Shown: one piece after another, positions 1 through 51,925 of the stretch
Layout of the letters: every line of letters starts with the position of its first letter
Numbering within the stretch: the stretch's first letter is position 1
Virus record (IMG/VR): IMGVR_UViG_3300032323_001724
Location: 1-51,925 of that record
Source: a virus
Reading direction: 5' to 3' (one strand)
Length of the DNA stretch: 51,925 nt
The notes under the pieces: generated by a model
Told to the model about the DNA's origin: nothing
The model's input: only the letters and a program-made list of their open reading frames with translations
The model's database searches: none
Translations under genes and position numbers: made by a program

Positions 1-1
1 A

Positions 2-1591
2 GGATATCTCAACGGAGATGTTATAACAGTTACAAGTGGCACATCAAATGCCACATTCACTATTGTTATTGGAGGTCGAAACACTTGGCAGTTTGGCACA
101 GATCGTGCATTAACATTACCTTCGGGTACCAGTAACATACAGTCAGTTCAGCAAAACGGTTATCAATCAAAAATAACGGTGAGTCCTTTCCGAATTCTTT
201 CACAAGCAAGAAGAAGCCAAACTCAAAGTTATTCCTCTGCCAACGAAGATTTCACTTCAGCCGCCAGCGATGGCAATGGCATGATCGCTTTTGTGGGTCT
301 ACAAGGTGGTGTGGCAGAGTTTATCATCGACACGATGGACAACGGTGGTGTGTACGAACGCACAGTGAGATTAAACGGTACTGGCCCAGAATACGGATAC
401 AACAGTTTCAACGACACCGATGATCAAGTATTCCTAAATATTGCTGCCCCAGCAGGTGCAGTGACTTCGATACGATTCAGCTACACTCGAATCAGTAAAA
501 TAGACATAGAGCCAGACGAAGGTGTATTTAGAATTGAAAGTGAACCTACTCAGGATATAGATATCCAATCCGGTCAAGAACTTCGATTGATTGCCACTGA
601 CCGTGTGGACATAGACACCGGTACCAATATGCGTCTGCGAGCGGGTGATGGTAGTGTACAAATTACTACTAACTATCTAGTTCCCGGTGCTACTACGCAC
701 CAATGGGAATTTGCCAACAGTGGTAGATTGCTATTGCCCAACAATACAACATTGAAAGACACTGTTGGCAATGCTATAACATTTGGTTATGAGGCTGGAC
801 TAAATTCACAAGGTGCGGCTGCTATAGCCATTGGTACTGAAGCTGGTTATACCTCACAAGGTGCGAATGCCGTAGCCGTTGGTGCTTATGCTGGTGGTGT
901 CGAACAAGGTGCCAATTCCATAGCCATTGGCCGTCAGGCTGGCGAGACCGCCCAAGCCGCCAACTCAATCATTCTAAATGCCACTGGTGCAACATTAAAT
1001 CAAACCACAGCTAACACATTCACTGTGGCCCCAATTAGAAATATCAGTGCTACCAGCGGAGTATTACAATACAACGCCAGTACCAAAGAAGTTTCATACA
1101 GCAATAGTGTCACTGCCGAACGTTTCAACACTGATCAGATTACTGTGGTAGGCAATAGAATTACTACAACGGTCACAAACGCTAATCTTGAACTAGAATG
1201 TAATGGTACTGGTAGTGTTGTAGTTAACGGCGGCAAATTAATAAATGGATCTTATTCTATAAGTGCTGCCTACAACGGCATTGATATCAAAGCGCCTCTT
1301 ACCTGGAAAGAATTCGATACTGATAGAGTAGTATTAAATTACAATGGTACAGAAAATGGATTTGTAATTGGTACCAATGTGACAGGTGTAACACAAGCGT
1401 GGTTCTTCTACAACAACGGTAGAACTAAATTTCCAACTGCCACAGCACCTGCTCACAGTTATGGAGCAGCCGGAGATGTTGCCGGTATGGTGGCGTTTGA
1501 CGGTTCGTACATTTACTATTGCACCGCAAACTATGTAAACAATTCAACGAACATCTGGAAGCGTGTGGCATTAGATGCTACACCTTGGTAA
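2..1591 (+). CDS. Tail fibre-like structural protein with YadA-type beta-roll repeats (5' partial)
   Basis: The frame is open from the first bases of the window, so the 5' end is missing. The GTG at 179 is only an internal candidate. Between nt 782 and 1000 there are tandem 14-15-residue repeats of the AxAIGxxAG type (AAAIAIGTEAG, ANAVAVGAYAG, ANSIAIGRQAG), the signature of the left-handed beta-roll of YadA-like trimeric adhesin heads. The rest is rich in Thr, Asn, Gly and Val, as in fibrous phage proteins. Structural genes follow directly downstream. I infer a virion fibre or receptor-binding component; a specific T4 homologue cannot be named. Confidence 0.8.
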   Translation, partial: GYLNGDVITVTSGTSNATFTIVIGGRNTWQFGTDRALTLPSGTSNIQSVQQNGYQSKITVSPFRILSQARRSQTQSYSSANEDFTSAASDGNGMIAFVGLQGGVAEFIIDTMDNGGVYERTVRLNGTGPEYGYNSFNDTDDQVFLNIAAPAGAVTSIRFSYTRISKIDIEPDEGVFRIESEPTQDIDIQSGQELRLIATDRVDIDTGTNMRLRAGDGSVQITTNYLVPGATTHQWEFANSGRLLLPNNTTLKDTVGNAITFGYEAGLNSQGAAAIAIGTEAGYTSQGANAVAVGAYAGGVEQGANSIAIGRQAGETAQAANSIILNATGATLNQTTANTFTVAPIRNISATSGVLQYNASTKEVSYSNSVTAERFNTDQITVVGNRITTTVTNANLELECNGTGSVVVNGGKLINGSYSISAAYNGIDIKAPLTWKEFDTDRVVLNYNGTENGFVIGTNVTGVTQAWFFYNNGRTKFPTATAPAHSYGAAGDVAGMVAFDGSYIYYCTANYVNNSTNIWKRVALDATPW

Positions 1592-1618
1592 CGGTAAATA
1601 TACTAAAGAGAGCGGATT

Positions 1619-2194
1619 ATGACAATTCAAACAATTAATATCGGCAATGTGGTAAATGATGGCCTAGGCGATGATCTACGCACGGCCTTTCAAAAGGTCA
1701 ATGCTAACTTTACAGATTTAAGTACTCAGCTAACTATTACTGCCACCAACGTGGGTACAGTAGGCGTAGGTGTTTTCAAAGAAAAAGTAGGCGCTGATTT
1801 AAAATTTAAAAAATTAGTGTCTGGCACAAAGATGCTGTTAAATGAAAACACCGACACTATCACTGTTAACAACACCGCTCCAGATGCTTTTATCAGAATA
1901 GATACAGATGCTGGTGTCATGCTGGCCAGCACACATCAACAAATCACAATGGCAGGCGTTGCCGCTCCGGGGTCAACTACCAGTAGAAAAGACATCGAAG
2001 TCACTGCATTCGGATCCACTATAAGTTTTAAAACCATTGTTCCAGTTACAGACATACTAACTTCCTACGATTTTGGATCTATCACCGGCGCATATACCAA
2101 CGCCATGCAGGTAGTTTTACAATCTGCCAACATAGATTTTGGCACTGTTCTACTTCCCGGACGCATAGACATAGACTGTGGAACAATTGTTTAA
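1619..2194 (+). CDS. Small structural, fibre-associated protein
   Basis: 191 aa, with a purine-rich ribosome-binding region (AAAGAGAGCGG) before the ATG. Residues 15-35 hold a phage fibre motif (GDDLRTAFQKVNANFTDL) often found near the N-terminus of fibre or baseplate-attached proteins. The protein downstream at 4680 has a related motif. The remainder is beta-rich without recognisable catalytic residues. It lies between the YadA-like fibre and the Ig-repeat protein, so a virion role is inferred. The exact function is unknown. Confidence 0.7.
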   Translation: MTIQTINIGNVVNDGLGDDLRTAFQKVNANFTDLSTQLTITATNVGTVGVGVFKEKVGADLKFKKLVSGTKMLLNENTDTITVNNTAPDAFIRIDTDAGVMLASTHQQITMAGVAAPGSTTSRKDIEVTAFGSTISFKTIVPVTDILTSYDFGSITGAYTNAMQVVLQSANIDFGTVLLPGRIDIDCGTIV

Positions 2195-2205
2195 GGACTG
2201 ATCAC

Positions 2206-4683
2206 ATGATAACATGGATCACACCCGCAGGCAGTTTAGGGTTACTCACAGAAAGAGTGCCCATTGATATCGTTCTGCAAGCCACGACTACCCGTACTGT
2301 CACTATCACTTACAGTGTTATCGCAGGCGCACTACCCCGTGGACTAAAACTAATCAACGGTGTAATCAAAGGTTCACCTACTGAAGTCAAAGTCTACACA
2401 GAAAGCAGATTTGTGATTCGAGCCACGGACGGTGTAGATCTCGAAGATCGCACTTTCAACCTCGCAGTAGATGGCAGCGATCAACCAATATGGCTCACAC
2501 AGGAAGGATTTCTAAATGTCGGTCCAGCAGAAGCATATTTTGTTTTAGATAACGCACAGGTAAACTTTCAACTACAAGCACGTGACGAAGATCTCATAGC
2601 TGGTGATGTCTTAGAATTTTATCTCATGCCCAACGGTGGATTGTTGCCTCCTGGGCTCAGCCTCAGCAAGAGCGGAGTAATATCAGGATTCACTGATCCT
2701 ATATTTGCTGTGGAATACACACTAGAAACTTCGGGAGGGTACGACACCGCTCCTTTAGATGTATTTCCCATAGACTTTGTAGAAGCTCGCAGTAATGGTT
2801 ACGACACGTTTGTGTTTGACGGAGTAACCTTTGACTATAATGAGCCAAATAGAACTCCGAGACGACTCAGCAGGATCTACAATTTCATAGTGGCTGTCAC
2901 TGACGGGGTTTATACAGAAACCAGACTGTTTAAAATATATGTAGTCACTGAAGAGTTCTTGCAGGCAGATAACAGTATCGTACAGGTTGACACCAACATA
3001 TTCCAAGCAGATGCCAGCAGTGCTCGTGTGCCTATCTGGATCACTGACAGCAATCTCGGTAGATTCCGTGCCAACAACTATGTGACTATATTTCTAGATG
3101 TATACGATCCGCCAACTCTAAGCGGTACTATTACATATTTTTTACTGCCTACTAATCCAGATGGATCACAAAGCACACTACCCCCGGGCATGGCATTAGA
3201 TACGTCCACAGGCGACATCGCTGGCGCAGTACCGTATCAAGCTAGAATTTCTAGAGATTATCAATTTACAATCCGAGCAGTTAATTATCCGGCGGCGTTG
3301 GCCTATGTATCGTATGTCTACAAAGGTTCATGGAATAACTTTACCACTTATAAAATCAATGACGCTGTAGAATTCTTAGGGGTGACATATATCTGTGTGC
3401 AGGTGCATCTTAATAGAATCCCTACAGATGAAACATACTGGCGAGCAGGTTCATCTAAGACAGAAAAAACATTTACTGTTACTGTGATTGGTGAAATTGA
3501 TAGTGCTGTAGAATGGATCACTGACAGCGACCTCGGAACAATAAAACCTAATACTGCCAGTGAAAAATATATTCAAGCAAAAAGTCTGCTGTACGGAGGA
3601 AGAATCGCCTATGAATTTGTATCCGGTACACTGCCCCCTGGCTTGACATTTTTGCCTACTGGAATATTACAAGGCAAAGTCAAACAGTTTGCAGACGATG
3701 CTGGTCCAGGCCTAACAAGATTTTTTGAACGCTCAGACAGTCTTGCCCCTGCAGAAGACAGTTCAACATTGAGTAGAGATTTTTCTGCGATCTTTGACGG
3801 TGCTACTACCACGTTCGATCTTAAATTCACATTCACTATACGAGCAAGAGACAGTGTGAATTTTGTCACGGTTAATCGCACATTTAATATTGCTGTGCGA
3901 GTTGAGAACAATCAAACTTTTGCCAATCTCTATGTTAGAGCCTTTCAATCTAAATCTAAAAGATTAGCATGGTATAATTTCATTACAGATGCGACTATAT
4001 TCAGGCCCGCGGATCTGTATCGTTATGGGGACTCAAACTTTGGAGTACAAACAGATCTTCAGGTTCTAATATACGCAGGTATAGAAAGTGTCGCTGCTGT
4101 GAAATATGTACAGGCTATGAGTCGTAATCATTATCATAAGAGACTGAAATTTGGTGCTATAAAGACTGCCACTGCCAAAGACACGGTCACACAGGAATCC
4201 GTTTACGAAATCATATATGTAGAAATCATAGATGACTTTGAAAAAAATGGGCGCAGCATCAGCCAAACTGTGAATTTGCCTAATAATATCAACAGCAAAG
4301 TATTGATCAGTTATGACAGCATCAAAGTAGACAGCGATATTCCGTTTGTCAGTGATCGAGATCATCAACGAGTTTTTCCCAACTCAATCAAGAACATGCG
4401 CAAGCGTATACAAGCAGTAGGGGATAGAGATAGAGAATTTCTACCGTTATGGATGCGCAGCACACAATCAGAAGCTGCATTTGAAACAGGATACATACAG
4501 GCACTGCCCCTGTGTTACTGTATTCCGGGTGCCGCTGAAAACATTGTGGCAAGAATCAAAGCCAATGGATTTGATTTTAAAACCATTGACTTTTTGGCAG
4601 ATCGATATGTAATAGATATTATAGACGGGGAAATAGAGGATAAATACCTTGCATTTCCGCAACGTGGAGAAAAACTACCGTGA
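2206..4683 (+). CDS. Large structural protein with tandem Ig-like (He_PIG) modules and a chitin-binding-like insert
   Basis: 825 aa. Four modules begin with WIT/WLT-type segments near residues 3, 94, 276 and 435 (for example PIWITDSNLG and VEWITDSDLG). Most contain a later LPPGLxxxxxGxIxG signature (LPRGLKLINGVIKG, LPPGLSLSKSGVISG, LPPGLTFLPTGILQG), typical of putative Ig/cadherin-like He_PIG domains. Residues about 373-414 carry TYKINDAVEFLGVTYICVQ...YWRAG, resembling a CBM5/12 (ChtBD3) fold. The last 250 residues are different and lack these repeats. It is probably a baseplate or fibre protein that contacts host glycans. The next gene's GTG overlaps its TGA. Confidence 0.75.
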   Translation: MITWITPAGSLGLLTERVPIDIVLQATTTRTVTITYSVIAGALPRGLKLINGVIKGSPTEVKVYTESRFVIRATDGVDLEDRTFNLAVDGSDQPIWLTQEGFLNVGPAEAYFVLDNAQVNFQLQARDEDLIAGDVLEFYLMPNGGLLPPGLSLSKSGVISGFTDPIFAVEYTLETSGGYDTAPLDVFPIDFVEARSNGYDTFVFDGVTFDYNEPNRTPRRLSRIYNFIVAVTDGVYTETRLFKIYVVTEEFLQADNSIVQVDTNIFQADASSARVPIWITDSNLGRFRANNYVTIFLDVYDPPTLSGTITYFLLPTNPDGSQSTLPPGMALDTSTGDIAGAVPYQARISRDYQFTIRAVNYPAALAYVSYVYKGSWNNFTTYKINDAVEFLGVTYICVQVHLNRIPTDETYWRAGSSKTEKTFTVTVIGEIDSAVEWITDSDLGTIKPNTASEKYIQAKSLLYGGRIAYEFVSGTLPPGLTFLPTGILQGKVKQFADDAGPGLTRFFERSDSLAPAEDSSTLSRDFSAIFDGATTTFDLKFTFTIRARDSVNFVTVNRTFNIAVRVENNQTFANLYVRAFQSKSKRLAWYNFITDATIFRPADLYRYGDSNFGVQTDLQVLIYAGIESVAAVKYVQAMSRNHYHKRLKFGAIKTATAKDTVTQESVYEIIYVEIIDDFEKNGRSISQTVNLPNNINSKVLISYDSIKVDSDIPFVSDRDHQRVFPNSIKNMRKRIQAVGDRDREFLPLWMRSTQSEAAFETGYIQALPLCYCIPGAAENIVARIKANGFDFKTIDFLADRYVIDIIDGEIEDKYLAFPQRGEKLP

Positions 4684-5261
4684 CAAGCAATATTAATTTC
4701 GCAGCTATAAATGAAAACTTTCCTGTGGCTGGCCAGGACAACGACACTCAGACGTTTAGAGACAACTTTGATACTATCAAAACCAACTTCTCTTCTGCTA
4801 AAACTGAGATCACAGATCTACAGGATAACGCAGCTAGAACAGATGGTGATAACGATTTCTTATATAATGTAGTAGGATCTCTTACTTTACAAGATGCTTA
4901 TCTACGTAAAAAAGACTATGGTGCTGCTATTGTTGCAGGCACACAGGATATCAGTTTCAAACAGGCTATGTATCATGTAGTGAAGGTTGGAGCAAACACC
5001 AGCCTGTCATTCACAGAATTTCCTACTGGAGTGGTTGATATCACAGGGCTTGGGCAGATTGGTAAAGCTACACTGGAGCTTTACGGCGATGGCTCTGCCA
5101 GAACTATAACATTTACAACCACAGGCGGCACAGTGATTAAAAAATCTCCAGGATTTCCTGGGTCAGTTACAGTTACATCTGCTACTAATCCAGTGATTAT
5201 CGAAGTGTGGCAACACAGTGCCACTGTGATTTTCTTGAACTATCTAGGTTTATACAGCTAA
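4680..5261 (+). CDS. Small virion structural protein
   Basis: 193 aa with a GTG start overlapping the previous stop (GTGA), which indicates translational coupling. Residues 18-45 hold a fibre-type motif (TFRDNFDTIKTNFSSA) similar to that of the gene at 1619. The C-terminal half is Thr/Gly-rich with alternating hydrophobic residues, consistent with beta structure. It is adjacent to the other tail proteins, so a tail or fibre component is inferred. No catalytic motif is visible. Confidence 0.7.
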   Translation: MTSNINFAAINENFPVAGQDNDTQTFRDNFDTIKTNFSSAKTEITDLQDNAARTDGDNDFLYNVVGSLTLQDAYLRKKDYGAAIVAGTQDISFKQAMYHVVKVGANTSLSFTEFPTGVVDITGLGQIGKATLELYGDGSARTITFTTTGGTVIKKSPGFPGSVTVTSATNPVIIEVWQHSATVIFLNYLGLYS

Positions 5262-5491
5262 TGTTTCATCCCCTAAGCGGCGAGTTGTCAGATTACAAAG
5301 ATCAAGAAATTGAAAATCGCCTCATCGAATTGAATAAGAAATATTATGCTGCTGCAAGAATGGGCAGCAAAGATCTCTTGACACAGCTATCTACTTTTGT
5401 TACAATATATAGAGATGAACTCGCAAAGAGGCATGCTCAAAAATTGAAACAGGCAGATGGTGATTTAGGTCAATTGATCAATGTGGACTAA
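5261..5491 (+). CDS. Small charged protein of unknown function
   Basis: 76 aa from the ATG of a TAATG junction with the preceding gene; a longer upstream start exists but would overlap that gene by 55 nt. The sequence is predicted mostly alpha-helical, with a heptad-like central part (DQEIENRLIELNKKYYAAA) and many charged residues. It overlaps the next gene by 11 nt. It links the structural module to the DnaE-like fragment, but its role is unknown. Confidence 0.65.
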   Translation: MFHPLSGELSDYKDQEIENRLIELNKKYYAAARMGSKDLLTQLSTFVTIYRDELAKRHAQKLKQADGDLGQLINVD

Positions 5492-5942
5492 TACAACTCA
5501 ACAACTCATCCAAGGGGTGATGCAGCATGGGCCAGACATACTGAGCCATTGTGCCGCTGCAGACGATCTTTCACAGTATGTGAACAGATTACATCAAGAG
5601 CATTTAAACTATCCAATTCCCCCCACTGCTATAGACTGCACTGAATGGTTCATTCCCAACGAATATCAATGCATGGACATAGAAGCATTTTTGGTAGATC
5701 AATGCCCGAAAGAAAACTATGATCGATTGCTGCAAGAGATCGAGCTATATAGAAGTCATAATTTGGTTCCAGTACTGCGAGCAATGAAATATATAGTAGA
5801 TACTCTTAGGGCTAACAATATAGTATGGGGAGTAGGAAGAGGTAGTAGTGTAGCCAGCTATGTGCTGTTCATAATTGGCGTACATAAAATAGACAGTGTT
5901 AAATACAAGCTACCGATTAACGAATTCTTTAAAGGAGAATAA
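5481..5942 (+). CDS. Truncated DNA polymerase III alpha (DnaE)-like protein
   Basis: 153 aa. Residues about 78-150 match the segment of bacterial C-family polymerase that contains the PGRGSGAGSLVAYALxITxxDP loop: here YDRLLQEIELY, then WGVGRGSSVASYVLFIIGV, then KYKLPINEFF. In DnaE the catalytic Asp pair (PDxDxDF) follows about ten residues later, but this protein stops just before that point, so it cannot be a polymerase by itself. The family assignment comes from motif recognition. A role as nucleotide-binding or host-replisome-interacting remnant is inference. Confidence 0.7.
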   Translation: MWTNTTQQLIQGVMQHGPDILSHCAAADDLSQYVNRLHQEHLNYPIPPTAIDCTEWFIPNEYQCMDIEAFLVDQCPKENYDRLLQEIELYRSHNLVPVLRAMKYIVDTLRANNIVWGVGRGSSVASYVLFIIGVHKIDSVKYKLPINEFFKGE

Positions 5943-5943
5943 A

Positions 5944-6174
5944 ATGGGAAGAACTTATACCTCTATGAGAGGCAAAGAAATTGATATGGAAAAGATGAGC
6001 TTGAGATTTGAAAAAACTCCAGCTGTAGGCAATATGAAAGTCAACGCTCGCGGTGACGAAATTGGCGAAGGCGGCAGAGTAGTACGCACACGTGAACAAG
6101 TGCTGGCAGATTACTATGCACAGAATCCCAATGCTTTGCGTGAGGAAGTTGCGGCTCGCGGCAACAAGAAATAA
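5944..6174 (+). CDS. Small conserved-looking basic protein
   Basis: 76 aa, starting at an ATG four bases after the previous stop region with a strong AAAGGAG upstream; a start at 5896 would lie inside the previous gene. The N-terminus is basic, with a Gly/Arg-rich centre (ARGDEIGEGGRVVRTREQ) and a C-terminal helix (EQVLADYYAQNPNALREEVA). No known domain is recognised. It precedes the GroES-like gene by 8 nt and is probably co-transcribed with it. Confidence 0.7.
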   Translation: MGRTYTSMRGKEIDMEKMSLRFEKTPAVGNMKVNARGDEIGEGGRVVRTREQVLADYYAQNPNALREEVAARGNKK

Positions 6175-6182
6175 GGTAACCT

Positions 6183-6602
6183 ATGTTTAATCTCGAAGCA
6201 CGACACATGCAGGTTCGTCCCTTGTCGAAGGACCTTCTTGTTATTAACATGGACATGGGCGAAATGAAAACTGCAGGCGGCATCGTAATCACCAGTGATG
6301 ACGGTAAAGCACATGGTGTTAAACCTCGTTGGGCTGAAGTTTATAAAGTCGGCGAAGAATGTGAAATCGATGTTACGGTCGGACAATGGGTGCTTATTGA
6401 GCACGGTCGCTGGACTCGTAAGATTAAAATCAACGACGGCGACGGCGAAAAAGAATTTCAAAAAGTAGAAGTCAAGTCTATCATAGCTGTTGCCGACGAA
6501 AGACCGAATGATTTTTATATCGGCCAAGAATTTTCAAACGGTTCGAGCATGAATATCAATCCCGAAGACTTCATGCCCGGTAATATGTCAAAGATCAGCT
6601 AA
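6183..6602 (+). CDS. 31: GroES-type co-chaperonin (T4 gp31-like)
   Basis: 139 aa. The N-terminal part has the Hsp10 signature VRPLSKDLLVI and MKTAGGIVIT, the latter corresponding to the GroES mobile loop and its flanking strand. The middle part (WAEVYKVGE, VGQWVLIEHGRWT) follows the GroES barrel pattern. In T4, gp31 replaces GroES on host GroEL so that major capsid protein folds. The length is greater than GroES (97 aa) because of a C-terminal extension with Asn and Met residues. The next gene starts in a TAATG junction. The gene symbol is by analogy. Confidence 0.85.
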   Translation: MFNLEARHMQVRPLSKDLLVINMDMGEMKTAGGIVITSDDGKAHGVKPRWAEVYKVGEECEIDVTVGQWVLIEHGRWTRKIKINDGDGEKEFQKVEVKSIIAVADERPNDFYIGQEFSNGSSMNINPEDFMPGNMSKIS

Positions 6603-6841
6603 TGGGATTTCGTAAAAGTTGGGATGTAGCTGATATATCAACCCAACTGCATGCCTTGGCCAGAGAATGTGCCAGTCCCTACAATGACGGGTTCACTGCC
6701 TTCTATGCCAAACAAGATCTATATCAGGTCAAAGCTATAGTGGATGCAGCACTAAAAGATTCTCCAGACTTTGGCGATTTGGAGAAAGACTGGTTGCAGG
6801 AACAGGAAAAAAAGCGTATCATTAAGATATTAAAGTCTTAA
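6602..6841 (+). CDS. Hypothetical protein
   Basis: 79 aa, starting in the TAATG overlap with the GroES-like gene. It is predicted alpha-helical and ends in a lysine-rich helix (QEQEKKRIIKILKS). It contains one tyrosine-rich segment (SPYNDGFTAFYAKQDLY). No family is recognised. Coupling to the co-chaperonin suggests co-expression only. Confidence 0.65.
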   Translation: MGFRKSWDVADISTQLHALARECASPYNDGFTAFYAKQDLYQVKAIVDAALKDSPDFGDLEKDWLQEQEKKRIIKILKS

Positions 6842-6850
6842 GGAGATACC

Positions 6851-7222
6851 ATGACTAACCCATTTCGCGATCAAGCGAAGTTTATGACTGCCTGCGATCA
6901 AACTGTAGATCGTGGCAATACAGATCAATTCAATATGTATCTTAAATTAATTGAAGAAGAAGCAGAAGAGCTTAATCAAGCAATTATAGACAAAGATAGA
7001 GTTGAGATACTTGATGCATTGATCGACATGTTAGTTGTCACCATTGGTGCTATTCATTCTGCAGGGTTCGATGCCGAAGGTGCCTGGAAAGAAGTCATGC
7101 AAACTAACTTCAATAAAATCGATAAAGACACCGGCAAGGTTGTTAAGCGTGAAGATGGAAAAGTTCTCAAGCCTGATGGTTGGACTCCGCCAAATCTTAA
7201 AGAGTTTTTGAGTAAAAAATGA
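6851..7222 (+). CDS. MazG-like nucleotide pyrophosphohydrolase
   Basis: 123 aa with a good AAGGAGAT ribosome-binding site. An all-alpha NTP pyrophosphohydrolase signature is visible: EEEAEEL (residues 35-41), then EILDALIDMLV with E52 and D55, giving the ExxE...ExxD metal-binding pattern. The C-terminus (KREDGKVLKPDGWTPPNL) is shared with phage members of the MazG/HisE-like family. Such enzymes hydrolyse (d)NTPs to NMPs. In phages, adjustment of nucleotide pools or of alarmone levels has been proposed. It is followed by a 4-nt overlap (ATGA). Confidence 0.8.
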   Translation: MTNPFRDQAKFMTACDQTVDRGNTDQFNMYLKLIEEEAEELNQAIIDKDRVEILDALIDMLVVTIGAIHSAGFDAEGAWKEVMQTNFNKIDKDTGKVVKREDGKVLKPDGWTPPNLKEFLSKK

Positions 7223-7662
7223 AAATAGGATTTACCTGTTCAACTTTTGATTTGTTTCATGCCGGGCATATTATGATGCTTAAAGAAGCAAAAACTCAAT
7301 GCGATCATTTAATTGTGGGATTGCAAACTGATCCCACAATTGATCGACCTGGAATTAAAAATAAACCTATCCAAAGTGTGTTTGAACGTTACGAACAACT
7401 CAAAGCCTGTAGATACATCGACGAAATTCTTGTCTATGAAACAGAAGCCGATCTTGTAAACATCTTGCTTTCTTATCCTATTAATGTTAGAATACTAGGA
7501 CAAGAATACGAAAGTGAAGATTTCACAGGACGATATGAGTGTATAAATCATGGCATTGAATTTTATTTCAACAAACGAGAACATAATTTTTCAACCAGTG
7601 AACTGCGACAGCGAGTAATTGCTGCTGAAATTAACAAAGGACTAAAAAATGAATCAACATGA
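7219..7662 (+). CDS. Cytidylyltransferase-like (TagD/HldE-C type) nucleotidyltransferase
   Basis: 147 aa. The N-terminal FTCSTFDLFHAGH carries the HxGH nucleotide-binding motif (H14, H17), and STSELRQR at 125-132 corresponds to the (I/S)STxxxR motif of the alpha/beta phosphodiesterase nucleotidyltransferases. The length matches glycerol-3-phosphate cytidylyltransferase (about 130-145 aa). Substrate cannot be deduced; glycerol-phosphate, sugar-phosphate and ethanolamine-phosphate are all possible. It is coupled by ATGA to the MazG-like gene and overlaps the next gene by 14 nt. Confidence 0.8.
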   Translation: MKIGFTCSTFDLFHAGHIMMLKEAKTQCDHLIVGLQTDPTIDRPGIKNKPIQSVFERYEQLKACRYIDEILVYETEADLVNILLSYPINVRILGQEYESEDFTGRYECINHGIEFYFNKREHNFSTSELRQRVIAAEINKGLKNEST

Positions 7663-7900
7663 TGAAAACATAGAAGTAATGAAAGACCTTAGAAACAGAT
7701 TAGACTCTGTTATCAATAAAGAAGATAACAGAAAACCGTTAATTGATTATCCCGATGCCGTCAAACACAAATATATTAGTTTTGTTAAAAGTGGATTTAG
7801 GATCTTGGCTGGCGTAACACTTTGCTTTGGTGAATTTGCAATTGCTGGCGGATTGCTAATCGTCGCAGAACTGTTAGGCATTGCTGAGGAATTAGTATGA
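7649..7900 (+). CDS. Small protein with hydrophobic C-terminal half
   Basis: 83 aa. The first half is charged (EVMKDLRNRLDSVINKEDNR). Residues about 52-82 form one long or two short hydrophobic helices (FRILAGVTLCFGEFAIAGG, then LLIVAELLGIAEEL), consistent with a membrane hairpin. It overlaps the previous gene by 14 nt and the next by 4 nt. No family is recognised. Confidence 0.6.
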   Translation: MNQHDENIEVMKDLRNRLDSVINKEDNRKPLIDYPDAVKHKYISFVKSGFRILAGVTLCFGEFAIAGGLLIVAELLGIAEELV

Positions 7901-8088
7901 GAAATATAGATTTAGTAGATGCTGTAATAAAATTGCATGATATTGCTCGATTAGTAGAAGTTGAAATAGGCAAAGGCAACCTATCAGACGACCTGCGTGG
8001 TATAGCAGATCGATTACACGCACTTAGCGTAGAACAAAATCGTGCCAGCTATGCAGCCGACGAAATTATTAAACAGGTAAAAGAATGA
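7897..8088 (+). CDS. Small helical protein of unknown function
   Basis: 63 aa, coupled on both sides by ATGA overlaps, the second to the clamp-loader gene. The sequence is entirely alpha-helical in character (LVDAVIKLHDIARLVEVEI, then IADRLHALSVEQNRA). No motif is recognised. It is probably expressed with gp44. Confidence 0.6.
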   Translation: MRNIDLVDAVIKLHDIARLVEVEIGKGNLSDDLRGIADRLHALSVEQNRASYAADEIIKQVKE

Positions 8089-9008
8089 AAGAACTATGGG
8101 TAGAGAAGTATCGTCCTAAAAAGATGGAAGGCTATGTGTGGCGTGATGCTGCACAGCGTCGGCAGGTAGAAACTTGGATCGCTGAAAAAAGCATTCCGCA
8201 TCTGCTGTTGAGCGGGCCGCCGGGCATCGGCAAAACCACTATGGCTAAAATTTTAGTCAATGAAATCGAAATTGAAGATGCTGATGTACTAGAAGTAAAC
8301 GCCAGTCGAGAAACAGGTATTGATTTCATCCGTAACAAAATAGTTCCGTTTATCAGCAGTATTGCTTGGGGATCATTCAAAGTAGTATTGCTAGACGAAG
8401 CAGACCGACTAAGTCCGCAGGCACAGGATTCGCTTAAAGGCATCATAGAAGAATATTCAAACTATGCTAGATTTGTCTTAACCTGTAATAACCCTAATAT
8501 GATTGTGCCTGCTCTGCACAGTCGTTGTCAGCAATGGCATTTCTCAAAACTTGACCAGACTGAATTTACTGCTAGAGCTGCCACAGTATTGGTTGAAGAA
8601 AATGTCGAATTCGATCTAGAAACACTAGATATGTATGTGTCTACTACCTATCCGGATCTGCGTAAATGTTTGAATCTGCTGCAACAGAACACCAACGATG
8701 CAAAACTCCACAGTGCTACTAAAGAAGATGCAGGATCTGCAGAGTGGAAATTTGATATGGTAGAACTGTTTAGAGCAGGTAAGATACAAGAAGCACGTAA
8801 GATGCTGTGTGGCAAACTGCGTTCAGAAGAGATGCAAGAGGTGTACGTATGGCTCTATAACCATTTAGATATATTTGGCTCGGAAGAAAATCAAGACAGA
8901 GCTCTACATGTCATCAAGCAGGCTTTGGTAGACCATACATTGATTATTGATCCAGAAATCAATTTAGCATCTACTCTGGTGAAATTATCAAAGATTAATG
9001 CCGGATAA
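8085..9008 (+). CDS. 44: Sliding-clamp loader large subunit, AAA+ ATPase (T4 gp44-like)
   Basis: 307 aa against about 319 in T4. The N-terminus LWVEKYRPKKM is the classic clamp-loader opening. Walker A GPPGIGKT lies at residues 44-51, Walker B VVLLDEADR near 99-107, and HSRCQQWHF, near residue 145, corresponds to the SRC arginine-finger motif. The protein loads gp45 onto primer-template junctions using ATP. A gp62-like small subunit is not recognisable next to it; the next gene belongs to a different family. The gene overlaps its neighbours by 4 and 11 nt. Confidence 0.93.
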   Translation: MKELWVEKYRPKKMEGYVWRDAAQRRQVETWIAEKSIPHLLLSGPPGIGKTTMAKILVNEIEIEDADVLEVNASRETGIDFIRNKIVPFISSIAWGSFKVVLLDEADRLSPQAQDSLKGIIEEYSNYARFVLTCNNPNMIVPALHSRCQQWHFSKLDQTEFTARAATVLVEENVEFDLETLDMYVSTTYPDLRKCLNLLQQNTNDAKLHSATKEDAGSAEWKFDMVELFRAGKIQEARKMLCGKLRSEEMQEVYVWLYNHLDIFGSEENQDRALHVIKQALVDHTLIIDPEINLASTLVKLSKINAG

Positions 9009-9495
9009 AAAATCTAATCTTGCCAAGGGCAGAAACAGTTTTGATGCTGACATAGGCGGAACACTGATACCTTTCTTTAATAGGAATGTATCAGAGTATC
9101 CAACCGAAGCAGGCGGAGTTAAGTTTGATCTAGTTCCTGTTACCAAGCAGAAAGATCTCATGATCAATCATGCTAGGATGTATGCCCAGCAGGAATACGA
9201 TCGTATAATGGAACTGGTTAGTGTGTTAGAAAAACAAGCACAGGCTATTAAACGTAGATTAGAAATTACAGATGCTGTTCATGCCGCGGTATATCAATTT
9301 CAACCTGTAATGGGCAATGTATATTGGTTAGTGTGGGATAAAAGAAAGCAGCATACGTTGTTAACGCAGAATGGACCTAACGATTGGTCTAGTAGTGCTC
9401 CAGAAGATTATGATTACCAGGCTCAGGTAAAATATATGGGCGACCACACCTGGATGGAAATAAGTGAAGAAGGAAACAGTGTAGATGGACAATAG
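8998..9495 (+). CDS. DUF2452-like protein
   Basis: 165 aa, starting 11 nt before the gp44 stop. The central helix (NHARMYAQQEYDRIMELV) and the C-terminal part (NVYWLVWDKRKQHTLLTQ, YMGDHTWME) match the pattern I associate with DUF2452 proteins. Its position after gp44 is where T4 has gp62, but the sequence does not look like gp62. Function is unknown. A role with the replisome is possible only by position. The next gene overlaps it by 11 nt. Confidence 0.65.
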   Translation: MPDKKSNLAKGRNSFDADIGGTLIPFFNRNVSEYPTEAGGVKFDLVPVTKQKDLMINHARMYAQQEYDRIMELVSVLEKQAQAIKRRLEITDAVHAAVYQFQPVMGNVYWLVWDKRKQHTLLTQNGPNDWSSSAPEDYDYQAQVKYMGDHTWMEISEEGNSVDGQ

Positions 9496-9727
9496 ATATA
9501 TGATAGTGAAGTATGTCAAAAAGCCAGATGGCAAATATGACGAGGTCACTGAATTTAAACGACATTATAGAACCACAGACCTTCAAATGTCTAAGGTTAT
9601 ACTAGACCTTAGTAAGAAAACTGTGATCAAGAACGGTCTCAATCCCGATGCAGGATATGATGACATGATCGAGTTTTATAAAAGAGTACTAGGGGATCGC
9701 CTGACCCCCTACCTCCCTAAAGATTAA
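9485..9727 (+). CDS. Hypothetical protein
   Basis: 80 aa, overlapping the previous gene by 11 nt. It reads as a small alpha/beta protein with a basic, aromatic N-terminus (NRYMIVKYVKKPDGKYDEV). It ends tail-to-tail with phoH, and the two stop codons overlap by 4 nt. No family is recognised. Confidence 0.6.
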   Translation: MDNRYMIVKYVKKPDGKYDEVTEFKRHYRTTDLQMSKVILDLSKKTVIKNGLNPDAGYDDMIEFYKRVLGDRLTPYLPKD

Positions 9728-10464
9728 CTGTCACCGTAGATTGATAATATCTCCTTGACAGCTTCGTGACGTTCGACGTCTTGTACATCAAATTTTACTA
9801 GATCCACATATCTGTGGCCTTGGAAGTTATTATACAATCCCAAAAATTCTAGTAGGCCGTTGTTGCTAGGACGGTCAGCCTGTTGTAGGTCTCCCGTAAC
9901 TACCATCTTGCTGTTCTGTCCTAGTCGTGTCAGCAGCATCTTCATCTGACTGGGTGTAGCATTCTGCATCTCATCAGCTACAACTACTGCGTTTTTAAAA
10001 GTTCTACCTCGCATGTATGCCAGAGGACTGGTTTCTATCACCCCCTCTTTCACAAAGTTTTCTATTTCTCTGGCGTTGAAGTTTTCTGCGATTACATCAA
10101 ATATTGGCTTGGTCCAAGGTGCCATTTTTTCGTTTAGGTCCCCGGGCAAGAATCCGTGTTCTTCATCAACACTCACAGCAGGTCGAGTAATTATGATTTT
10201 GTCCGCAGATCCATACTTGAGTTGATCTATAGCCCATTGAACCGCCAGCATGGTTTTACCCGTACCGGCTGGACCGATAGCGAATACAATCATTTTGTTG
10301 GGGTCGTTTAGTTTAAGTAGATAAGTCTCTTGGCTTAGACTCTTGGGATAAATCTGTACTCTTCTGCGTTTTTCATTTAACCTATGATCAATATTTATTA
10401 CGTTAGTTGGGAATCGTGGGTCATATTGCTCTTTTTGCTGAACTTGCGCTCTTTTTCGCTTCAT
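9724..10464 (-). CDS. phoH: PhoH-family ATPase
   Basis: 246 aa on the minus strand, the only minus-strand gene in the first 44 kb. Walker A GPAGTGKT is at residues 64-71, preceded by the typical SLSQETYLLKLND. Later motifs include VVVADEMQNATPSQMKMLL (Walker B) and MVVTGDLQQADRP, all characteristic of PhoH. The role in phages is not established; the E. coli namesake is phosphate-regulated. It has a strong AGGAGG ribosome-binding site (nt 10481 to 10476 on the minus strand) and its own upstream region, so it is regulated independently of its neighbours. Confidence 0.93.
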   Translation of the reverse strand: MKRKRAQVQQKEQYDPRFPTNVINIDHRLNEKRRRVQIYPKSLSQETYLLKLNDPNKMIVFAIGPAGTGKTMLAVQWAIDQLKYGSADKIIITRPAVSVDEEHGFLPGDLNEKMAPWTKPIFDVIAENFNAREIENFVKEGVIETSPLAYMRGRTFKNAVVVADEMQNATPSQMKMLLTRLGQNSKMVVTGDLQQADRPSNNGLLEFLGLYNNFQGHRYVDLVKFDVQDVERHEAVKEILSIYGDS

Positions 10465-10493
10465 ATAAGGTTAGCCCTCCTGTAAGTGTTAGG

Positions 10494-10520
10494 CACGGAC
10501 CTCAAACCGTAGTGTCCGTG
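10494..10520. repeat. Inverted repeat in the divergent phoH/10605 intergenic region
   Basis: CACGGAC at 10494-10500 is the exact reverse complement of GTCCGTG at 10514-10520, with a 13-nt loop. A separate 10-bp palindrome, ACACATGTGT, lies at 10526-10535. On the minus strand the hairpin would sit in the phoH leader, 13 nt upstream of its ribosome-binding site. There is no T-run, so it is not a simple terminator. This 140-nt region between divergent genes holds no other feature except promoter candidates. Confidence 0.5.
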
Positions 10521-10582
10521 TCCGAACACATGTGTATTTAACCCCTGGCTTAAAAAGTTATGTGTTATGTTTGTATTTTGAC

Positions 10583-10590
10583 GATAAATA
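10583..10590 (+). promoter_or_regulatory. Candidate T4-type late promoter box GATAAATA
   Basis: GATAAATA lies 15 nt upstream of the ATG at 10605 in a true intergenic region. It differs by one base from the T4 late -10 element TATAAATA. Three further GATAAATA or closely related boxes occur before other probable structural genes in this window. The expected start, about six bases after the box, would leave GGAGA and a very short leader. Confidence 0.55.
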
Positions 10591-10604
10591 CAACGGGAGA
10601 TACT

Positions 10605-11141
10605 ATGGCAGATATTAAAGACATAATCAGCAATATTGAACAGATCTACGGGTCTAATAACAGTCTCGCACTGCTCAAAGACTTTGAACGTGTGTTAGAT
10701 GAATTAGATGTATACGTGTTCGATAACTGGATCGACGGGGAACTTGTAGAAGGTCCAAGAGAAAGCAGATACTATGTGGAATGTACATTTATGTGGCCAC
10801 AAGATCAGCTACCGGAGCCTGCAGGTGGAAAAAGACTGCTGGAATACGGCTGTAGAGTACAGGTAGCAGAAAGTAAAATCGCTACAGTTCGGAAGATCAA
10901 AACTCCCGACGATATTAGACCTGGCACACGTAAAGGCAAGATCGATCACAAAGACATATGGATGATCAAGATCAGTATGCCTAAGAAACTGATGAGTGAC
11001 ATCAATCGAGGCTACACAGAACTTGATAAGAACAAGATCGAAGATATAGTTAATGCTAACATCGTTAATTCTTCAATCGATCCCGCAGAACAACAAGCAC
11101 AGGATATGGCAAATGCACAACCAGCACAACCAGCAGCTTAA
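10605..11141 (+). CDS. Hypothetical protein, probably late or structural
   Basis: 178 aa from the ATG at 10605, preceded by CGGGAGA; an in-frame ATG at 10560 lies upstream of the late promoter box and has no ribosome-binding site. The protein is alpha/beta with an acidic N-terminal half (VLDELDVYVFDNWIDGELV) and an Ala/Pro/Gln-rich tail. No domain is recognised. It precedes a second unknown gene and the endolysin. Late expression is inferred from the promoter box. Confidence 0.7.
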   Translation: MADIKDIISNIEQIYGSNNSLALLKDFERVLDELDVYVFDNWIDGELVEGPRESRYYVECTFMWPQDQLPEPAGGKRLLEYGCRVQVAESKIATVRKIKTPDDIRPGTRKGKIDHKDIWMIKISMPKKLMSDINRGYTELDKNKIEDIVNANIVNSSIDPAEQQAQDMANAQPAQPAA

Positions 11142-11862
11142 CGAAGGGCTAAGACCCACAGATCTGAAAGAGATGGTCCACGATGTATTTGAAGTGGATG
11201 CCTTTAGATCAAAAATGGGAGAAGACCAAGATGTCTGCGTAGTCAGCTTCAAGGTCAAAGACCGATCTCCCGCCAAGGACCTCATGGAGTTTATTGAAAA
11301 GGGCTACGAATTTGTACTAGATGCGGATGTTAGCTCAGGAGAGGACAACAATGGCGAGTATTCTGTATTTGTGGAAATCAGCAGAACACCTAAACTGGCA
11401 GAACACATACAAGAACTAACCTATGGTGTAAAAAGACTCACAGGTCTAGACGAATTTAAATTTAAATATTACAAACAAAATCATGTGCATGAAGCCAACA
11501 CAGGCAATCTTAAGGAAAAGATTCCTTCAAGTGTTAATGAGTATAAGGATTTCGTGAATAAAAATCGCACTGAAGATGTAAAACGATTCTTTTCAAAGAC
11601 ACTTATGGACGATCTCCGTCTCGATGGCAACGTGATAACTATAGTTAAACCGTTTGGTTCTCAAGTGCGATTAGAAATCGTCAAAGACGGTAATACAGAA
11701 TCTATCTTAGAAGGCATCACAGATGGATACACAGTAGATCAAGCAGCTACCAGCGAAGCATTTTGGCTCACAAAGGTGCTAGGAGACTACACTATAAACA
11801 AAGTAGGTGACACATTCGTGTTCAACAACGGCGAACGTTCGATGTTATTAAAAAGGATCTGA
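11113..11862 (+). CDS. Hypothetical protein
   Basis: 249 aa when started at the ATG at 11113, overlapping the previous gene by 29 nt. An in-frame ATG at 11053 is possible but would lengthen the overlap to 89 nt. It opens with LNEGLRPTDLKEMVHDVFEV and contains a repeated alternation of acidic helices and short strands. Residues near 100-115 are basic and aromatic (GLDEFKFKYYKQNHVHE). No family is recognised; it may act with the upstream gene. Confidence 0.65.
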   Translation: MHNQHNQQLNEGLRPTDLKEMVHDVFEVDAFRSKMGEDQDVCVVSFKVKDRSPAKDLMEFIEKGYEFVLDADVSSGEDNNGEYSVFVEISRTPKLAEHIQELTYGVKRLTGLDEFKFKYYKQNHVHEANTGNLKEKIPSSVNEYKDFVNKNRTEDVKRFFSKTLMDDLRLDGNVITIVKPFGSQVRLEIVKDGNTESILEGITDGYTVDQAATSEAFWLTKVLGDYTINKVGDTFVFNNGERSMLLKRI

Positions 11863-11864
11863 TA

Positions 11865-12494
11865 ATGAGCTTTACATTTGATTTTACCAAAGCGCAGCTG
11901 AAAGAGATGCTGCCAAAGAACCCGTATCTGCAGAACTGGTACGATGCGCTAGATGCTATCCTTCCAGAATACGATATCAACACTCCTCAACGAGTAGCAG
12001 CCTTCTTGGCACAGTGCGCTCATGAAAGTGGCGGATTTGTGTTCCTTAAAGAAAATTTAAACTACAAAGCAGCCAGTCTTAGAAAAGTATTTCCTAAATA
12101 CTTCCCAGATGATGCTATTGCAGCCGCATACGCAAACAAGCCTGAAAAAATTGCCAACAGAGTCTATGCTAATCGCATGGGCAATGGTCCAGAAGAGTCC
12201 GGCGATGGATTTAAGTACTGCGGACGTGGACTTATTCAGTTGACTGGTAAAGACAACTACACATTCTTTGCGGCCAGTATTGATGTGCCAGTAGAGGAAG
12301 CATCAGAATATCTACAGACATTTGAAGGTGCTGTACAAAGTGCTTGCTTCTTCTGGGATCAAAACAATCTCAACCAATGGGCAGATAAAGGTGACATTCT
12401 CACACTGACTAAACGCATCAACGGTGGCACTATCGGTCTTGAGGATAGAATCAAACACTACGAACATGCTCTGCATATATTCGGAGCACACTAA
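11865..12494 (+). CDS. Endolysin, GH19 chitinase-like muramidase
   Basis: 209 aa. CAHESGGF at residues 51-58 contains the presumed catalytic Glu54, and GFKYCGRGLIQLTG at 115-128 is the GH19 substrate-cleft signature. The length and domain match single-domain phage GH19 endolysins. There is no signal peptide, so release through a holin is expected. Rz/Rz1 spanins and a holin-like gene lie directly downstream, giving a complete Gram-negative lysis cassette. Confidence 0.92.
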   Translation: MSFTFDFTKAQLKEMLPKNPYLQNWYDALDAILPEYDINTPQRVAAFLAQCAHESGGFVFLKENLNYKAASLRKVFPKYFPDDAIAAAYANKPEKIANRVYANRMGNGPEESGDGFKYCGRGLIQLTGKDNYTFFAASIDVPVEEASEYLQTFEGAVQSACFFWDQNNLNQWADKGDILTLTKRINGGTIGLEDRIKHYEHALHIFGAH

Positions 12495-12496
12495 CG

Positions 12497-13117
12497 ATGT
12501 GGCAGATTCAATGGATCTTGTCGCTGATTCCAGATAGTTTCTTCCTGTGGATCACTTATATTCTGATAGCTATAGGCGTAGGACTATATGTAGTCAGCAA
12601 ATTAGTCACATGGCTTCCGCTAATAGCGCAGTACAAACTGCCTGCAGAACTGTCGGGTGTATTGCTGTTGGTAATAGGTAGTTTTTTATTCGGCAGTTAT
12701 GGAACAGAAATGGCATGGAGAGGGCGTGTAGCAGAACTAGAAGCAAAAGTCAAAGTTGCTGAAGAAAAAAGTCAGCAAGTTAATACAGTGATACAAGAAA
12801 AAATAGTTACGAAAATTAAAGTCGTAAAGGAAAACGTTTATGTTAACAGAGAAATCATTAAAGAAGTTGCGGGCAAGCAACTTGATGCTCAGTGTACTTT
12901 GCCTAAGTCTACTATCAGCTTGCACGACAGCGCCAGTCGTAATGAAGTGGCCAGAGGTCCCGAGTCAACTGATGGAGCCCCCAGCGGCATTGAAGCCAGT
13001 AGGCTCCTCGACCGAGTCGTCGAAAACTACGGAAGCTGCCACGAAAACGCAGAAAAATTAAAGATGTGGCAGGAATGGTACAGGGAGCAGAAGAAAATCT
13101 TCGAAAGCGTTAAATAA
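12497..13117 (+). CDS. Rz-like inner-membrane spanin (i-spanin)
   Basis: 206 aa, 2 nt after the endolysin. Two hydrophobic segments lie at about 15-37 and 49-69, followed by a long charged coiled coil (about 75-125) and a Cys-containing C-terminal helix. Classic Rz has one transmembrane helix, so the extra one is unusual. The assignment rests on position, the coiled coil and the lipoprotein gene nested in the +1 frame at 12840. The spanin complex is known to disrupt the outer membrane at lysis. Confidence 0.75.
   Translation: MWQIQWILSLIPDSFFLWITYILIAIGVGLYVVSKLVTWLPLIAQYKLPAELSGVLLLVIGSFLFGSYGTEMAWRGRVAELEAKVKVAEEKSQQVNTVIQEKIVTKIKVVKENVYVNREIIKEVAGKQLDAQCTLPKSTISLHDSASRNEVARGPESTDGAPSGIEASRLLDRVVENYGSCHENAEKLKMWQEWYREQKKIFESVK
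12840..13061 (+). CDS. Rz1-like outer-membrane lipoprotein (o-spanin), embedded in Rz
   Basis: 73 aa read in the +1 frame and wholly inside the i-spanin gene. A basic N-terminus (KSLKKLR) and hydrophobic stretch lead to a perfect lipobox, LLSAC, with Cys28 as the lipidated residue. The mature part is Pro/Ser/Thr-rich, as in Rz1. AAAGGA lies at a suitable distance before the ATG. This arrangement is the known embedded Rz/Rz1 architecture and supports a Gram-negative host. Confidence 0.8.
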   Translation: MLTEKSLKKLRASNLMLSVLCLSLLSACTTAPVVMKWPEVPSQLMEPPAALKPVGSSTESSKTTEAATKTQKN

Positions 13118-13141
13118 CAGTATATTAAGCAGGAGCGAACA

Positions 13142-13705
13142 ATGGCATTAATAGATTCAGTTTTAAATTTAATAAACAAACAACCAAAAGATCCAGACGC
13201 ACCTAAGCCTCCGGTGGGTTCACGTTCAGAGCGTGAAGCTAAATTAAAAGACAAAGCAGGTATGGTCATTTCCGTGTTTGCACTATTGTTAGCAGTTAAC
13301 GCATGGTACGGCGGCAAGTTAAGTTCTACAGTTCTCAACAATACACTAGGTGCTAATAATACATGGGCGCAGTATCAAGCCAAAGCAAGTCGTGGGGTTA
13401 GTTATGAACTTGCGGCTAAGACAACTGCTGATCCAAAACTAAAAGCAGAGTTCATGGCAGAGAAAGAGCGCATGGATGCTGACAAGAAAGAAATTGCTGT
13501 TAAAGCAAGAGAAATGGAAGCCGCTCGGGAAGAGGCTAAAAAGTCTAGTCCATGGATTGGCTATGCAAGTACAGCATACCAATTGGCCATTGTTGTTCTA
13601 TCAGCAAGTATTCTTGCCGTCAGCATGGCTATGTTCTGGGGTAGTTTTGTAGTAGCAGGAGTAGGTATAGTATTAAGCCTCAACGGCATAATGCTTTGGT
13701 TCTAA
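13142..13705 (+). CDS. DUF4337-like membrane protein
   Basis: 187 aa. A basic, Pro-rich N-terminus is followed by a transmembrane helix (about 38-56), then TVLNNTLGANNTWAQYQAKA, which is characteristic of DUF4337. An acidic coiled coil follows, and two more transmembrane helices lie near 140-160 and 163-186. Function of the family is unknown. It lies between the spanins and a holin-like gene, so a lysis or envelope role is inferred. Confidence 0.75.
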   Translation: MALIDSVLNLINKQPKDPDAPKPPVGSRSEREAKLKDKAGMVISVFALLLAVNAWYGGKLSSTVLNNTLGANNTWAQYQAKASRGVSYELAAKTTADPKLKAEFMAEKERMDADKKEIAVKAREMEAAREEAKKSSPWIGYASTAYQLAIVVLSASILAVSMAMFWGSFVVAGVGIVLSLNGIMLWF

Positions 13706-13725
13706 AAATACAATAGGAGCGCGAA

Positions 13726-14265
13726 ATGTCAGAAGAAGTTAAAAGCGAAAGCGAAAAGAAAAAAGAAGATTGGATGAACAGTAAATGGCGTCCAATGATG
13801 GGTTGGATGTACATGTTAGTCTGTATGTTTGACATGATTATATTTCCAGTGCTGTGGAGTTTACTACAAACAGTAACTCATACTCCTATCACACAATGGA
13901 ATCCATTAACATTGCAAGGTGCTGGATTATTCCACATTGCAATGGGCGCGGTTCTTGGTATTGCGGCATTTGGTCGTACACAAGAAAAATTAAACGGAGC
14001 AAACAATGGCGGAGCACAATTACCATCAAGCGGGTCAACAACATCTAGCGCACCTTCAACAGGATTTGGTGCATCGACAGGGGGCTTCGGTTCTGCAGCA
14101 CCAGCCGCAAGTAGCAGTTTCGGAAGCAGCGTTGGAAGCGTACCTCCAGCAACAAGCAGCTTTGGTAGCAGTTCAGGCTTTGGAGCGGGAACGGCTAAAC
14201 CAGCAGTAGGCTTATCAAACAGCGGAAAGCCGATGCCTGCACAACCAGAGCAACCAGAAATTTAA
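13726..14265 (+). CDS. Holin-like membrane protein with Ser/Gly/Ala-rich tail
   Basis: 179 aa with an AATAGGAGCG ribosome-binding site. Residues 16-48 (WMNSKWRPMMGWMYMLVCMF and following) and 64-82 are hydrophobic, as in small holins of the 3TM superfamily. From residue about 90 the protein is low-complexity Ser/Gly/Ala/Phe with repeated SSFGSS. Its place after endolysin and spanins supports holin, but the long disordered tail is atypical and no assay motif exists. Confidence 0.65.
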   Translation: MSEEVKSESEKKKEDWMNSKWRPMMGWMYMLVCMFDMIIFPVLWSLLQTVTHTPITQWNPLTLQGAGLFHIAMGAVLGIAAFGRTQEKLNGANNGGAQLPSSGSTTSSAPSTGFGASTGGFGSAAPAASSSFGSSVGSVPPATSSFGSSSGFGAGTAKPAVGLSNSGKPMPAQPEQPEI

Positions 14266-14277
14266 AAGGAGCAGGAT

Positions 14278-14400
14278 ATGTTAGATACATTATTTTGGGT
14301 AGCAGTAGGAGCATTTGTAGGTTGGAATTTTCCGCAGCCTTTCTGGGCAAAGATTATTCAAGAAAAAATTCAAGCTATGTTAGCTAAGAAAGGAGCATAA
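14278..14400 (+). CDS. Small membrane protein
   Basis: 40 aa starting at the ATG at 14278, with AAAAGGAGCAGGAT upstream. It has one hydrophobic segment with aromatic residues (TLFWVAVGAFVGWNFPQPFW), followed by a basic amphipathic helix (KIIQEKIQAMLAKKGA). The next gene starts 1 nt after its stop. It is likely part of the lysis or membrane operon. Confidence 0.7.
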   Translation: MLDTLFWVAVGAFVGWNFPQPFWAKIIQEKIQAMLAKKGA

Positions 14401-14401
14401 T

Positions 14402-14665
14402 ATGAAATTATTAACAACAGCAATCTTCGCAGGTATGATGGTTATTAGTACAGCAGCCTGTGCCAAAGAAGAACCAAAAAAAGCAACTCCGGTAGTAGCA
14501 GCGGAAGCCGATAAACCAAAGACTAAAAAAGTCTGTGTGGACCAACAAGGCAAAGACGGTAAGCCAGTAATGGACGCAAAGACCAACAAGCCAAAACAGA
14601 ACTGCAAAGAAGTCAAAGTGCGTGAAAAACACGAAGGCACCGCAGTACCTGAAAAGAAAAAATAA
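14402..14665 (+). CDS. Small secreted or lipoprotein-like Lys-rich protein
   Basis: 87 aa. Residues 1-22 form a signal peptide (MKLLTTAIFAGMMVISTAAC). TAAC resembles a weak lipobox and ACA a signal peptidase I site, so either processing is possible. The mature part is very Lys/Glu/Pro-rich with two Cys (VCVD and QNCKE). It is the last gene before a strong terminator. Export to the periplasm or outer membrane is inferred; the function is unknown. Confidence 0.7.
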   Translation: MKLLTTAIFAGMMVISTAACAKEEPKKATPVVAAEADKPKTKKVCVDQQGKDGKPVMDAKTNKPKQNCKEVKVREKHEGTAVPEKKK

Positions 14666-14689
14666 AGCTCAGTAAATCTTTAATTAAAT

Positions 14690-14719
14690 AAAAGGACTGC
14701 TTGACACAGTCCTTTTTTT
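14690..14719 (+). terminator. Rho-independent terminator after the lysis operon
   Basis: AAAAGGACTG (14690-14699) pairs perfectly with CAGTCCTTTT (14707-14716), leaving a 7-nt loop (CTTGACA) and a run of T residues. The loop contains the -35 hexamer of the following promoter. Confidence 0.88.
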
Positions 14720-14729
14720 ATCATATACT
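14701..14729 (+). promoter_or_regulatory. Consensus sigma70 promoter for dnaJ-clpA
   Basis: TTGACA at 14701-14706, a 17-nt spacer and TATACT at 14724-14729. The -35 box is the loop of the terminator hairpin. Six bases separate the -10 from the ATG at 14736, so the predicted transcription start coincides with the start codon. Confidence 0.8.
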
Positions 14730-14735
14730 ATATAC

Positions 14736-15572
14736 ATGGACTATTACGCAACCTTAGGATTACAAAGAAACGCCAGTGATGCTGAAATAAAAAAAGCATA
14801 TCGAAGCATGGCTATGAAATATCATCCAGATCGAGGCGGTGATGAAAAGAAGTTCAAAGAAATATCACAAGCCTATGAGTTCCTTAGTGACCCGCAGAAA
14901 AAACAGATCATAGACCTTGGTGGGGATCCGAATGGACAGCCGGGCATGGGCGGGGGACAAAATCCTTTTGAATTCCATTTCAATACCGGCAATATGAATG
15001 ACATTTTCGGTAATTTTGGCTTTGGTGGATTTGGTCGACAACCTCAGCGCAGAAATAGATCGCTGAGTATCACGGTAGAAATATCATTAGAGGATGTACT
15101 TACTGGAAAAGACTTTACTGCTGAGGTCTCAATTCCAGGCAAAGACAAAATGATCAATATACAAATTCCCCCGGGAATAGAACACGGTCAGCAGATCAGA
15201 TATGAAGGCATGGGCGATAATTCTATTCCTAGCCTAAGACCAGGGGATCTGTTAGTAAACATCATGATCAGAGAACACAGCAGGTTCCGACGTGAGGGCA
15301 CATCGCTGACTATTGATCAAGTAGTTAGTGTATGGGATGCTCTTCTGGGAGCCAGTATTGATATTCAGACCCTGGACAATAAAACACTATCTATAAAATT
15401 ACCGCCCGGCACACAGCCAGACACAGTGCTCAGCTGCAAAGGTGAAGGTTTGCCCAACATGCGTACAAGGCAGCGAGGCAATATGTTAATACGGATAAAA
15501 GTATCGATACCAAAGATTCTACAACCTGAACAAATCAACTTAATACAACAGATCAAACAAGGAAATATCTAA
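14736..15572 (+). CDS. dnaJ: DnaJ/CbpA-type Hsp40 co-chaperone
   Basis: 278 aa. The J domain (residues 1-63) contains the HPD triad at 30-32 and the following RGGDEKKFKEISQAYEFLSD. A Gly/Phe-rich region (about 68-105) and a C-terminal substrate-binding domain follow. The zinc-finger cysteines of DnaJ are absent, so it is CbpA-like (type II). It should stimulate host DnaK. It directly precedes a ClpA gene, with stop and start overlapping by one base, suggesting a joint unfolding pathway. The upstream region has no ribosome-binding site. Confidence 0.92.
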   Translation: MDYYATLGLQRNASDAEIKKAYRSMAMKYHPDRGGDEKKFKEISQAYEFLSDPQKKQIIDLGGDPNGQPGMGGGQNPFEFHFNTGNMNDIFGNFGFGGFGRQPQRRNRSLSITVEISLEDVLTGKDFTAEVSIPGKDKMINIQIPPGIEHGQQIRYEGMGDNSIPSLRPGDLLVNIMIREHSRFRREGTSLTIDQVVSVWDALLGASIDIQTLDNKTLSIKLPPGTQPDTVLSCKGEGLPNMRTRQRGNMLIRIKVSIPKILQPEQINLIQQIKQGNI

Positions 15573-17926
15573 TGATTGAACCCAGCAAGAGTCTACAAGA
15601 CATTTTCGAAAAATCCATAGAGATGGCCAAGACTCTCAGCCATGAGTACATAACCATTGAACATATCATCTATGGTATCATGGAGGATGAAGATAGTTAC
15701 AAACTGTTAGAAAGCTTCGGTGCCGATGCTAAATTTGTCAAAACAAATATTGAACATTACTTAAAAAACAATCTCAACGATATCAAAACCACCAATGCCA
15801 ACCTAAAACCTAAAAAGACCAATAGTGTTGAGCGTGTGTTGAATCGCTGCTTCACCCAGGTGTTGTTCAGTGGTAGGCAGCGTATGGAAATTGCAGACAT
15901 CATTATCAGTGTGCTGTCAGAGAAAAACAGTTTCGGCTACTATTTTCTTACCAAAGCCGGAGTGACCAAAGAGAAGTTTGTGAAGTATTTCCAAGAAAAT
16001 GTACAGATCACCGAAGACGCAGAAGTAGAAACACGTATAGTTAACTCTACTCAGATAGATCGTATACTGAATCAATTCTGTACCAACCTCAGTCTCAAAG
16101 CCAAACAACGCAAACTTGATCCTGTGATAGGTCGTGACGATGAGATAGAAAAAATACAGTTGGTGCTGGCACGTCGAAACAAGGCCAACGTATTAATGGT
16201 AGGTGATCCTGGAGTAGGTAAAACCGCCATTGCCGAAGGCATTGCTCGCAAGATACACGAAGGCAAGGTTCCTAAATTCATCAGAGACCATCAAGTCTAT
16301 ACTCTAGACATCAGTGCTCTCCTAGCAGGATCCAAGTATCGTGGCGATTTTGAAGAACGTGTCAAAGCAGTGTTGGCTGCACTAGAGAAAAAAGGCAAGA
16401 TCATCTTGTTCATCGATGAAGCACACATGATGAATGGTGCGGGTGCTGCCAATGGCAGTTCCAACGACATGGCCAATATGTTGAAACCTATACTCACCAA
16501 AGGTGTTCTCAAGCTGATAGCATCCACTACATGGGAAGAATATCGCAAGCACTTCGAAAGTGATCGTGCGCTAATGCGTCGATTCCAACGTGTGACTATT
16601 GAGGAACCTGCACCAGACATGGCTGTAAAGATCCTTAAAGGTCTAAAAAAATACTATGAACAACATCATAATGTAAAAATATCTGATGCTGCTATAGAGC
16701 AAGCAGTCAAGCTCAGTGTCAAGTACATGGCAGATAAAAAACTGCCGGACAAGGCCATTGATATCATCGACTGTGCCTGTGCAAGATACAAACTAAAAGA
16801 TGATGAGGGCATGGAAGGTGTAGCACAGATCGTTGATATTGAACAGGTCACATACGAACTGAGTAAGATGATCAACATGCCGTTAGAAACTGTAGCTCAG
16901 AAAGAATCTAAAAATCTTGCCGATCTTGACACACAAATGAAAGGTGTAGTTTACGGTCAAGACACTGCGGTGGAAACCCTGTTGGACAAAGTGTTTGTGT
17001 CACAGGCAGGTATGAAGAGTCCTAATAAGCCTATAGGTTCATTCCTATTCCTTGGACCAACAGGTTGCGGTAAAACAGAAACTGCTAAACAACTTGCAGA
17101 TAAAATGGGTATGCAGTTAATCCGCTTTGACATGGGGGAATATCAAGAGAAACATTCTGTAGCACGATTGATCGGAGCTCCTCCGGGATATGTAGGCTAT
17201 GAAGATAATGCAGGCATGCTGATCACTAAACTGCAAGAAAATCCCAACAGCATATTGTTGTTAGATGAAATAGAAAAAGCACATCCGGATGTAAGTAATA
17301 TCTTGTTGGCGTTTATGGATAATGGCTTCGTTACTGGCTCTAATGGCAAAGTAGCGGATGGTCGTAACACCATATTGATCATGACCAGTAATCTTGGGGC
17401 TGCTGACAACGAACTTAACACTATTGGTTTTGGTGAGTTGGAACGAGATGGTGAAGATGACAAGGCCATTAAGAAACATTTCAGCCCAGAATTCCGCAAT
17501 AGACTAGATGCTGTGATCAAGTTCTCTAAACTCAGTGGCGATACTGTTATCCAGATCGTTAAAAAGTTTGTAACTGATCTTAACAGTCAATTAAAAGACA
17601 AAGGCATTGAGATTGTAGTTAATGCCAAGGCCACACGTTGGTTAGCAGATCGAGGTTACGACAAGAAGATGGGCGCAAGACCATTGGCAAGGATCATCGA
17701 CAACGAAATCAAATCACCGTTGAGCCGCAGAGTGTTGTTTGGTGATTTAGTAGACGGTGGCAGAGTAACTGTTGATATTGTTGATGATAAACTAGACTTC
17801 ACAGTTACTGAAATTCCTAAACCGCTAACTAAAGAAGAAAAGCGGGCTCTTAGAGCACAAAGACTTGCAGACGCTGCTAAGGTAGAAGATAATGTTATTG
17901 CAGAAAACCAAACTAACGAATCGTAA
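15572..17926 (+). CDS. clpA: ClpA-like AAA+ unfoldase
   Basis: 784 aa, against 758 for E. coli ClpA. The N-terminal Clp-N-like domain is followed by D1 with Walker A GDPGVGKT (about 211-218) and Walker B ILFIDEAH (around 282). D2 has Walker A GPTGCGKT (about 495) and LLLDEIEKAHPDV. FRNRLDAVIKF and the MGARPLARI C-terminal element are present. TIGFGE places an IGF tripeptide at 618-620, where ClpA has the ClpP-docking IGL loop. No phage ClpP is seen in the window, so host ClpP is the likely partner. It is co-transcribed with dnaJ. Confidence 0.93.
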   Translation: MIEPSKSLQDIFEKSIEMAKTLSHEYITIEHIIYGIMEDEDSYKLLESFGADAKFVKTNIEHYLKNNLNDIKTTNANLKPKKTNSVERVLNRCFTQVLFSGRQRMEIADIIISVLSEKNSFGYYFLTKAGVTKEKFVKYFQENVQITEDAEVETRIVNSTQIDRILNQFCTNLSLKAKQRKLDPVIGRDDEIEKIQLVLARRNKANVLMVGDPGVGKTAIAEGIARKIHEGKVPKFIRDHQVYTLDISALLAGSKYRGDFEERVKAVLAALEKKGKIILFIDEAHMMNGAGAANGSSNDMANMLKPILTKGVLKLIASTTWEEYRKHFESDRALMRRFQRVTIEEPAPDMAVKILKGLKKYYEQHHNVKISDAAIEQAVKLSVKYMADKKLPDKAIDIIDCACARYKLKDDEGMEGVAQIVDIEQVTYELSKMINMPLETVAQKESKNLADLDTQMKGVVYGQDTAVETLLDKVFVSQAGMKSPNKPIGSFLFLGPTGCGKTETAKQLADKMGMQLIRFDMGEYQEKHSVARLIGAPPGYVGYEDNAGMLITKLQENPNSILLLDEIEKAHPDVSNILLAFMDNGFVTGSNGKVADGRNTILIMTSNLGAADNELNTIGFGELERDGEDDKAIKKHFSPEFRNRLDAVIKFSKLSGDTVIQIVKKFVTDLNSQLKDKGIEIVVNAKATRWLADRGYDKKMGARPLARIIDNEIKSPLSRRVLFGDLVDGGRVTVDIVDDKLDFTVTEIPKPLTKEEKRALRAQRLADAAKVEDNVIAENQTNES

Positions 17927-18575
17927 GTTCTACGGTAAATGGTTGTATAAAGTCAGCTTGTCGTTGGACGGCTGTGTGATGCTGCGAACATGCGCTGTAG
18001 AGGACATTCCAGAAATTCTAAACAATTATAAGGAAGACGAATCTATATATTATGTCAGCTACCGCAAAGCTGTGGCTAACAAAGACGCTATCATTAATCT
18101 CTGTGATTTTTTATCGGCATACGACAAAGACACGTATGCTCTTAGAGTTGAACGCAGTCGATTAGACATCTATACAAATGATGTAGATTTTTATGAAACA
18201 TTATCTATACAGTGTCAACTAGAATTAGTACATCGATTTCAACCTAGTGCAGCGAATGTAGAAATTCTTAAAGATTCACAGAACTCTATTACTGTAGATA
18301 AGCTACCCAAAGGCAAATATCAGTATCGTGTGTATCTATTGCCTCACAAAATGTCTAAAGATCGTGAAGGCAAACAGAGGTACTTGAACTGGTTGAAATC
18401 TCAGTCCCCTAGAATAACCTGTACTCCTGCTATCGAACGTTGGTTTTTAGTCACAGATTGGAATTGGGACCGTAGATATGTATTGGTTGAAGACGAATCC
18501 ACACTATTAATGATGAAACTGCGTGGTGCTGACGTTGTGGGTAGAGTATATAACTTTATAGTATGCGATAAATAG
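17892..18575 (+). CDS. Hypothetical protein
   Basis: 227 aa beginning 35 nt inside the end of clpA, with AAGGTAGA upstream of the ATG. It is rich in aromatic residues and Arg/Lys (KFYGKWLYKVSLSLDG, PAIERWFLVTDWNWDRRYVL). The alternation suggests an alpha/beta fold. No domain is recognised. The overlap suggests coupling with clpA; a role as an adaptor for the unfoldase would be speculation. Confidence 0.65.
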   Translation: MLLQKTKLTNRKFYGKWLYKVSLSLDGCVMLRTCAVEDIPEILNNYKEDESIYYVSYRKAVANKDAIINLCDFLSAYDKDTYALRVERSRLDIYTNDVDFYETLSIQCQLELVHRFQPSAANVEILKDSQNSITVDKLPKGKYQYRVYLLPHKMSKDREGKQRYLNWLKSQSPRITCTPAIERWFLVTDWNWDRRYVLVEDESTLLMMKLRGADVVGRVYNFIVCDK

Positions 18576-18578
18576 TTG

Positions 18579-18944
18579 ATGAGCAGAGAAACCATAGTAT
18601 TATTATCAAATATTACCGACGACAGTCAGCCCTCTACGTGGCAGTACGGTGAAAAACACATAGGTGCAGGCTACTACAAAAACGGTAATGGTGTGCATAC
18701 TATGACCTTTGAGCTGGACGAGTTCAAGGGCAGTATCAAAGTACAGGCCACTCTAGATCTTAATCCCGGCGTCAACGACTGGTTTGATGTGGTTCTTGAC
18801 AGCTCAGACACTGTGTTAACTGCTATAGACAGCACGCCTGTCACTTCCAACGCTGCCTGCACATTTACTGGTAAATTTGTGTTTATACGTGTGGCTTATC
18901 AGTTGGAACAGGGCACAATCACCGAAATCCGATATAATCACTAA
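18579..18944 (+). CDS. Small beta-rich, probably structural protein
   Basis: 121 aa from the ATG at 18579; a TTG immediately before it is in frame but less likely. The composition (Thr/Ser/Asp, alternating hydrophobics) and segments such as TWQYGEKHIGAGYYKNGNG indicate a beta-sandwich. No enzymatic motif is visible. It is probably a virion or fibre-associated protein, since it lies at the start of the head/internal-protein block. Confidence 0.6.
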   Translation: MSRETIVLLSNITDDSQPSTWQYGEKHIGAGYYKNGNGVHTMTFELDEFKGSIKVQATLDLNPGVNDWFDVVLDSSDTVLTAIDSTPVTSNAACTFTGKFVFIRVAYQLEQGTITEIRYNH

Positions 18945-18956
18945 ACTGTTTGAGAC

Positions 18957-18964
18957 GATAAATA
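18957..18964 (+). promoter_or_regulatory. Candidate T4-type late promoter box GATAAATA
   Basis: GATAAATA in a 44-nt intergenic gap, 24 nt before the ATG at 18989. The predicted start is near 18970. Its last base is the first base of the hairpin at 18964-18990. Confidence 0.65.
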
Positions 18965-18990
18965 TAGTATGACCTCCCGAGGAATACTAT
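18964..18990 (+). promoter_or_regulatory. Hairpin sequestering the ribosome-binding site and start codon of 18989
   Basis: ATAGTAT (18964-18970) pairs with ATACTAT (18984-18990), leaving a 13-nt loop that contains the GAGGA ribosome-binding site. The AT of the start codon is in the 3' arm. A late transcript starting near 18970 would lack almost all of the 5' arm, so the hairpin should form only in read-through RNA. Confidence 0.6.
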
Positions 18991-20233
18991 GAGAGACTTG
19001 TTATCTAAGTTAGACGCTATCGTAAGCGAAACAGAATTAAAAAATCCCGAAGACCTTCAGGCTAAACGCAAAGCCCTTCAGGATTTGCAAATGGATCCCG
19101 TTGCTTCTCAAGATCCAGAAATCAAACAAGCAATTATACAGCGCAAATCCGATCTTGAAAAAGAGGCCAAAGCCAAAGGATTTTCGGAATCATTTCAGAT
19201 AGGTGATGCATTTGGTATTAGCTTTAGTGAAGATCACGAAATTGCCACAGAAATCGTAGACATTCTAGAAGATGGAATTGTAATCGAATTAGATGACACT
19301 GCATTAGATATGCTGACCAATGAAGGGCTAGAGTTCTTAGAAGGCGAATTAGTAGAAGACAAACAAAAAGGTGTTGATGGCAAGGCCTGTTGGAAAGGCT
19401 ACAAGCGCATGGGCACCAAACAGAAAGGCGGCAAGACCGTAGACAACTGCGTTAAGATGGAAGATCACGGTCCTGAGGATCCTAAAGATCCAGTAAACTA
19501 TGGAGAATACGATCGCGAAGGCGATATGGCCAAGGACGATCTACGTACCATAGACAGTGCCGCTGAAGAATTATACAGCATTCTACAAGCAGACGACAAT
19601 CTCCCAGAGTGGGTGCAGAGCAAGATCACCAAAGCCGTAGACTACATCGACACAGCTCGTGATTACATGAAAGCACAGAAGTATGAGGAAGGTGTGACGG
19701 AAGGTTCGGCACACGGTTATAATGTTGCTAAATGGTACGAAAAAAATGGTGATCAAAAGAAACTTACAAACTGGCTACGTAAAGAAGCAGGATTAGAAAA
19801 AAATGCTCCACTTTACTTTGATGATGTTGATCTAGTACATGGCGATAAGACTATTGTTCCTAATGCATTAATTAATCCTAAATTAAAATTCAACGATTTA
19901 TTAACAGCTGTTGTACAAGCCACTGGCGGCACACCAAAACAGAATGTAGACGGAGTTTATAGATCGCAAGGTGTAGCAGAAGATGATGTAGATGAAGCCA
20001 AATATCAAGGTCGAGAAGTACCACTGGGCAAGAAGATGGCCGGCGATGTAAAAAAATCTAAAGTATATGTGCGCAAGCCTAATGGCAACATTGTCAAAGT
20101 AAACTTTGGCGATAAGAAAATGCGTATTAAAAAATCCAATCCAGCACGTAGAAAATCATTCCGTGCTAGACACAATTGTAAAAACCCAGGACCTCGTTGG
20201 AAAGCCAGATACTGGTCTTGCAGGAGCTGGTAA
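18989..20233 (+). CDS. Probable head/internal structural protein with basic Cys-containing C-terminus
   Basis: 414 aa. The N-terminal third is acidic and helical. A central KACWKGYKRMGTKQKGGKTV...NCVKM motif recurs in structural proteins of marine T4-like phages. The C-terminus (KKMRIKKSNPARRKSFRARH, followed by a GPRWKARYWSC segment) is strongly basic with aromatic and Cys residues, suggesting DNA or capsid interaction. It follows a candidate late promoter with a hairpin switch. Next to other proteins of similar style, it is inferred to be packaged or to act in head assembly. Confidence 0.7.
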   Translation: MRDLLSKLDAIVSETELKNPEDLQAKRKALQDLQMDPVASQDPEIKQAIIQRKSDLEKEAKAKGFSESFQIGDAFGISFSEDHEIATEIVDILEDGIVIELDDTALDMLTNEGLEFLEGELVEDKQKGVDGKACWKGYKRMGTKQKGGKTVDNCVKMEDHGPEDPKDPVNYGEYDREGDMAKDDLRTIDSAAEELYSILQADDNLPEWVQSKITKAVDYIDTARDYMKAQKYEEGVTEGSAHGYNVAKWYEKNGDQKKLTNWLRKEAGLEKNAPLYFDDVDLVHGDKTIVPNALINPKLKFNDLLTAVVQATGGTPKQNVDGVYRSQGVAEDDVDEAKYQGREVPLGKKMAGDVKKSKVYVRKPNGNIVKVNFGDKKMRIKKSNPARRKSFRARHNCKNPGPRWKARYWSCRSW

Positions 20234-20568
20234 TGCTGTTAAGAGAAATGTTTTCGCCTATTGGCGCACCCAAAGACGAGCAACAAGAGATCGATTGGCT
20301 GGATGATTTAAAATTTTTCATCGACAACGATTCGAAAATGCTGGACCAGTATTTTTTCCCTGCAGTGAAACGTCATCGTGAGCACCGAGGCAATCCCAAT
20401 GTGTTCAAGGTCTACATCCGACCATTAGAAAAATGTATGGGTCATTATTGTGACAAATACGATATCGATGATGCAGAAAAAAAGTTTCCCAAAGACAAGC
20501 TCATAGACTTGGCCAAGCGTATTGCCGATGAGCAAGAACGTCACATTGAAAAAGGCGACTACGATTAA
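20233..20568 (+). CDS. Small protein, possible internal head protein
   Basis: 111 aa from the ATG of a TAATG junction; an upstream in-frame ATG at 20197 lies within the previous gene. It opens MLLREMFSPIG, similar to the next gene's MLLRQLFEAE. The rest is helical and rich in charged residues, with one short Cys/His stretch (EKCMGHYCDKY). No family is recognised. The shared leader suggests the same targeting as neighbouring proteins. Confidence 0.65.
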   Translation: MLLREMFSPIGAPKDEQQEIDWLDDLKFFIDNDSKMLDQYFFPAVKRHREHRGNPNVFKVYIRPLEKCMGHYCDKYDIDDAEKKFPKDKLIDLAKRIADEQERHIEKGDYD

Positions 20569-21758
20569 TGCTGTTACGACAACTGTTCGAAGCTGAAACC
20601 AAACACGTAACATTCTGCTTTGGCAGGATGAATCCACCTACCATTGGTCACAAGCAGGTGCTTGATACCATGAAAAGCCAGGGTGGGGAAATGAAAGTTT
20701 TTGTCAGTCAAAGTCAAGACAAAAAGAAAAATCCTCTTGACTATGCTACTAAGATAAAGTTTATCAAAGAGATGTTTCCTCAATATGCCAAGGATGTTGT
20801 AGAAAATGCAGCACTAAACACCATTGGTAAAGTAGCCAGCTATCTATACGATCAGGGCTACTCCGCGGTGACATTTGTAGCAGGATCAGATCGACTAGAA
20901 GATATGAAAAATCTTCTCACACAGTATAACGGTGTAGAAGGCAAGGCGCACGGGTTCTATAAATTTGATGTTATTGATTTTGCCAGCAGTGGAGACCGTG
21001 AAGACGGAGCTGAAGGTGTAGCAGGTGTTAGTGCCAGCGGTGCAAGAGCAGCCGCTGCGAATAATGATTTCGAAGGATTTCAAGAAGCCACAGGAGCCGG
21101 GGAACTTGCCAAACCTTTGTTTGCTGCGGTACGCAAAGGCATGGGCATTTCCGAAAATGTCGACGAAGGTTGGAAAGATAAATTAGGAGCTGCCGCATTA
21201 GCTGGATCATTGGCATTCGGTGCAGCTGGTGCAAATGCTAGAGTAATACCGGGAGCCGACCCAAGCATTAACAGATTTACAGGTAAACCTATTGCAACTC
21301 AACAAGACACTCAACAAGATAGAGCCAGCGACACTGAGAAAGATTCAGGTCAACAAAAAATAGGTTTTAGTACAGAATATCTAAAAAAAGTTGCAGACGG
21401 CAAACATCCTCGTCCTATGATCAGCGTTGACGATGCTAAAAAAGAATTAGAAAGAAGACTCAACAACGGTGTTTCAGAGGCACCTATTGAAATGGATCCA
21501 GCAGATCCAATGGATCCAATGATCCACAGTCACGACAAAGCTAACCCTGCTAAATTAAAATATCGCATGCTACGTGCTGCTGGTCAATTGAAAGACCTAG
21601 CGGCTCGTGCAGAAAACGCCAGCCCAGGAGAGTGGCAGATTATGGCTCGCCAGTTCGATGAACTAAAAATGAACATGGAACAGATTCGCCACGCTCTAGA
21701 AGAACTAGGTAAAATAAAAAGCAAAGGTGGTATTAGGTCAAGAGGTATTACAGTATGA
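20568..21758 (+). CDS. Nucleotidyltransferase-domain protein with head-targeting-like leader and internal signal-peptide-like module
   Basis: 396 aa. The leader MLLRQLFEAE contains LFE|A, a T4 prohead-protease-like site. FCFGRMNPPTIGHK (17-30) is the HxGH-type motif of NMNAT/cytidylyltransferase domains, with TFVAGSDRLEDM and SASGAR further on. At E200|G201 begins GWKDKLGAAALAG..., a basic then hydrophobic segment ending ANA at 222-224, like a Sec signal peptide placed inside the protein. The rest is helical. It starts at the last base of the previous gene. The nucleotidyltransferase substrate is unknown. Confidence 0.75.
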   Translation: MLLRQLFEAETKHVTFCFGRMNPPTIGHKQVLDTMKSQGGEMKVFVSQSQDKKKNPLDYATKIKFIKEMFPQYAKDVVENAALNTIGKVASYLYDQGYSAVTFVAGSDRLEDMKNLLTQYNGVEGKAHGFYKFDVIDFASSGDREDGAEGVAGVSASGARAAAANNDFEGFQEATGAGELAKPLFAAVRKGMGISENVDEGWKDKLGAAALAGSLAFGAAGANARVIPGADPSINRFTGKPIATQQDTQQDRASDTEKDSGQQKIGFSTEYLKKVADGKHPRPMISVDDAKKELERRLNNGVSEAPIEMDPADPMDPMIHSHDKANPAKLKYRMLRAAGQLKDLAARAENASPGEWQIMARQFDELKMNMEQIRHALEELGKIKSKGGIRSRGITV

Positions 21759-22189
21759 GAGCTAAAGATTTTGTGCCGGCTACAAAGCCAAGAAATTTTG
21801 TAGCAAAAAATCAAAAGACCGCAGGTGCTGGCGCACACAAAGATAAAAAACGGGCTGAGAAACAGGGTGATGTCAAACATAAAAAACAGTCAGTCCCGAT
21901 GGAAGATATAGAAGAAGGATGGAAAAGCAAAGCTGCGGGTGCAGCATTAGCCGCTGCTAATCTTTTAGGTAGCCCGGCTCAGGCAGCTGAAGAACCAGTT
22001 AAGCCTATTACTGTTGCTTACGTTATGATAGACGGTGAAGTAAGAAAATATAATCTCGGTGATAAATTTGATAATGCTAGGGAAGCAGAAAAGTTTATCA
22101 GTGGTGTATTAGATAAACAAGGTTTGTCTGGGTATACACTAGATATCAAACACGGATATCCTAAAAAGCAAGATTCTAATTCAAAATAA
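21755..22189 (+). CDS. Internal head-type protein with internal signal-peptide-like module
   Basis: 144 aa, coupled by ATGA to the nucleotidyltransferase gene. The N-terminus (MRAKDFVPATKPRNF) and a Lys/Ala/Gly-rich linker are followed by IEE|GWKSK at 52-59, again a prohead-protease-like site. A hydrophobic run then ends AQA at 75-77, a signal peptidase I-like site. The C-terminal 65 residues form a small alpha/beta domain (PITVAYVMIDGEVRKYNLG). The module parallels that of the preceding protein. The function is unknown. Confidence 0.7.
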   Translation: MRAKDFVPATKPRNFVAKNQKTAGAGAHKDKKRAEKQGDVKHKKQSVPMEDIEEGWKSKAAGAALAAANLLGSPAQAAEEPVKPITVAYVMIDGEVRKYNLGDKFDNAREAEKFISGVLDKQGLSGYTLDIKHGYPKKQDSNSK

Positions 22190-22198
22190 AAAAATATC

Positions 22199-22405
22199 AT
22201 GGACGAATTAGACGAAATTAAAAAACTTGCAGGTATTAACGAATTTCGAGGCTACCAGCCTTATGGTGGCAGCAACATAAGTATTACCGGAAATGAAAAA
22301 GGTGAACTTATGAAAAAACATAATATTAAACCAGGCACTGATGAATGGTTTCAACTGTGGTTTAGTAAACCATACTTAACTGGTGAAAAACCTGTAGGAA
22401 AGTAA
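22199..22405 (+). CDS. Hypothetical small protein
   Basis: 68 aa. It opens with an acidic helix ([11 protein letters not shown]) and ends with [20 protein letters not shown], a Trp/Phe-rich stretch. The 9-nt gap to the previous gene gives no clear ribosome-binding site (AAAAAAT before the ATG). The next gene follows after 2 nt. It may be another small head-module protein; no family can be named. Confidence 0.65.
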
Positions 22406-22407
22406 AA

Positions 22408-22734
22408 ATGGTCGAGATAACAGAATCAGCAAAATCTAAAATAATGGATCTATTGCTAGAAGAGAATAATCCCAAGCTGGCATTACGCACATTTGTACAA
22501 GGTGGCGGGTGCAGTGGTTTTAGCTATGGCTTTACCTTCGACGAAACAAAGAACGAAGACGATTTTGAATTTCCTATCAACGAACAATACAATGTGTTTG
22601 TCGATGCAATGAGTATGCAGTATCTACAAGGTGCTGTTATTGATTACAAAGAAGAAGCAATGGGCAGTCAGTTTGTTATTACTAATCCCAATGCACAATC
22701 AACCTGCGGCTGCGGCAGTAGCTTTTCAGTATGA
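22408..22734 (+). CDS. A-type iron-sulfur carrier (IscA/ErpA-like)
   Basis: 108 aa, full length for the family. The three cluster-ligating cysteines are Cys35 in [11 protein letters not shown] and Cys100 and Cys102 in [12 protein letters not shown]-type carriers receive and deliver Fe-S clusters to apoproteins. Candidate phage clients in this window are QueE and the other radical SAM protein. The stop overlaps the next small gene's start (ATGA). Confidence 0.93.
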
Positions 22735-22808
22735 ACCCAAACAATTACCCAGTATATCCAGAGGACGACGGTTATGACACTCCAAAAAACCCTTACAGCC
22801 CTGTGTAA
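22731..22808 (+). CDS. Very short Pro/Tyr/Asn-rich peptide
   Basis: 25 aa, coupled by ATGA to the Fe-S carrier gene and overlapping the next ORF by 35 nt. The sequence is [20 protein letters not shown] followed by PYSPV. No domain is present. It could be a real peptide or a translational-coupling relay to the gene at 22774. Confidence 0.35.
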
Positions 22809-22953
22809 TAAATTTATCACAGGTTTGGCCATTTATGGCATCAGCATGAGCCTAGCCTATGCTGGTTACATCGGACAAGACATTAATCCACAATATGATT
22901 GGTGTGACCCTAGGTTCTGTTGTCCTCCAGGAAATTTAGATGAGAGCAAGTGA
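22774..22953 (+). CDS. Small secreted Cys-rich protein
   Basis: 59 aa, starting inside the 25-aa ORF in another frame. The first 30 residues form a signal peptide-like segment (KFITGLAIYGISMSLAYA, cleavage likely after AYA). The short mature part holds three Cys (QYDWCDPRFCCPPG). The next gene starts 14 nt before its end. The function is unknown; periplasmic export is inferred. Confidence 0.6.
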   Translation: MTLQKTLTALCNKFITGLAIYGISMSLAYAGYIGQDINPQYDWCDPRFCCPPGNLDESK

Positions 22954-23278
22954 ATTTGTTGTAGAAAAACGCCGCAAGCGTAAGCCTCGGTGGGCTGCGT
23001 ATGGCCCAGGGCCGTATGGCGGTTACGGGTATGCTACTGGATACAGTGGCGATGGCGGCAGCAGTGGTGACGGAGGCGGTGGTGAGAGCATTGAGCATGA
23101 AAACTTTGCAGATGGTAAAAAGCCTGGTCGTAAAGGACTTGCTAAACGCAGTGGAGTCAATACCAAAGCCAGTGTTAGCAGCCTAAGAAAAACTGCTAAA
23201 AATTCATCAGGTGAAAAAGCTCGCATGGCACATTGGTTAGCTAACATGAAAGCCGGTCGTGCTAAAAAGAATAAATAG
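22940..23278 (+). CDS. Basic Gly-rich putative internal head protein
   Basis: 112 aa. It starts with a short leader (MRASEFVVE) like the targeting leader of T4 internal proteins, then KRRKRKPRW. A Gly/Tyr/Ser-rich stretch with repeated GG and GDGG follows. The C-terminal half is strongly basic (GRKGLAKRSGVNTKASVSSL). The composition suggests DNA binding or packing in the head. It overlaps the preceding gene by 14 nt. No enzyme motif is seen. Confidence 0.65.
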   Translation: MRASEFVVEKRRKRKPRWAAYGPGPYGGYGYATGYSGDGGSSGDGGGGESIEHENFADGKKPGRKGLAKRSGVNTKASVSSLRKTAKNSSGEKARMAHWLANMKAGRAKKNK

Positions 23279-23284
23279 TATATC

Positions 23285-23533
23285 ATGAAAATAAGAGATA
23301 TTTTAGAATCAGCTACAGCAGGCGCTACTTCATCAGGGAGTATTGCCACTGTGGTTAATCCGCATCTCAGCCCTGGAAAAGCTCGTGGTAAACAGAGCTA
23401 TACAGGAAAACCCGGAGGCCCAAGCGGTACTAAAGCACCTCCTCAACCCAAGCCTAAAAAGGTAAAACCCACGGATAATGCACTGGATATGAAGACCAGC
23501 TTGTTCGGTGAAGGTAATGCCATAAAGAGATAA
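23285..23533 (+). CDS. Small basic protein with head-targeting-like leader
   Basis: 82 aa. MKIRDILESATAGA contains ILE|S, an (I/L)xE|(A/G/S) prohead-protease-type site directly after a short basic leader. The rest is Pro/Lys/Gly-rich and probably disordered (PPQPKPKKVKPTDNALDM). It lies between two other putative internal proteins. AATAAATA at 23270-23277 is upstream but overlaps the previous stop. Confidence 0.6.
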   Translation: MKIRDILESATAGATSSGSIATVVNPHLSPGKARGKQSYTGKPGGPSGTKAPPQPKPKKVKPTDNALDMKTSLFGEGNAIKR

Positions 23534-23536
23534 ATA
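23529..23536 (+). promoter_or_regulatory. Candidate T4-type late promoter box GATAAATA
   Basis: GATAAATA overlapping the stop codon of the preceding gene, 25 nt before the ATG at 23562. The expected start near 23542 leaves a normal leader with AAGGAA. Confidence 0.55.
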
Positions 23537-23561
23537 CAAATACCAGCCAAGGAACACTACA

Positions 23562-24428
23562 ATGGACTTTAAATCGTTAATCAGTAAAATAGAAAGCATC
23601 GACGGAAAAATCGATACTCCAAAAGCACCAGAACTGCCAAAATCTGTGCAATTAAATGAAGACGCACAACTGCGTGTTCTAAGCGGTCGTACTACTTACG
23701 TTGCTGAAGCTAAAAAGAAAGCTGAAGAGGACGTTAAGGAAGAAATGAAAGTAGGCGATAAAAAGCCTAGTGCGACAGGTGGCACCATAGAAAAGACTGC
23801 TACAGGTATCAAACATCATGCAGGCAAGAACTACGGCGGAAGCAAGGCTGAAGTAGATGCTGACGACGAAGATGACAAGCCAAAGAAAAAAGCCAAGAAA
23901 GAAAGCGTTGAGCCAGAATTTAAATCTAAGTTCATGAAGATGGTTGAAGCTAAGAAAGACGACGCTGACAAGAAAAAGAAGATGGCTAAGAAAGAAAAGA
24001 TGGCAGAAGGTTCTAAGCCAGATTTCTTAGATGTCGACAAAGACGGTGACAAGAAAGAGCCAATGAAAAAAGCTGCTGCTGACAAAGGCGATGATAAGCC
24101 AGTTGGCAAGAAAGGTATGAGCGACAAGCAGGCCAAATACTTTGGTAAGAAAACAGAAAGCGCAATGATGCCTAAGGGCAAGAAGCGTCCAGTGAAAGAA
24201 AGTGTAGAAACTACCCTATCTTTCAAACAAATGGTACAGTTGGTACAAGAAAGTGGTGGTCAACAACAGATTGATCCTGTAGACAAAGCTCTGTTTACCT
24301 GGGCCGAGCGTGTGGCCAAGAACAAACTAGGCGAAGGTATGAAAGCTGATCTATACGCAGGTCTAGTATACGAACGCAACGGCGGTGTATTTGAAATGTA
24401 CGATGTACTATCAGAAGACCAAAAATAA
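23562..24428 (+). CDS. Lys/Glu-rich protein, probable prohead core or internal protein
   Basis: 288 aa. The middle (about 45-210) is extremely rich in Lys, Glu, Asp and Ala (KKKMAKKEKMAE), like scaffold or core proteins. At about 151-160 DVDKDGDKKE resembles a calcium-binding EF-hand or dockerin loop. The C-terminal 75 residues (FKQMVQLVQESGG, FTWAERVAKNKLGEGM) are more ordered and hydrophobic. A late promoter box precedes it and a strong terminator follows, so it is the last gene of the structural unit. Confidence 0.7.
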   Translation: MDFKSLISKIESIDGKIDTPKAPELPKSVQLNEDAQLRVLSGRTTYVAEAKKKAEEDVKEEMKVGDKKPSATGGTIEKTATGIKHHAGKNYGGSKAEVDADDEDDKPKKKAKKESVEPEFKSKFMKMVEAKKDDADKKKKMAKKEKMAEGSKPDFLDVDKDGDKKEPMKKAAADKGDDKPVGKKGMSDKQAKYFGKKTESAMMPKGKKRPVKESVETTLSFKQMVQLVQESGGQQQIDPVDKALFTWAERVAKNKLGEGMKADLYAGLVYERNGGVFEMYDVLSEDQK

Positions 24429-24445
24429 TTTTTAGTTTGGTAAAC

Positions 24446-24477
24446 AAAAGCCAGTCATAGGTTGACTGGCTTTTTTT
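24446..24477 (+). terminator. Rho-independent terminator after the head-protein block
   Basis: AAAAGCCAGTCA (24446-24457) pairs with TGACTGGCTTTT (24463-24474), a 12-bp perfect stem with a 5-nt loop, followed by a run of seven T. The 3' arm contains the -35 box of the next promoter. Confidence 0.92.
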
Positions 24478-24490
24478 ATGACTATATAAT
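24462..24490 (+). promoter_or_regulatory. Sigma70-type promoter for dsbA-gp43
   Basis: TTGACT at 24462-24467, a 17-nt spacer and a perfect TATAAT at 24485-24490. The predicted start is near 24497, followed by AGGAGAG and the ATG at 24511. Confidence 0.8.
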
Positions 24491-24497
24491 AGTCATA
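24477..24497. promoter_or_regulatory. Palindromic operator-like site centred on the -10 element
   Basis: TATGACTAT (24477-24485), a 3-nt centre and ATAGTCATA (24489-24497) form a perfect 9-bp inverted repeat that covers the -10 box and the start site. This is the geometry of a repressor operator. It could instead be a short RNA or cruciform structure. Confidence 0.5.
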
Positions 24498-24510
24498 TAG
24501 GAGAGAACAA

Positions 24511-24771
24511 ATGACAAAAATGTACGGGCCAGAAGAAAAAGCCAAATTGGAAAGATTGATCAATGAAGGATCAAATGTTCTACGAGAAGTCGAAGACCTG
24601 CAAGAGGGTCTCAAAGAAACTGTAAATGCTGTTGCAGAAGAATTACAGATCAAACCAAGTTGGATCAACAAAGCAATACGCATTGCACACAAAGACAATT
24701 GGAAAGATCACGAAGCTGAATGGAACGAGATCGAAATGATCCTCGGCGTAACAAAAAAACTGCCTGAATGA
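24511..24771 (+). CDS. dsbA: DsbA-like double-stranded DNA-binding protein
   Basis: 86 aa, close to T4 DsbA (89 aa). Two helical parts are separated by a loop: EEKAKLERLINEGSNVLREV, then VAEELQIKPSWINKAIRIAH and KDNWKDHEAEWNEIE. The second contains the conserved H-K-D-N segment of T4 DsbA (ALYHKDNRD there). T4 DsbA binds DNA near late promoters. Here it is the first gene of the early polymerase unit. It overlaps the next gene by 4 nt. Confidence 0.7.
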   Translation: MTKMYGPEEKAKLERLINEGSNVLREVEDLQEGLKETVNAVAEELQIKPSWINKAIRIAHKDNWKDHEAEWNEIEMILGVTKKLPE

Positions 24772-25058
24772 ATGAACTATTAAAACCTACGTTTGATTGG
24801 ATTAGGGATGATTGGAATTCTCATCCCTTACGATTTTTTATTGAGTTACTCGCTTGGGCTATTAGTATTGGCTGCTCAATCACTATGGCGCTTACAGTTC
24901 CCAATCCGCCTTTACTTGTGCTGTATCCTATTTGGATTGCTGGCTGTGCCATGTATGCTTGGGCTGCTTATACTCGGAAATCGTTTGGCATGCTGGCTAA
25001 CTATATCTTGCTAACCGCAATTGATACGTTTGGCCTAGCAAGAATGCTAATTAATTAA
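24768..25058 (+). CDS. Small integral membrane protein
   Basis: 96 aa with three hydrophobic segments at about 21-42 (FFIELLAWAISIGCSITMAL), 48-67 and 73-94. The protein is Trp-rich and has a charged N-terminus. It is coupled by ATGA to dsbA and lies before the polymerase gene. The function is unknown. An overlapping ORF in the next frame is a shadow. Confidence 0.65.
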   Translation: MNELLKPTFDWIRDDWNSHPLRFFIELLAWAISIGCSITMALTVPNPPLLVLYPIWIAGCAMYAWAAYTRKSFGMLANYILLTAIDTFGLARMLIN

Positions 25059-25102
25059 ATAATGTGAGAAGGCAGGCGGGCCATAAACCGCATATTGGTA
25101 TT

Positions 25103-25126
25103 TGCAAGCCTAAAATTGCATAGGAG
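25103..25126 (+). promoter_or_regulatory. Hairpin before the gp43 ribosome-binding site, candidate translational operator
   Basis: TGCAA (25103-25107) and TTGCA (25116-25120) form a 5-bp stem with an 8-nt loop (GCCTAAAA), ending 1 nt before AGGAG (25122-25126). The gp43 ATG is at 25133. T4 gp43 represses its own mRNA through a hairpin of 5 bp and 8 nt at the same place, although the loop sequence differs. Confidence 0.5.
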
Positions 25127-25132
25127 AAAAAA

Positions 25133-27802
25133 ATGAGTTTCGTGGACGCATACTACGATCGCGACAATGATACTATCCGTGTCGTTGAACGTGACGACAA
25201 AGGGCAGAGGCATTTCAAAGACTATCCTGCCAGACATATATTCTATTACAACGACCCTAAAGGCAAGTTCCAATCTATCAAAGGTGAACCCCTTAGTCGT
25301 GTAAGTTCAAAGAATGTTAAAGAACATCGCAAAGAACTTGCTATACATTCAAACAAAAGACTCTACGAGTCAGACATCAATCCTATCTATAGATGTCTTG
25401 AAGACCATTATCTCAATCAAGATGCTCCAAAGCTAAATGTAGCATTTTTCGACATTGAGGTAGACTTTGATCCAGAACGTGGCTATGCTTCACCAGATGA
25501 TGCGTTCATGCCAATCACCGCCATTGCTGTGTATCTACAATGGATGGAGACCATGGTGTGTTTGGCTATTCCCCCTAAAACAATCAGCATGGAAGAAGCG
25601 CAACGACAAGTAGCAGACTTTAAAAATGTCATGTTGTTTGACAACGAAGCGGACATGTTGAATACTTTCTTGGATCTAATACAAGAGGCGGATGTGCTGA
25701 GTGGCTGGAATTCAGAAGGCTTTGATATTCCGTATACCGTTAATCGTGTTACTAAGGTTCTCAGCAAAGAAGATACCAAACGATTTTGCCTATGGAACTG
25801 TTTGCCTAAGAAACGCGAATATGAAAAGTTCGGTAAAACTGCTACCACATATGACTTCATCGGTCGTGTGCATATAGACAGTCTTGAGCTGTATCGCAAG
25901 TACACTTATGAAGAACGCCATACATATCGATTAGATGCCATTGCTGAATATGAACTAGGTCAAAGAAAGACCCAATACGAAGGCACACTAGATCAATTGT
26001 ACAACAACGATTTTAAAACATTCATTGAATACAACATCAATGACTGTAAACTGTTGGATGATCTAGATAAGAAACTGAAATTCATCGATTTGGCTAATAC
26101 AATTGCACACGAAAACACAGTGTTGTTAGCAACCACTATGGGTGCAGTGGCTGTGACTGAACAAGCTATTATCAACGAAGCTCACCGCAGAGGTATGATA
26201 GTTCCTAATCGTAAAAAGATGGAAGAGCACGGAGACACACAGGCTGCTGGTGCTTACGTTGCATATCCTAAGAAAGGGATACATGAGTGGATCGGTTCGC
26301 TGGATATTAACTCACTGTATCCTTCAGCGATTCGTGCGTTGAACATGGGTCCGGAAACCATCGTAGGTCAGTTGCGACAGGATGGAACCAAGGATTTTAT
26401 TGCAGCAGAAATGGCCAAAGGAAAATCATTTGCATCGGCTTGGGAAGGTATATTTGGTAGTCTTGAATATTCCGCAGTTATGAACAAAGAAGTAGGTAGA
26501 GAAATCAACATCGACTGGGAAGGTGGCGGTTCAGATACCTTGAGTGCGGCGCAGGCCTATGATCTTATATTCGATAGCAATCAACCTTGGATGATCTCAG
26601 CTAATGGCACTATCTTCACTTATGAAACAGAGGGAGTGATTTCAGGACTGTTAGCACGTTGGTACAAAGAACGTAAAGAAATGCAGGCCAAGCTCAAAGA
26701 ATGTATTCAAGCTGGCAACAAGATTGAAGAAGAATACTGGGACAAGCGGCAGTTGGTCAAGAAGATTCTGTTAAACAGTCTATATGGTGCGATTTTGAAT
26801 CCGGGCTGTAGATTCTTCGATAACAGAATTGGTCAGTCAACTACACTAACTGGTCGACAAATTGCCAAACACATGGCATCAAAAGTTAACGAAATTATCA
26901 CCGGAGAGTATGACCACGTAGGCAAAGCGGTCATATACGGTGACACAGACTCTTGTTATTTTTCAGCGTATGCTACACTGAAAAAAGACATTGAGAAAGG
27001 CCTGATTCCCTGGAACAGAGAATCAGTTGTTGAACTTTATGATACCATAGGAGATACAGTCAATGGCACATTTGTCAAATTCATGCAAGATGCATTCCAC
27101 GTCCCCCGAGCTAGAGCCGAGGTCATCAAAGCAGGTCGCGAAATTGTTGCAAGCAAGGGACTGTTCATTACCAAAAAACGATATGCAGTGCTCTACTACG
27201 ACAAAGAAGGCAAACGAGCAGACACAGAAGGCAAACCAGGAAAAATTAAAGCGATGGGGCTTGATCTCAAGCGTTCAGATACCCCGGTTGTTATACAAGA
27301 CTTCTTAAGTGAAGTGTTGACTAAGACACTAACTGGCGTGACCAAAGAAGAGATCCTGCAGTATATCACTGATTTCCGCACAGAGTTTAAAACTCGACCG
27401 GGTTGGGAGAAGGGCTCGCCTAAACGTGCCAACAATATCACAGAGTACGCTGCCAAAGAAAAGAAAGCAGGCAAGACTAACATGCCCGGGCATGTCAGAG
27501 CTTCATTGAATTGGAACACTTTGAAGCGCATGATGGACGACAAGTACTCAATGCAGGTAGTAGATGGCATGAAAGTGATTGTGTGCAAGATCAAAGACAA
27601 TCCTATGGGGTATACTTCTGTGGCCTATCCTGTGGACGAACTGAGATTACCGCAGTGGTTCAAAGATCTGCCTTTCAACGATGCTGAAATGGAAACCACA
27701 GTGATCGATGAAAAGTTAGGAAACCTTATTGGTGTATTGGAATGGGACATCAGTTCAACAAGGTCGGATAATACATTTAACAAATTGTTTGATTTTGAGT
27801 AA
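25133..27802 (+). CDS. 43: DNA polymerase, family B (T4 gp43-like)
   Basis: 889 aa against 898 in T4. Exonuclease motif I FFDIEVDF (catalytic Asp about 107), motif A DINSLYPS (Asp about 391), motif B KKILLNSLYGA (about 543-554) and motif C YGDTDSCY (Asp 604 and 606) are all intact, so polymerase and proofreading activities are expected. No intein or split is seen. It replicates the phage genome together with gp44 and gp45. It is preceded by AGGAG and a candidate operator hairpin. Confidence 0.98.
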   Translation: MSFVDAYYDRDNDTIRVVERDDKGQRHFKDYPARHIFYYNDPKGKFQSIKGEPLSRVSSKNVKEHRKELAIHSNKRLYESDINPIYRCLEDHYLNQDAPKLNVAFFDIEVDFDPERGYASPDDAFMPITAIAVYLQWMETMVCLAIPPKTISMEEAQRQVADFKNVMLFDNEADMLNTFLDLIQEADVLSGWNSEGFDIPYTVNRVTKVLSKEDTKRFCLWNCLPKKREYEKFGKTATTYDFIGRVHIDSLELYRKYTYEERHTYRLDAIAEYELGQRKTQYEGTLDQLYNNDFKTFIEYNINDCKLLDDLDKKLKFIDLANTIAHENTVLLATTMGAVAVTEQAIINEAHRRGMIVPNRKKMEEHGDTQAAGAYVAYPKKGIHEWIGSLDINSLYPSAIRALNMGPETIVGQLRQDGTKDFIAAEMAKGKSFASAWEGIFGSLEYSAVMNKEVGREINIDWEGGGSDTLSAAQAYDLIFDSNQPWMISANGTIFTYETEGVISGLLARWYKERKEMQAKLKECIQAGNKIEEEYWDKRQLVKKILLNSLYGAILNPGCRFFDNRIGQSTTLTGRQIAKHMASKVNEIITGEYDHVGKAVIYGDTDSCYFSAYATLKKDIEKGLIPWNRESVVELYDTIGDTVNGTFVKFMQDAFHVPRARAEVIKAGREIVASKGLFITKKRYAVLYYDKEGKRADTEGKPGKIKAMGLDLKRSDTPVVIQDFLSEVLTKTLTGVTKEEILQYITDFRTEFKTRPGWEKGSPKRANNITEYAAKEKKAGKTNMPGHVRASLNWNTLKRMMDDKYSMQVVDGMKVIVCKIKDNPMGYTSVAYPVDELRLPQWFKDLPFNDAEMETTVIDEKLGNLIGVLEWDISSTRSDNTFNKLFDFE

Positions 27803-27810
27803 TTTCTAGG

Positions 27811-27839
27811 TTGCTTTTTACTCAAGATCTAAATATAAT
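27811..27839 (+). promoter_or_regulatory. Sigma70-type promoter for gp45
   Basis: TTGCTT at 27811-27816, a 17-nt spacer and a perfect TATAAT at 27834-27839. The gp45 ATG is at 27863, after CAGGAGA. An inverted repeat TTGAGTAA/TTACTCAA (27795-27802 and 27818-27825) overlaps the -35 region but lacks a T-run. Confidence 0.7.
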
Positions 27840-27862
27840 CTTAATATACAGGAGAATTCTCA

Positions 27863-28600
27863 ATGAAAGATATTTTACAAGACATCGTTAGCCATACGCA
27901 GAATCTAGGCTTCTTGACCACAGTCAAGGTAACAGGCACAGATAAAGGCACAACTGTTAACTCAATGGCCGATGACCGTTCAGTTATCATGGAGGCAGAA
28001 ACTGCTAATCCATACCCAGATATGATCGGTGTGTTTGGTATGCCGCAACTCAACAAGTTGAAATATCTCTTGGAAGGTGCAGAGTACAAAGAAGGGGCAA
28101 AGATTAGTATTACCACAGCAGAACGCAATGGTGAAACTTTGCCAGTGGGTCTACACTTTGAAAACAAAGACGGCGACTTTAAAAACGACTATCGCTTTAT
28201 GAATCAAGAAATCATCAATGAAAAGATGAAGACTGTGAAGTTTCGTGGTGTCAAGTGGGATGTTGAAATTGAGCCGTCAGTGACTTCTGTGATTCGCTTT
28301 AACTTCCAAGCAGGTGCTAACTCTGAGCATCCTACATTCCTTGCCAAGACAGAAGGTGGCAATCTTAAGTTTACATTTGGTGATGCAAGCACACACGGCG
28401 GCGAGTTTGTATTTGCACAGAACGTTGCAGGTAAACTTGATCGTGGTTGGACTTGGCCTGTGTTACCAATCTTGAGCATTCTTAAGATTGCAGATACCAA
28501 CACCACAAAGATGTCGTTGAGCAATGAAGGTGCTATTCAGATCACTCTAGATAGCGGACTTGCTACTTACAAATATATCATCCCAGCACAAGCTGCCTAA
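27863..28600 (+). CDS. 45: Sliding clamp, DNA polymerase processivity factor (T4 gp45-like)
   Basis: 245 aa against 228 in T4. The overall pattern of two beta-alpha clamp domains is visible, with IGVFGMPQLNKLKYLL and the C-terminal LDSGLATYKYIIPAQ strand. In T4, the trimeric clamp tethers gp43 and also activates late transcription with gp33 and gp55. It has its own promoter. The location after gp43 and the clamp-like sequence support the call. Confidence 0.9.
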   Translation: MKDILQDIVSHTQNLGFLTTVKVTGTDKGTTVNSMADDRSVIMEAETANPYPDMIGVFGMPQLNKLKYLLEGAEYKEGAKISITTAERNGETLPVGLHFENKDGDFKNDYRFMNQEIINEKMKTVKFRGVKWDVEIEPSVTSVIRFNFQAGANSEHPTFLAKTEGGNLKFTFGDASTHGGEFVFAQNVAGKLDRGWTWPVLPILSILKIADTNTTKMSLSNEGAIQITLDSGLATYKYIIPAQAA

Positions 28601-28602
28601 AT

Positions 28603-28968
28603 ATGATCAAAGGTTTACAAGGCGTAACAGGCATTACGGTTGGTGGCGGAAATACCGCCCTACCATATGTCGGTCCAAACTCAAGCAACCCAATGACTGG
28701 GATGATGCGTATCCACAACACCGAACTAGAAGTGTTTAACGGATCAAATTGGCAAACAATATCTAGCAGTTACGCTACCGTAAGCCTAGATCAAGATGTG
28801 CTAGACATTATACAATGGGCTCGTAAAAAACGCCAAGAAGAAAATGATTGGTACAAACTTGCTTCATCTAATGAAGCAGTTCGTATCGCATTAGAACAAC
28901 TAGAACAGGCAAAAACAAGATTAGAACTTACAGCAATTTTATCGAGAGAATATGAAACAACCAATTGA
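28603..28968 (+). CDS. Small structural-like protein
   Basis: 121 aa, 2 nt after gp45. The N-terminal half resembles a phage fibre or decoration segment (NPMTGMMRIHNTELEVFNGS). The C-terminal half is a helix of about 50 residues (WARKKRQEENDWYKLASSNE). It overlaps the DpdA-like gene by 17 nt. A virion role is suggested by composition only. Confidence 0.6.
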   Translation: MIKGLQGVTGITVGGGNTALPYVGPNSSNPMTGMMRIHNTELEVFNGSNWQTISSSYATVSLDQDVLDIIQWARKKRQEENDWYKLASSNEAVRIALEQLEQAKTRLELTAILSREYETTN

Positions 28969-30562
28969 CCTAACACCTTTACAGAAAGACTATGCTGTGT
29001 ATTTGCCAGCTATCAGTTCTTTCTATTCAACTTATGTTGCAAAACAACGACTAGAAGAATTTGTTTCTAAAGATCGAATTCCTGCGGGATTTGATCGTGG
29101 CATCGAAGGCATGAACTTCTTAAATGCTGATCAAGGATACTTTACCTACAAGTATGCTCTGTATTCAGCAGGTCACGCACAGTTAGATCTTGAAAAGTCA
29201 ATGACTCAAGAATCAATGATACAAGACCGTGATCGACCTAATACAATGATTTTAGGTGATTCAGGTGGATATCAGATTGGTAAAGGTGTTCTTAAGTTTG
29301 ATTGGTTGAACTTTGAAGGGCCAGAAGCTACTAAGACTCGTCAAAAGATTCTTGAGTGGCTTGAACTTACTGCTGACTGGTCCATGATGTTGGACGTTCC
29401 GACTTGGGCCTGCGATCATATTCACAGTCCAAAGACCGGATTAAAAACATTTGAAGACTGTTTAGAAAAGACTCGCTATAACAACGACTACTTCTTAGAA
29501 AATCGCTTAGGTCAAACCAAATGGCTTAATGTTCTGCAAGGCGGAGACTGGGATACTGCTGAGAAATGGTATGCTGGCGTTAAAGAGTTTAGCGACCCCA
29601 AAGGCAAGTATGCAGGACGTGAAGCTGAAGGTTGGGCATTTGGTGGTGCTAATATGTGCAAGATGGATATCACCCTCAAACGTCTAATGACTATGCGTGA
29701 CGAAGGTATGCTAGACGGCAAGAACTGGATTCACTTCTTGGGTACTGCACAATTAGATTGGTCATGTTACCTAACACAGATTCAACGTCAAATTCGTAAG
29801 CACATCAACCCAGAACTTACTATCAGTTTTGATTGTGCTTCACCGTTCATTGCCACTGCTCACGGACTTGTCTATACAAATGCACAGCATACCAACAAGC
29901 GTTGGTCGGTTATCATGGACAAGGCTCCGGATAACAAAGCACTTTCAGGGAGGCACGACATTCCGTTTCCGTTTGAAAGTGAGTTTGCAAGTCGATTAAC
30001 AATGGGCGATATTGCATATTACGATTACGGTGTTCGTAAGACTGATCAAGAATTAGCGGGTAAGAAATTCGATCATCTAAATCCAGAGCACTATACAGTA
30101 GTACCGAAGTTGAATAAGCTAGGCAAGATACCAAACAAAACCAGCTGGGACAGTTTCAGTTATGCATTAATGATGGGACACAATGTAGAATGTCATATCA
30201 AAGCCGTACAACGTGCTCAACAATTAATGGATATTGAATGTGCGAGATTTAAACCAGACTGGAGAATGAAGAGTATCGAAGGCAAGAAAGAGATTGAATT
30301 CAGTGATTGGGTTCCTAATAAAATTTTATACTTTGGTACATTTGTCGAGGAACTATTCAATACTAAAACTAAAGCAGAAGCGTTTGACATGATCGAGACC
30401 GCTGGACAGTTTTTGAAGAGCCTTGAAGGTGCTCGACTACAAGGCGGGCCTGCTGCAAATACTTTTGGTAGTTTGTTTGAGTTTGATGATGGTAAAAAAG
30501 CTGGAGAAATTGATTTTGCAAATCCAGATGACGATGACCTAAATAGTCTTGTAGCCGAATAA
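28952..30562 (+). CDS. dpdA: DpdA-like 7-deazaguanine DNA transglycosylase
   Basis: 536 aa, related to tRNA-guanine transglycosylase (TGT). DSGGYQ at 103-108 matches the TGT substrate-binding TDSGGFQ, LDVPTWACDH lies near 147-156, VLQGG at 194-198 matches TGT (V/I)QGG, and WAFGG is at 228-232. SFDCASP at 292-298 aligns with the TGT segment bearing the nucleophilic Asp (FDCVxP), giving Asp294 as the candidate nucleophile. Phage DpdA enzymes replace guanine in DNA by a deazaguanine. FolE, QueD-like and QueE genes follow within 11 kb. Confidence 0.8.
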   Translation: MKQPIDLTPLQKDYAVYLPAISSFYSTYVAKQRLEEFVSKDRIPAGFDRGIEGMNFLNADQGYFTYKYALYSAGHAQLDLEKSMTQESMIQDRDRPNTMILGDSGGYQIGKGVLKFDWLNFEGPEATKTRQKILEWLELTADWSMMLDVPTWACDHIHSPKTGLKTFEDCLEKTRYNNDYFLENRLGQTKWLNVLQGGDWDTAEKWYAGVKEFSDPKGKYAGREAEGWAFGGANMCKMDITLKRLMTMRDEGMLDGKNWIHFLGTAQLDWSCYLTQIQRQIRKHINPELTISFDCASPFIATAHGLVYTNAQHTNKRWSVIMDKAPDNKALSGRHDIPFPFESEFASRLTMGDIAYYDYGVRKTDQELAGKKFDHLNPEHYTVVPKLNKLGKIPNKTSWDSFSYALMMGHNVECHIKAVQRAQQLMDIECARFKPDWRMKSIEGKKEIEFSDWVPNKILYFGTFVEELFNTKTKAEAFDMIETAGQFLKSLEGARLQGGPAANTFGSLFEFDDGKKAGEIDFANPDDDDLNSLVAE

Positions 30563-30571
30563 GGAGTTGAC

Positions 30572-30799
30572 ATGTATCAAAATAGAATAAAGCATCTAGA
30601 AGAAGCGCATCGTGCTTTGGACAAACAAATAGATACTATGGAGAAAACCGGTATCTTTGATGACCTAAAAATAGAAGAATTGAAGAAACAGAGGTTGCGT
30701 TTAAAGGACGATATTGTTATACTTAAACACAAGCACGAAGCAGTGATGCAAGAAGCACAGGCAGAACAAGAAGCAAAAAGAAACGGACTAGAACTATGA
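30572..30799 (+). CDS. YdcH/DUF465-like coiled-coil protein
   Basis: 75 aa with AAGGAG upstream. The first 50 residues follow the DUF465 pattern: HLEEAHRALDKQIDTMEK, then a short acidic loop, and LKKQRLRLKDDIVILKH. The remainder continues as a helix. Family function is unknown. It lies directly after the DpdA-like gene and is coupled by ATGA to a small Cys-rich gene. Confidence 0.75.
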   Translation: MYQNRIKHLEEAHRALDKQIDTMEKTGIFDDLKIEELKKQRLRLKDDIVILKHKHEAVMQEAQAEQEAKRNGLEL

Positions 30800-30942
30800 A
30801 ATGTAATACATGCGGTCAAGAGGTTACAATCAACTGTGATTGGCATCAAGGTCGGTGTCCTCATAGAACTCCGTTCCTAACTGACTATCATTTTAGATAT
30901 CTCAATCTACTCAACTCAATCAAAAACTGGTTTAAACGATGA
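30796..30942 (+). CDS. Small Cys/His-rich, zinc-ribbon-like protein
   Basis: 48 aa, coupled at both ends by ATGA overlaps. CNTCGQEV, NCDWHQG and RCPH provide four Cys and two His in the first 23 residues, consistent with one zinc site. The rest is a basic, aromatic helix (YHFRYLNLLNSIKNWFKR). The function is unknown. Confidence 0.65.
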   Translation: MKCNTCGQEVTINCDWHQGRCPHRTPFLTDYHFRYLNLLNSIKNWFKR

Positions 30943-31472
30943 AAAGAAATTACGAGTCAGGTGTTACTGATGCTATCACTTTCTTCACTGGGATAGAAAT
31001 CGAACATACACCTGCATACGGAATGAAAACGCTGTTTGTTGTCGGGGAACATGATCCGTATGTAATCATGGAACTGGCGAGAAATCATAAATGCGAACAT
31101 ATCTACTTCGGAGCTAATCAAAGTTTCAAAACGCTAGGCGTCAATGATTCAGCAACGTGGCGTCCTTGGGAGAATATGATTTATGTATGTCTCGATGCTG
31201 AAGATGGATTTTGGTGTACCTTAGACTTTGATGTTAAAGAAACAGAAGGACTGCTTGAAAGCGGTCTTACAGAAAAGCGTAGATTTATTCCGCAGATCAG
31301 TGTAAAATTACCTTATCTAAATCAACTGGGCTATAATGCTACATTAAAGATAGATGACAAAGATTTTAACGCAACTAATCCTGGGGTGTGGTGCCATAAC
31401 CTGCAGGACCTATTAGGAAGAGATCGCTTCACTAATTGGGATCAATATGGCAAAGATGAGATTATCAAATGA
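30939..31472 (+). CDS. Hypothetical protein
   Basis: 177 aa with alternating strands and helices (TLFVVGEHDPYVIMELARN, HIYFGANQSFKTL). The first part resembles a Rossmann-like beta-alpha-beta unit, but no cofactor motif is visible. It contains ATWRPWENMIYVCLDAEDGF. It is coupled by ATGA on both sides. Position within the deazaguanine region is suggestive but not evidence of function. Confidence 0.65.
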   Translation: MKRNYESGVTDAITFFTGIEIEHTPAYGMKTLFVVGEHDPYVIMELARNHKCEHIYFGANQSFKTLGVNDSATWRPWENMIYVCLDAEDGFWCTLDFDVKETEGLLESGLTEKRRFIPQISVKLPYLNQLGYNATLKIDDKDFNATNPGVWCHNLQDLLGRDRFTNWDQYGKDEIIK

Positions 31473-31858
31473 GTGGTGGATACGCCGTAGCATCAACTGC
31501 AAAGGTTCCAAGAAGGATTCCAAGGATTACTGGTGCTAATACCGTTAAACGTGCAAGACAATACGTAGAAGAAAGACCTATGAAACTAACATTTAAACAA
31601 AGAATTCGCAACTGGCTAATGAACGACAACGACGAAGCCGAGTACGGTAATGCTATCAGCATTGACGAAGAAGGCCCGAATATTCAAACACAGTCATTCA
31701 GATTAAATGTCTATAGTGCCGGTGGCGGAACTATTATCGAAACTACCAAATATGATCGTCAAAGAGACGACCACCGTCACAGTCTACATATAGTCACAGA
31801 CGACAAAGACCTTGGAGAAGAATTATCCAAGATTATCACTATGGAGAGTCTAAGATGA
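31469..31858 (+). CDS. Hypothetical protein
   Basis: 129 aa from the ATG that overlaps the previous stop. A second start at 31580 (MKLTFKQRIRNWL) would give 92 aa and may be the conserved core. The N-terminal extension is basic. The core is an alpha/beta domain with a Gly-rich turn (YSAGGGTIIETTKYD) and a DDHRHSLHIV segment. No family is recognised. Confidence 0.6.
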   Translation: MSGGYAVASTAKVPRRIPRITGANTVKRARQYVEERPMKLTFKQRIRNWLMNDNDEAEYGNAISIDEEGPNIQTQSFRLNVYSAGGGTIIETTKYDRQRDDHRHSLHIVTDDKDLGEELSKIITMESLR

Positions 31859-32103
31859 ATCCACAGATTCAAGAAATTCTAAATAAGTCAACAGACGACA
31901 TTATGGGCGTTCCTGTTGTTGATCAGGAAAGATTCGCTAGACTTCTCATTGAAGAATGTGCTAAAATATGTTTTGAACTTAGATTTACCACAGAAGGTCC
32001 TGCAGAAGGTGCATCATATCAACGCACACTCTGCGGAACTGCAATTAAAGAAAACTTTGGACTTCAAGGCAAAGGCCCAATAACTGCAAAGAACGTAAAA
32101 TGA
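31855..32103 (+). CDS. Hypothetical small protein
   Basis: 82 aa, coupled by ATGA to the previous gene and by a 4-nt overlap to the QueD-like gene. The sequence includes VDQERFARLLIEECAKICFE with two Cys, followed by a Gly-rich C-terminus. It is probably helical. No family is recognised. Confidence 0.6.
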   Translation: MNPQIQEILNKSTDDIMGVPVVDQERFARLLIEECAKICFELRFTTEGPAEGASYQRTLCGTAIKENFGLQGKGPITAKNVK

Positions 32104-32489
32104 TTATTAGACAAGACCAAAGACCTAACAAAATGATTTGGGTTACCTTCCGCAAAGAAGGTATTCACAAATATCCAGCCGCACTTACAGATGCCAACCT
32201 TGCTACAGGTGATGAGTATGATGTAAGTTTTCTAGGATATCCACATCGACACATCTTCCATTTTAAAGTTTGGATTGGTGTTACACACGATGATCGCGAT
32301 ATCGAGTTCATTCAGTTTAAACGCTGGTTGGAAAAACTGTACGCAGAAGGTACACTCCAACTAGACTACAAGAGTTGCGAGATGATGTCAGGCGATTTGT
32401 TTGACGCTATCTCCAATAAGTATCCAGGTCGCGAGATTTGGATTGAGGTCTCCGAAGACGGAGAAAATGGTTCATTCATCAAATACTAA
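32100..32489 (+). CDS. QueD/PTPS-like protein (divergent 6-carboxytetrahydropterin synthase)
   Basis: 129 aa, a usual length for QueD. The pattern fits the 6-pyruvoyl-tetrahydropterin synthase fold: VTFRKEGIHKYPA with His23, HRHIFHFKV with His49 and His51 as the zinc pair, DIEFIQFKRWLE in place of the 'DFxxLK' segment, and IWIEVSEDGENG at the end. The DH of the catalytic dyad appears as DY (LDY, 88-90), so activity is uncertain. FolE and QueE in the same region support a role in making CPH4. Confidence 0.6.
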   Translation: MIIRQDQRPNKMIWVTFRKEGIHKYPAALTDANLATGDEYDVSFLGYPHRHIFHFKVWIGVTHDDRDIEFIQFKRWLEKLYAEGTLQLDYKSCEMMSGDLFDAISNKYPGREIWIEVSEDGENGSFIKY

Positions 32490-32500
32490 AAGGAACATCG

Positions 32501-32725
32501 ATGAAAAACTACAAGGACTACAGGTACTTTGAAAATCGTCCTGACGTTGTGAAAGTGTGGGAAGACCTCGAGGCCTACCACGATTGGTGCAGATTACAAC
32601 TCTGCGATTTTAACCCTGCAGATCTCTATCGTAGAGATTCTCAAAACTATGGTTCGTATCTTGCCAGCAAGCGACCAAGACGGCCGTATCAAGGCAACAG
32701 ACCAAACTTTCAAAAGAGAGGTTAA
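32501..32725 (+). CDS. Small aromatic and Arg-rich protein
   Basis: 74 aa with AAAAGGAAC upstream. It is unusually rich in Tyr, Trp, Arg and Asp (YKDYRYFENRPDVVKVW). The C-terminal 20 residues are basic (KRPRRPYQGNRP) and may bind nucleic acid. No family is recognised. It lies between QueD-like and glycosyltransferase genes. Confidence 0.6.
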   Translation: MKNYKDYRYFENRPDVVKVWEDLEAYHDWCRLQLCDFNPADLYRRDSQNYGSYLASKRPRRPYQGNRPNFQKRG

Positions 32726-32728
32726 TCA

Positions 32729-33826
32729 ATGGCACGAGTTTTCCTTATTGATCTAGAAGCAGTTGAGACACGTTACACAGGTCAGTGGAAAACTCATGTG
32801 CCTGCGTTACTTAAAAAGGCAGGACACAATGTTCAAATTATATCTGGGCCTGAAGATATTCCTTCAGCCACTACTCCTGGTGCTTTTCTTAATTTTGGTG
32901 GCACCAATATATACAAGTCTAGTCAAGTTGAGCAGATGGGCCGGTTATTTTGTAACGGAGCCGTTCATCCCGGCGATCACTTTATCTTTACTGATGCTTG
33001 GCATCCTGGTATCATAAACTTAAAGTACATGAGTGAGTTGTTGGGTATTCCTGTAACTACACATGGCTTATGGCATGCTGGCAGTTATGATCCACAGGAC
33101 TTCTTAGGACGTCTTGTTGGAGATAAGCCCTGGGTACGTCATGCAGAGAAGAGTTTCTACCACGCTTTTGATCACAACTACTTTGCCACAGACTTTCACA
33201 TTCATATGTTTTACGAGAATTTGATTCAACCTGATCCGGATCGTAAAGTAAGTATGTATAAGACTGTATTTGATGATACTTTATTCACCGACAAGGTTGT
33301 TCGCACAGGATGGCCCATGGAGTATATGACCGATACTCTACTCATGTACAAGAATATGCCCAAGCGTGATCTTATCTTGTTCCCGCATCGTATCGCTCCA
33401 GAAAAACAAGTTGAGATATTCCGTGATCTCAAAGAACATTTGCCGCAATATGAATTTGTTGTTTGTCAGGATCAACAACTAACAAAGAATGAATATCATA
33501 ATTTGTTAGGTGAAGCTAAACTTGTGTTCAGCGCCAACCTACAAGAAACTTTAGGTATCAGTTGGTACGAAGGTGCTGTAGTAGATGCTATTCCAATGGT
33601 TCCGGATAGACTTAGCTATTCAGAGATGGCTTTTGATACATTTAAGTATCCTAGTGAATGGACTGAATCTTACGACTCGTATGTGATACATCGAAAAGAG
33701 ATATGTCATAAAATAATTCAGTACATGGAAAATTATGAAAAGTTTTTGCCAAGCCTAAATAAACAGGTAGATTCATTAACAGAACATTATTTCAGTTGTA
33801 ATAAACTGTTAGAGATGTTAAAATAA
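32729..33826 (+). CDS. GT4-like glycosyltransferase
   Basis: 365 aa. The N-terminal Rossmann-like half is followed by FPHRIAPEKQVEIF (after about residue 216) and ETLGISWYE, an EX7E motif typical of retaining GT-B enzymes, in a segment beginning LVFSANLQ. The protein continues with GAVVDAIPMVPDRLSYSE, a donor-binding-like stretch. Donor and acceptor are unknown. It sits between the QueD-like and FolE genes. Glycosylation of a hypermodified base, a virion protein or host glycans are all possible. Confidence 0.75.
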   Translation: MARVFLIDLEAVETRYTGQWKTHVPALLKKAGHNVQIISGPEDIPSATTPGAFLNFGGTNIYKSSQVEQMGRLFCNGAVHPGDHFIFTDAWHPGIINLKYMSELLGIPVTTHGLWHAGSYDPQDFLGRLVGDKPWVRHAEKSFYHAFDHNYFATDFHIHMFYENLIQPDPDRKVSMYKTVFDDTLFTDKVVRTGWPMEYMTDTLLMYKNMPKRDLILFPHRIAPEKQVEIFRDLKEHLPQYEFVVCQDQQLTKNEYHNLLGEAKLVFSANLQETLGISWYEGAVVDAIPMVPDRLSYSEMAFDTFKYPSEWTESYDSYVIHRKEICHKIIQYMENYEKFLPSLNKQVDSLTEHYFSCNKLLEMLK

Positions 33827-33867
33827 CTATACAGTGTCATCCACGACATTAACTCGGAGAAATTTAA

Positions 33868-34614
33868 TTGACAGATAAAAAAGAAACAGGCCTGGACGCA
33901 ATGGCAGGCGATGGCGGATATCAAGAAGCGTATCTAGCAGATGTACTTCGCTTTAAAATGAAACGTGATAATAAACGTTTCTGGGCAGGTGATAACATCA
34001 GCGATTATGTCACTGAAGAAATAAAGCATAAGCTCATTGACGAAGCAACAGAAGCTTTTGAGCTTGTATTGGATAGACTCTTAATTGATCGTGAGAACGA
34101 TCCTAACAGCCATGGAACAGCCCGTAGACTCGCAAAAATGTATTTCAACGAAATCATGTCAGGAAGATATGAACCAGCACCAGATGCCACAGCATTTCCA
34201 AATGATTCAGCAGACCGTTACGAAGGCATGTTGGTTGTACGCAGTGAACTTCGCAGTATGTGTAGTCATCATCATCAACCAGTTAGTGGGGTCGCCTATA
34301 TTGGAATCATCGCTGCCGAAAAACTCATTGGTTTATCTAAGTATACTCGCATTGCTCAGTGGTGTGCTAGGCGTGGTACTTTACAAGAAGAACTCTGCAA
34401 CGACATTGCTAGAGAAATACAAAAAGCCACAGGCGCCACAGACTTAGGTGTGTACATTCAAGCTACACATGGATGCTGTGAGAATCGTGGCATTATGGCG
34501 CATTCTAGTCTTACGCAGACTACAGTACTTAAAGGATCCTTTAAAGACGATGTAGGAACAAAGAAAGAGTTCTTTGATAACATTAAGATGCAACAAGAGT
34601 TTTCACCGAGATAA
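33868..34614 (+). CDS. folE: GTP cyclohydrolase I (FolE)
   Basis: 248 aa from a TTG start with CGGAGA upstream; the first in-frame ATG is at 33901. Key FolE motifs are present: CSHHHQPVSG (zinc Cys/His region), IGLSKYTRIAQWCARR and HGCCENRGI. It converts GTP to 7,8-dihydroneopterin triphosphate, the first step of the queuosine/deazaguanine route and also of folate. With QueD-like, QueE and DpdA-like proteins nearby, the deazaguanine route is the better explanation. Confidence 0.92.
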   Translation: MTDKKETGLDAMAGDGGYQEAYLADVLRFKMKRDNKRFWAGDNISDYVTEEIKHKLIDEATEAFELVLDRLLIDRENDPNSHGTARRLAKMYFNEIMSGRYEPAPDATAFPNDSADRYEGMLVVRSELRSMCSHHHQPVSGVAYIGIIAAEKLIGLSKYTRIAQWCARRGTLQEELCNDIAREIQKATGATDLGVYIQATHGCCENRGIMAHSSLTQTTVLKGSFKDDVGTKKEFFDNIKMQQEFSPR

Positions 34615-34616
34615 TT

Positions 34617-34949
34617 ATGGGCGACGGCGGAAAAGGATCTAAAGCAAGACCATTCAGTGTTAGTCAGGATGAATTTGATAACCGGTGGAACTTAATTTTT
34701 AAAAAGGAAAAAGACATGCAGGTAAGAGTCAAAGAAGATGCAGAAGATATCGGTCGTTGCGGATGCGGTCGAAGCCCCACTGGAAAATGTATTGGGTGGC
34801 ATGGTCTGTCAGAAGATATGTACCAGCATCAAAAAATGCTGTGGTTAGAAGATCAACTGCGTCAGGATGCTGAACTAGAAGAATATAAAAAGCAAGCACA
34901 AGAGATTTGGAATGACAGTTGCACAGCCCCTAGAAAGGAACAAAAATGA
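34617..34949 (+). CDS. Small protein with CDGSH-like Cys/His motif
   Basis: 110 aa, 2 nt after folE. It starts MGDGGKGSKARPFSVSQ, a motif that recurs in short T4-like phage proteins. Residues 47-63 (RCGCGRSPTGKCIGWHG) resemble the CDGSH Fe-S motif (CxC, Ser, C, then GxH) but have one residue less before the third Cys. Fe-S or zinc binding is possible. The C-terminus is a charged helix. Confidence 0.65.
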   Translation: MGDGGKGSKARPFSVSQDEFDNRWNLIFKKEKDMQVRVKEDAEDIGRCGCGRSPTGKCIGWHGLSEDMYQHQKMLWLEDQLRQDAELEEYKKQAQEIWNDSCTAPRKEQK

Positions 34950-35164
34950 ATACTGCAAAAGACATCACAGACAATCTAATTTTTCGTGCTAAAAATCTAC
35001 AGGAATTTATCGTAGAGCGTGATTGGGAACTAATCCCGGCAGGGGTTGTGAAGTATGATATACAACATACCGTCGGCGAACCTGCACGTATCTTTGTACA
35101 TGCTATGACACAGGAAGAAGCAGAACGTCAAGTTGATGACTGGTTTGGCGAAGGTGTAGAATGA
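34946..35164 (+). CDS. Hypothetical small protein
   Basis: 72 aa, coupled by ATGA to the genes on both sides. It is a mixed alpha/beta sequence (NLQEFIVERDWELIPAGV, FVHAMTQEEAERQVDDW). No family is recognised. Confidence 0.6.
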   Translation: MNTAKDITDNLIFRAKNLQEFIVERDWELIPAGVVKYDIQHTVGEPARIFVHAMTQEEAERQVDDWFGEGVE

Positions 35165-35580
35165 TCAAACCACTGCGTGATGATCTAATGGTGCAACAAC
35201 AGGTAGACGATGCCTGGCAGCATTTTGTTGGTGTGATCATGTTGAACCAAACTGGCCGAAAAGCTGTAAAGACCACACTACCCGAATTCCTATATTGGTT
35301 TCCTACAGCGTTGTCACTGCTACACGCAGAAGAAGAGTTTGTCAAAAGCATAATCCAACCTTTGGGAATGGTTAATGTCCGATATACTCGTTTGATTAAA
35401 ATGAGTCAAGACTATTTGACTTGGGACGGAAATGATGCTACAATGTTATATGGCATTGGAAAATACGGCAGCGACAGCTATGAAATTTTTTATAAAAACA
35501 ATTATAGTGTGTCGCCTACGGATAAAGAACTGATAAGATATCTCAAGGAAGAAGTTAATAATGTTTTTGAAACTACTTGA
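35161..35580 (+). CDS. Hypothetical protein
   Basis: 139 aa, mainly helical with several aromatic residues (DAWQHFVGVIMLNQTGRKAV, EFLYWFPTALSLLHAEEEFV). The C-terminal part is short helices around YGSDSYEIFYKNNY. It overlaps the cupin-like gene by 20 nt. The Trp/Phe-rich first half might bind a base or a helix-hairpin partner, but no motif is certain. Confidence 0.6.
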   Translation: MIKPLRDDLMVQQQVDDAWQHFVGVIMLNQTGRKAVKTTLPEFLYWFPTALSLLHAEEEFVKSIIQPLGMVNVRYTRLIKMSQDYLTWDGNDATMLYGIGKYGSDSYEIFYKNNYSVSPTDKELIRYLKEEVNNVFETT

Positions 35581-36028
35581 ACAACTAGGCCGCAAACGCA
35601 TCATTTTTGATCGTGTTAATAACGAACCTTACCTTGTAAGGTATTATCTATTCTTGAAAGAAAGAAATCGTTTTCCATTTAACGTATTTTTACATAAATT
35701 TTTAAAAGGCGATCCCGATGATGTACACGATCATCCTTGGCCCTACGCTACACTAATACTCAAAGGCGGTTATTATGAATACACTCCTAATTTTGAAAAT
35801 GGCAAAATGGTTGGAGAGACTAAGCATTGGCGTGGTCCTGGTCACTTCCGTATTTGTAGTTCTAATAGCTATCATCGTATCGAACTTAAATCTGGAATAA
35901 CTGCTTGGACTCTATTCATGCCAGGACCGCATAAACGCGAATGGGGATTTTTAGTCAACAACAAATGGACACAACACGAACAATATCTCAAGGACAGAAA
36001 TGAACAAACTCAAAATCACCCAGCATGA
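35561..36028 (+). CDS. Cupin-like protein
   Basis: 155 aa. DVHDHPWPYATLILKGGYYE (55-74) contains HxH with His56 and His58 and the following strand-turn pattern of cupin motif 1. KHWRGPGHFRI and YHRIEL supply later His residues. The fold is a small beta-barrel, possibly an oxygenase or a sugar-binding protein. The start has AAGGAAG upstream. It overlaps the next gene by 29 nt. Confidence 0.7.
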   Translation: MFLKLLEQLGRKRIIFDRVNNEPYLVRYYLFLKERNRFPFNVFLHKFLKGDPDDVHDHPWPYATLILKGGYYEYTPNFENGKMVGETKHWRGPGHFRICSSNSYHRIELKSGITAWTLFMPGPHKREWGFLVNNKWTQHEQYLKDRNEQTQNHPA

Positions 36029-36539
36029 AGTAAATGGTTTAGTTGGCAAGATTTGTAGAGAGCTTGCTACAGGAACATGGAGGCCCGATTATGTCGTAGG
36101 CATTACTCGAGGAGGATTAATTCCTGCTGTAATGATCAGTCAATATTTTAATATTCCCTTACATACTCTTAATGTAAGTCTACGAGATAGCGAGATTGGC
36201 CCCGAAAGCAATCTTTGGATGGCCGAGGATGCACTAGGTCCACTGTCTAAAGAGCGTACTGTTAATGGCGATACTACTTTTAAAAATATTCTAGTTGTAG
36301 ATGATATCAACGATCAGGGTACTACACTCAATTGGATCATGCAGGATTGGCCCAGTGGTTGCTTTCCAGATGATCCAGCCTGGGAAGAAGTATGGAACAA
36401 TAATGTTAAATTTGCTGTGTTAGTAGATAATCTCTCCAGCAAGTGCGATGTTAAGATGGATTATGTTGGTATGGAAGTTAACAAAGCCGAAAAAGATGTA
36501 TGGATTGATTTTCCTTGGGAAGATTGGTGGACAAAATGA
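36000..36539 (+). CDS. Phosphoribosyltransferase-like protein
   Basis: 179 aa. ILVVDDINDQGTT at 97-109 is the PRPP-binding motif of type I phosphoribosyltransferases, and PDYVVGITRGGLIPAVMIS (29-47) is the preceding substrate loop. It resembles xanthine/guanine phosphoribosyltransferases. A purine-salvage role, perhaps with deazapurines, is inferred. It is coupled to the next gene by ATGA. Confidence 0.8.
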   Translation: MNKLKITQHEVNGLVGKICRELATGTWRPDYVVGITRGGLIPAVMISQYFNIPLHTLNVSLRDSEIGPESNLWMAEDALGPLSKERTVNGDTTFKNILVVDDINDQGTTLNWIMQDWPSGCFPDDPAWEEVWNNNVKFAVLVDNLSSKCDVKMDYVGMEVNKAEKDVWIDFPWEDWWTK

Positions 36540-36763
36540 TTGATTCAAAAATCAAAGTACATTGTACCGATGCAGGTAAAGATTTTGACATGCATGTTCT
36601 AGGATACAAGCCTAAGGCATTTTTAGAAGTGGCATTTCAAACTATTAAACTGCGATTGACCTATGCAGAACGTACTCGAGCATTTGTAGGTAGTCTAGGC
36701 GGACGTGAATTTGTAATTCGCGAAGATGCATTGCCTACAGAAAGAAAGGAATACCAACGATGA
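36536..36763 (+). CDS. Hypothetical small protein
   Basis: 75 aa from the ATG of the ATGA junction; an in-frame start seven codons upstream would lie inside the phosphoribosyltransferase gene. It is an alpha/beta protein (IKVHCTDAGKDFDMHVLGYK) with a basic C-terminus. No family is recognised. It is coupled to the HIT gene by a 4-nt overlap. Confidence 0.6.
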   Translation: MIDSKIKVHCTDAGKDFDMHVLGYKPKAFLEVAFQTIKLRLTYAERTRAFVGSLGGREFVIREDALPTERKEYQR

Positions 36764-37140
36764 ACTTACATTATTCATTAGATGATGCACGTGATGCCGG
36801 TGACGCACCCTGGGACGATGTTGTACAGGATGACTTTCATGTTGCGATATTCAAAGACAAGTATCCTGTAACAGAAGGACACCTGTTATTTGTGCCTAAA
36901 TACTCTGCTGTAGGGGTTATCGAAGATTGTTTTGCCGATGCTCTTAAACTAGGACAGGAAAAAGTTAAGACAGGTGAGTGGGACGGATTTAATATCGGCA
37001 TTAATTGGGGAGAGGCTGCAGGACAGACTGTGCCTTACCCGCACGTTCATTTAATTCCCAGACGCAAAGGCGACATGGAAGATCCAACCGGCGGAGTTCG
37101 TCATGTAATTCCAGAACGAGGAAACTATAGAAAATGGTAA
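36760..37140 (+). CDS. HIT-family hydrolase
   Basis: 126 aa. TVPYPHVHLIPRR carries the HIT active-site strand: His95 (nucleophile position) and His97 are present, while the first His of the usual HxHxH is Tyr93. NIGINWGEAAGQT and GHLLFVPK match the nucleotide pocket of Hint/FHIT-like proteins. Expected activity is hydrolysis of nucleoside phosphoramidates or dinucleoside polyphosphates. It lies between small unknown genes. Confidence 0.85.
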   Translation: MNLHYSLDDARDAGDAPWDDVVQDDFHVAIFKDKYPVTEGHLLFVPKYSAVGVIEDCFADALKLGQEKVKTGEWDGFNIGINWGEAAGQTVPYPHVHLIPRRKGDMEDPTGGVRHVIPERGNYRKW

Positions 37141-37334
37141 CTGTGCATGTTCCGTGGAGTCCCAAGACAGGTAGTATTCCTATCTGGGACGAAATCACCA
37201 TATCGATCATAGAACGATTTGGGTTACCTGGGAACAAATACACTACTGAGTTAACAGATAGCTATATGAATTTCGTTTTTAATGATGATCATCAAGGACT
37301 ATTATGCCAACTATTAGTCAGCGACTATGTATGA
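37134..37334 (+). CDS. Hypothetical small protein
   Basis: 66 aa, overlapping the HIT gene by 7 nt and the next gene by 4 nt (ATGA). It is short and aromatic (VTVHVPWSPKTGSIPIW) with an acidic C-terminus. No family is recognised. Confidence 0.55.
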   Translation: MVTVHVPWSPKTGSIPIWDEITISIIERFGLPGNKYTTELTDSYMNFVFNDDHQGLLCQLLVSDYV

Positions 37335-37549
37335 AAAATATATTAATAGTCATCGTAGCATTTATAGTATTATTCTTGATTGCTATCACCAATTGGGGAG
37401 AACCATCTGGTAAGTACTACAATTGTAGAGATATTGATTTTCTTCCAGATGTTCCTCCTCAAGTTAGAGTAGAATGCAGAAAAATGATCAAAGAAAAACT
37501 AGATGAAGAACGCAAAAGAAATCTCGATAAGTCAGGATACATAACGTGA
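37331..37549 (+). CDS. Single-pass membrane protein
   Basis: 72 aa from the ATGA junction; an in-frame ATG nine codons upstream lies inside the previous gene. MKNILIVIVAFIVLFLIAIT is an N-terminal transmembrane or uncleaved signal anchor. The soluble part has two Cys and a charged C-terminal helix. The function is unknown. Confidence 0.65.
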   Translation: MKNILIVIVAFIVLFLIAITNWGEPSGKYYNCRDIDFLPDVPPQVRVECRKMIKEKLDEERKRNLDKSGYIT

Positions 37550-37737
37550 AATCATGGACCTTAACAGTTGCCGAAGATGGGCTTTTACCATTACCGCAGG
37601 ATTTATTAGATGAAGCTGGATGGAAAGAAGGCGATTGTTTAAATTGGGTTGACAATAACGACGGTTCATGGAGTATTATCAAAGAGGACTTGACAAATTT
37701 CATACATAAAGGTATAATAAAGCATGACAACAACTAA
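37546..37737 (+). CDS. AbrB/SpoVT-like small DNA-binding protein
   Basis: 63 aa. LTVAEDGLLPLPQDLLDEAG and KEGDCLNWVDNNDGSWSI follow the swapped-hairpin pattern of AbrB/MazE-type antitoxin or regulator domains (long 'xLTVxxDGxxxLPxxLL...GWxxGD' motif). It is coupled by ATGA to the previous gene. Its 3' end contains the promoter of the following gene, so an autoregulatory role is possible but unproven. Confidence 0.65.
   Translation: MKSWTLTVAEDGLLPLPQDLLDEAGWKEGDCLNWVDNNDGSWSIIKEDLTNFIHKGIIKHDNN
37690..37718 (+). promoter_or_regulatory. Perfect consensus sigma70 promoter
   Basis: TTGACA at 37690-37695, a 17-nt spacer and TATAAT at 37713-37718, inside the end of the AbrB-like gene. The next start codon (37724) follows after 5 nt, so the mRNA is predicted to be leaderless. 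Confidence 0.8.
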
Positions 37738-38992
37738 TCCTAAAGGTTCATGGCCATTTGCTCCAAGCGATGCTCCGGAACCAACTGCTGAAGAATTAGC
37801 CGCACAGAATCTAGCAGAACAACAAAAACTCATCGAAGTTCTGAAGTTCACACCACGCACTTATAAAATTAGCATGTGGGGTTACGGTGGCGAAAAAGTC
37901 ATGGGTACAGTAGACAAAAAGATTTGGGACTACTGTATGGAGAATCATGTTGACTTGTCAGAGATCGCATGGAGTGATGAAGATACTGTACAAGAAGAAA
38001 TGAGTCTTGATCTAGACATGCTGCCATTCACACCAGGCTCGTGGTACGAGTGTGATGACATGGGACACATCAATGGTGTTAGTCGCGATGCTGGTACTAT
38101 TCAAATTGAAGACGAAAACGGCAACACAGTATTGGAACGCTCACTAGATAGCATTGACGGAACCGACATCGGATTAAGTTGTAGTGACGAAGTGTGGGCA
38201 GGATCGAAGCCCAAAGGCACTGTAGTGTTTATTGGTTCAAGCAACGAAAAAGGCACATTCTTTGAAGGTGAAATTGAACTCCGTGCACCTTTTGATATTG
38301 AGAAATTAGAATTAAACTACGATGAGTTCGACGGTGAAGATATTATTACCAGCGTGACCTATGACGGTGAAGACATCGATAACTGGGGCGGCAGCACAGA
38401 CGGCAAAAGTTCAGACATGAACATGGTCTTGATCACAGACGACCAAGGCAATTGGGAACGATACGACCCAGAAGAAAAAGATTGGGGACATCCTCCAATG
38501 GGGACAAGTCCAAGTGATTGGGAAAAGTCTCCTAAATTTAAATTTGCAAAAGTTAAACCTACAATAGAAGGTTGGTATAGTTGCGTTTGGAAAAGCTATG
38601 GAACAACATATGGCACAGCATATTGGAATGGTACAGAGTTCGGCGAATGGGAGTACGGCAAGTTTAAACCGATCTCTGGGGTAGAAACTTGGAATGGTTA
38701 TAATTGGGATACAAGCTCGTGGGTCAATCAGCCTCCAGAACCCGTAGATGCAAAATGTAATAATAAAAAATGCGGTTGGACCGGCATGCGTGGCGACATG
38801 AGAGAAGACGACGACTATAATAATCATTGTCCAGAATGTGACGGTACAGACTTTGACTGGATTGATTACGACCCAGATACCAAAGAAGGTCGTGCTAATC
38901 GTAAACAGTATTGTAAACCATGGGATCCAGAAGTATCGATGGACAGAATTATCAAAGCATTTCCTATTGAAGAGAAGAAAATAAATGAGTAA
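37724..38992 (+). CDS. Large acidic protein with zinc-ribbon-like C-terminus
   Basis: 422 aa, expressed from its own consensus promoter. It is rich in Trp, Asp, Gly and Thr. Residues around 345-372 hold CNNKKCGW and HCPECDG, a CxxxxC...CxxC zinc-ribbon. No catalytic motif is seen in the rest, which has repeated Trp-Tyr segments (TYGTAYWNGTEFGEWEYGKF). The function is unknown. It overlaps QueE by 8 nt. Confidence 0.7.
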   Translation: MTTTNPKGSWPFAPSDAPEPTAEELAAQNLAEQQKLIEVLKFTPRTYKISMWGYGGEKVMGTVDKKIWDYCMENHVDLSEIAWSDEDTVQEEMSLDLDMLPFTPGSWYECDDMGHINGVSRDAGTIQIEDENGNTVLERSLDSIDGTDIGLSCSDEVWAGSKPKGTVVFIGSSNEKGTFFEGEIELRAPFDIEKLELNYDEFDGEDIITSVTYDGEDIDNWGGSTDGKSSDMNMVLITDDQGNWERYDPEEKDWGHPPMGTSPSDWEKSPKFKFAKVKPTIEGWYSCVWKSYGTTYGTAYWNGTEFGEWEYGKFKPISGVETWNGYNWDTSSWVNQPPEPVDAKCNNKKCGWTGMRGDMREDDDYNNHCPECDGTDFDWIDYDPDTKEGRANRKQYCKPWDPEVSMDRIIKAFPIEEKKINE

Positions 38993-39848
38993 AATTAAAA
39001 TCGCAGAGCTGTTCTACAGCATACAAGGTGAAGGCCGCTATATGGGTGTGCCTAGTGTGTTTCTCCGTACATTCGGTTGTAACTTTAAATGTGCAGGCTT
39101 TGGTATGCCACGTGGCGAAATGAGTCACGAAGCTACTGATATTGCGGCCACACATAAAATGATCGAGTCTTTTCAAACATACGGGGAACTTCCACTGGTA
39201 AGTACAGGCTGTGATAGTTATGCATCATGGATGCCAGAGTTTAAAGATCTTAGTCCAATGCTTACTACAGATGCAATAGCAGAACGCATTATGGAAATCT
39301 TACCTTACAAGCGTTGGGAAGATGAACATCTAGTTATTACAGGCGGAGAGCCATTGTTGGGATGGCAACGTGCTTATCCAGATCTGTTGAATCATCTGAG
39401 TATGGCAGGTCTTAAAGAAATTACATTTGAAACAAATGGTACCCAGCGTCTTACTCCTGAGTTTAAAAAATATCTGTTAGAGTGGGCACAGAATCCTCCT
39501 TTCGTTAGCAGAGAAGTTACATTCTCAGTAAGTGCTAAACTCAGTTGTTCAGGAGAAGAAAGGTCAGAAGCCATACTGCCTAACGTAGTGTGTGAGTATC
39601 AAGAAGTCGGCACTACCTATCTTAAATTTGTAGTTGCTACTGAAGAAGATGCTGAAGAAGCCTTAGAAACTCTAGACATATATCGTGCAGAAGGATTTAC
39701 TGGTCATTGCTATCTCATGCCTGTGGGTGGGGTTGAGTCAGTGTACACACTAAATAACCGTCGTGTAGCAGAATTAGCAATGAAACATGGGCTTAGGTAC
39801 AGTGATCGACTACAGGTACCGTTGTTTAAGAATGAATGGGGAACTTAA
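38985..39848 (+). CDS. queE: QueE-like radical SAM 7-carboxy-7-deazaguanine synthase
   Basis: 287 aa. FYSIQGEGRYMGVPSVFLRT (10-29) is the QueE N-terminal signature. The cluster motif is split: Cys32-x3-Cys36, then Cys76 in TGCDSYAS, where QueE normally has the third Cys followed by DT. LVITGGEPLLGWQ and ITFETNGTQ are the SAM-binding and following motifs. It converts CPH4 to 7-carboxy-7-deazaguanine. It starts within the preceding gene (8-nt overlap) and ends in TAATG with the next. Confidence 0.88.
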   Translation: MSKIKIAELFYSIQGEGRYMGVPSVFLRTFGCNFKCAGFGMPRGEMSHEATDIAATHKMIESFQTYGELPLVSTGCDSYASWMPEFKDLSPMLTTDAIAERIMEILPYKRWEDEHLVITGGEPLLGWQRAYPDLLNHLSMAGLKEITFETNGTQRLTPEFKKYLLEWAQNPPFVSREVTFSVSAKLSCSGEERSEAILPNVVCEYQEVGTTYLKFVVATEEDAEEALETLDIYRAEGFTGHCYLMPVGGVESVYTLNNRRVAELAMKHGLRYSDRLQVPLFKNEWGT

Positions 39849-40288
39849 TGAAAAAATTTGTAGAAAGACTATTTGGCATAGACAAGATCAGAGCAGAGGC
39901 TGAACGTAGTATGATTGTCGCAGCCGAAGCTGCCGAATCAGCTAAAGCAGCCACTGCCGCTGCCGAACGTGCCGCAGAAGCAGAGGCGCAGGCCAAACTA
40001 TCACCAAAAGAACGTGCAACACGTAAAAAAGAGCCGTGGGTAGGTGTACTCGAAACACATGTCAACAAAGATAATGTGCGTAATGGCTTTTTTGAGCTTG
40101 ACTGGAACGACCTTTTTGTGTTAAAATTAAAGCAAGAGGGATACGGTGAGGACGGGGACAAGGACGAAGAAATCATAGATCGTTGGTTCCGTGAACTGTG
40201 TGCCAATGTAGTAGTCGATGGTGACTTTGGTGGTCCTGTAAACACAGGCGTAATTGATATTAAAACAGTGAAGAAAGACAATCTATGA
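39848..40288 (+). CDS. Ala-rich coiled-coil protein
   Basis: 146 aa from the ATG of the TAATG junction with queE; a start four codons earlier is inside queE. Residues about 15-50 form a long Ala/Glu helix (AAEAAESAKAATAAAERAAE). The rest is a small ordered domain (KDNVRNGFFELDWNDLFVL, VVVDGDFGGPVNTG). No family can be named. It overlaps the RNase H gene by 4 nt. Confidence 0.7.
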   Translation: MKKFVERLFGIDKIRAEAERSMIVAAEAAESAKAATAAAERAAEAEAQAKLSPKERATRKKEPWVGVLETHVNKDNVRNGFFELDWNDLFVLKLKQEGYGEDGDKDEEIIDRWFRELCANVVVDGDFGGPVNTGVIDIKTVKKDNL

Positions 40289-41292
40289 CATATATCTTAG
40301 TTGATACAGCAAACACATTCTTTCGTGCCCGTCACGTTATCAACGGTGACGCTGATATCAAACTAGGCATGGCGTTCCACATTACCTTAAACAGTATTCG
40401 CAAGGCGTGGCAGCAATTCGAAGGCAGTCATGTCATATTCTGTTTAGAGGGGCGCAGCTGGCGTAAGGATTATTATGCTCCTTATAAGGCGCAACGTGCT
40501 GCTCAACGTGCTGCACATACAGAAAAAGAAGCAGACGAAGAAAAAATCTTCTGGGAAGCTTTTGATACATTTAAAGAATTTATCACAGACAAGACCAACT
40601 GCACCGTACTACAGAATCCACGCCTTGAAGCAGACGATCTTATTGCTGGGTGGATTCAGAGTCATCCAAATGACAAACACGTGATTATCAGTACAGACAC
40701 AGACTTTGTTCAATTAATTGCACCCAATGTCACACAGTACAACGGTGTAATGGAAACCACTATTACACACGAAGGAATATTTGATGACAAAGGCAAACCA
40801 GTCATTGACAAGAAAACACAAGAGCCCAAGCCAGCCCCTAATCCAGAGTGGCTGTTGTTCGAAAAATGCATGCGTGGTGATACCAGTGATAATGTCTTCT
40901 CAGCGTATCCGGGTGTACGTACTAAAGGCACAAGCAAAAAAGTGGGTCTTACAGAAGCGTTCGAAGATCGTAACAGCAAAGGCTATGCGTGGAACAATCT
41001 CATGCTTCAGAGATGGTCTGACCACAACGGTCAAGAGCATCGTGTGTTAGAAGATTACGAACGCAATCGTCGACTGATTGATCTAAGTCATCAACCCGAT
41101 GACATCAAAGAGATAATTGTAAACACCATTACCACTGCTACTGCTGAACAAAAGAATGTGAGTCAAGTTGGTATAAGATTAATCAAGTTCTGTAATCTAT
41201 GGGATTTGAAAAAGATTGCTGATCAGGCACAGAGTTATGCAGAACCACTTAACGCAAGGTATATCAATGAAACTCAAACCTTGTCAGTATGA
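40285..41292 (+). CDS. rnh: T4-type RNase H, 5'-3' exo/flap nuclease
   Basis: 335 aa against 305 in T4. Residues expected for the FEN family are present: ILVDTANTFFRAR, EADDLIAGW, ISTDTDFVQL and MRGDTSDNV, which provide the conserved Asp/Glu cluster. It removes RNA primers and flaps during lagging-strand synthesis. It is overlapped by 4 nt with the coiled-coil gene. The C-terminus is slightly extended. Confidence 0.92.
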   Translation: MTYILVDTANTFFRARHVINGDADIKLGMAFHITLNSIRKAWQQFEGSHVIFCLEGRSWRKDYYAPYKAQRAAQRAAHTEKEADEEKIFWEAFDTFKEFITDKTNCTVLQNPRLEADDLIAGWIQSHPNDKHVIISTDTDFVQLIAPNVTQYNGVMETTITHEGIFDDKGKPVIDKKTQEPKPAPNPEWLLFEKCMRGDTSDNVFSAYPGVRTKGTSKKVGLTEAFEDRNSKGYAWNNLMLQRWSDHNGQEHRVLEDYERNRRLIDLSHQPDDIKEIIVNTITTATAEQKNVSQVGIRLIKFCNLWDLKKIADQAQSYAEPLNARYINETQTLSV

Positions 41293-41335
41293 AGACACCT
41301 GTGAAATTAAAACAGATACCTGTTGGGAGAACACA

Positions 41336-41812
41336 ATGACAGACATACATGCTAAACCTATAATCGCAAATAAATTTTGGATTGTAGAAGAGAACGGTGA
41401 GAAGATTGCTACCCTGAGAAAAGACGATGACAATAGATTTTTCATGAGCAACGAGTCAGGCGTGACCATCTATGAAACCAAAGACAGCCTCACTCGGCAG
41501 TTTGGTAAAAAGTTTTTCACTGTAAAGATTGTCAAAGAAGCAGATACAGCACTGCCTAATGAAGTTCATGGTTATGCTACCAGTACCGAACCGCACAACG
41601 CCATGTTTGACATTCGCAAGAAACTTCCACTGTTCACAAAAAGCAGCGATTCAAAAAGTTTATATTGTGCAGGCTACTACTGTATCAAATTCGACAAAGG
41701 ATGGGTTAAGAGTTTTTGTCCTAAAAAGATTACACTAGAACGTTATCCATACAAAGGTCCGTTCAAAACAGAATTAGAGATGAAACAGGTATTAGCTAAT
41801 GTCACAAAATAA
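41336..41812 (+). CDS. Hypothetical protein
   Basis: 158 aa from the ATG at 41336, which has TGGGAGA at a suitable distance. An in-frame ATG at 41267 would add a Cys-containing N-terminus overlapping rnh. It is an alpha/beta sequence (NKFWIVEENGEKIATLRKDD, YCAGYYCIKFDKGWVKSF). No family is recognised. It overlaps the next gene by 14 nt. Confidence 0.6.
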   Translation: MTDIHAKPIIANKFWIVEENGEKIATLRKDDDNRFFMSNESGVTIYETKDSLTRQFGKKFFTVKIVKEADTALPNEVHGYATSTEPHNAMFDIRKKLPLFTKSSDSKSLYCAGYYCIKFDKGWVKSFCPKKITLERYPYKGPFKTELEMKQVLANVTK

Positions 41813-42047
41813 TCTGCCAGATACACTACCTACCATACAGAAACTACTTCAGAGAATTCAAGTAGCCGAACGTAGTCAACAAAAAGAAATACGCATAAGT
41901 TTGCAAGAGGCCCGAGAGCTTACTACAGAATTAGCCCTCATGACTGTGAAACTAGGGCTAACTGTTAGTGAAATACATCAAATGTTGGCTGCAATCAAAG
42001 AAGCTACCACACAAATAGACGTTAAATTCGACGGCGGACAGTTCTAA
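41799..42047 (+). CDS. Helical coiled-coil protein
   Basis: 82 aa, nearly all alpha-helical (LPTIQKLLQRIQVAERSQQK, LTTELALMTVKLGLTVSEIH). The heptad-like pattern suggests oligomerisation. It overlaps the previous gene by 14 nt and ends just before a late promoter. No family is recognised. Confidence 0.6.
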   Translation: MSQNNLPDTLPTIQKLLQRIQVAERSQQKEIRISLQEARELTTELALMTVKLGLTVSEIHQMLAAIKEATTQIDVKFDGGQF

Positions 42048-42053
42048 AAAAGA

Positions 42054-42061
42054 CATAAATA
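42054..42061 (+). promoter_or_regulatory. Candidate T4-type late promoter box CATAAATA
   Basis: CATAAATA in the 42-nt intergenic gap, 28 nt before the ATG at 42090. The predicted start is near 42067. The last A is also the first base of the hairpin at 42061-42091. Confidence 0.6.
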
Positions 42062-42091
42062 TATACGTGGTTAATTAGGAAACACGTATAT
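42061..42091 (+). promoter_or_regulatory. Hairpin sequestering the ribosome-binding site and start codon of 42090
   Basis: ATATACGTG (42061-42069) pairs with CACGTATAT (42083-42091), a 9-bp perfect stem. The 13-nt loop contains TTAGGAA, and the start codon AT is in the 3' arm. It has the same geometry as the hairpin at 18964. Late RNA starting near 42067 would lose most of the 5' arm. Confidence 0.65.
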
Positions 42092-42374
42092 GAGCAGACC
42101 CAAACCTAAAATTCTTTTAGAATATGCTAACAAAGAAACCTACAAGGTTGAGCAGATCCTTGACTCGGAAGCTATCTGGGCTGTGTTCTATAACGGCCAG
42201 CCTTTCAATCTCAAAAGTGGTAGTCTAGTAGCCAGCTACCCCGGACCGAAATACAAAAAGGTCTCATTTTCAAATCCAGGACATGCGCATAATTTGGCAA
42301 AGAAATTAAATCGATTGTTCAAGACCAAAGACTTTGCTGTGTACAAACTCACTGCAGGTGAAGAGATTAAATGA
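42090..42374 (+). CDS. Hypothetical small protein, probably late
   Basis: 94 aa. It is a small mixed-fold protein with YPGPKYKKVSFSNPGHAHN and a Lys-rich C-terminal helix (LAKKLNRLFKTKDFAVY). It has its own late promoter box and hairpin. No family is named; conservation in T4-like phages is likely but cannot be checked here. Confidence 0.65.
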   Translation: MSRPKPKILLEYANKETYKVEQILDSEAIWAVFYNGQPFNLKSGSLVASYPGPKYKKVSFSNPGHAHNLAKKLNRLFKTKDFAVYKLTAGEEIK

Positions 42375-42375
42375 T

Positions 42376-42774
42376 ATGAATAAAGATGCCTATACCAAGG
42401 CGTTCTTACAGGCAGCAGAATTACCCGTCAATGAAAAAAATATCAAAGACTATAAAGCCGTATGGTGGTGGAGTTTCAGAAAGAAAGATCAAGGCGGTTT
42501 AAGATTAACTGAGCAGGCCTTGGAATTCATTGAAGAACATGCTAAAATAAAAACTTATAAGATAGAATTTCCCAAAGAATTTGCTTTCACACCACAGGTG
42601 CTGCTTTGGTTAGACAATTATATCGATTCACCATTTTTCGTCAACAAAAAACACATCATCGTAATGAAAGAAAAAGCTGCGTTTGAACTATATTTGCTCA
42701 GTGGCGATGTTCGCAAGTTGGGACACAATAGAGCCATGAGTAAAAGACTTAGCCAAGAATCCACCCCCGAATAA
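42376..42774 (+). CDS. Hypothetical protein
   Basis: 132 aa from the ATG at 42376, two bases after the previous stop region; an upstream in-frame ATG overlaps the previous gene. It is aromatic-rich (DYKAVWWWSFRKKDQGG, FAFTPQVLLWLDNYI) and alpha/beta. Co-transcribed with the previous gene. The function is unknown. Confidence 0.6.
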   Translation: MNKDAYTKAFLQAAELPVNEKNIKDYKAVWWWSFRKKDQGGLRLTEQALEFIEEHAKIKTYKIEFPKEFAFTPQVLLWLDNYIDSPFFVNKKHIIVMKEKAAFELYLLSGDVRKLGHNRAMSKRLSQESTPE

Positions 42775-42782
42775 TCCCACTG

Positions 42783-42790
42783 TATAAATA
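42783..42790 (+). promoter_or_regulatory. Perfect T4 late promoter box TATAAATA
   Basis: TATAAATA exactly matches the T4 late -10 element, 8 nt before the ATG at 42799. No ribosome-binding site lies between, so a near-leaderless late transcript is predicted. Confidence 0.65.
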
Positions 42791-42798
42791 TTTTCACT

Positions 42799-43068
42799 AT
42801 GTTTGACCTTAATCCAATGGATGTACTACAACAGCGAAAGCTGAAGACCGTAGCTCCTCATTTCGCTGAATTGAATATCACAGATTCTGAGATATTTGAA
42901 GGTATCGAAGACTGGATTAAAGTCAAGCTCAAGGGCAGATATTATATCTGTAAAAAACCTGCTCTGGACAAGAGTGGGAATCTTAGATCTTCACATTTTG
43001 TAGGATTTGAAGATCAAAAAGAATTAACCTATTTCATGCTTGCATGCCCACACCTAAGGAGAAACTAA
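42799..43068 (+). CDS. Hypothetical small protein
   Basis: 89 aa. It opens with NPMDVLQQRKLKTVAPHFAE and is followed by an acidic, then basic segment (WIKVKLKGRYYICKKPALD). It may be a small beta-barrel. It is coupled by TAATG to the next gene. It is expressed from a late box, so late or structural function is inferred. Confidence 0.65.
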   Translation: MFDLNPMDVLQQRKLKTVAPHFAELNITDSEIFEGIEDWIKVKLKGRYYICKKPALDKSGNLRSSHFVGFEDQKELTYFMLACPHLRRN

Positions 43069-43316
43069 TGTCAGAAGAAGTTAAAGATCAAGTTGCAGCA
43101 CAGGCAGTTGCACCTGCCGAAACAGCAGCACCTGCTGAAGCAGCACCCACAGCACAGGCTCCTGATTTAAATATCAGCGATCTGATGGCTGTAAAAAATA
43201 TCATCGAAGTTGCAACAAGCAGAGGAGCGTTCAAAGCAGCAGAATTGGAAGCAGTTGGTAAAAGTTTTAACAAACTAAATTCCTTCCTTGAAGCTGTATC
43301 TAAAAAGGAAGCCTAA
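43068..43316 (+). CDS. Small Ala-rich helical protein
   Basis: 82 aa from the ATG of the TAATG junction; a start eight codons upstream is inside the previous gene. An Ala/Pro/Glu-rich N-terminus (about 1-32) is followed by a helical domain (ISDLMAVKNIIEVATSRGAF, LEAVGKSFNKLNSFLEAV). The pattern recurs in T4-like cyanophages as far as I recall. The function is unknown. Confidence 0.65.
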   Translation: MSEEVKDQVAAQAVAPAETAAPAEAAPTAQAPDLNISDLMAVKNIIEVATSRGAFKAAELEAVGKSFNKLNSFLEAVSKKEA

Positions 43317-43967
43317 ATGAGAAGCTTAAAACACATAGGTAGAATTCAAAACACAGGTGCCAAGGTATTGGTGGTGTTTAGAACTCTGCCCGGAGAGTCA
43401 AACATGGCTCTTGTATTACCCGTAGCTCAACTGCCTGATCAATACCATGATTCGATTATGACATTGGTAGAAACTGATCAAGCGCAGGACGCATATGAGT
43501 TCGGTGAAATCATGCACATACGTCCATTTCCTGATGGCAGACCTATGCTGCGGGCTATGCAAGCAGATGGCAGGCTAATCAAAGTGGCCACTGATGCTGT
43601 AATGATGACTCCTACTACCAACGACTCCGTGCTGTTAGCTAATCTTAACACACTGATCGCGGAACAGAAGAACTGCACTGTGGATGATCTATGCACATTT
43701 GTGGCAGGCGCTCCTTCCGCTAAGGCCGAAGTCAAAGATATAGCGTCAGTAAATGACACAGAACCCGCAGTTGATTCCGACATTCCTGCACCTATCAGAG
43801 CACAGGCTAATACTAACTCTGCACTCAGTGACAAGGATCTAGCAAAATCATATCGCAGTCAGGCAGATGCTATGTATAAAGAAGCAGCGAGATTGCGCAA
43901 AGAAGCAGAAGAACTCGATCCTATTGTGAAGAAAACCAAAAAGGTAGAAGAATCTGTTGATGCCTAA
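43317..43967 (+). CDS. Conserved-looking protein with helical C-terminus
   Basis: 216 aa, contiguous with the previous stop. The N-terminal half is a small beta-rich domain (IGRIQNTGAKVLVVFRTLPG) with MHIRPFPDGRPML. A Pro/Ala/Asp linker leads to a Lys/Glu-rich coiled coil at the C-terminus (KSYRSQADAMYKEAARLRKE). It may be an assembly or DNA-associated protein. No family is recognised. Confidence 0.65.
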   Translation: MRSLKHIGRIQNTGAKVLVVFRTLPGESNMALVLPVAQLPDQYHDSIMTLVETDQAQDAYEFGEIMHIRPFPDGRPMLRAMQADGRLIKVATDAVMMTPTTNDSVLLANLNTLIAEQKNCTVDDLCTFVAGAPSAKAEVKDIASVNDTEPAVDSDIPAPIRAQANTNSALSDKDLAKSYRSQADAMYKEAARLRKEAEELDPIVKKTKKVEESVDA

Positions 43968-44265
43968 TCCTTTGTTTAAACCTCCTCGACATCTTGTAAA
44001 AGAATGGCCAGAGGTTTTTGAAGATCTTTATATGAATACCATGCCTGTAGCCTATCTGGATTCGGTGAGGTTAGATTTCATCGATGGCCGGGTATGGGAG
44101 ATCGATGTAAAGAATGAGCTTACTAAACAGACCGCTGATGGAATTGCTGATGTGTTGGTTAGTACTCTTCAAGAATACAAAGACGAAATTAAAAAAATAG
44201 ATTTCAAAGTTGATGTAGAAAGGCTTAAGAAAGACATCAAGGATTCGTCAAAAAACATTTTTTAG
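43960..44265 (+). CDS. Hypothetical protein
   Basis: 101 aa from the ATG at 43960; a TTG just before it is less likely. It is mainly alpha/beta with an acidic middle (MPVAYLDSVRLDFIDGRVWE) and a Lys-rich C-terminal helix. It ends tail-to-tail with the minus-strand operon, overlapping by 4 nt (TTAG). Confidence 0.6.
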   Translation: MPNPLFKPPRHLVKEWPEVFEDLYMNTMPVAYLDSVRLDFIDGRVWEIDVKNELTKQTADGIADVLVSTLQEYKDEIKKIDFKVDVERLKKDIKDSSKNIF

Positions 44266-45059
44266 TTAATGTTTGCTGCTATAAGGTCAGCCATTTGTTT
44301 GGCTGACCCTTTTCCTGGGTGTATTAAATCTCGAGCTTGATTATCAATAGATACCCAGTCACTTTCTGTATAATGTGCTGTAGATTCAAAAAAACTTGCA
44401 GAATAGTATCTACATTTGTTTTTCCAAAATTCTCTACTGGTCATACTCGTATAAGTGGCATTAAGCATTGATTGGTATGGATTTGCAATAATGCTATCAG
44501 AAAAATGATTGCTATCCCAAGGACCGATGTGTTCAATATCATGCTCATTGAATACTGTGAATCTATCAATATTTGTCCATAATTGAACCACAGCGTGTGG
44601 CGTTGTAAAATTTTTAGACAGCAACATAGAATTTATAAATGAGTGTTGCATTGACGATGCGCTAACTCCCATATTTATCACTGGTCGGTTCAATAACACA
44701 GACAGCTGATGAGAAATTGTTTCATCCTCAGCTATGCCGACTCCAACAGTACACGAACATCCGAATAAAACTACTGCGTTAGTCCAATCAATTGTGTCCC
44801 ATTCGTCTGCTCTATATCCGTTAGAATTACATTTATATGTCACATCCTTGTTTCTGTAGTGCCAGTCGGCAGGTTGTTTTTTGAGATTTTTCTTTAGCAG
44901 ATCAGGTGAGTCACTTGATGAAAATTTATCAGAGATAGGATGAGCATTATCATCTTGTTTTAAGACGTTAAGATCTACATGTGTTAATAAATTTGCTTTG
45001 AGGAAAGGATATTTGAGAAAATATTCAGGATATTTTTCCGCACTACTCCAAATGTACAT
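44262..45059 (-). CDS. SGNH/GDSL-like hydrolase
   Basis: 265 aa on the minus strand. VVLFGCSCTVGVGI is the block I nucleophile motif (GxSxT; Ser follows GC), NMGVSASSMQHS is a block II-like Gly region, and DLIHPGKGSA near the C-terminus supplies the DxxH catalytic pair. Such enzymes deacylate sugars or polysaccharides. It is the last gene of the sugar-modification operon. It contains the terminator hairpin of the opposite strand. Confidence 0.7.
   Translation of the reverse strand: MYIWSSAEKYPEYFLKYPFLKANLLTHVDLNVLKQDDNAHPISDKFSSSDSPDLLKKNLKKQPADWHYRNKDVTYKCNSNGYRADEWDTIDWTNAVVLFGCSCTVGVGIAEDETISHQLSVLLNRPVINMGVSASSMQHSFINSMLLSKNFTTPHAVVQLWTNIDRFTVFNEHDIEHIGPWDSNHFSDSIIANPYQSMLNATYTSMTSREFWKNKCRYYSASFFESTAHYTESDWVSIDNQARDLIHPGKGSAKQMADLIAANIN
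44285..44314 (+). terminator. Hairpin terminator for plus-strand transcripts, inside the opposing gene
   Basis: GGTCAGCCA (44285-44293) pairs with TGGCTGACC (44300-44308), a 9-bp perfect stem with a 6-nt loop, followed by CTTTTCC. The T-run is imperfect. It is within the 3' coding end of the minus-strand SGNH gene and lies just beyond the plus-strand stop. Confidence 0.55.
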
Positions 45060-45060
45060 G

Positions 45061-46092
45061 TTAAGCCCCTACAATAAACTTATGTAATTCGCTGGCAAAC
45101 AAATCATGCCCTTTGGCACTGGGATGACAACACACTGTTACCCAATGATTCGGTGTGCCTTTACCGTTGAAATCCCAGAATCCCACATTCTTTATTCCTT
45201 CTTGGGTAAGACATAATTCCATAAAGGTCAAACATCCTTGCGGTTTGAACATTTTATCCCAAGGCCATTGATCCACAATAGCATCAAGAGTTTTCTCATT
45301 GGAATTCTGAATGCCATTTGTGTCTTCGACATGCTTAGTTATTTTTTGATTCTCGTCACGGATGACTGTCCATCGAATTATATTTTTAAAATCAGTTTGA
45401 TTATATGTTTTATCAAACCCAGGAGTAATGATTAATCTTGCGTTTTTTAACTTACACCAGTTTTCTAATTCAATAACATTAGATATCTGTTCCAACATGC
45501 TGGATTTTTCACTGTGTACTGCGGTACCATATCCTTTCCACAGTGTTTTACGAGGACCATCTTGCTGATCTTCATACCATGGCCACATGCAATGAAACTT
45601 GCTGATTTCATCAACATTATTACCCAGTTCGTCACTGATGAAATCAAAACGTTCAGGACCGCTAGGCACATAGATCACAATAAGTTCATCAATGTTGTGC
45701 CAGTCTATCTGCGGATGAAAATATAAACTCTTGATAGATGCTCTATTACCTTTGCCACTAAGACCAAAATTAATAGCAGTATACTGGGAATTAAAATATT
45801 TTTTACAGAGTACATTCACAAATGCATTTTTATGCTGCATAAATGACCAATCAATATTGCCGGTGACGTTGGTTCGTAATTCTTTATGTGCCGACAATAG
45901 CTTAGATTTTTCTGCTGTTGTTAGAATAGGTTCCATAGGGACACCGGTCTTCAGCATAGACCAATCATACTGTTCATAGATATCTTGGTCTATCGCTCCT
46001 TGACCTTCTACAAATGAACATCCTAAACTAATTATAGCTTTTCGTGTTCTCTTTAAATCATTGTTTATTTCTGCGATTGTGATATTATGCAT
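45061..46092 (-). CDS. SGNH/GDSL-like hydrolase, second copy
   Basis: 343 aa from the ATG that overlaps the upstream gene by 8 nt; an earlier in-frame ATG would overlap by 44 nt. ISLGCSFVEGQGA is block I, INFGLSGKGNRAS is block II, and VCCHPSAKGHDLFA contains the catalytic His region. It shares the motif order with the preceding gene but is otherwise divergent. It probably acts on the same class of substrate. Confidence 0.68.
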   Translation of the reverse strand: MHNITIAEINNDLKRTRKAIISLGCSFVEGQGAIDQDIYEQYDWSMLKTGVPMEPILTTAEKSKLLSAHKELRTNVTGNIDWSFMQHKNAFVNVLCKKYFNSQYTAINFGLSGKGNRASIKSLYFHPQIDWHNIDELIVIYVPSGPERFDFISDELGNNVDEISKFHCMWPWYEDQQDGPRKTLWKGYGTAVHSEKSSMLEQISNVIELENWCKLKNARLIITPGFDKTYNQTDFKNIIRWTVIRDENQKITKHVEDTNGIQNSNEKTLDAIVDQWPWDKMFKPQGCLTFMELCLTQEGIKNVGFWDFNGKGTPNHWVTVCCHPSAKGHDLFASELHKFIVGA

Positions 46093-47422
46093 GTGCGACC
46101 TTTGACACATAATCTCGTAGAGTTTCAATTGCTTTGGGCATATTAACAGTAGAATTATCTCTAAGCACTTTAAAATTGTGGTCGAGAATATCTTTCATCG
46201 AACTAAACCATTGAATCTTTTTTTCATTTGACATAGCTTTAATATCTTTAAGTATCTGAATAATTGCATCTAATCTATCCCAGGACTCTAAATCATCGTA
46301 TGATTCATCTATAAATCCGTGAAATGTTTTATAACCCAATTCTCTGAGATATCGTAGGCTATGTTTGTTACCGTACATTATAAACGGATGTCTAGTAGCA
46401 ATGGGTTTAAAAGTTTTTTCACTAATAAAGCAAGTATTTTCAGCGAACGATGCTTCACTGACCACACTGATCCATGTATCTAAGGTAGCTTGATAATTCA
46501 AGTCTTGTTCAAATAAATTCCCCATCGGGCCTTCGAATCCATGTTTTTCTGTTTCTTTGAGATTGTTTCTGGGATACATAGGTAACATATGCTTGTAAGA
46601 ATTATACACATCCTGATCTAACATCCGGCCGTCATAATATCCTTTGTGAAATGAAAAAGCGTTCATGCTGTTGATTCCGTCGTCAAGCAATCCGTGCTTG
46701 TACAGACTGTCAAATAACCAAATACGATGCGGCCTAGATCTCTTTTGAAATGCATTGTATAATTTAATATCGCTGATATTTTTTGTTTTATAAGCAATTT
46801 GTTTTTCTGATGTTGGCAACAGGTACCATTGATTGCTCGCGCATTCATGAATGTATTTTTCAAAATGTATGTAAGGAATTACACACATCTCATCATTAAT
46901 TTTTCGGGATAAACACCATTCGTTATATTGTTGTGTCACTGCAAGATTTCCCGTGACATATATAACCCTACTGGCACTTATTTCATACTGATCGCAGCCA
47001 GTATGAAACCAATCAAATAACCAATCTGTATGATAGCCTTCATGAGACTGATCAAGTAATAAGTAGCATTGATTGTTACGTAGAGCTGATAATTGTTCTG
47101 TGTCTAAAAATGCAAACACAGATTTTCGTTGTGATATCGGTGAATCGTATTCTTTGTCAAGGTCAGCTGATCCGCACCAATCCCACGGAGCATGTGCTAC
47201 TCCGGTTGGTATTATATAACTTACCGATGATTTTCTATCACTCCATTGATCAAATGTCACAGTGTCTGCATCTAGTTGATCAGCATACAGGCGTTGAGTT
47301 TTGATTCGAGATAACACTGCGGCTAACGGACTGGGCGGAAATTTACGAATGTTGGAAGTATTCTTTTCCTCACATCTCGTAATATTCATTAATTCGTCAA
47401 CGTTTTCAAAAATAAAATTCAT
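46085..47422 (-). CDS. Exostosin/GT-like protein
   Basis: 445 aa. The segment SEKTFKPIATRHPFIMYGNK, followed by LRYLRELGYKTFHGFIDESY, is typical of exostosin- or fucosyltransferase-like enzymes (donor-binding EKTFKPI). The N-terminal half is divergent. It may transfer a sugar in virion or host glycan synthesis. It overlaps the oxygenase gene by 4 nt (ATGA). Confidence 0.65.
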   Translation of the reverse strand: MNFIFENVDELMNITRCEEKNTSNIRKFPPSPLAAVLSRIKTQRLYADQLDADTVTFDQWSDRKSSVSYIIPTGVAHAPWDWCGSADLDKEYDSPISQRKSVFAFLDTEQLSALRNNQCYLLLDQSHEGYHTDWLFDWFHTGCDQYEISASRVIYVTGNLAVTQQYNEWCLSRKINDEMCVIPYIHFEKYIHECASNQWYLLPTSEKQIAYKTKNISDIKLYNAFQKRSRPHRIWLFDSLYKHGLLDDGINSMNAFSFHKGYYDGRMLDQDVYNSYKHMLPMYPRNNLKETEKHGFEGPMGNLFEQDLNYQATLDTWISVVSEASFAENTCFISEKTFKPIATRHPFIMYGNKHSLRYLRELGYKTFHGFIDESYDDLESWDRLDAIIQILKDIKAMSNEKKIQWFSSMKDILDHNFKVLRDNSTVNMPKAIETLRDYVSKVAHA

Positions 47423-48207
47423 GACCTATTCCATTGTTCTACATTAATTCCGTTGGCAATACTGCGGCGGGCAATCAGTTGTTGTATTTCAATATTATCT
47501 TTTTGTTGTTCTGTAGGTGCAAATAAGGCTCTGCTTCTAGGGTCAACATTGTTTGGCGGATCTGTCAAATAATACATAGCGATACTATTTCTTGTGATGC
47601 CAGTTGGAGATTCCACCGCGGTGGTTAATCCGTGCCATGTACGTTGTGTGGTATCAAATATCACTGCTCTGTTGAACATCGGTGATACTGTTTGAAATAT
47701 AGTAGTAGGGCCACTGCTATCCGAATTCCAGATTCCGAAATCTCCGCCCCATGATGTTTGCCATTTAGGAGTAAGATAAATTATTAAATTATATTTACGT
47801 TGGAGATGCAGCTTGGGATGAACACTGTAATCTAGATGAGGATTTAATTTTCCGCCTTGCGGATAACAGTGTAGGCCACCGCCATGTATGCCAGGATCTG
47901 TATATAAATTTGTAGTTCCAGTTAGCCCAACAAGTAGATCCGTGAATTGCTTAGAGTTTAACCAGTATATTAACTGATATATGCTTTGAGGGAATCTATC
48001 CCAGATGTTACAGGTACGTTTAAGTTCGATCTGGTTGTTGTATGTGCCATTATACATTCCAGAGTCGTAGGCAGGAAAATCTTCTGCAATTTTGTCTGCA
48101 ACAGATTCTTGTAGAAAATTATCAATAACACAATACGAATACGTAGTGCTATTGAACCTGTCAAAGGCCTTTTCTATATTTTGTAAATTAATTAAATTAC
48201 TAACCAT
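47419..48207 (-). CDS. 2-oxoglutarate/Fe(II) oxygenase
   Basis: 262 aa. PHLDYSVHP with His124 and Asp126, WHGL with His192 and RNSIAMYYLT with Arg206 form the HxD...H and 2OG-binding Arg set of prolyl-4-hydroxylase-like dioxygenases. Substrate is unknown; protein, sugar or nucleobase hydroxylation are possible. It overlaps the epimerase gene by 16 nt. Confidence 0.85.
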   Translation of the reverse strand: MVSNLINLQNIEKAFDRFNSTTYSYCVIDNFLQESVADKIAEDFPAYDSGMYNGTYNNQIELKRTCNIWDRFPQSIYQLIYWLNSKQFTDLLVGLTGTTNLYTDPGIHGGGLHCYPQGGKLNPHLDYSVHPKLHLQRKYNLIIYLTPKWQTSWGGDFGIWNSDSSGPTTIFQTVSPMFNRAVIFDTTQRTWHGLTTAVESPTGITRNSIAMYYLTDPPNNVDPRSRALFAPTEQQKDNIEIQQLIARRSIANGINVEQWNRS

Positions 48208-49217
48208 CTGTCATTCTTTAAAGTCCAGTGTATAGATTCCTCTAATCGCTTGTATACTGGCTGAGGAACCCATCCCATCTCTTTCATCTTACTACCGTCA
48301 AGAGCATATCGCAGATCGTGTCCAGGTCGTTGACTGTGAAAATCTAACATTTCGTAATTCAAAGATTTACCTTGAACGTCGGCGATGTATTGTGCAAGTT
48401 CTAGATTATCAATTTCTGTTGAACCTACAATATTAAATTTTTGACATTTTGCGCCACCGGGGTCTGCTGGCAGCTTAGACAGATCTTGTTTATATAGAAA
48501 CAACAGTGCGTCTGCTACATCTCTGGCGTGAATATAATGTCGTGAACCTGCTTTGGTTTTTTCCGGGTTTGAGTGAATAGAAATTTTTTGATTATCTCTT
48601 ACACGCTTTATGCACAGCGGAATATATTTTTCTGGGTGTTGTCTTTCACCAAATACGTTCATGGTATGTGTAATTATTGCAGGTAATTTATATGTGTTTT
48701 CATATGCTACTACAAATTCTTCTGCGGCGGCCTTGCTGGCACTGTATGGATTAGTTGAATTATATCGATCATTTTCTTTGTAATTAATTCCGTATGGTGC
48801 AGGTCCGAATACTTCGTCGGTGGAAAAATAAACAAATAAATCTAAACTATCTAAATTACGAGCATAATCCATTAAATTCACAGTTCCAACTACATTGTCC
48901 TGTACGAATTCCATAGGATATGTAATTGAACGATCTACATGACTGCCTGCCGCAAGATGTGCAATAATATCTACTCTGCCTATCATCGATCTAATTTGTG
49001 GATTCAATTCTGCTTTTAAATCATGATGTATCACCCGCACCCTCTTACGCTCTCTCTCAGAATAACTGGACACTACTTCGTGTAATCTATTCAAATTACC
49101 GCTGTAGTCTAATCTATCTAAAGTTACAATTCTCCAATCAGTTTCGGATAAAAGTTTATCAATTAGATGATGAGCAATAAATCCTGCTCCTCCGGTGATT
49201 AATATTGTTTTGCTCAT
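48192..49217 (-). CDS. Extended SDR, dTDP-glucose 4,6-dehydratase-like
   Basis: 341 aa. GGAGFIA (9-15) is the NAD-binding motif, STDEVFG (132-138) and YSASK with Tyr158 and Lys162 match the RmlB catalytic set (including Thr/Asp/Glu). The sequence RPGHDLRYALD is the sugar-nucleotide region. The enzyme would make a 4-keto-6-deoxy sugar nucleotide. It overlaps the radical SAM gene by one base (TAATG). Confidence 0.88.
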   Translation of the reverse strand: MSKTILITGGAGFIAHHLIDKLLSETDWRIVTLDRLDYSGNLNRLHEVVSSYSERERKRVRVIHHDLKAELNPQIRSMIGRVDIIAHLAAGSHVDRSITYPMEFVQDNVVGTVNLMDYARNLDSLDLFVYFSTDEVFGPAPYGINYKENDRYNSTNPYSASKAAAEEFVVAYENTYKLPAIITHTMNVFGERQHPEKYIPLCIKRVRDNQKISIHSNPEKTKAGSRHYIHARDVADALLFLYKQDLSKLPADPGGAKCQKFNIVGSTEIDNLELAQYIADVQGKSLNYEMLDFHSQRPGHDLRYALDGSKMKEMGWVPQPVYKRLEESIHWTLKNDRWLVI

Positions 49218-50587
49218 TATATTGTCTCCTTGCAGTCTTTATAAAAGTTAGCCAATTCTGGAAATGTATTTACAAAATCGGTGCCACGACGTCTGTCATA
49301 TTCAGTAAACCAATTAAAAAGGTCTCTACGCCCCTCTTTTATTTTTTCTGGGGTATAGATAGCTGATTCCATGTATTTTACGACTCTTTCAAATTTAGCA
49401 TACTCTAAGTCGTTGAATTTGCTGCGGTTTTTATCGTCTAGATTGGCTAGAATGAAGTCTAGGTGACTTTGCATGTAAGGCATAAACTCATCTTTAGGTA
49501 ATAAATTCATATCATATTGCAATGGCTCTTTTAAGTAGGGTGTATCAAATCGCACACGCTGCCATTTGTTTTGATTAACACCATTGTATTTTTCACGCCA
49601 TTCTAGTATCTTTTCTAATAGACTTCGGAAGTTAGTTACTGTGAGAATATTAAAGGTACACATAAATGTGATCGGTAGCTGTGTTTGAGTTAGATAGGTA
49701 TCTAAGTTACGTTCCCACACAGTTAAATCCAATCCTGTGCGAATGTATTCTGCAGGCGAACCCCAAGTATCCATACTGGTAAAAATTTTAAAATCGTTGA
49801 TGCATCCGTTGGCAATTAAGTTATTGATTTTTTCTACCAGCCTATCAATCAAAACTGGTTTGACTCCGAAGTTGGTGTTGATGTTTAATTCAAGATCAGG
49901 CAACGGATTAACTAATAAATCATCTAATAACTTCCAGGTACTAGATTGCAATAACGGCTCGCCTCCTGTAATACGTAGAATAGTCAAGGTCTTACGTACT
50001 TCAGGCCACCACCGCCACCATGCTTCAACATAGGGATTAGTTTCTTCTTCGTAGATTTGAAACCAATCAATATCGTTGCGATGATTCTTAACCATAGTGT
50101 AAGGACCATAATCTTTGATCTCTTTGTAGTAAGCACTGCTGTGTTTGGGATGGCAGTATCCGCATTTAAAATTACACTCGTTGCCAAAACTAACTTCTAT
50201 ATACTGCGGATTTATATTTTGATCCCAATCGCCTTCTTTGATCTGTTGGAATCTTTGATCTGTGTAGATTGTTGAGTTGCGTTCTTTACGATCGCTAACG
50301 TAGTCGTCTCCCATGGCTTCTATGTTCCAACAGTAGTTACACCCGCTGGGTTTTCCACCGTTGAGCATTTCTAATCGTTCGTGTTTCTTTTGATTGGTGT
50401 TATGTAATGCACTTGCATCTATAACAATCTCATCTAAAGGAATCTTATGAGGAGCTGGATGATAACAACTATGTGTTTCGCCTGTTTGCAAATAGATAGT
50501 GGTGTGGTGCCACTTCGCCATACAGAAGGTCGGCGATATCTCATTCATTATAGGAATGAATTTTTTAATTCTTGCTATATCGTCCAT
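49217..50587 (-). CDS. Radical SAM protein with N-terminal cysteine cluster
   Basis: 456 aa from the ATG at 50587 with AAGGAAC upstream; an earlier in-frame ATG would overlap the preceding gene further. CNFKCGYC gives Cys138, Cys142 and Cys145, and RITGGEPLL follows. Cys22, Cys41, Cys83 and Cys86 lie N-terminal to the core and may bind an auxiliary cluster, like a SPASM/twitch domain placed first. Substrate is unknown. It lies in the sugar-modification operon. Confidence 0.85.
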   Translation of the reverse strand: MDDIARIKKFIPIMNEISPTFCMAKWHHTTIYLQTGETHSCYHPAPHKIPLDEIVIDASALHNTNQKKHERLEMLNGGKPSGCNYCWNIEAMGDDYVSDRKERNSTIYTDQRFQQIKEGDWDQNINPQYIEVSFGNECNFKCGYCHPKHSSAYYKEIKDYGPYTMVKNHRNDIDWFQIYEEETNPYVEAWWRWWPEVRKTLTILRITGGEPLLQSSTWKLLDDLLVNPLPDLELNINTNFGVKPVLIDRLVEKINNLIANGCINDFKIFTSMDTWGSPAEYIRTGLDLTVWERNLDTYLTQTQLPITFMCTFNILTVTNFRSLLEKILEWREKYNGVNQNKWQRVRFDTPYLKEPLQYDMNLLPKDEFMPYMQSHLDFILANLDDKNRSKFNDLEYAKFERVVKYMESAIYTPEKIKEGRRDLFNWFTEYDRRRGTDFVNTFPELANFYKDCKETI

Positions 50588-51617
50588 CGAACTGTTCCTT
50601 AAGCCATACAAAATCGTTTATCATTTTTAGAGCTTGTAAATTTGTTTTGTTTTTTATGCCATAGTCTCGACCGCATGTAGATCCGTCAATAGCATATTGA
50701 TCTTTAGATTCTTCACACCATACTCGTAATCGTTCCTGTGTTTCTGCATCTTGTTGACGGGCAATTACACGACTGGCTAATTTGGCGCATTCTCTAAATG
50801 CTGATTTCCAAGTGTTAAATGGATCAGTATTGAACCCATTTATGTTTGAAACTTCTGGCATAGGTTTAAACCATCTGCTGATACTTGTGGTCATATCTGG
50901 TTTTGAAAGATCCATATCTATGGTCAGCTGCCTCGGCAAGAGTTTTACGCCGCCGTTGCCATATTCTAATCCGTTGACCGGATTACGGCTTTTCCATACA
51001 TGCACTGTAGACTTGGCGTTGAAGTCATAGTAAGGAATATGATAATTAAAATCAAAGGTATCTAAAATAATAGCATCTGCGTCTACTACATAAAACATGT
51101 CTGTGGATACCGCTGTTGCTGCTGCTATATGGGCTTGGTGTATGCCCTGCACATTTTTAATCCAATGGACTTTATTTCCGCTGAGTTTGGATATCAATGA
51201 TTGATATCGTTCTTCGGCAAATGGTTCGTAATAGGAAATGAATGCCACATCAAGTTTTTTAGGGCGGCTGGCTATAATATCTATTTGTTTTTTATTGGTA
51301 AAAAATCTGTAATCCCATTCACGTTGTAGTATCTTTGCAGACTTCGGAAACAAACAGACTCCGTCGTAATATTGATTATTTAGAAACACATGAATGTAAC
51401 TCTCATCCCATTTAGTCACGCAATAATCTAAATGAAAGTCAGAATCTAATTCTACGTAGTCCCAAACTACCCAAAAAAACTTTGTAAACGCTCGAGCCCT
51501 TACTTCTTCAAATGTTCGAACGTGTTCAAGTTTTTGTGCATTAGGAAATCTCAGTTGAAACTGCTGCCATGCGTGTTTGTCTACTGAGCTTTTGCCAACG
51601 TAAAATATATCATACAT
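50565..51617 (-). CDS. GT-A-like glycosyltransferase
   Basis: 350 aa from the ATG at 51617; a TTG two codons earlier is possible. DMFYVVDADAIILD supplies a DxD motif preceded by an alpha/beta half, as in GT-A enzymes. VWKSRNPVNGLEYGNGGVKL follows, resembling an acceptor/donor pocket. The C-terminal 80 residues are helical. It overlaps the radical SAM gene by 23 nt. It is likely to act in the same surface-modification pathway. Confidence 0.68.
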   Translation of the reverse strand: MYDIFYVGKSSVDKHAWQQFQLRFPNAQKLEHVRTFEEVRARAFTKFFWVVWDYVELDSDFHLDYCVTKWDESYIHVFLNNQYYDGVCLFPKSAKILQREWDYRFFTNKKQIDIIASRPKKLDVAFISYYEPFAEERYQSLISKLSGNKVHWIKNVQGIHQAHIAAATAVSTDMFYVVDADAIILDTFDFNYHIPYYDFNAKSTVHVWKSRNPVNGLEYGNGGVKLLPRQLTIDMDLSKPDMTTSISRWFKPMPEVSNINGFNTDPFNTWKSAFRECAKLASRVIARQQDAETQERLRVWCEESKDQYAIDGSTCGRDYGIKNKTNLQALKMINDFVWLKEQFDGRYSKN

Positions 51618-51924
51618 TGTCAACCGCCCTGTAATATGTTAGCCCCAGATTAATTGTTTCGTCATATAGATCCAATGTATACTTGCTTTGTGCTGCATCA
51701 AGAAACGGCCAATCAAATCCCAGCTGTTGTTTGATCTTTTCACCAAGGTCTCGAATAGCTGTGTCAAGGTCTTGCCCATTAGCTTGCTCGTAAGGGCGTC
51801 CGTACTGCTCCCAGATACCTCTAAGAATTTCAAAATCTCGCACTTCTACATAATTCCATTCAGTGCAATTTGCCAACCATGTGCCTAATCTAGCACCATA
51901 GACTGCATACATACCGTTTTCTTC
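51610..51924 (-). CDS. Hypothetical protein (5' partial at window end)
   Basis: The frame is open to the window edge; the first ATG is at 51912, but residues EENG precede it in frame. About 104 visible residues, helical with several Trp/Tyr (RDFEILRGIWEQYGRPYEQA, LDLYDETINLGLTYYRAVD). No family is recognised. It overlaps the GT-A-like gene by 8 nt and is the most upstream visible gene of the minus-strand operon. Confidence 0.6.
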   Translation of the reverse strand, partial: EENGMYAVYGARLGTWLANCTEWNYVEVRDFEILRGIWEQYGRPYEQANGQDLDTAIRDLGEKIKQQLGFDWPFLDAAQSKYTLDLYDETINLGLTYYRAVDNV

Positions 51925-51925
51925 A

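Follow-up and report, generated by a model that had tools for sequence, protein, structure and literature searches.

The question raised by this locus is whether a hairpin that overlaps a late-promoter box at one end and a start codon at the other determines when the gene behind it is translated. The gene encodes a 94-aa protein and lies close downstream of a sigma-factor-like gene, being preceded by RNase H, sigma-like and 82-aa genes. It is found in an IMG/VR virus record of 51,925 bases, the whole of which was analysed and is referred to here as the window. The virus carries a T4-type DNA polymerase (phrog_262), for which the best named relatives are Sinorhizobium phage Phosso and Agrobacterium phage Atu_ph07; no DNA-level relatives of positions 38000-50000 were found in the phage collection. 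The features discussed below are collected in Table 1.

Table 1. Positions in the window of the two box-hairpin elements, the genes behind them and their upstream context.
Feature	Position	Strand	Remarks
Late-promoter box CATAAATA, T4-type NATAAATA	42054..42061	+	Read directly in the sequence
Hairpin 5' arm ATATACGTG	42061..42069	+	First arm base is the last box base
Hairpin loop GTTAATTAGGAAA	42070..42082	+	13 nt; SD-like AGGA at 42077-42080
Hairpin 3' arm CACGTATAT	42083..42091	+	Covers the SD-AUG spacer and the AU of AUG
Predicted late transcription start, inside the 5' arm	42067	+	Box end + 6, T4 rule
94-aa protein gene, predicted to be under hairpin control	42090..42374	+	Conserved in IMG/VR phages
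First-copy late box GATAAATA	18957..18964	+	
First-copy hairpin TATAGTAT / 13-nt loop / ATACTATG	18963..18991	+	Over the ATG at 18989; arms at 18963-18970 and 18984-18991; loop carries GAGGA
Predicted late start, first copy	18970	+	T4 rule
Second gene predicted to be regulated, 414 aa	18989..20233	+	
Candidate early sigma-70 promoter TTGACA-17-TATAAT	37690..37718	+	12/12; upstream of 42090
RNase H / 5'-3' exonuclease gene	40285..41292	+	PF02739 1.8e-19, phrog_107
Sigma-factor-like gene	41216..41812	+	phrog_12780 RNA polymerase sigma factor, E 1.6e-5
82-aa gene between sigma-like gene and hairpin	41799..42047	+	Weak PHROG match, E 0.0057; predicted to share the read-through unit
Candidate early sigma-70 promoter, near-consensus	14701..14729	+	11/12; upstream of 18989

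Direct reading bears out the anatomy that a first-pass annotation of this DNA had described. The box ends on the first base of the 5' arm, position 42061 being common to both; the stem is a perfect one of 9 bp, with the ribosome-binding site in its 13-nt loop as had been claimed; and the AUG does enter the 3' arm, the A and U of the ATG at 42090-42092 being paired. A U-G wobble between 42060 and 42092 extends the stem to 10 pairs. The predicted fold has an energy of -10.2 kcal/mol (z -3.7), and none of 200 dinucleotide shuffles folds as well. The annotation had also pointed to a first copy, before the 414-aa gene, with the same offset from the box and the same loop length, and to the two genes being unrelated; the former is seen in the sequence of both copies, and BLASTP of the two proteins agrees with the latter. 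The hairpin of this first copy folds with -8.0 kcal/mol and beats 195 of 200 shuffles.

The box NATAAATA behaves as a late promoter in these phages, a TATAAATA-like box being enriched upstream of genes. Of 138 matches in the window and three large contigs, 107 have an ATG within the next 65 nt downstream, while for permuted boxes the proportion is about 10%. A genome-wide set was also assembled from the contigs of six large relatives (G018-G023; 195-282 kb each, 1.47 Mb in all) together with the window; for this set, and for the promoter and leader counts, genes were called simply as the longest ORFs, with ATG as the one start codon allowed. It contains 188 genes with a NATAAATA box, 117 of them with a leader of at least 12 nt. 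By the usual numbering, T4 late transcripts start 6 nt after the box. In 55 of the 188 cases the box lies 4-5 nt before the ATG (40 at exactly 5, and none at 10-13), and this peak supports the +6 rule, since it places the AUG at the predicted start. In T4 itself, about one helical turn separates the late box from the start downstream of it (PMC2988020).

We consider it likely that both genes are controlled by a translational timing switch of the type found at T4 soc, e, 49 and I-TevI. Early in infection, host sigma-70 RNA polymerase would start at 37690-37718 or at another upstream promoter and would continue across the RNase H and sigma-factor genes and on into the 94-aa gene. Within the long RNA so made, 42060-42069 would pair with 42083-42092 and lock both the start codon and the spacer between it and the SD, so that the 94-aa protein would not be made from it. 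Later, the phage late sigma factor would start RNA about 6 nt after the box, at 42067. The late RNA would lack one side of six of the nine base pairs, the stem could not form, and the AUG would be translated. The gene at 18989 would be switched by the same steps. A promoter-hairpin switch over the start codon had already been suggested from the first reading, and the suggestion is supported by the comparisons with shuffled sequence, by covariation of the arms, by loss of the fold in the late RNA and by the early-promoter context.

The loss of the fold was assessed by modelling how much energy it takes to open the start region (-15 to +6) in each RNA. For the 42090 start the modelled cost is 8.9 kcal/mol in the read-through RNA versus 2.4 in the late RNA, which is predicted to retain three of the nine pairs from its start at 42067; the difference is 6.5 kcal/mol, and 1 of 300 shuffled leaders matches it. 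For the 18989 start the corresponding costs are 9.0 and 3.2, with a difference of 5.9 (reached by 2 of 300). In four other late leaders of the window the difference is not above that of their own shuffles. The first contact of the 30S subunit with the SD in the open loop might still occur despite the stem. At the first copy, a late-promoter-like box at 18567, belonging to the next gene upstream, could feed RNA into the gene at 18989, and read-through there need not be early.

The switch model predicts that the device should sit where early transcription would enter a late gene, and the neighbourhood of both copies is consistent with this. No terminator-like sites were found on the + strand between the 37690-37718 promoter and 42090, or between the 14701-14729 promoter and 18989. 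All 14 genes of the two hairpin families, in seven sequences, lie in co-directional runs. A strong sigma-70 site is present within 6 kb upstream of 10 of these 14 genes, compared with 4 of the 103 remaining late genes with long leaders (Fisher 1e-8, a value that overstates independence because the 14 genes represent only two families). The product of 41216..41812 is a candidate for a gp55-type late sigma factor, an assignment made from one PHROG match; its sequence gave no match in PDB or NCBIfam.

Relatives of each of the two proteins were collected from IMG/VR, 80 for each. All 81 leaders compared for the 94-aa gene, those of the 80 IMG/VR relatives among them, have the NATAAATA box. A stem with a score of at least 12 is found in 57 of 62 distinct leaders of this gene, being absent from the other 5, and in 27 of 28 distinct leaders of the 18989 family. 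In three leaders of the 94-aa gene (L038, L046 and G020 107652) the 5' arm TATGCGTG is retained with no matching 3' arm.

A MAFFT alignment of the 94-aa-gene leaders put the 3' arms in the wrong place, and pairs were therefore counted by stem register and by permutation. At box+4 the pair is A-U in 40 leaders, G-C in 12, G-U in 4 and U-A in 1; at box+8 it is G-C in 19 and A-U in 18. With their own arms the leaders have a mean stem score of 19.8; exchanging the 3' parts between sequences brought this down to 16.4 on average, and none of 1000 permutations exceeded 17.75. On a protein tree (built from few columns), the A-U/G-C label at box+4 requires about seven changes. In the 18989 family most stem pairs are invariant and the covariation rests on one inner pair (C-G, G-C or U-A); its score is above that of all 500 shuffles, but the arm permutation is weaker, the leaders' own arms giving 17.00 against a permuted maximum of 17.15.

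What is kept across relatives is the position of the 5' arm with respect to the box and of the 3' arm with respect to the AUG. The length of the loop is not: it ranges over 5-19 nt in leaders of the 94-aa gene and 10-17 nt in the 18989 family. The two equal 13-nt loops are therefore a coincidence, and equal loop length as the sign of a copied module is ruled out. The first-pass annotation had taken the identical geometry of the two copies as an argument against chance; that the elements are not due to chance is upheld by the shuffles and the covariation, though the identity of the loops adds nothing to it.

These observations bear on the alternative that the inverted repeat acts as a DNA operator, with a dimeric protein bound to both arms blocking the late promoter. 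In its favour are the palindromic arms, which overlap the promoter, and the precedent of the T4 homing endonuclease I-TevI, which autorepresses through a site over its own late promoter (PMC2988022). However, a dimer on DNA would hardly tolerate arms whose spacing is as free as that seen here, G-U pairs are tolerated in the stems and are common, the 3' arm keeps its place at the AUG, and the arms differ between the two copies. We regard the operator as having only a slim chance of being correct.

Processing of phage messages is common, and the hairpin may alternatively be a site for RNase III or RNase E that parts the early message from the late gene. It would form in the read-through RNA only, and it sits at a gene border, as this reading would have it. 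However, a 9-10 bp stem is short for an RNase III site, it is the AUG and not the gene border to which the 3' arm is tied, and the T4 analogues work by a translation block (PMC3014915). Processing is likewise given a slim chance. Stable 5' stem-loops protect some phage mRNAs, and, the late start being a predicted one, the hairpin could instead work within the late RNA as a 5' stabiliser or an aid to translation. Against this, the T4 rule, together with the AUG peak at 4-5 nt, places the start of the late RNA inside the 5' arm with most of the stem gone, and a stem over the AUG would reduce translation; this is very improbable.

The comparison put forward with the first annotation, of a box followed by an inverted repeat at an ATG against shuffled sequence, favours the element. 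With a criterion close to the original one, the hairpin is present in 13 of the 117 long leaders of the genome-wide set, whereas shuffled leaders give a mean of 1.75 and at most 7 in 200 runs. These 13 leaders all come from the two families, which have 14 members in the set; the hairpin is found in none of the 103 other long-leader late genes of the six contigs and the window (1.3 in shuffles). Among the loci fetched from relatives, 84 of 192 long leaders reach a stem score of 16, compared with 2.8 for shuffled leaders and about 0-4 for control boxes of the same composition; the control box AAATATA was dropped since it overlaps ATAAATATA. The reading that an AT-rich promoter is by chance followed by an AT-rich start region, both regions being indeed AT-rich and ATAT being common to box and start, is refuted by a stem that is conserved and whose arms covary, as well as by the rarity of such stems in shuffled leaders, control boxes and other late genes, and it retains almost no probability.

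The hairpin element is thus real and specific, without wide reuse. The annotation had spoken of a reusable module, and this holds to the extent that the element occurs in two unrelated families per genome and in a few sporadic genes; a module reused over many genes is ruled out, for the six contigs and the window, by the 103 long-leader late genes that lack it. The sporadic cases have a ATAAATATAGTAT-loop-ATACTATG leader before proteins unlike the 18989 family (L189 6868, L196 10428, L224 7990, L239 3673 and L262 9572), and were found with a pattern chosen for those arms (TAGTAT arms). It may be that this pair of arms moves from gene to gene. At divergent gene pairs (e.g. G020 158931, G022 137673), apparent hairpins were rejected, as they resemble overlapping late boxes of opposite direction and not switches. 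Divergent pairs with such overlapping boxes (TATAAATA ... TATTTATA) are found at G020 158931/159905, G022 137673/138657 and G018 26308/27183, and are apparently bidirectional late promoters.

A second arrangement is found among the late genes with the box 4-5 nt before the ATG. An SD-like motif is present in 3 of these 55 genes versus 88 of the 117 with long leaders, and several ortholog groups hold a box-ATG distance of exactly 5 in 5-6 genomes. Near-leaderless places in the window are 42783-42799, 23270-23285 and 18567-18579; the distance is 8 nt at 42783 and 7 nt at 23270, and is kept in most homologs. By analogy with the T4 rule, the late RNA from about 30% of late promoters would begin at or next to an AUG that has no SD. 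It is conceivable, though somewhat doubtful, that these phages tie the identity of the transcript to translation in two ways, by the hairpin at two genes and by a leaderless AUG at this larger group. If so, an SD-less AUG would be silent in the long RNA and become a 5'-terminal leaderless start only in the late RNA, and translation would be the step at which late timing is imposed on a large part of the late genes.

The 94-aa protein is also found in the jumbo phages PA5oct, Atu_ph07, SCTP-2 and Phosso. It has the invariant motifs SRPKP, PGPKYKK and SFSNPGHA (G58-A66 region), and its structure is modelled confidently as an alpha/beta protein (pLDDT 92.5), with no family match and no PDB fold match at E <= 0.001. 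In all four of these named relatives the NATAAATA box lies 27-55 nt upstream of the ATG. In Atu_ph07 the difference in opening cost between read-through and late RNA is 8.2 kcal/mol and is significant (3 of 200 shuffles); in PA5oct, Phosso and SCTP-2 the late box is kept, and the same comparison gives no clear hairpin effect. The protein is seemingly kept silent until late, which makes it a good candidate for a product whose early synthesis would carry a cost, and the conserved leader could serve to mark genes of this kind in uncultured phages.

The closest known systems are those of T4. The translation-timing mechanism has been shown by experiment for T4 e and I-TevI (PMC3014915, PMC2988022), and T4 soc has been named as a case of a leader hairpin with a late promoter (PMC3014915). 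The same analysis, when run on T4, recovers the layout at soc, e, 49 and I-TevI (4 of 4). The arrangement at soc is the most similar: NATAAATA closely precedes the 5' arm, the loop (10 nt in soc) contains the SD, the 3' arm contains the AUG, and the late gene lies behind earlier genes. It differs in being another gene with another sequence, in a 5' arm that begins 2-3 nt after the box, and in a predicted late RNA that keeps a 7-bp remnant, where here 3 bp are left. In T4 e, 49, I-TevI and I-TevII and in Aeh1 mobE, the late promoter is in or beside the 5' arm, as here, and the read-through RNA folds over the start while the late RNA does not (for mobE, by description only). In e, 49 and I-TevI it is the SD itself that is paired in the 3' arm, whereas here it is left in the loop, and the paired bases are those of the spacer and the AU of the AUG. 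T4-like cyanophages (NATAAATA) and the jumbo phage CBB (ATAAATA) have the same late-promoter motif, and the parts of those reports that describe it do not mention a leader hairpin (PMC2984593, PMC5259590). The window has no Rfam family match at gathering score.

At both genes the predicted start lies in the 5' arm, the AUG is covered, the stem shows compensatory change, and the late gene lies in what would be a longer early or middle transcription unit. By anatomy, both hairpins would therefore belong to the T4-type class of switch, with a difference in translation between long and late RNA that is predicted from sequence and modelling. The mechanism is already known from T4; what is new is its assignment to these two genes, for which the literature cited here does not describe it. 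It would mean that long-term selection maintains a textbook device of T4 in large environmental T4-like phages.
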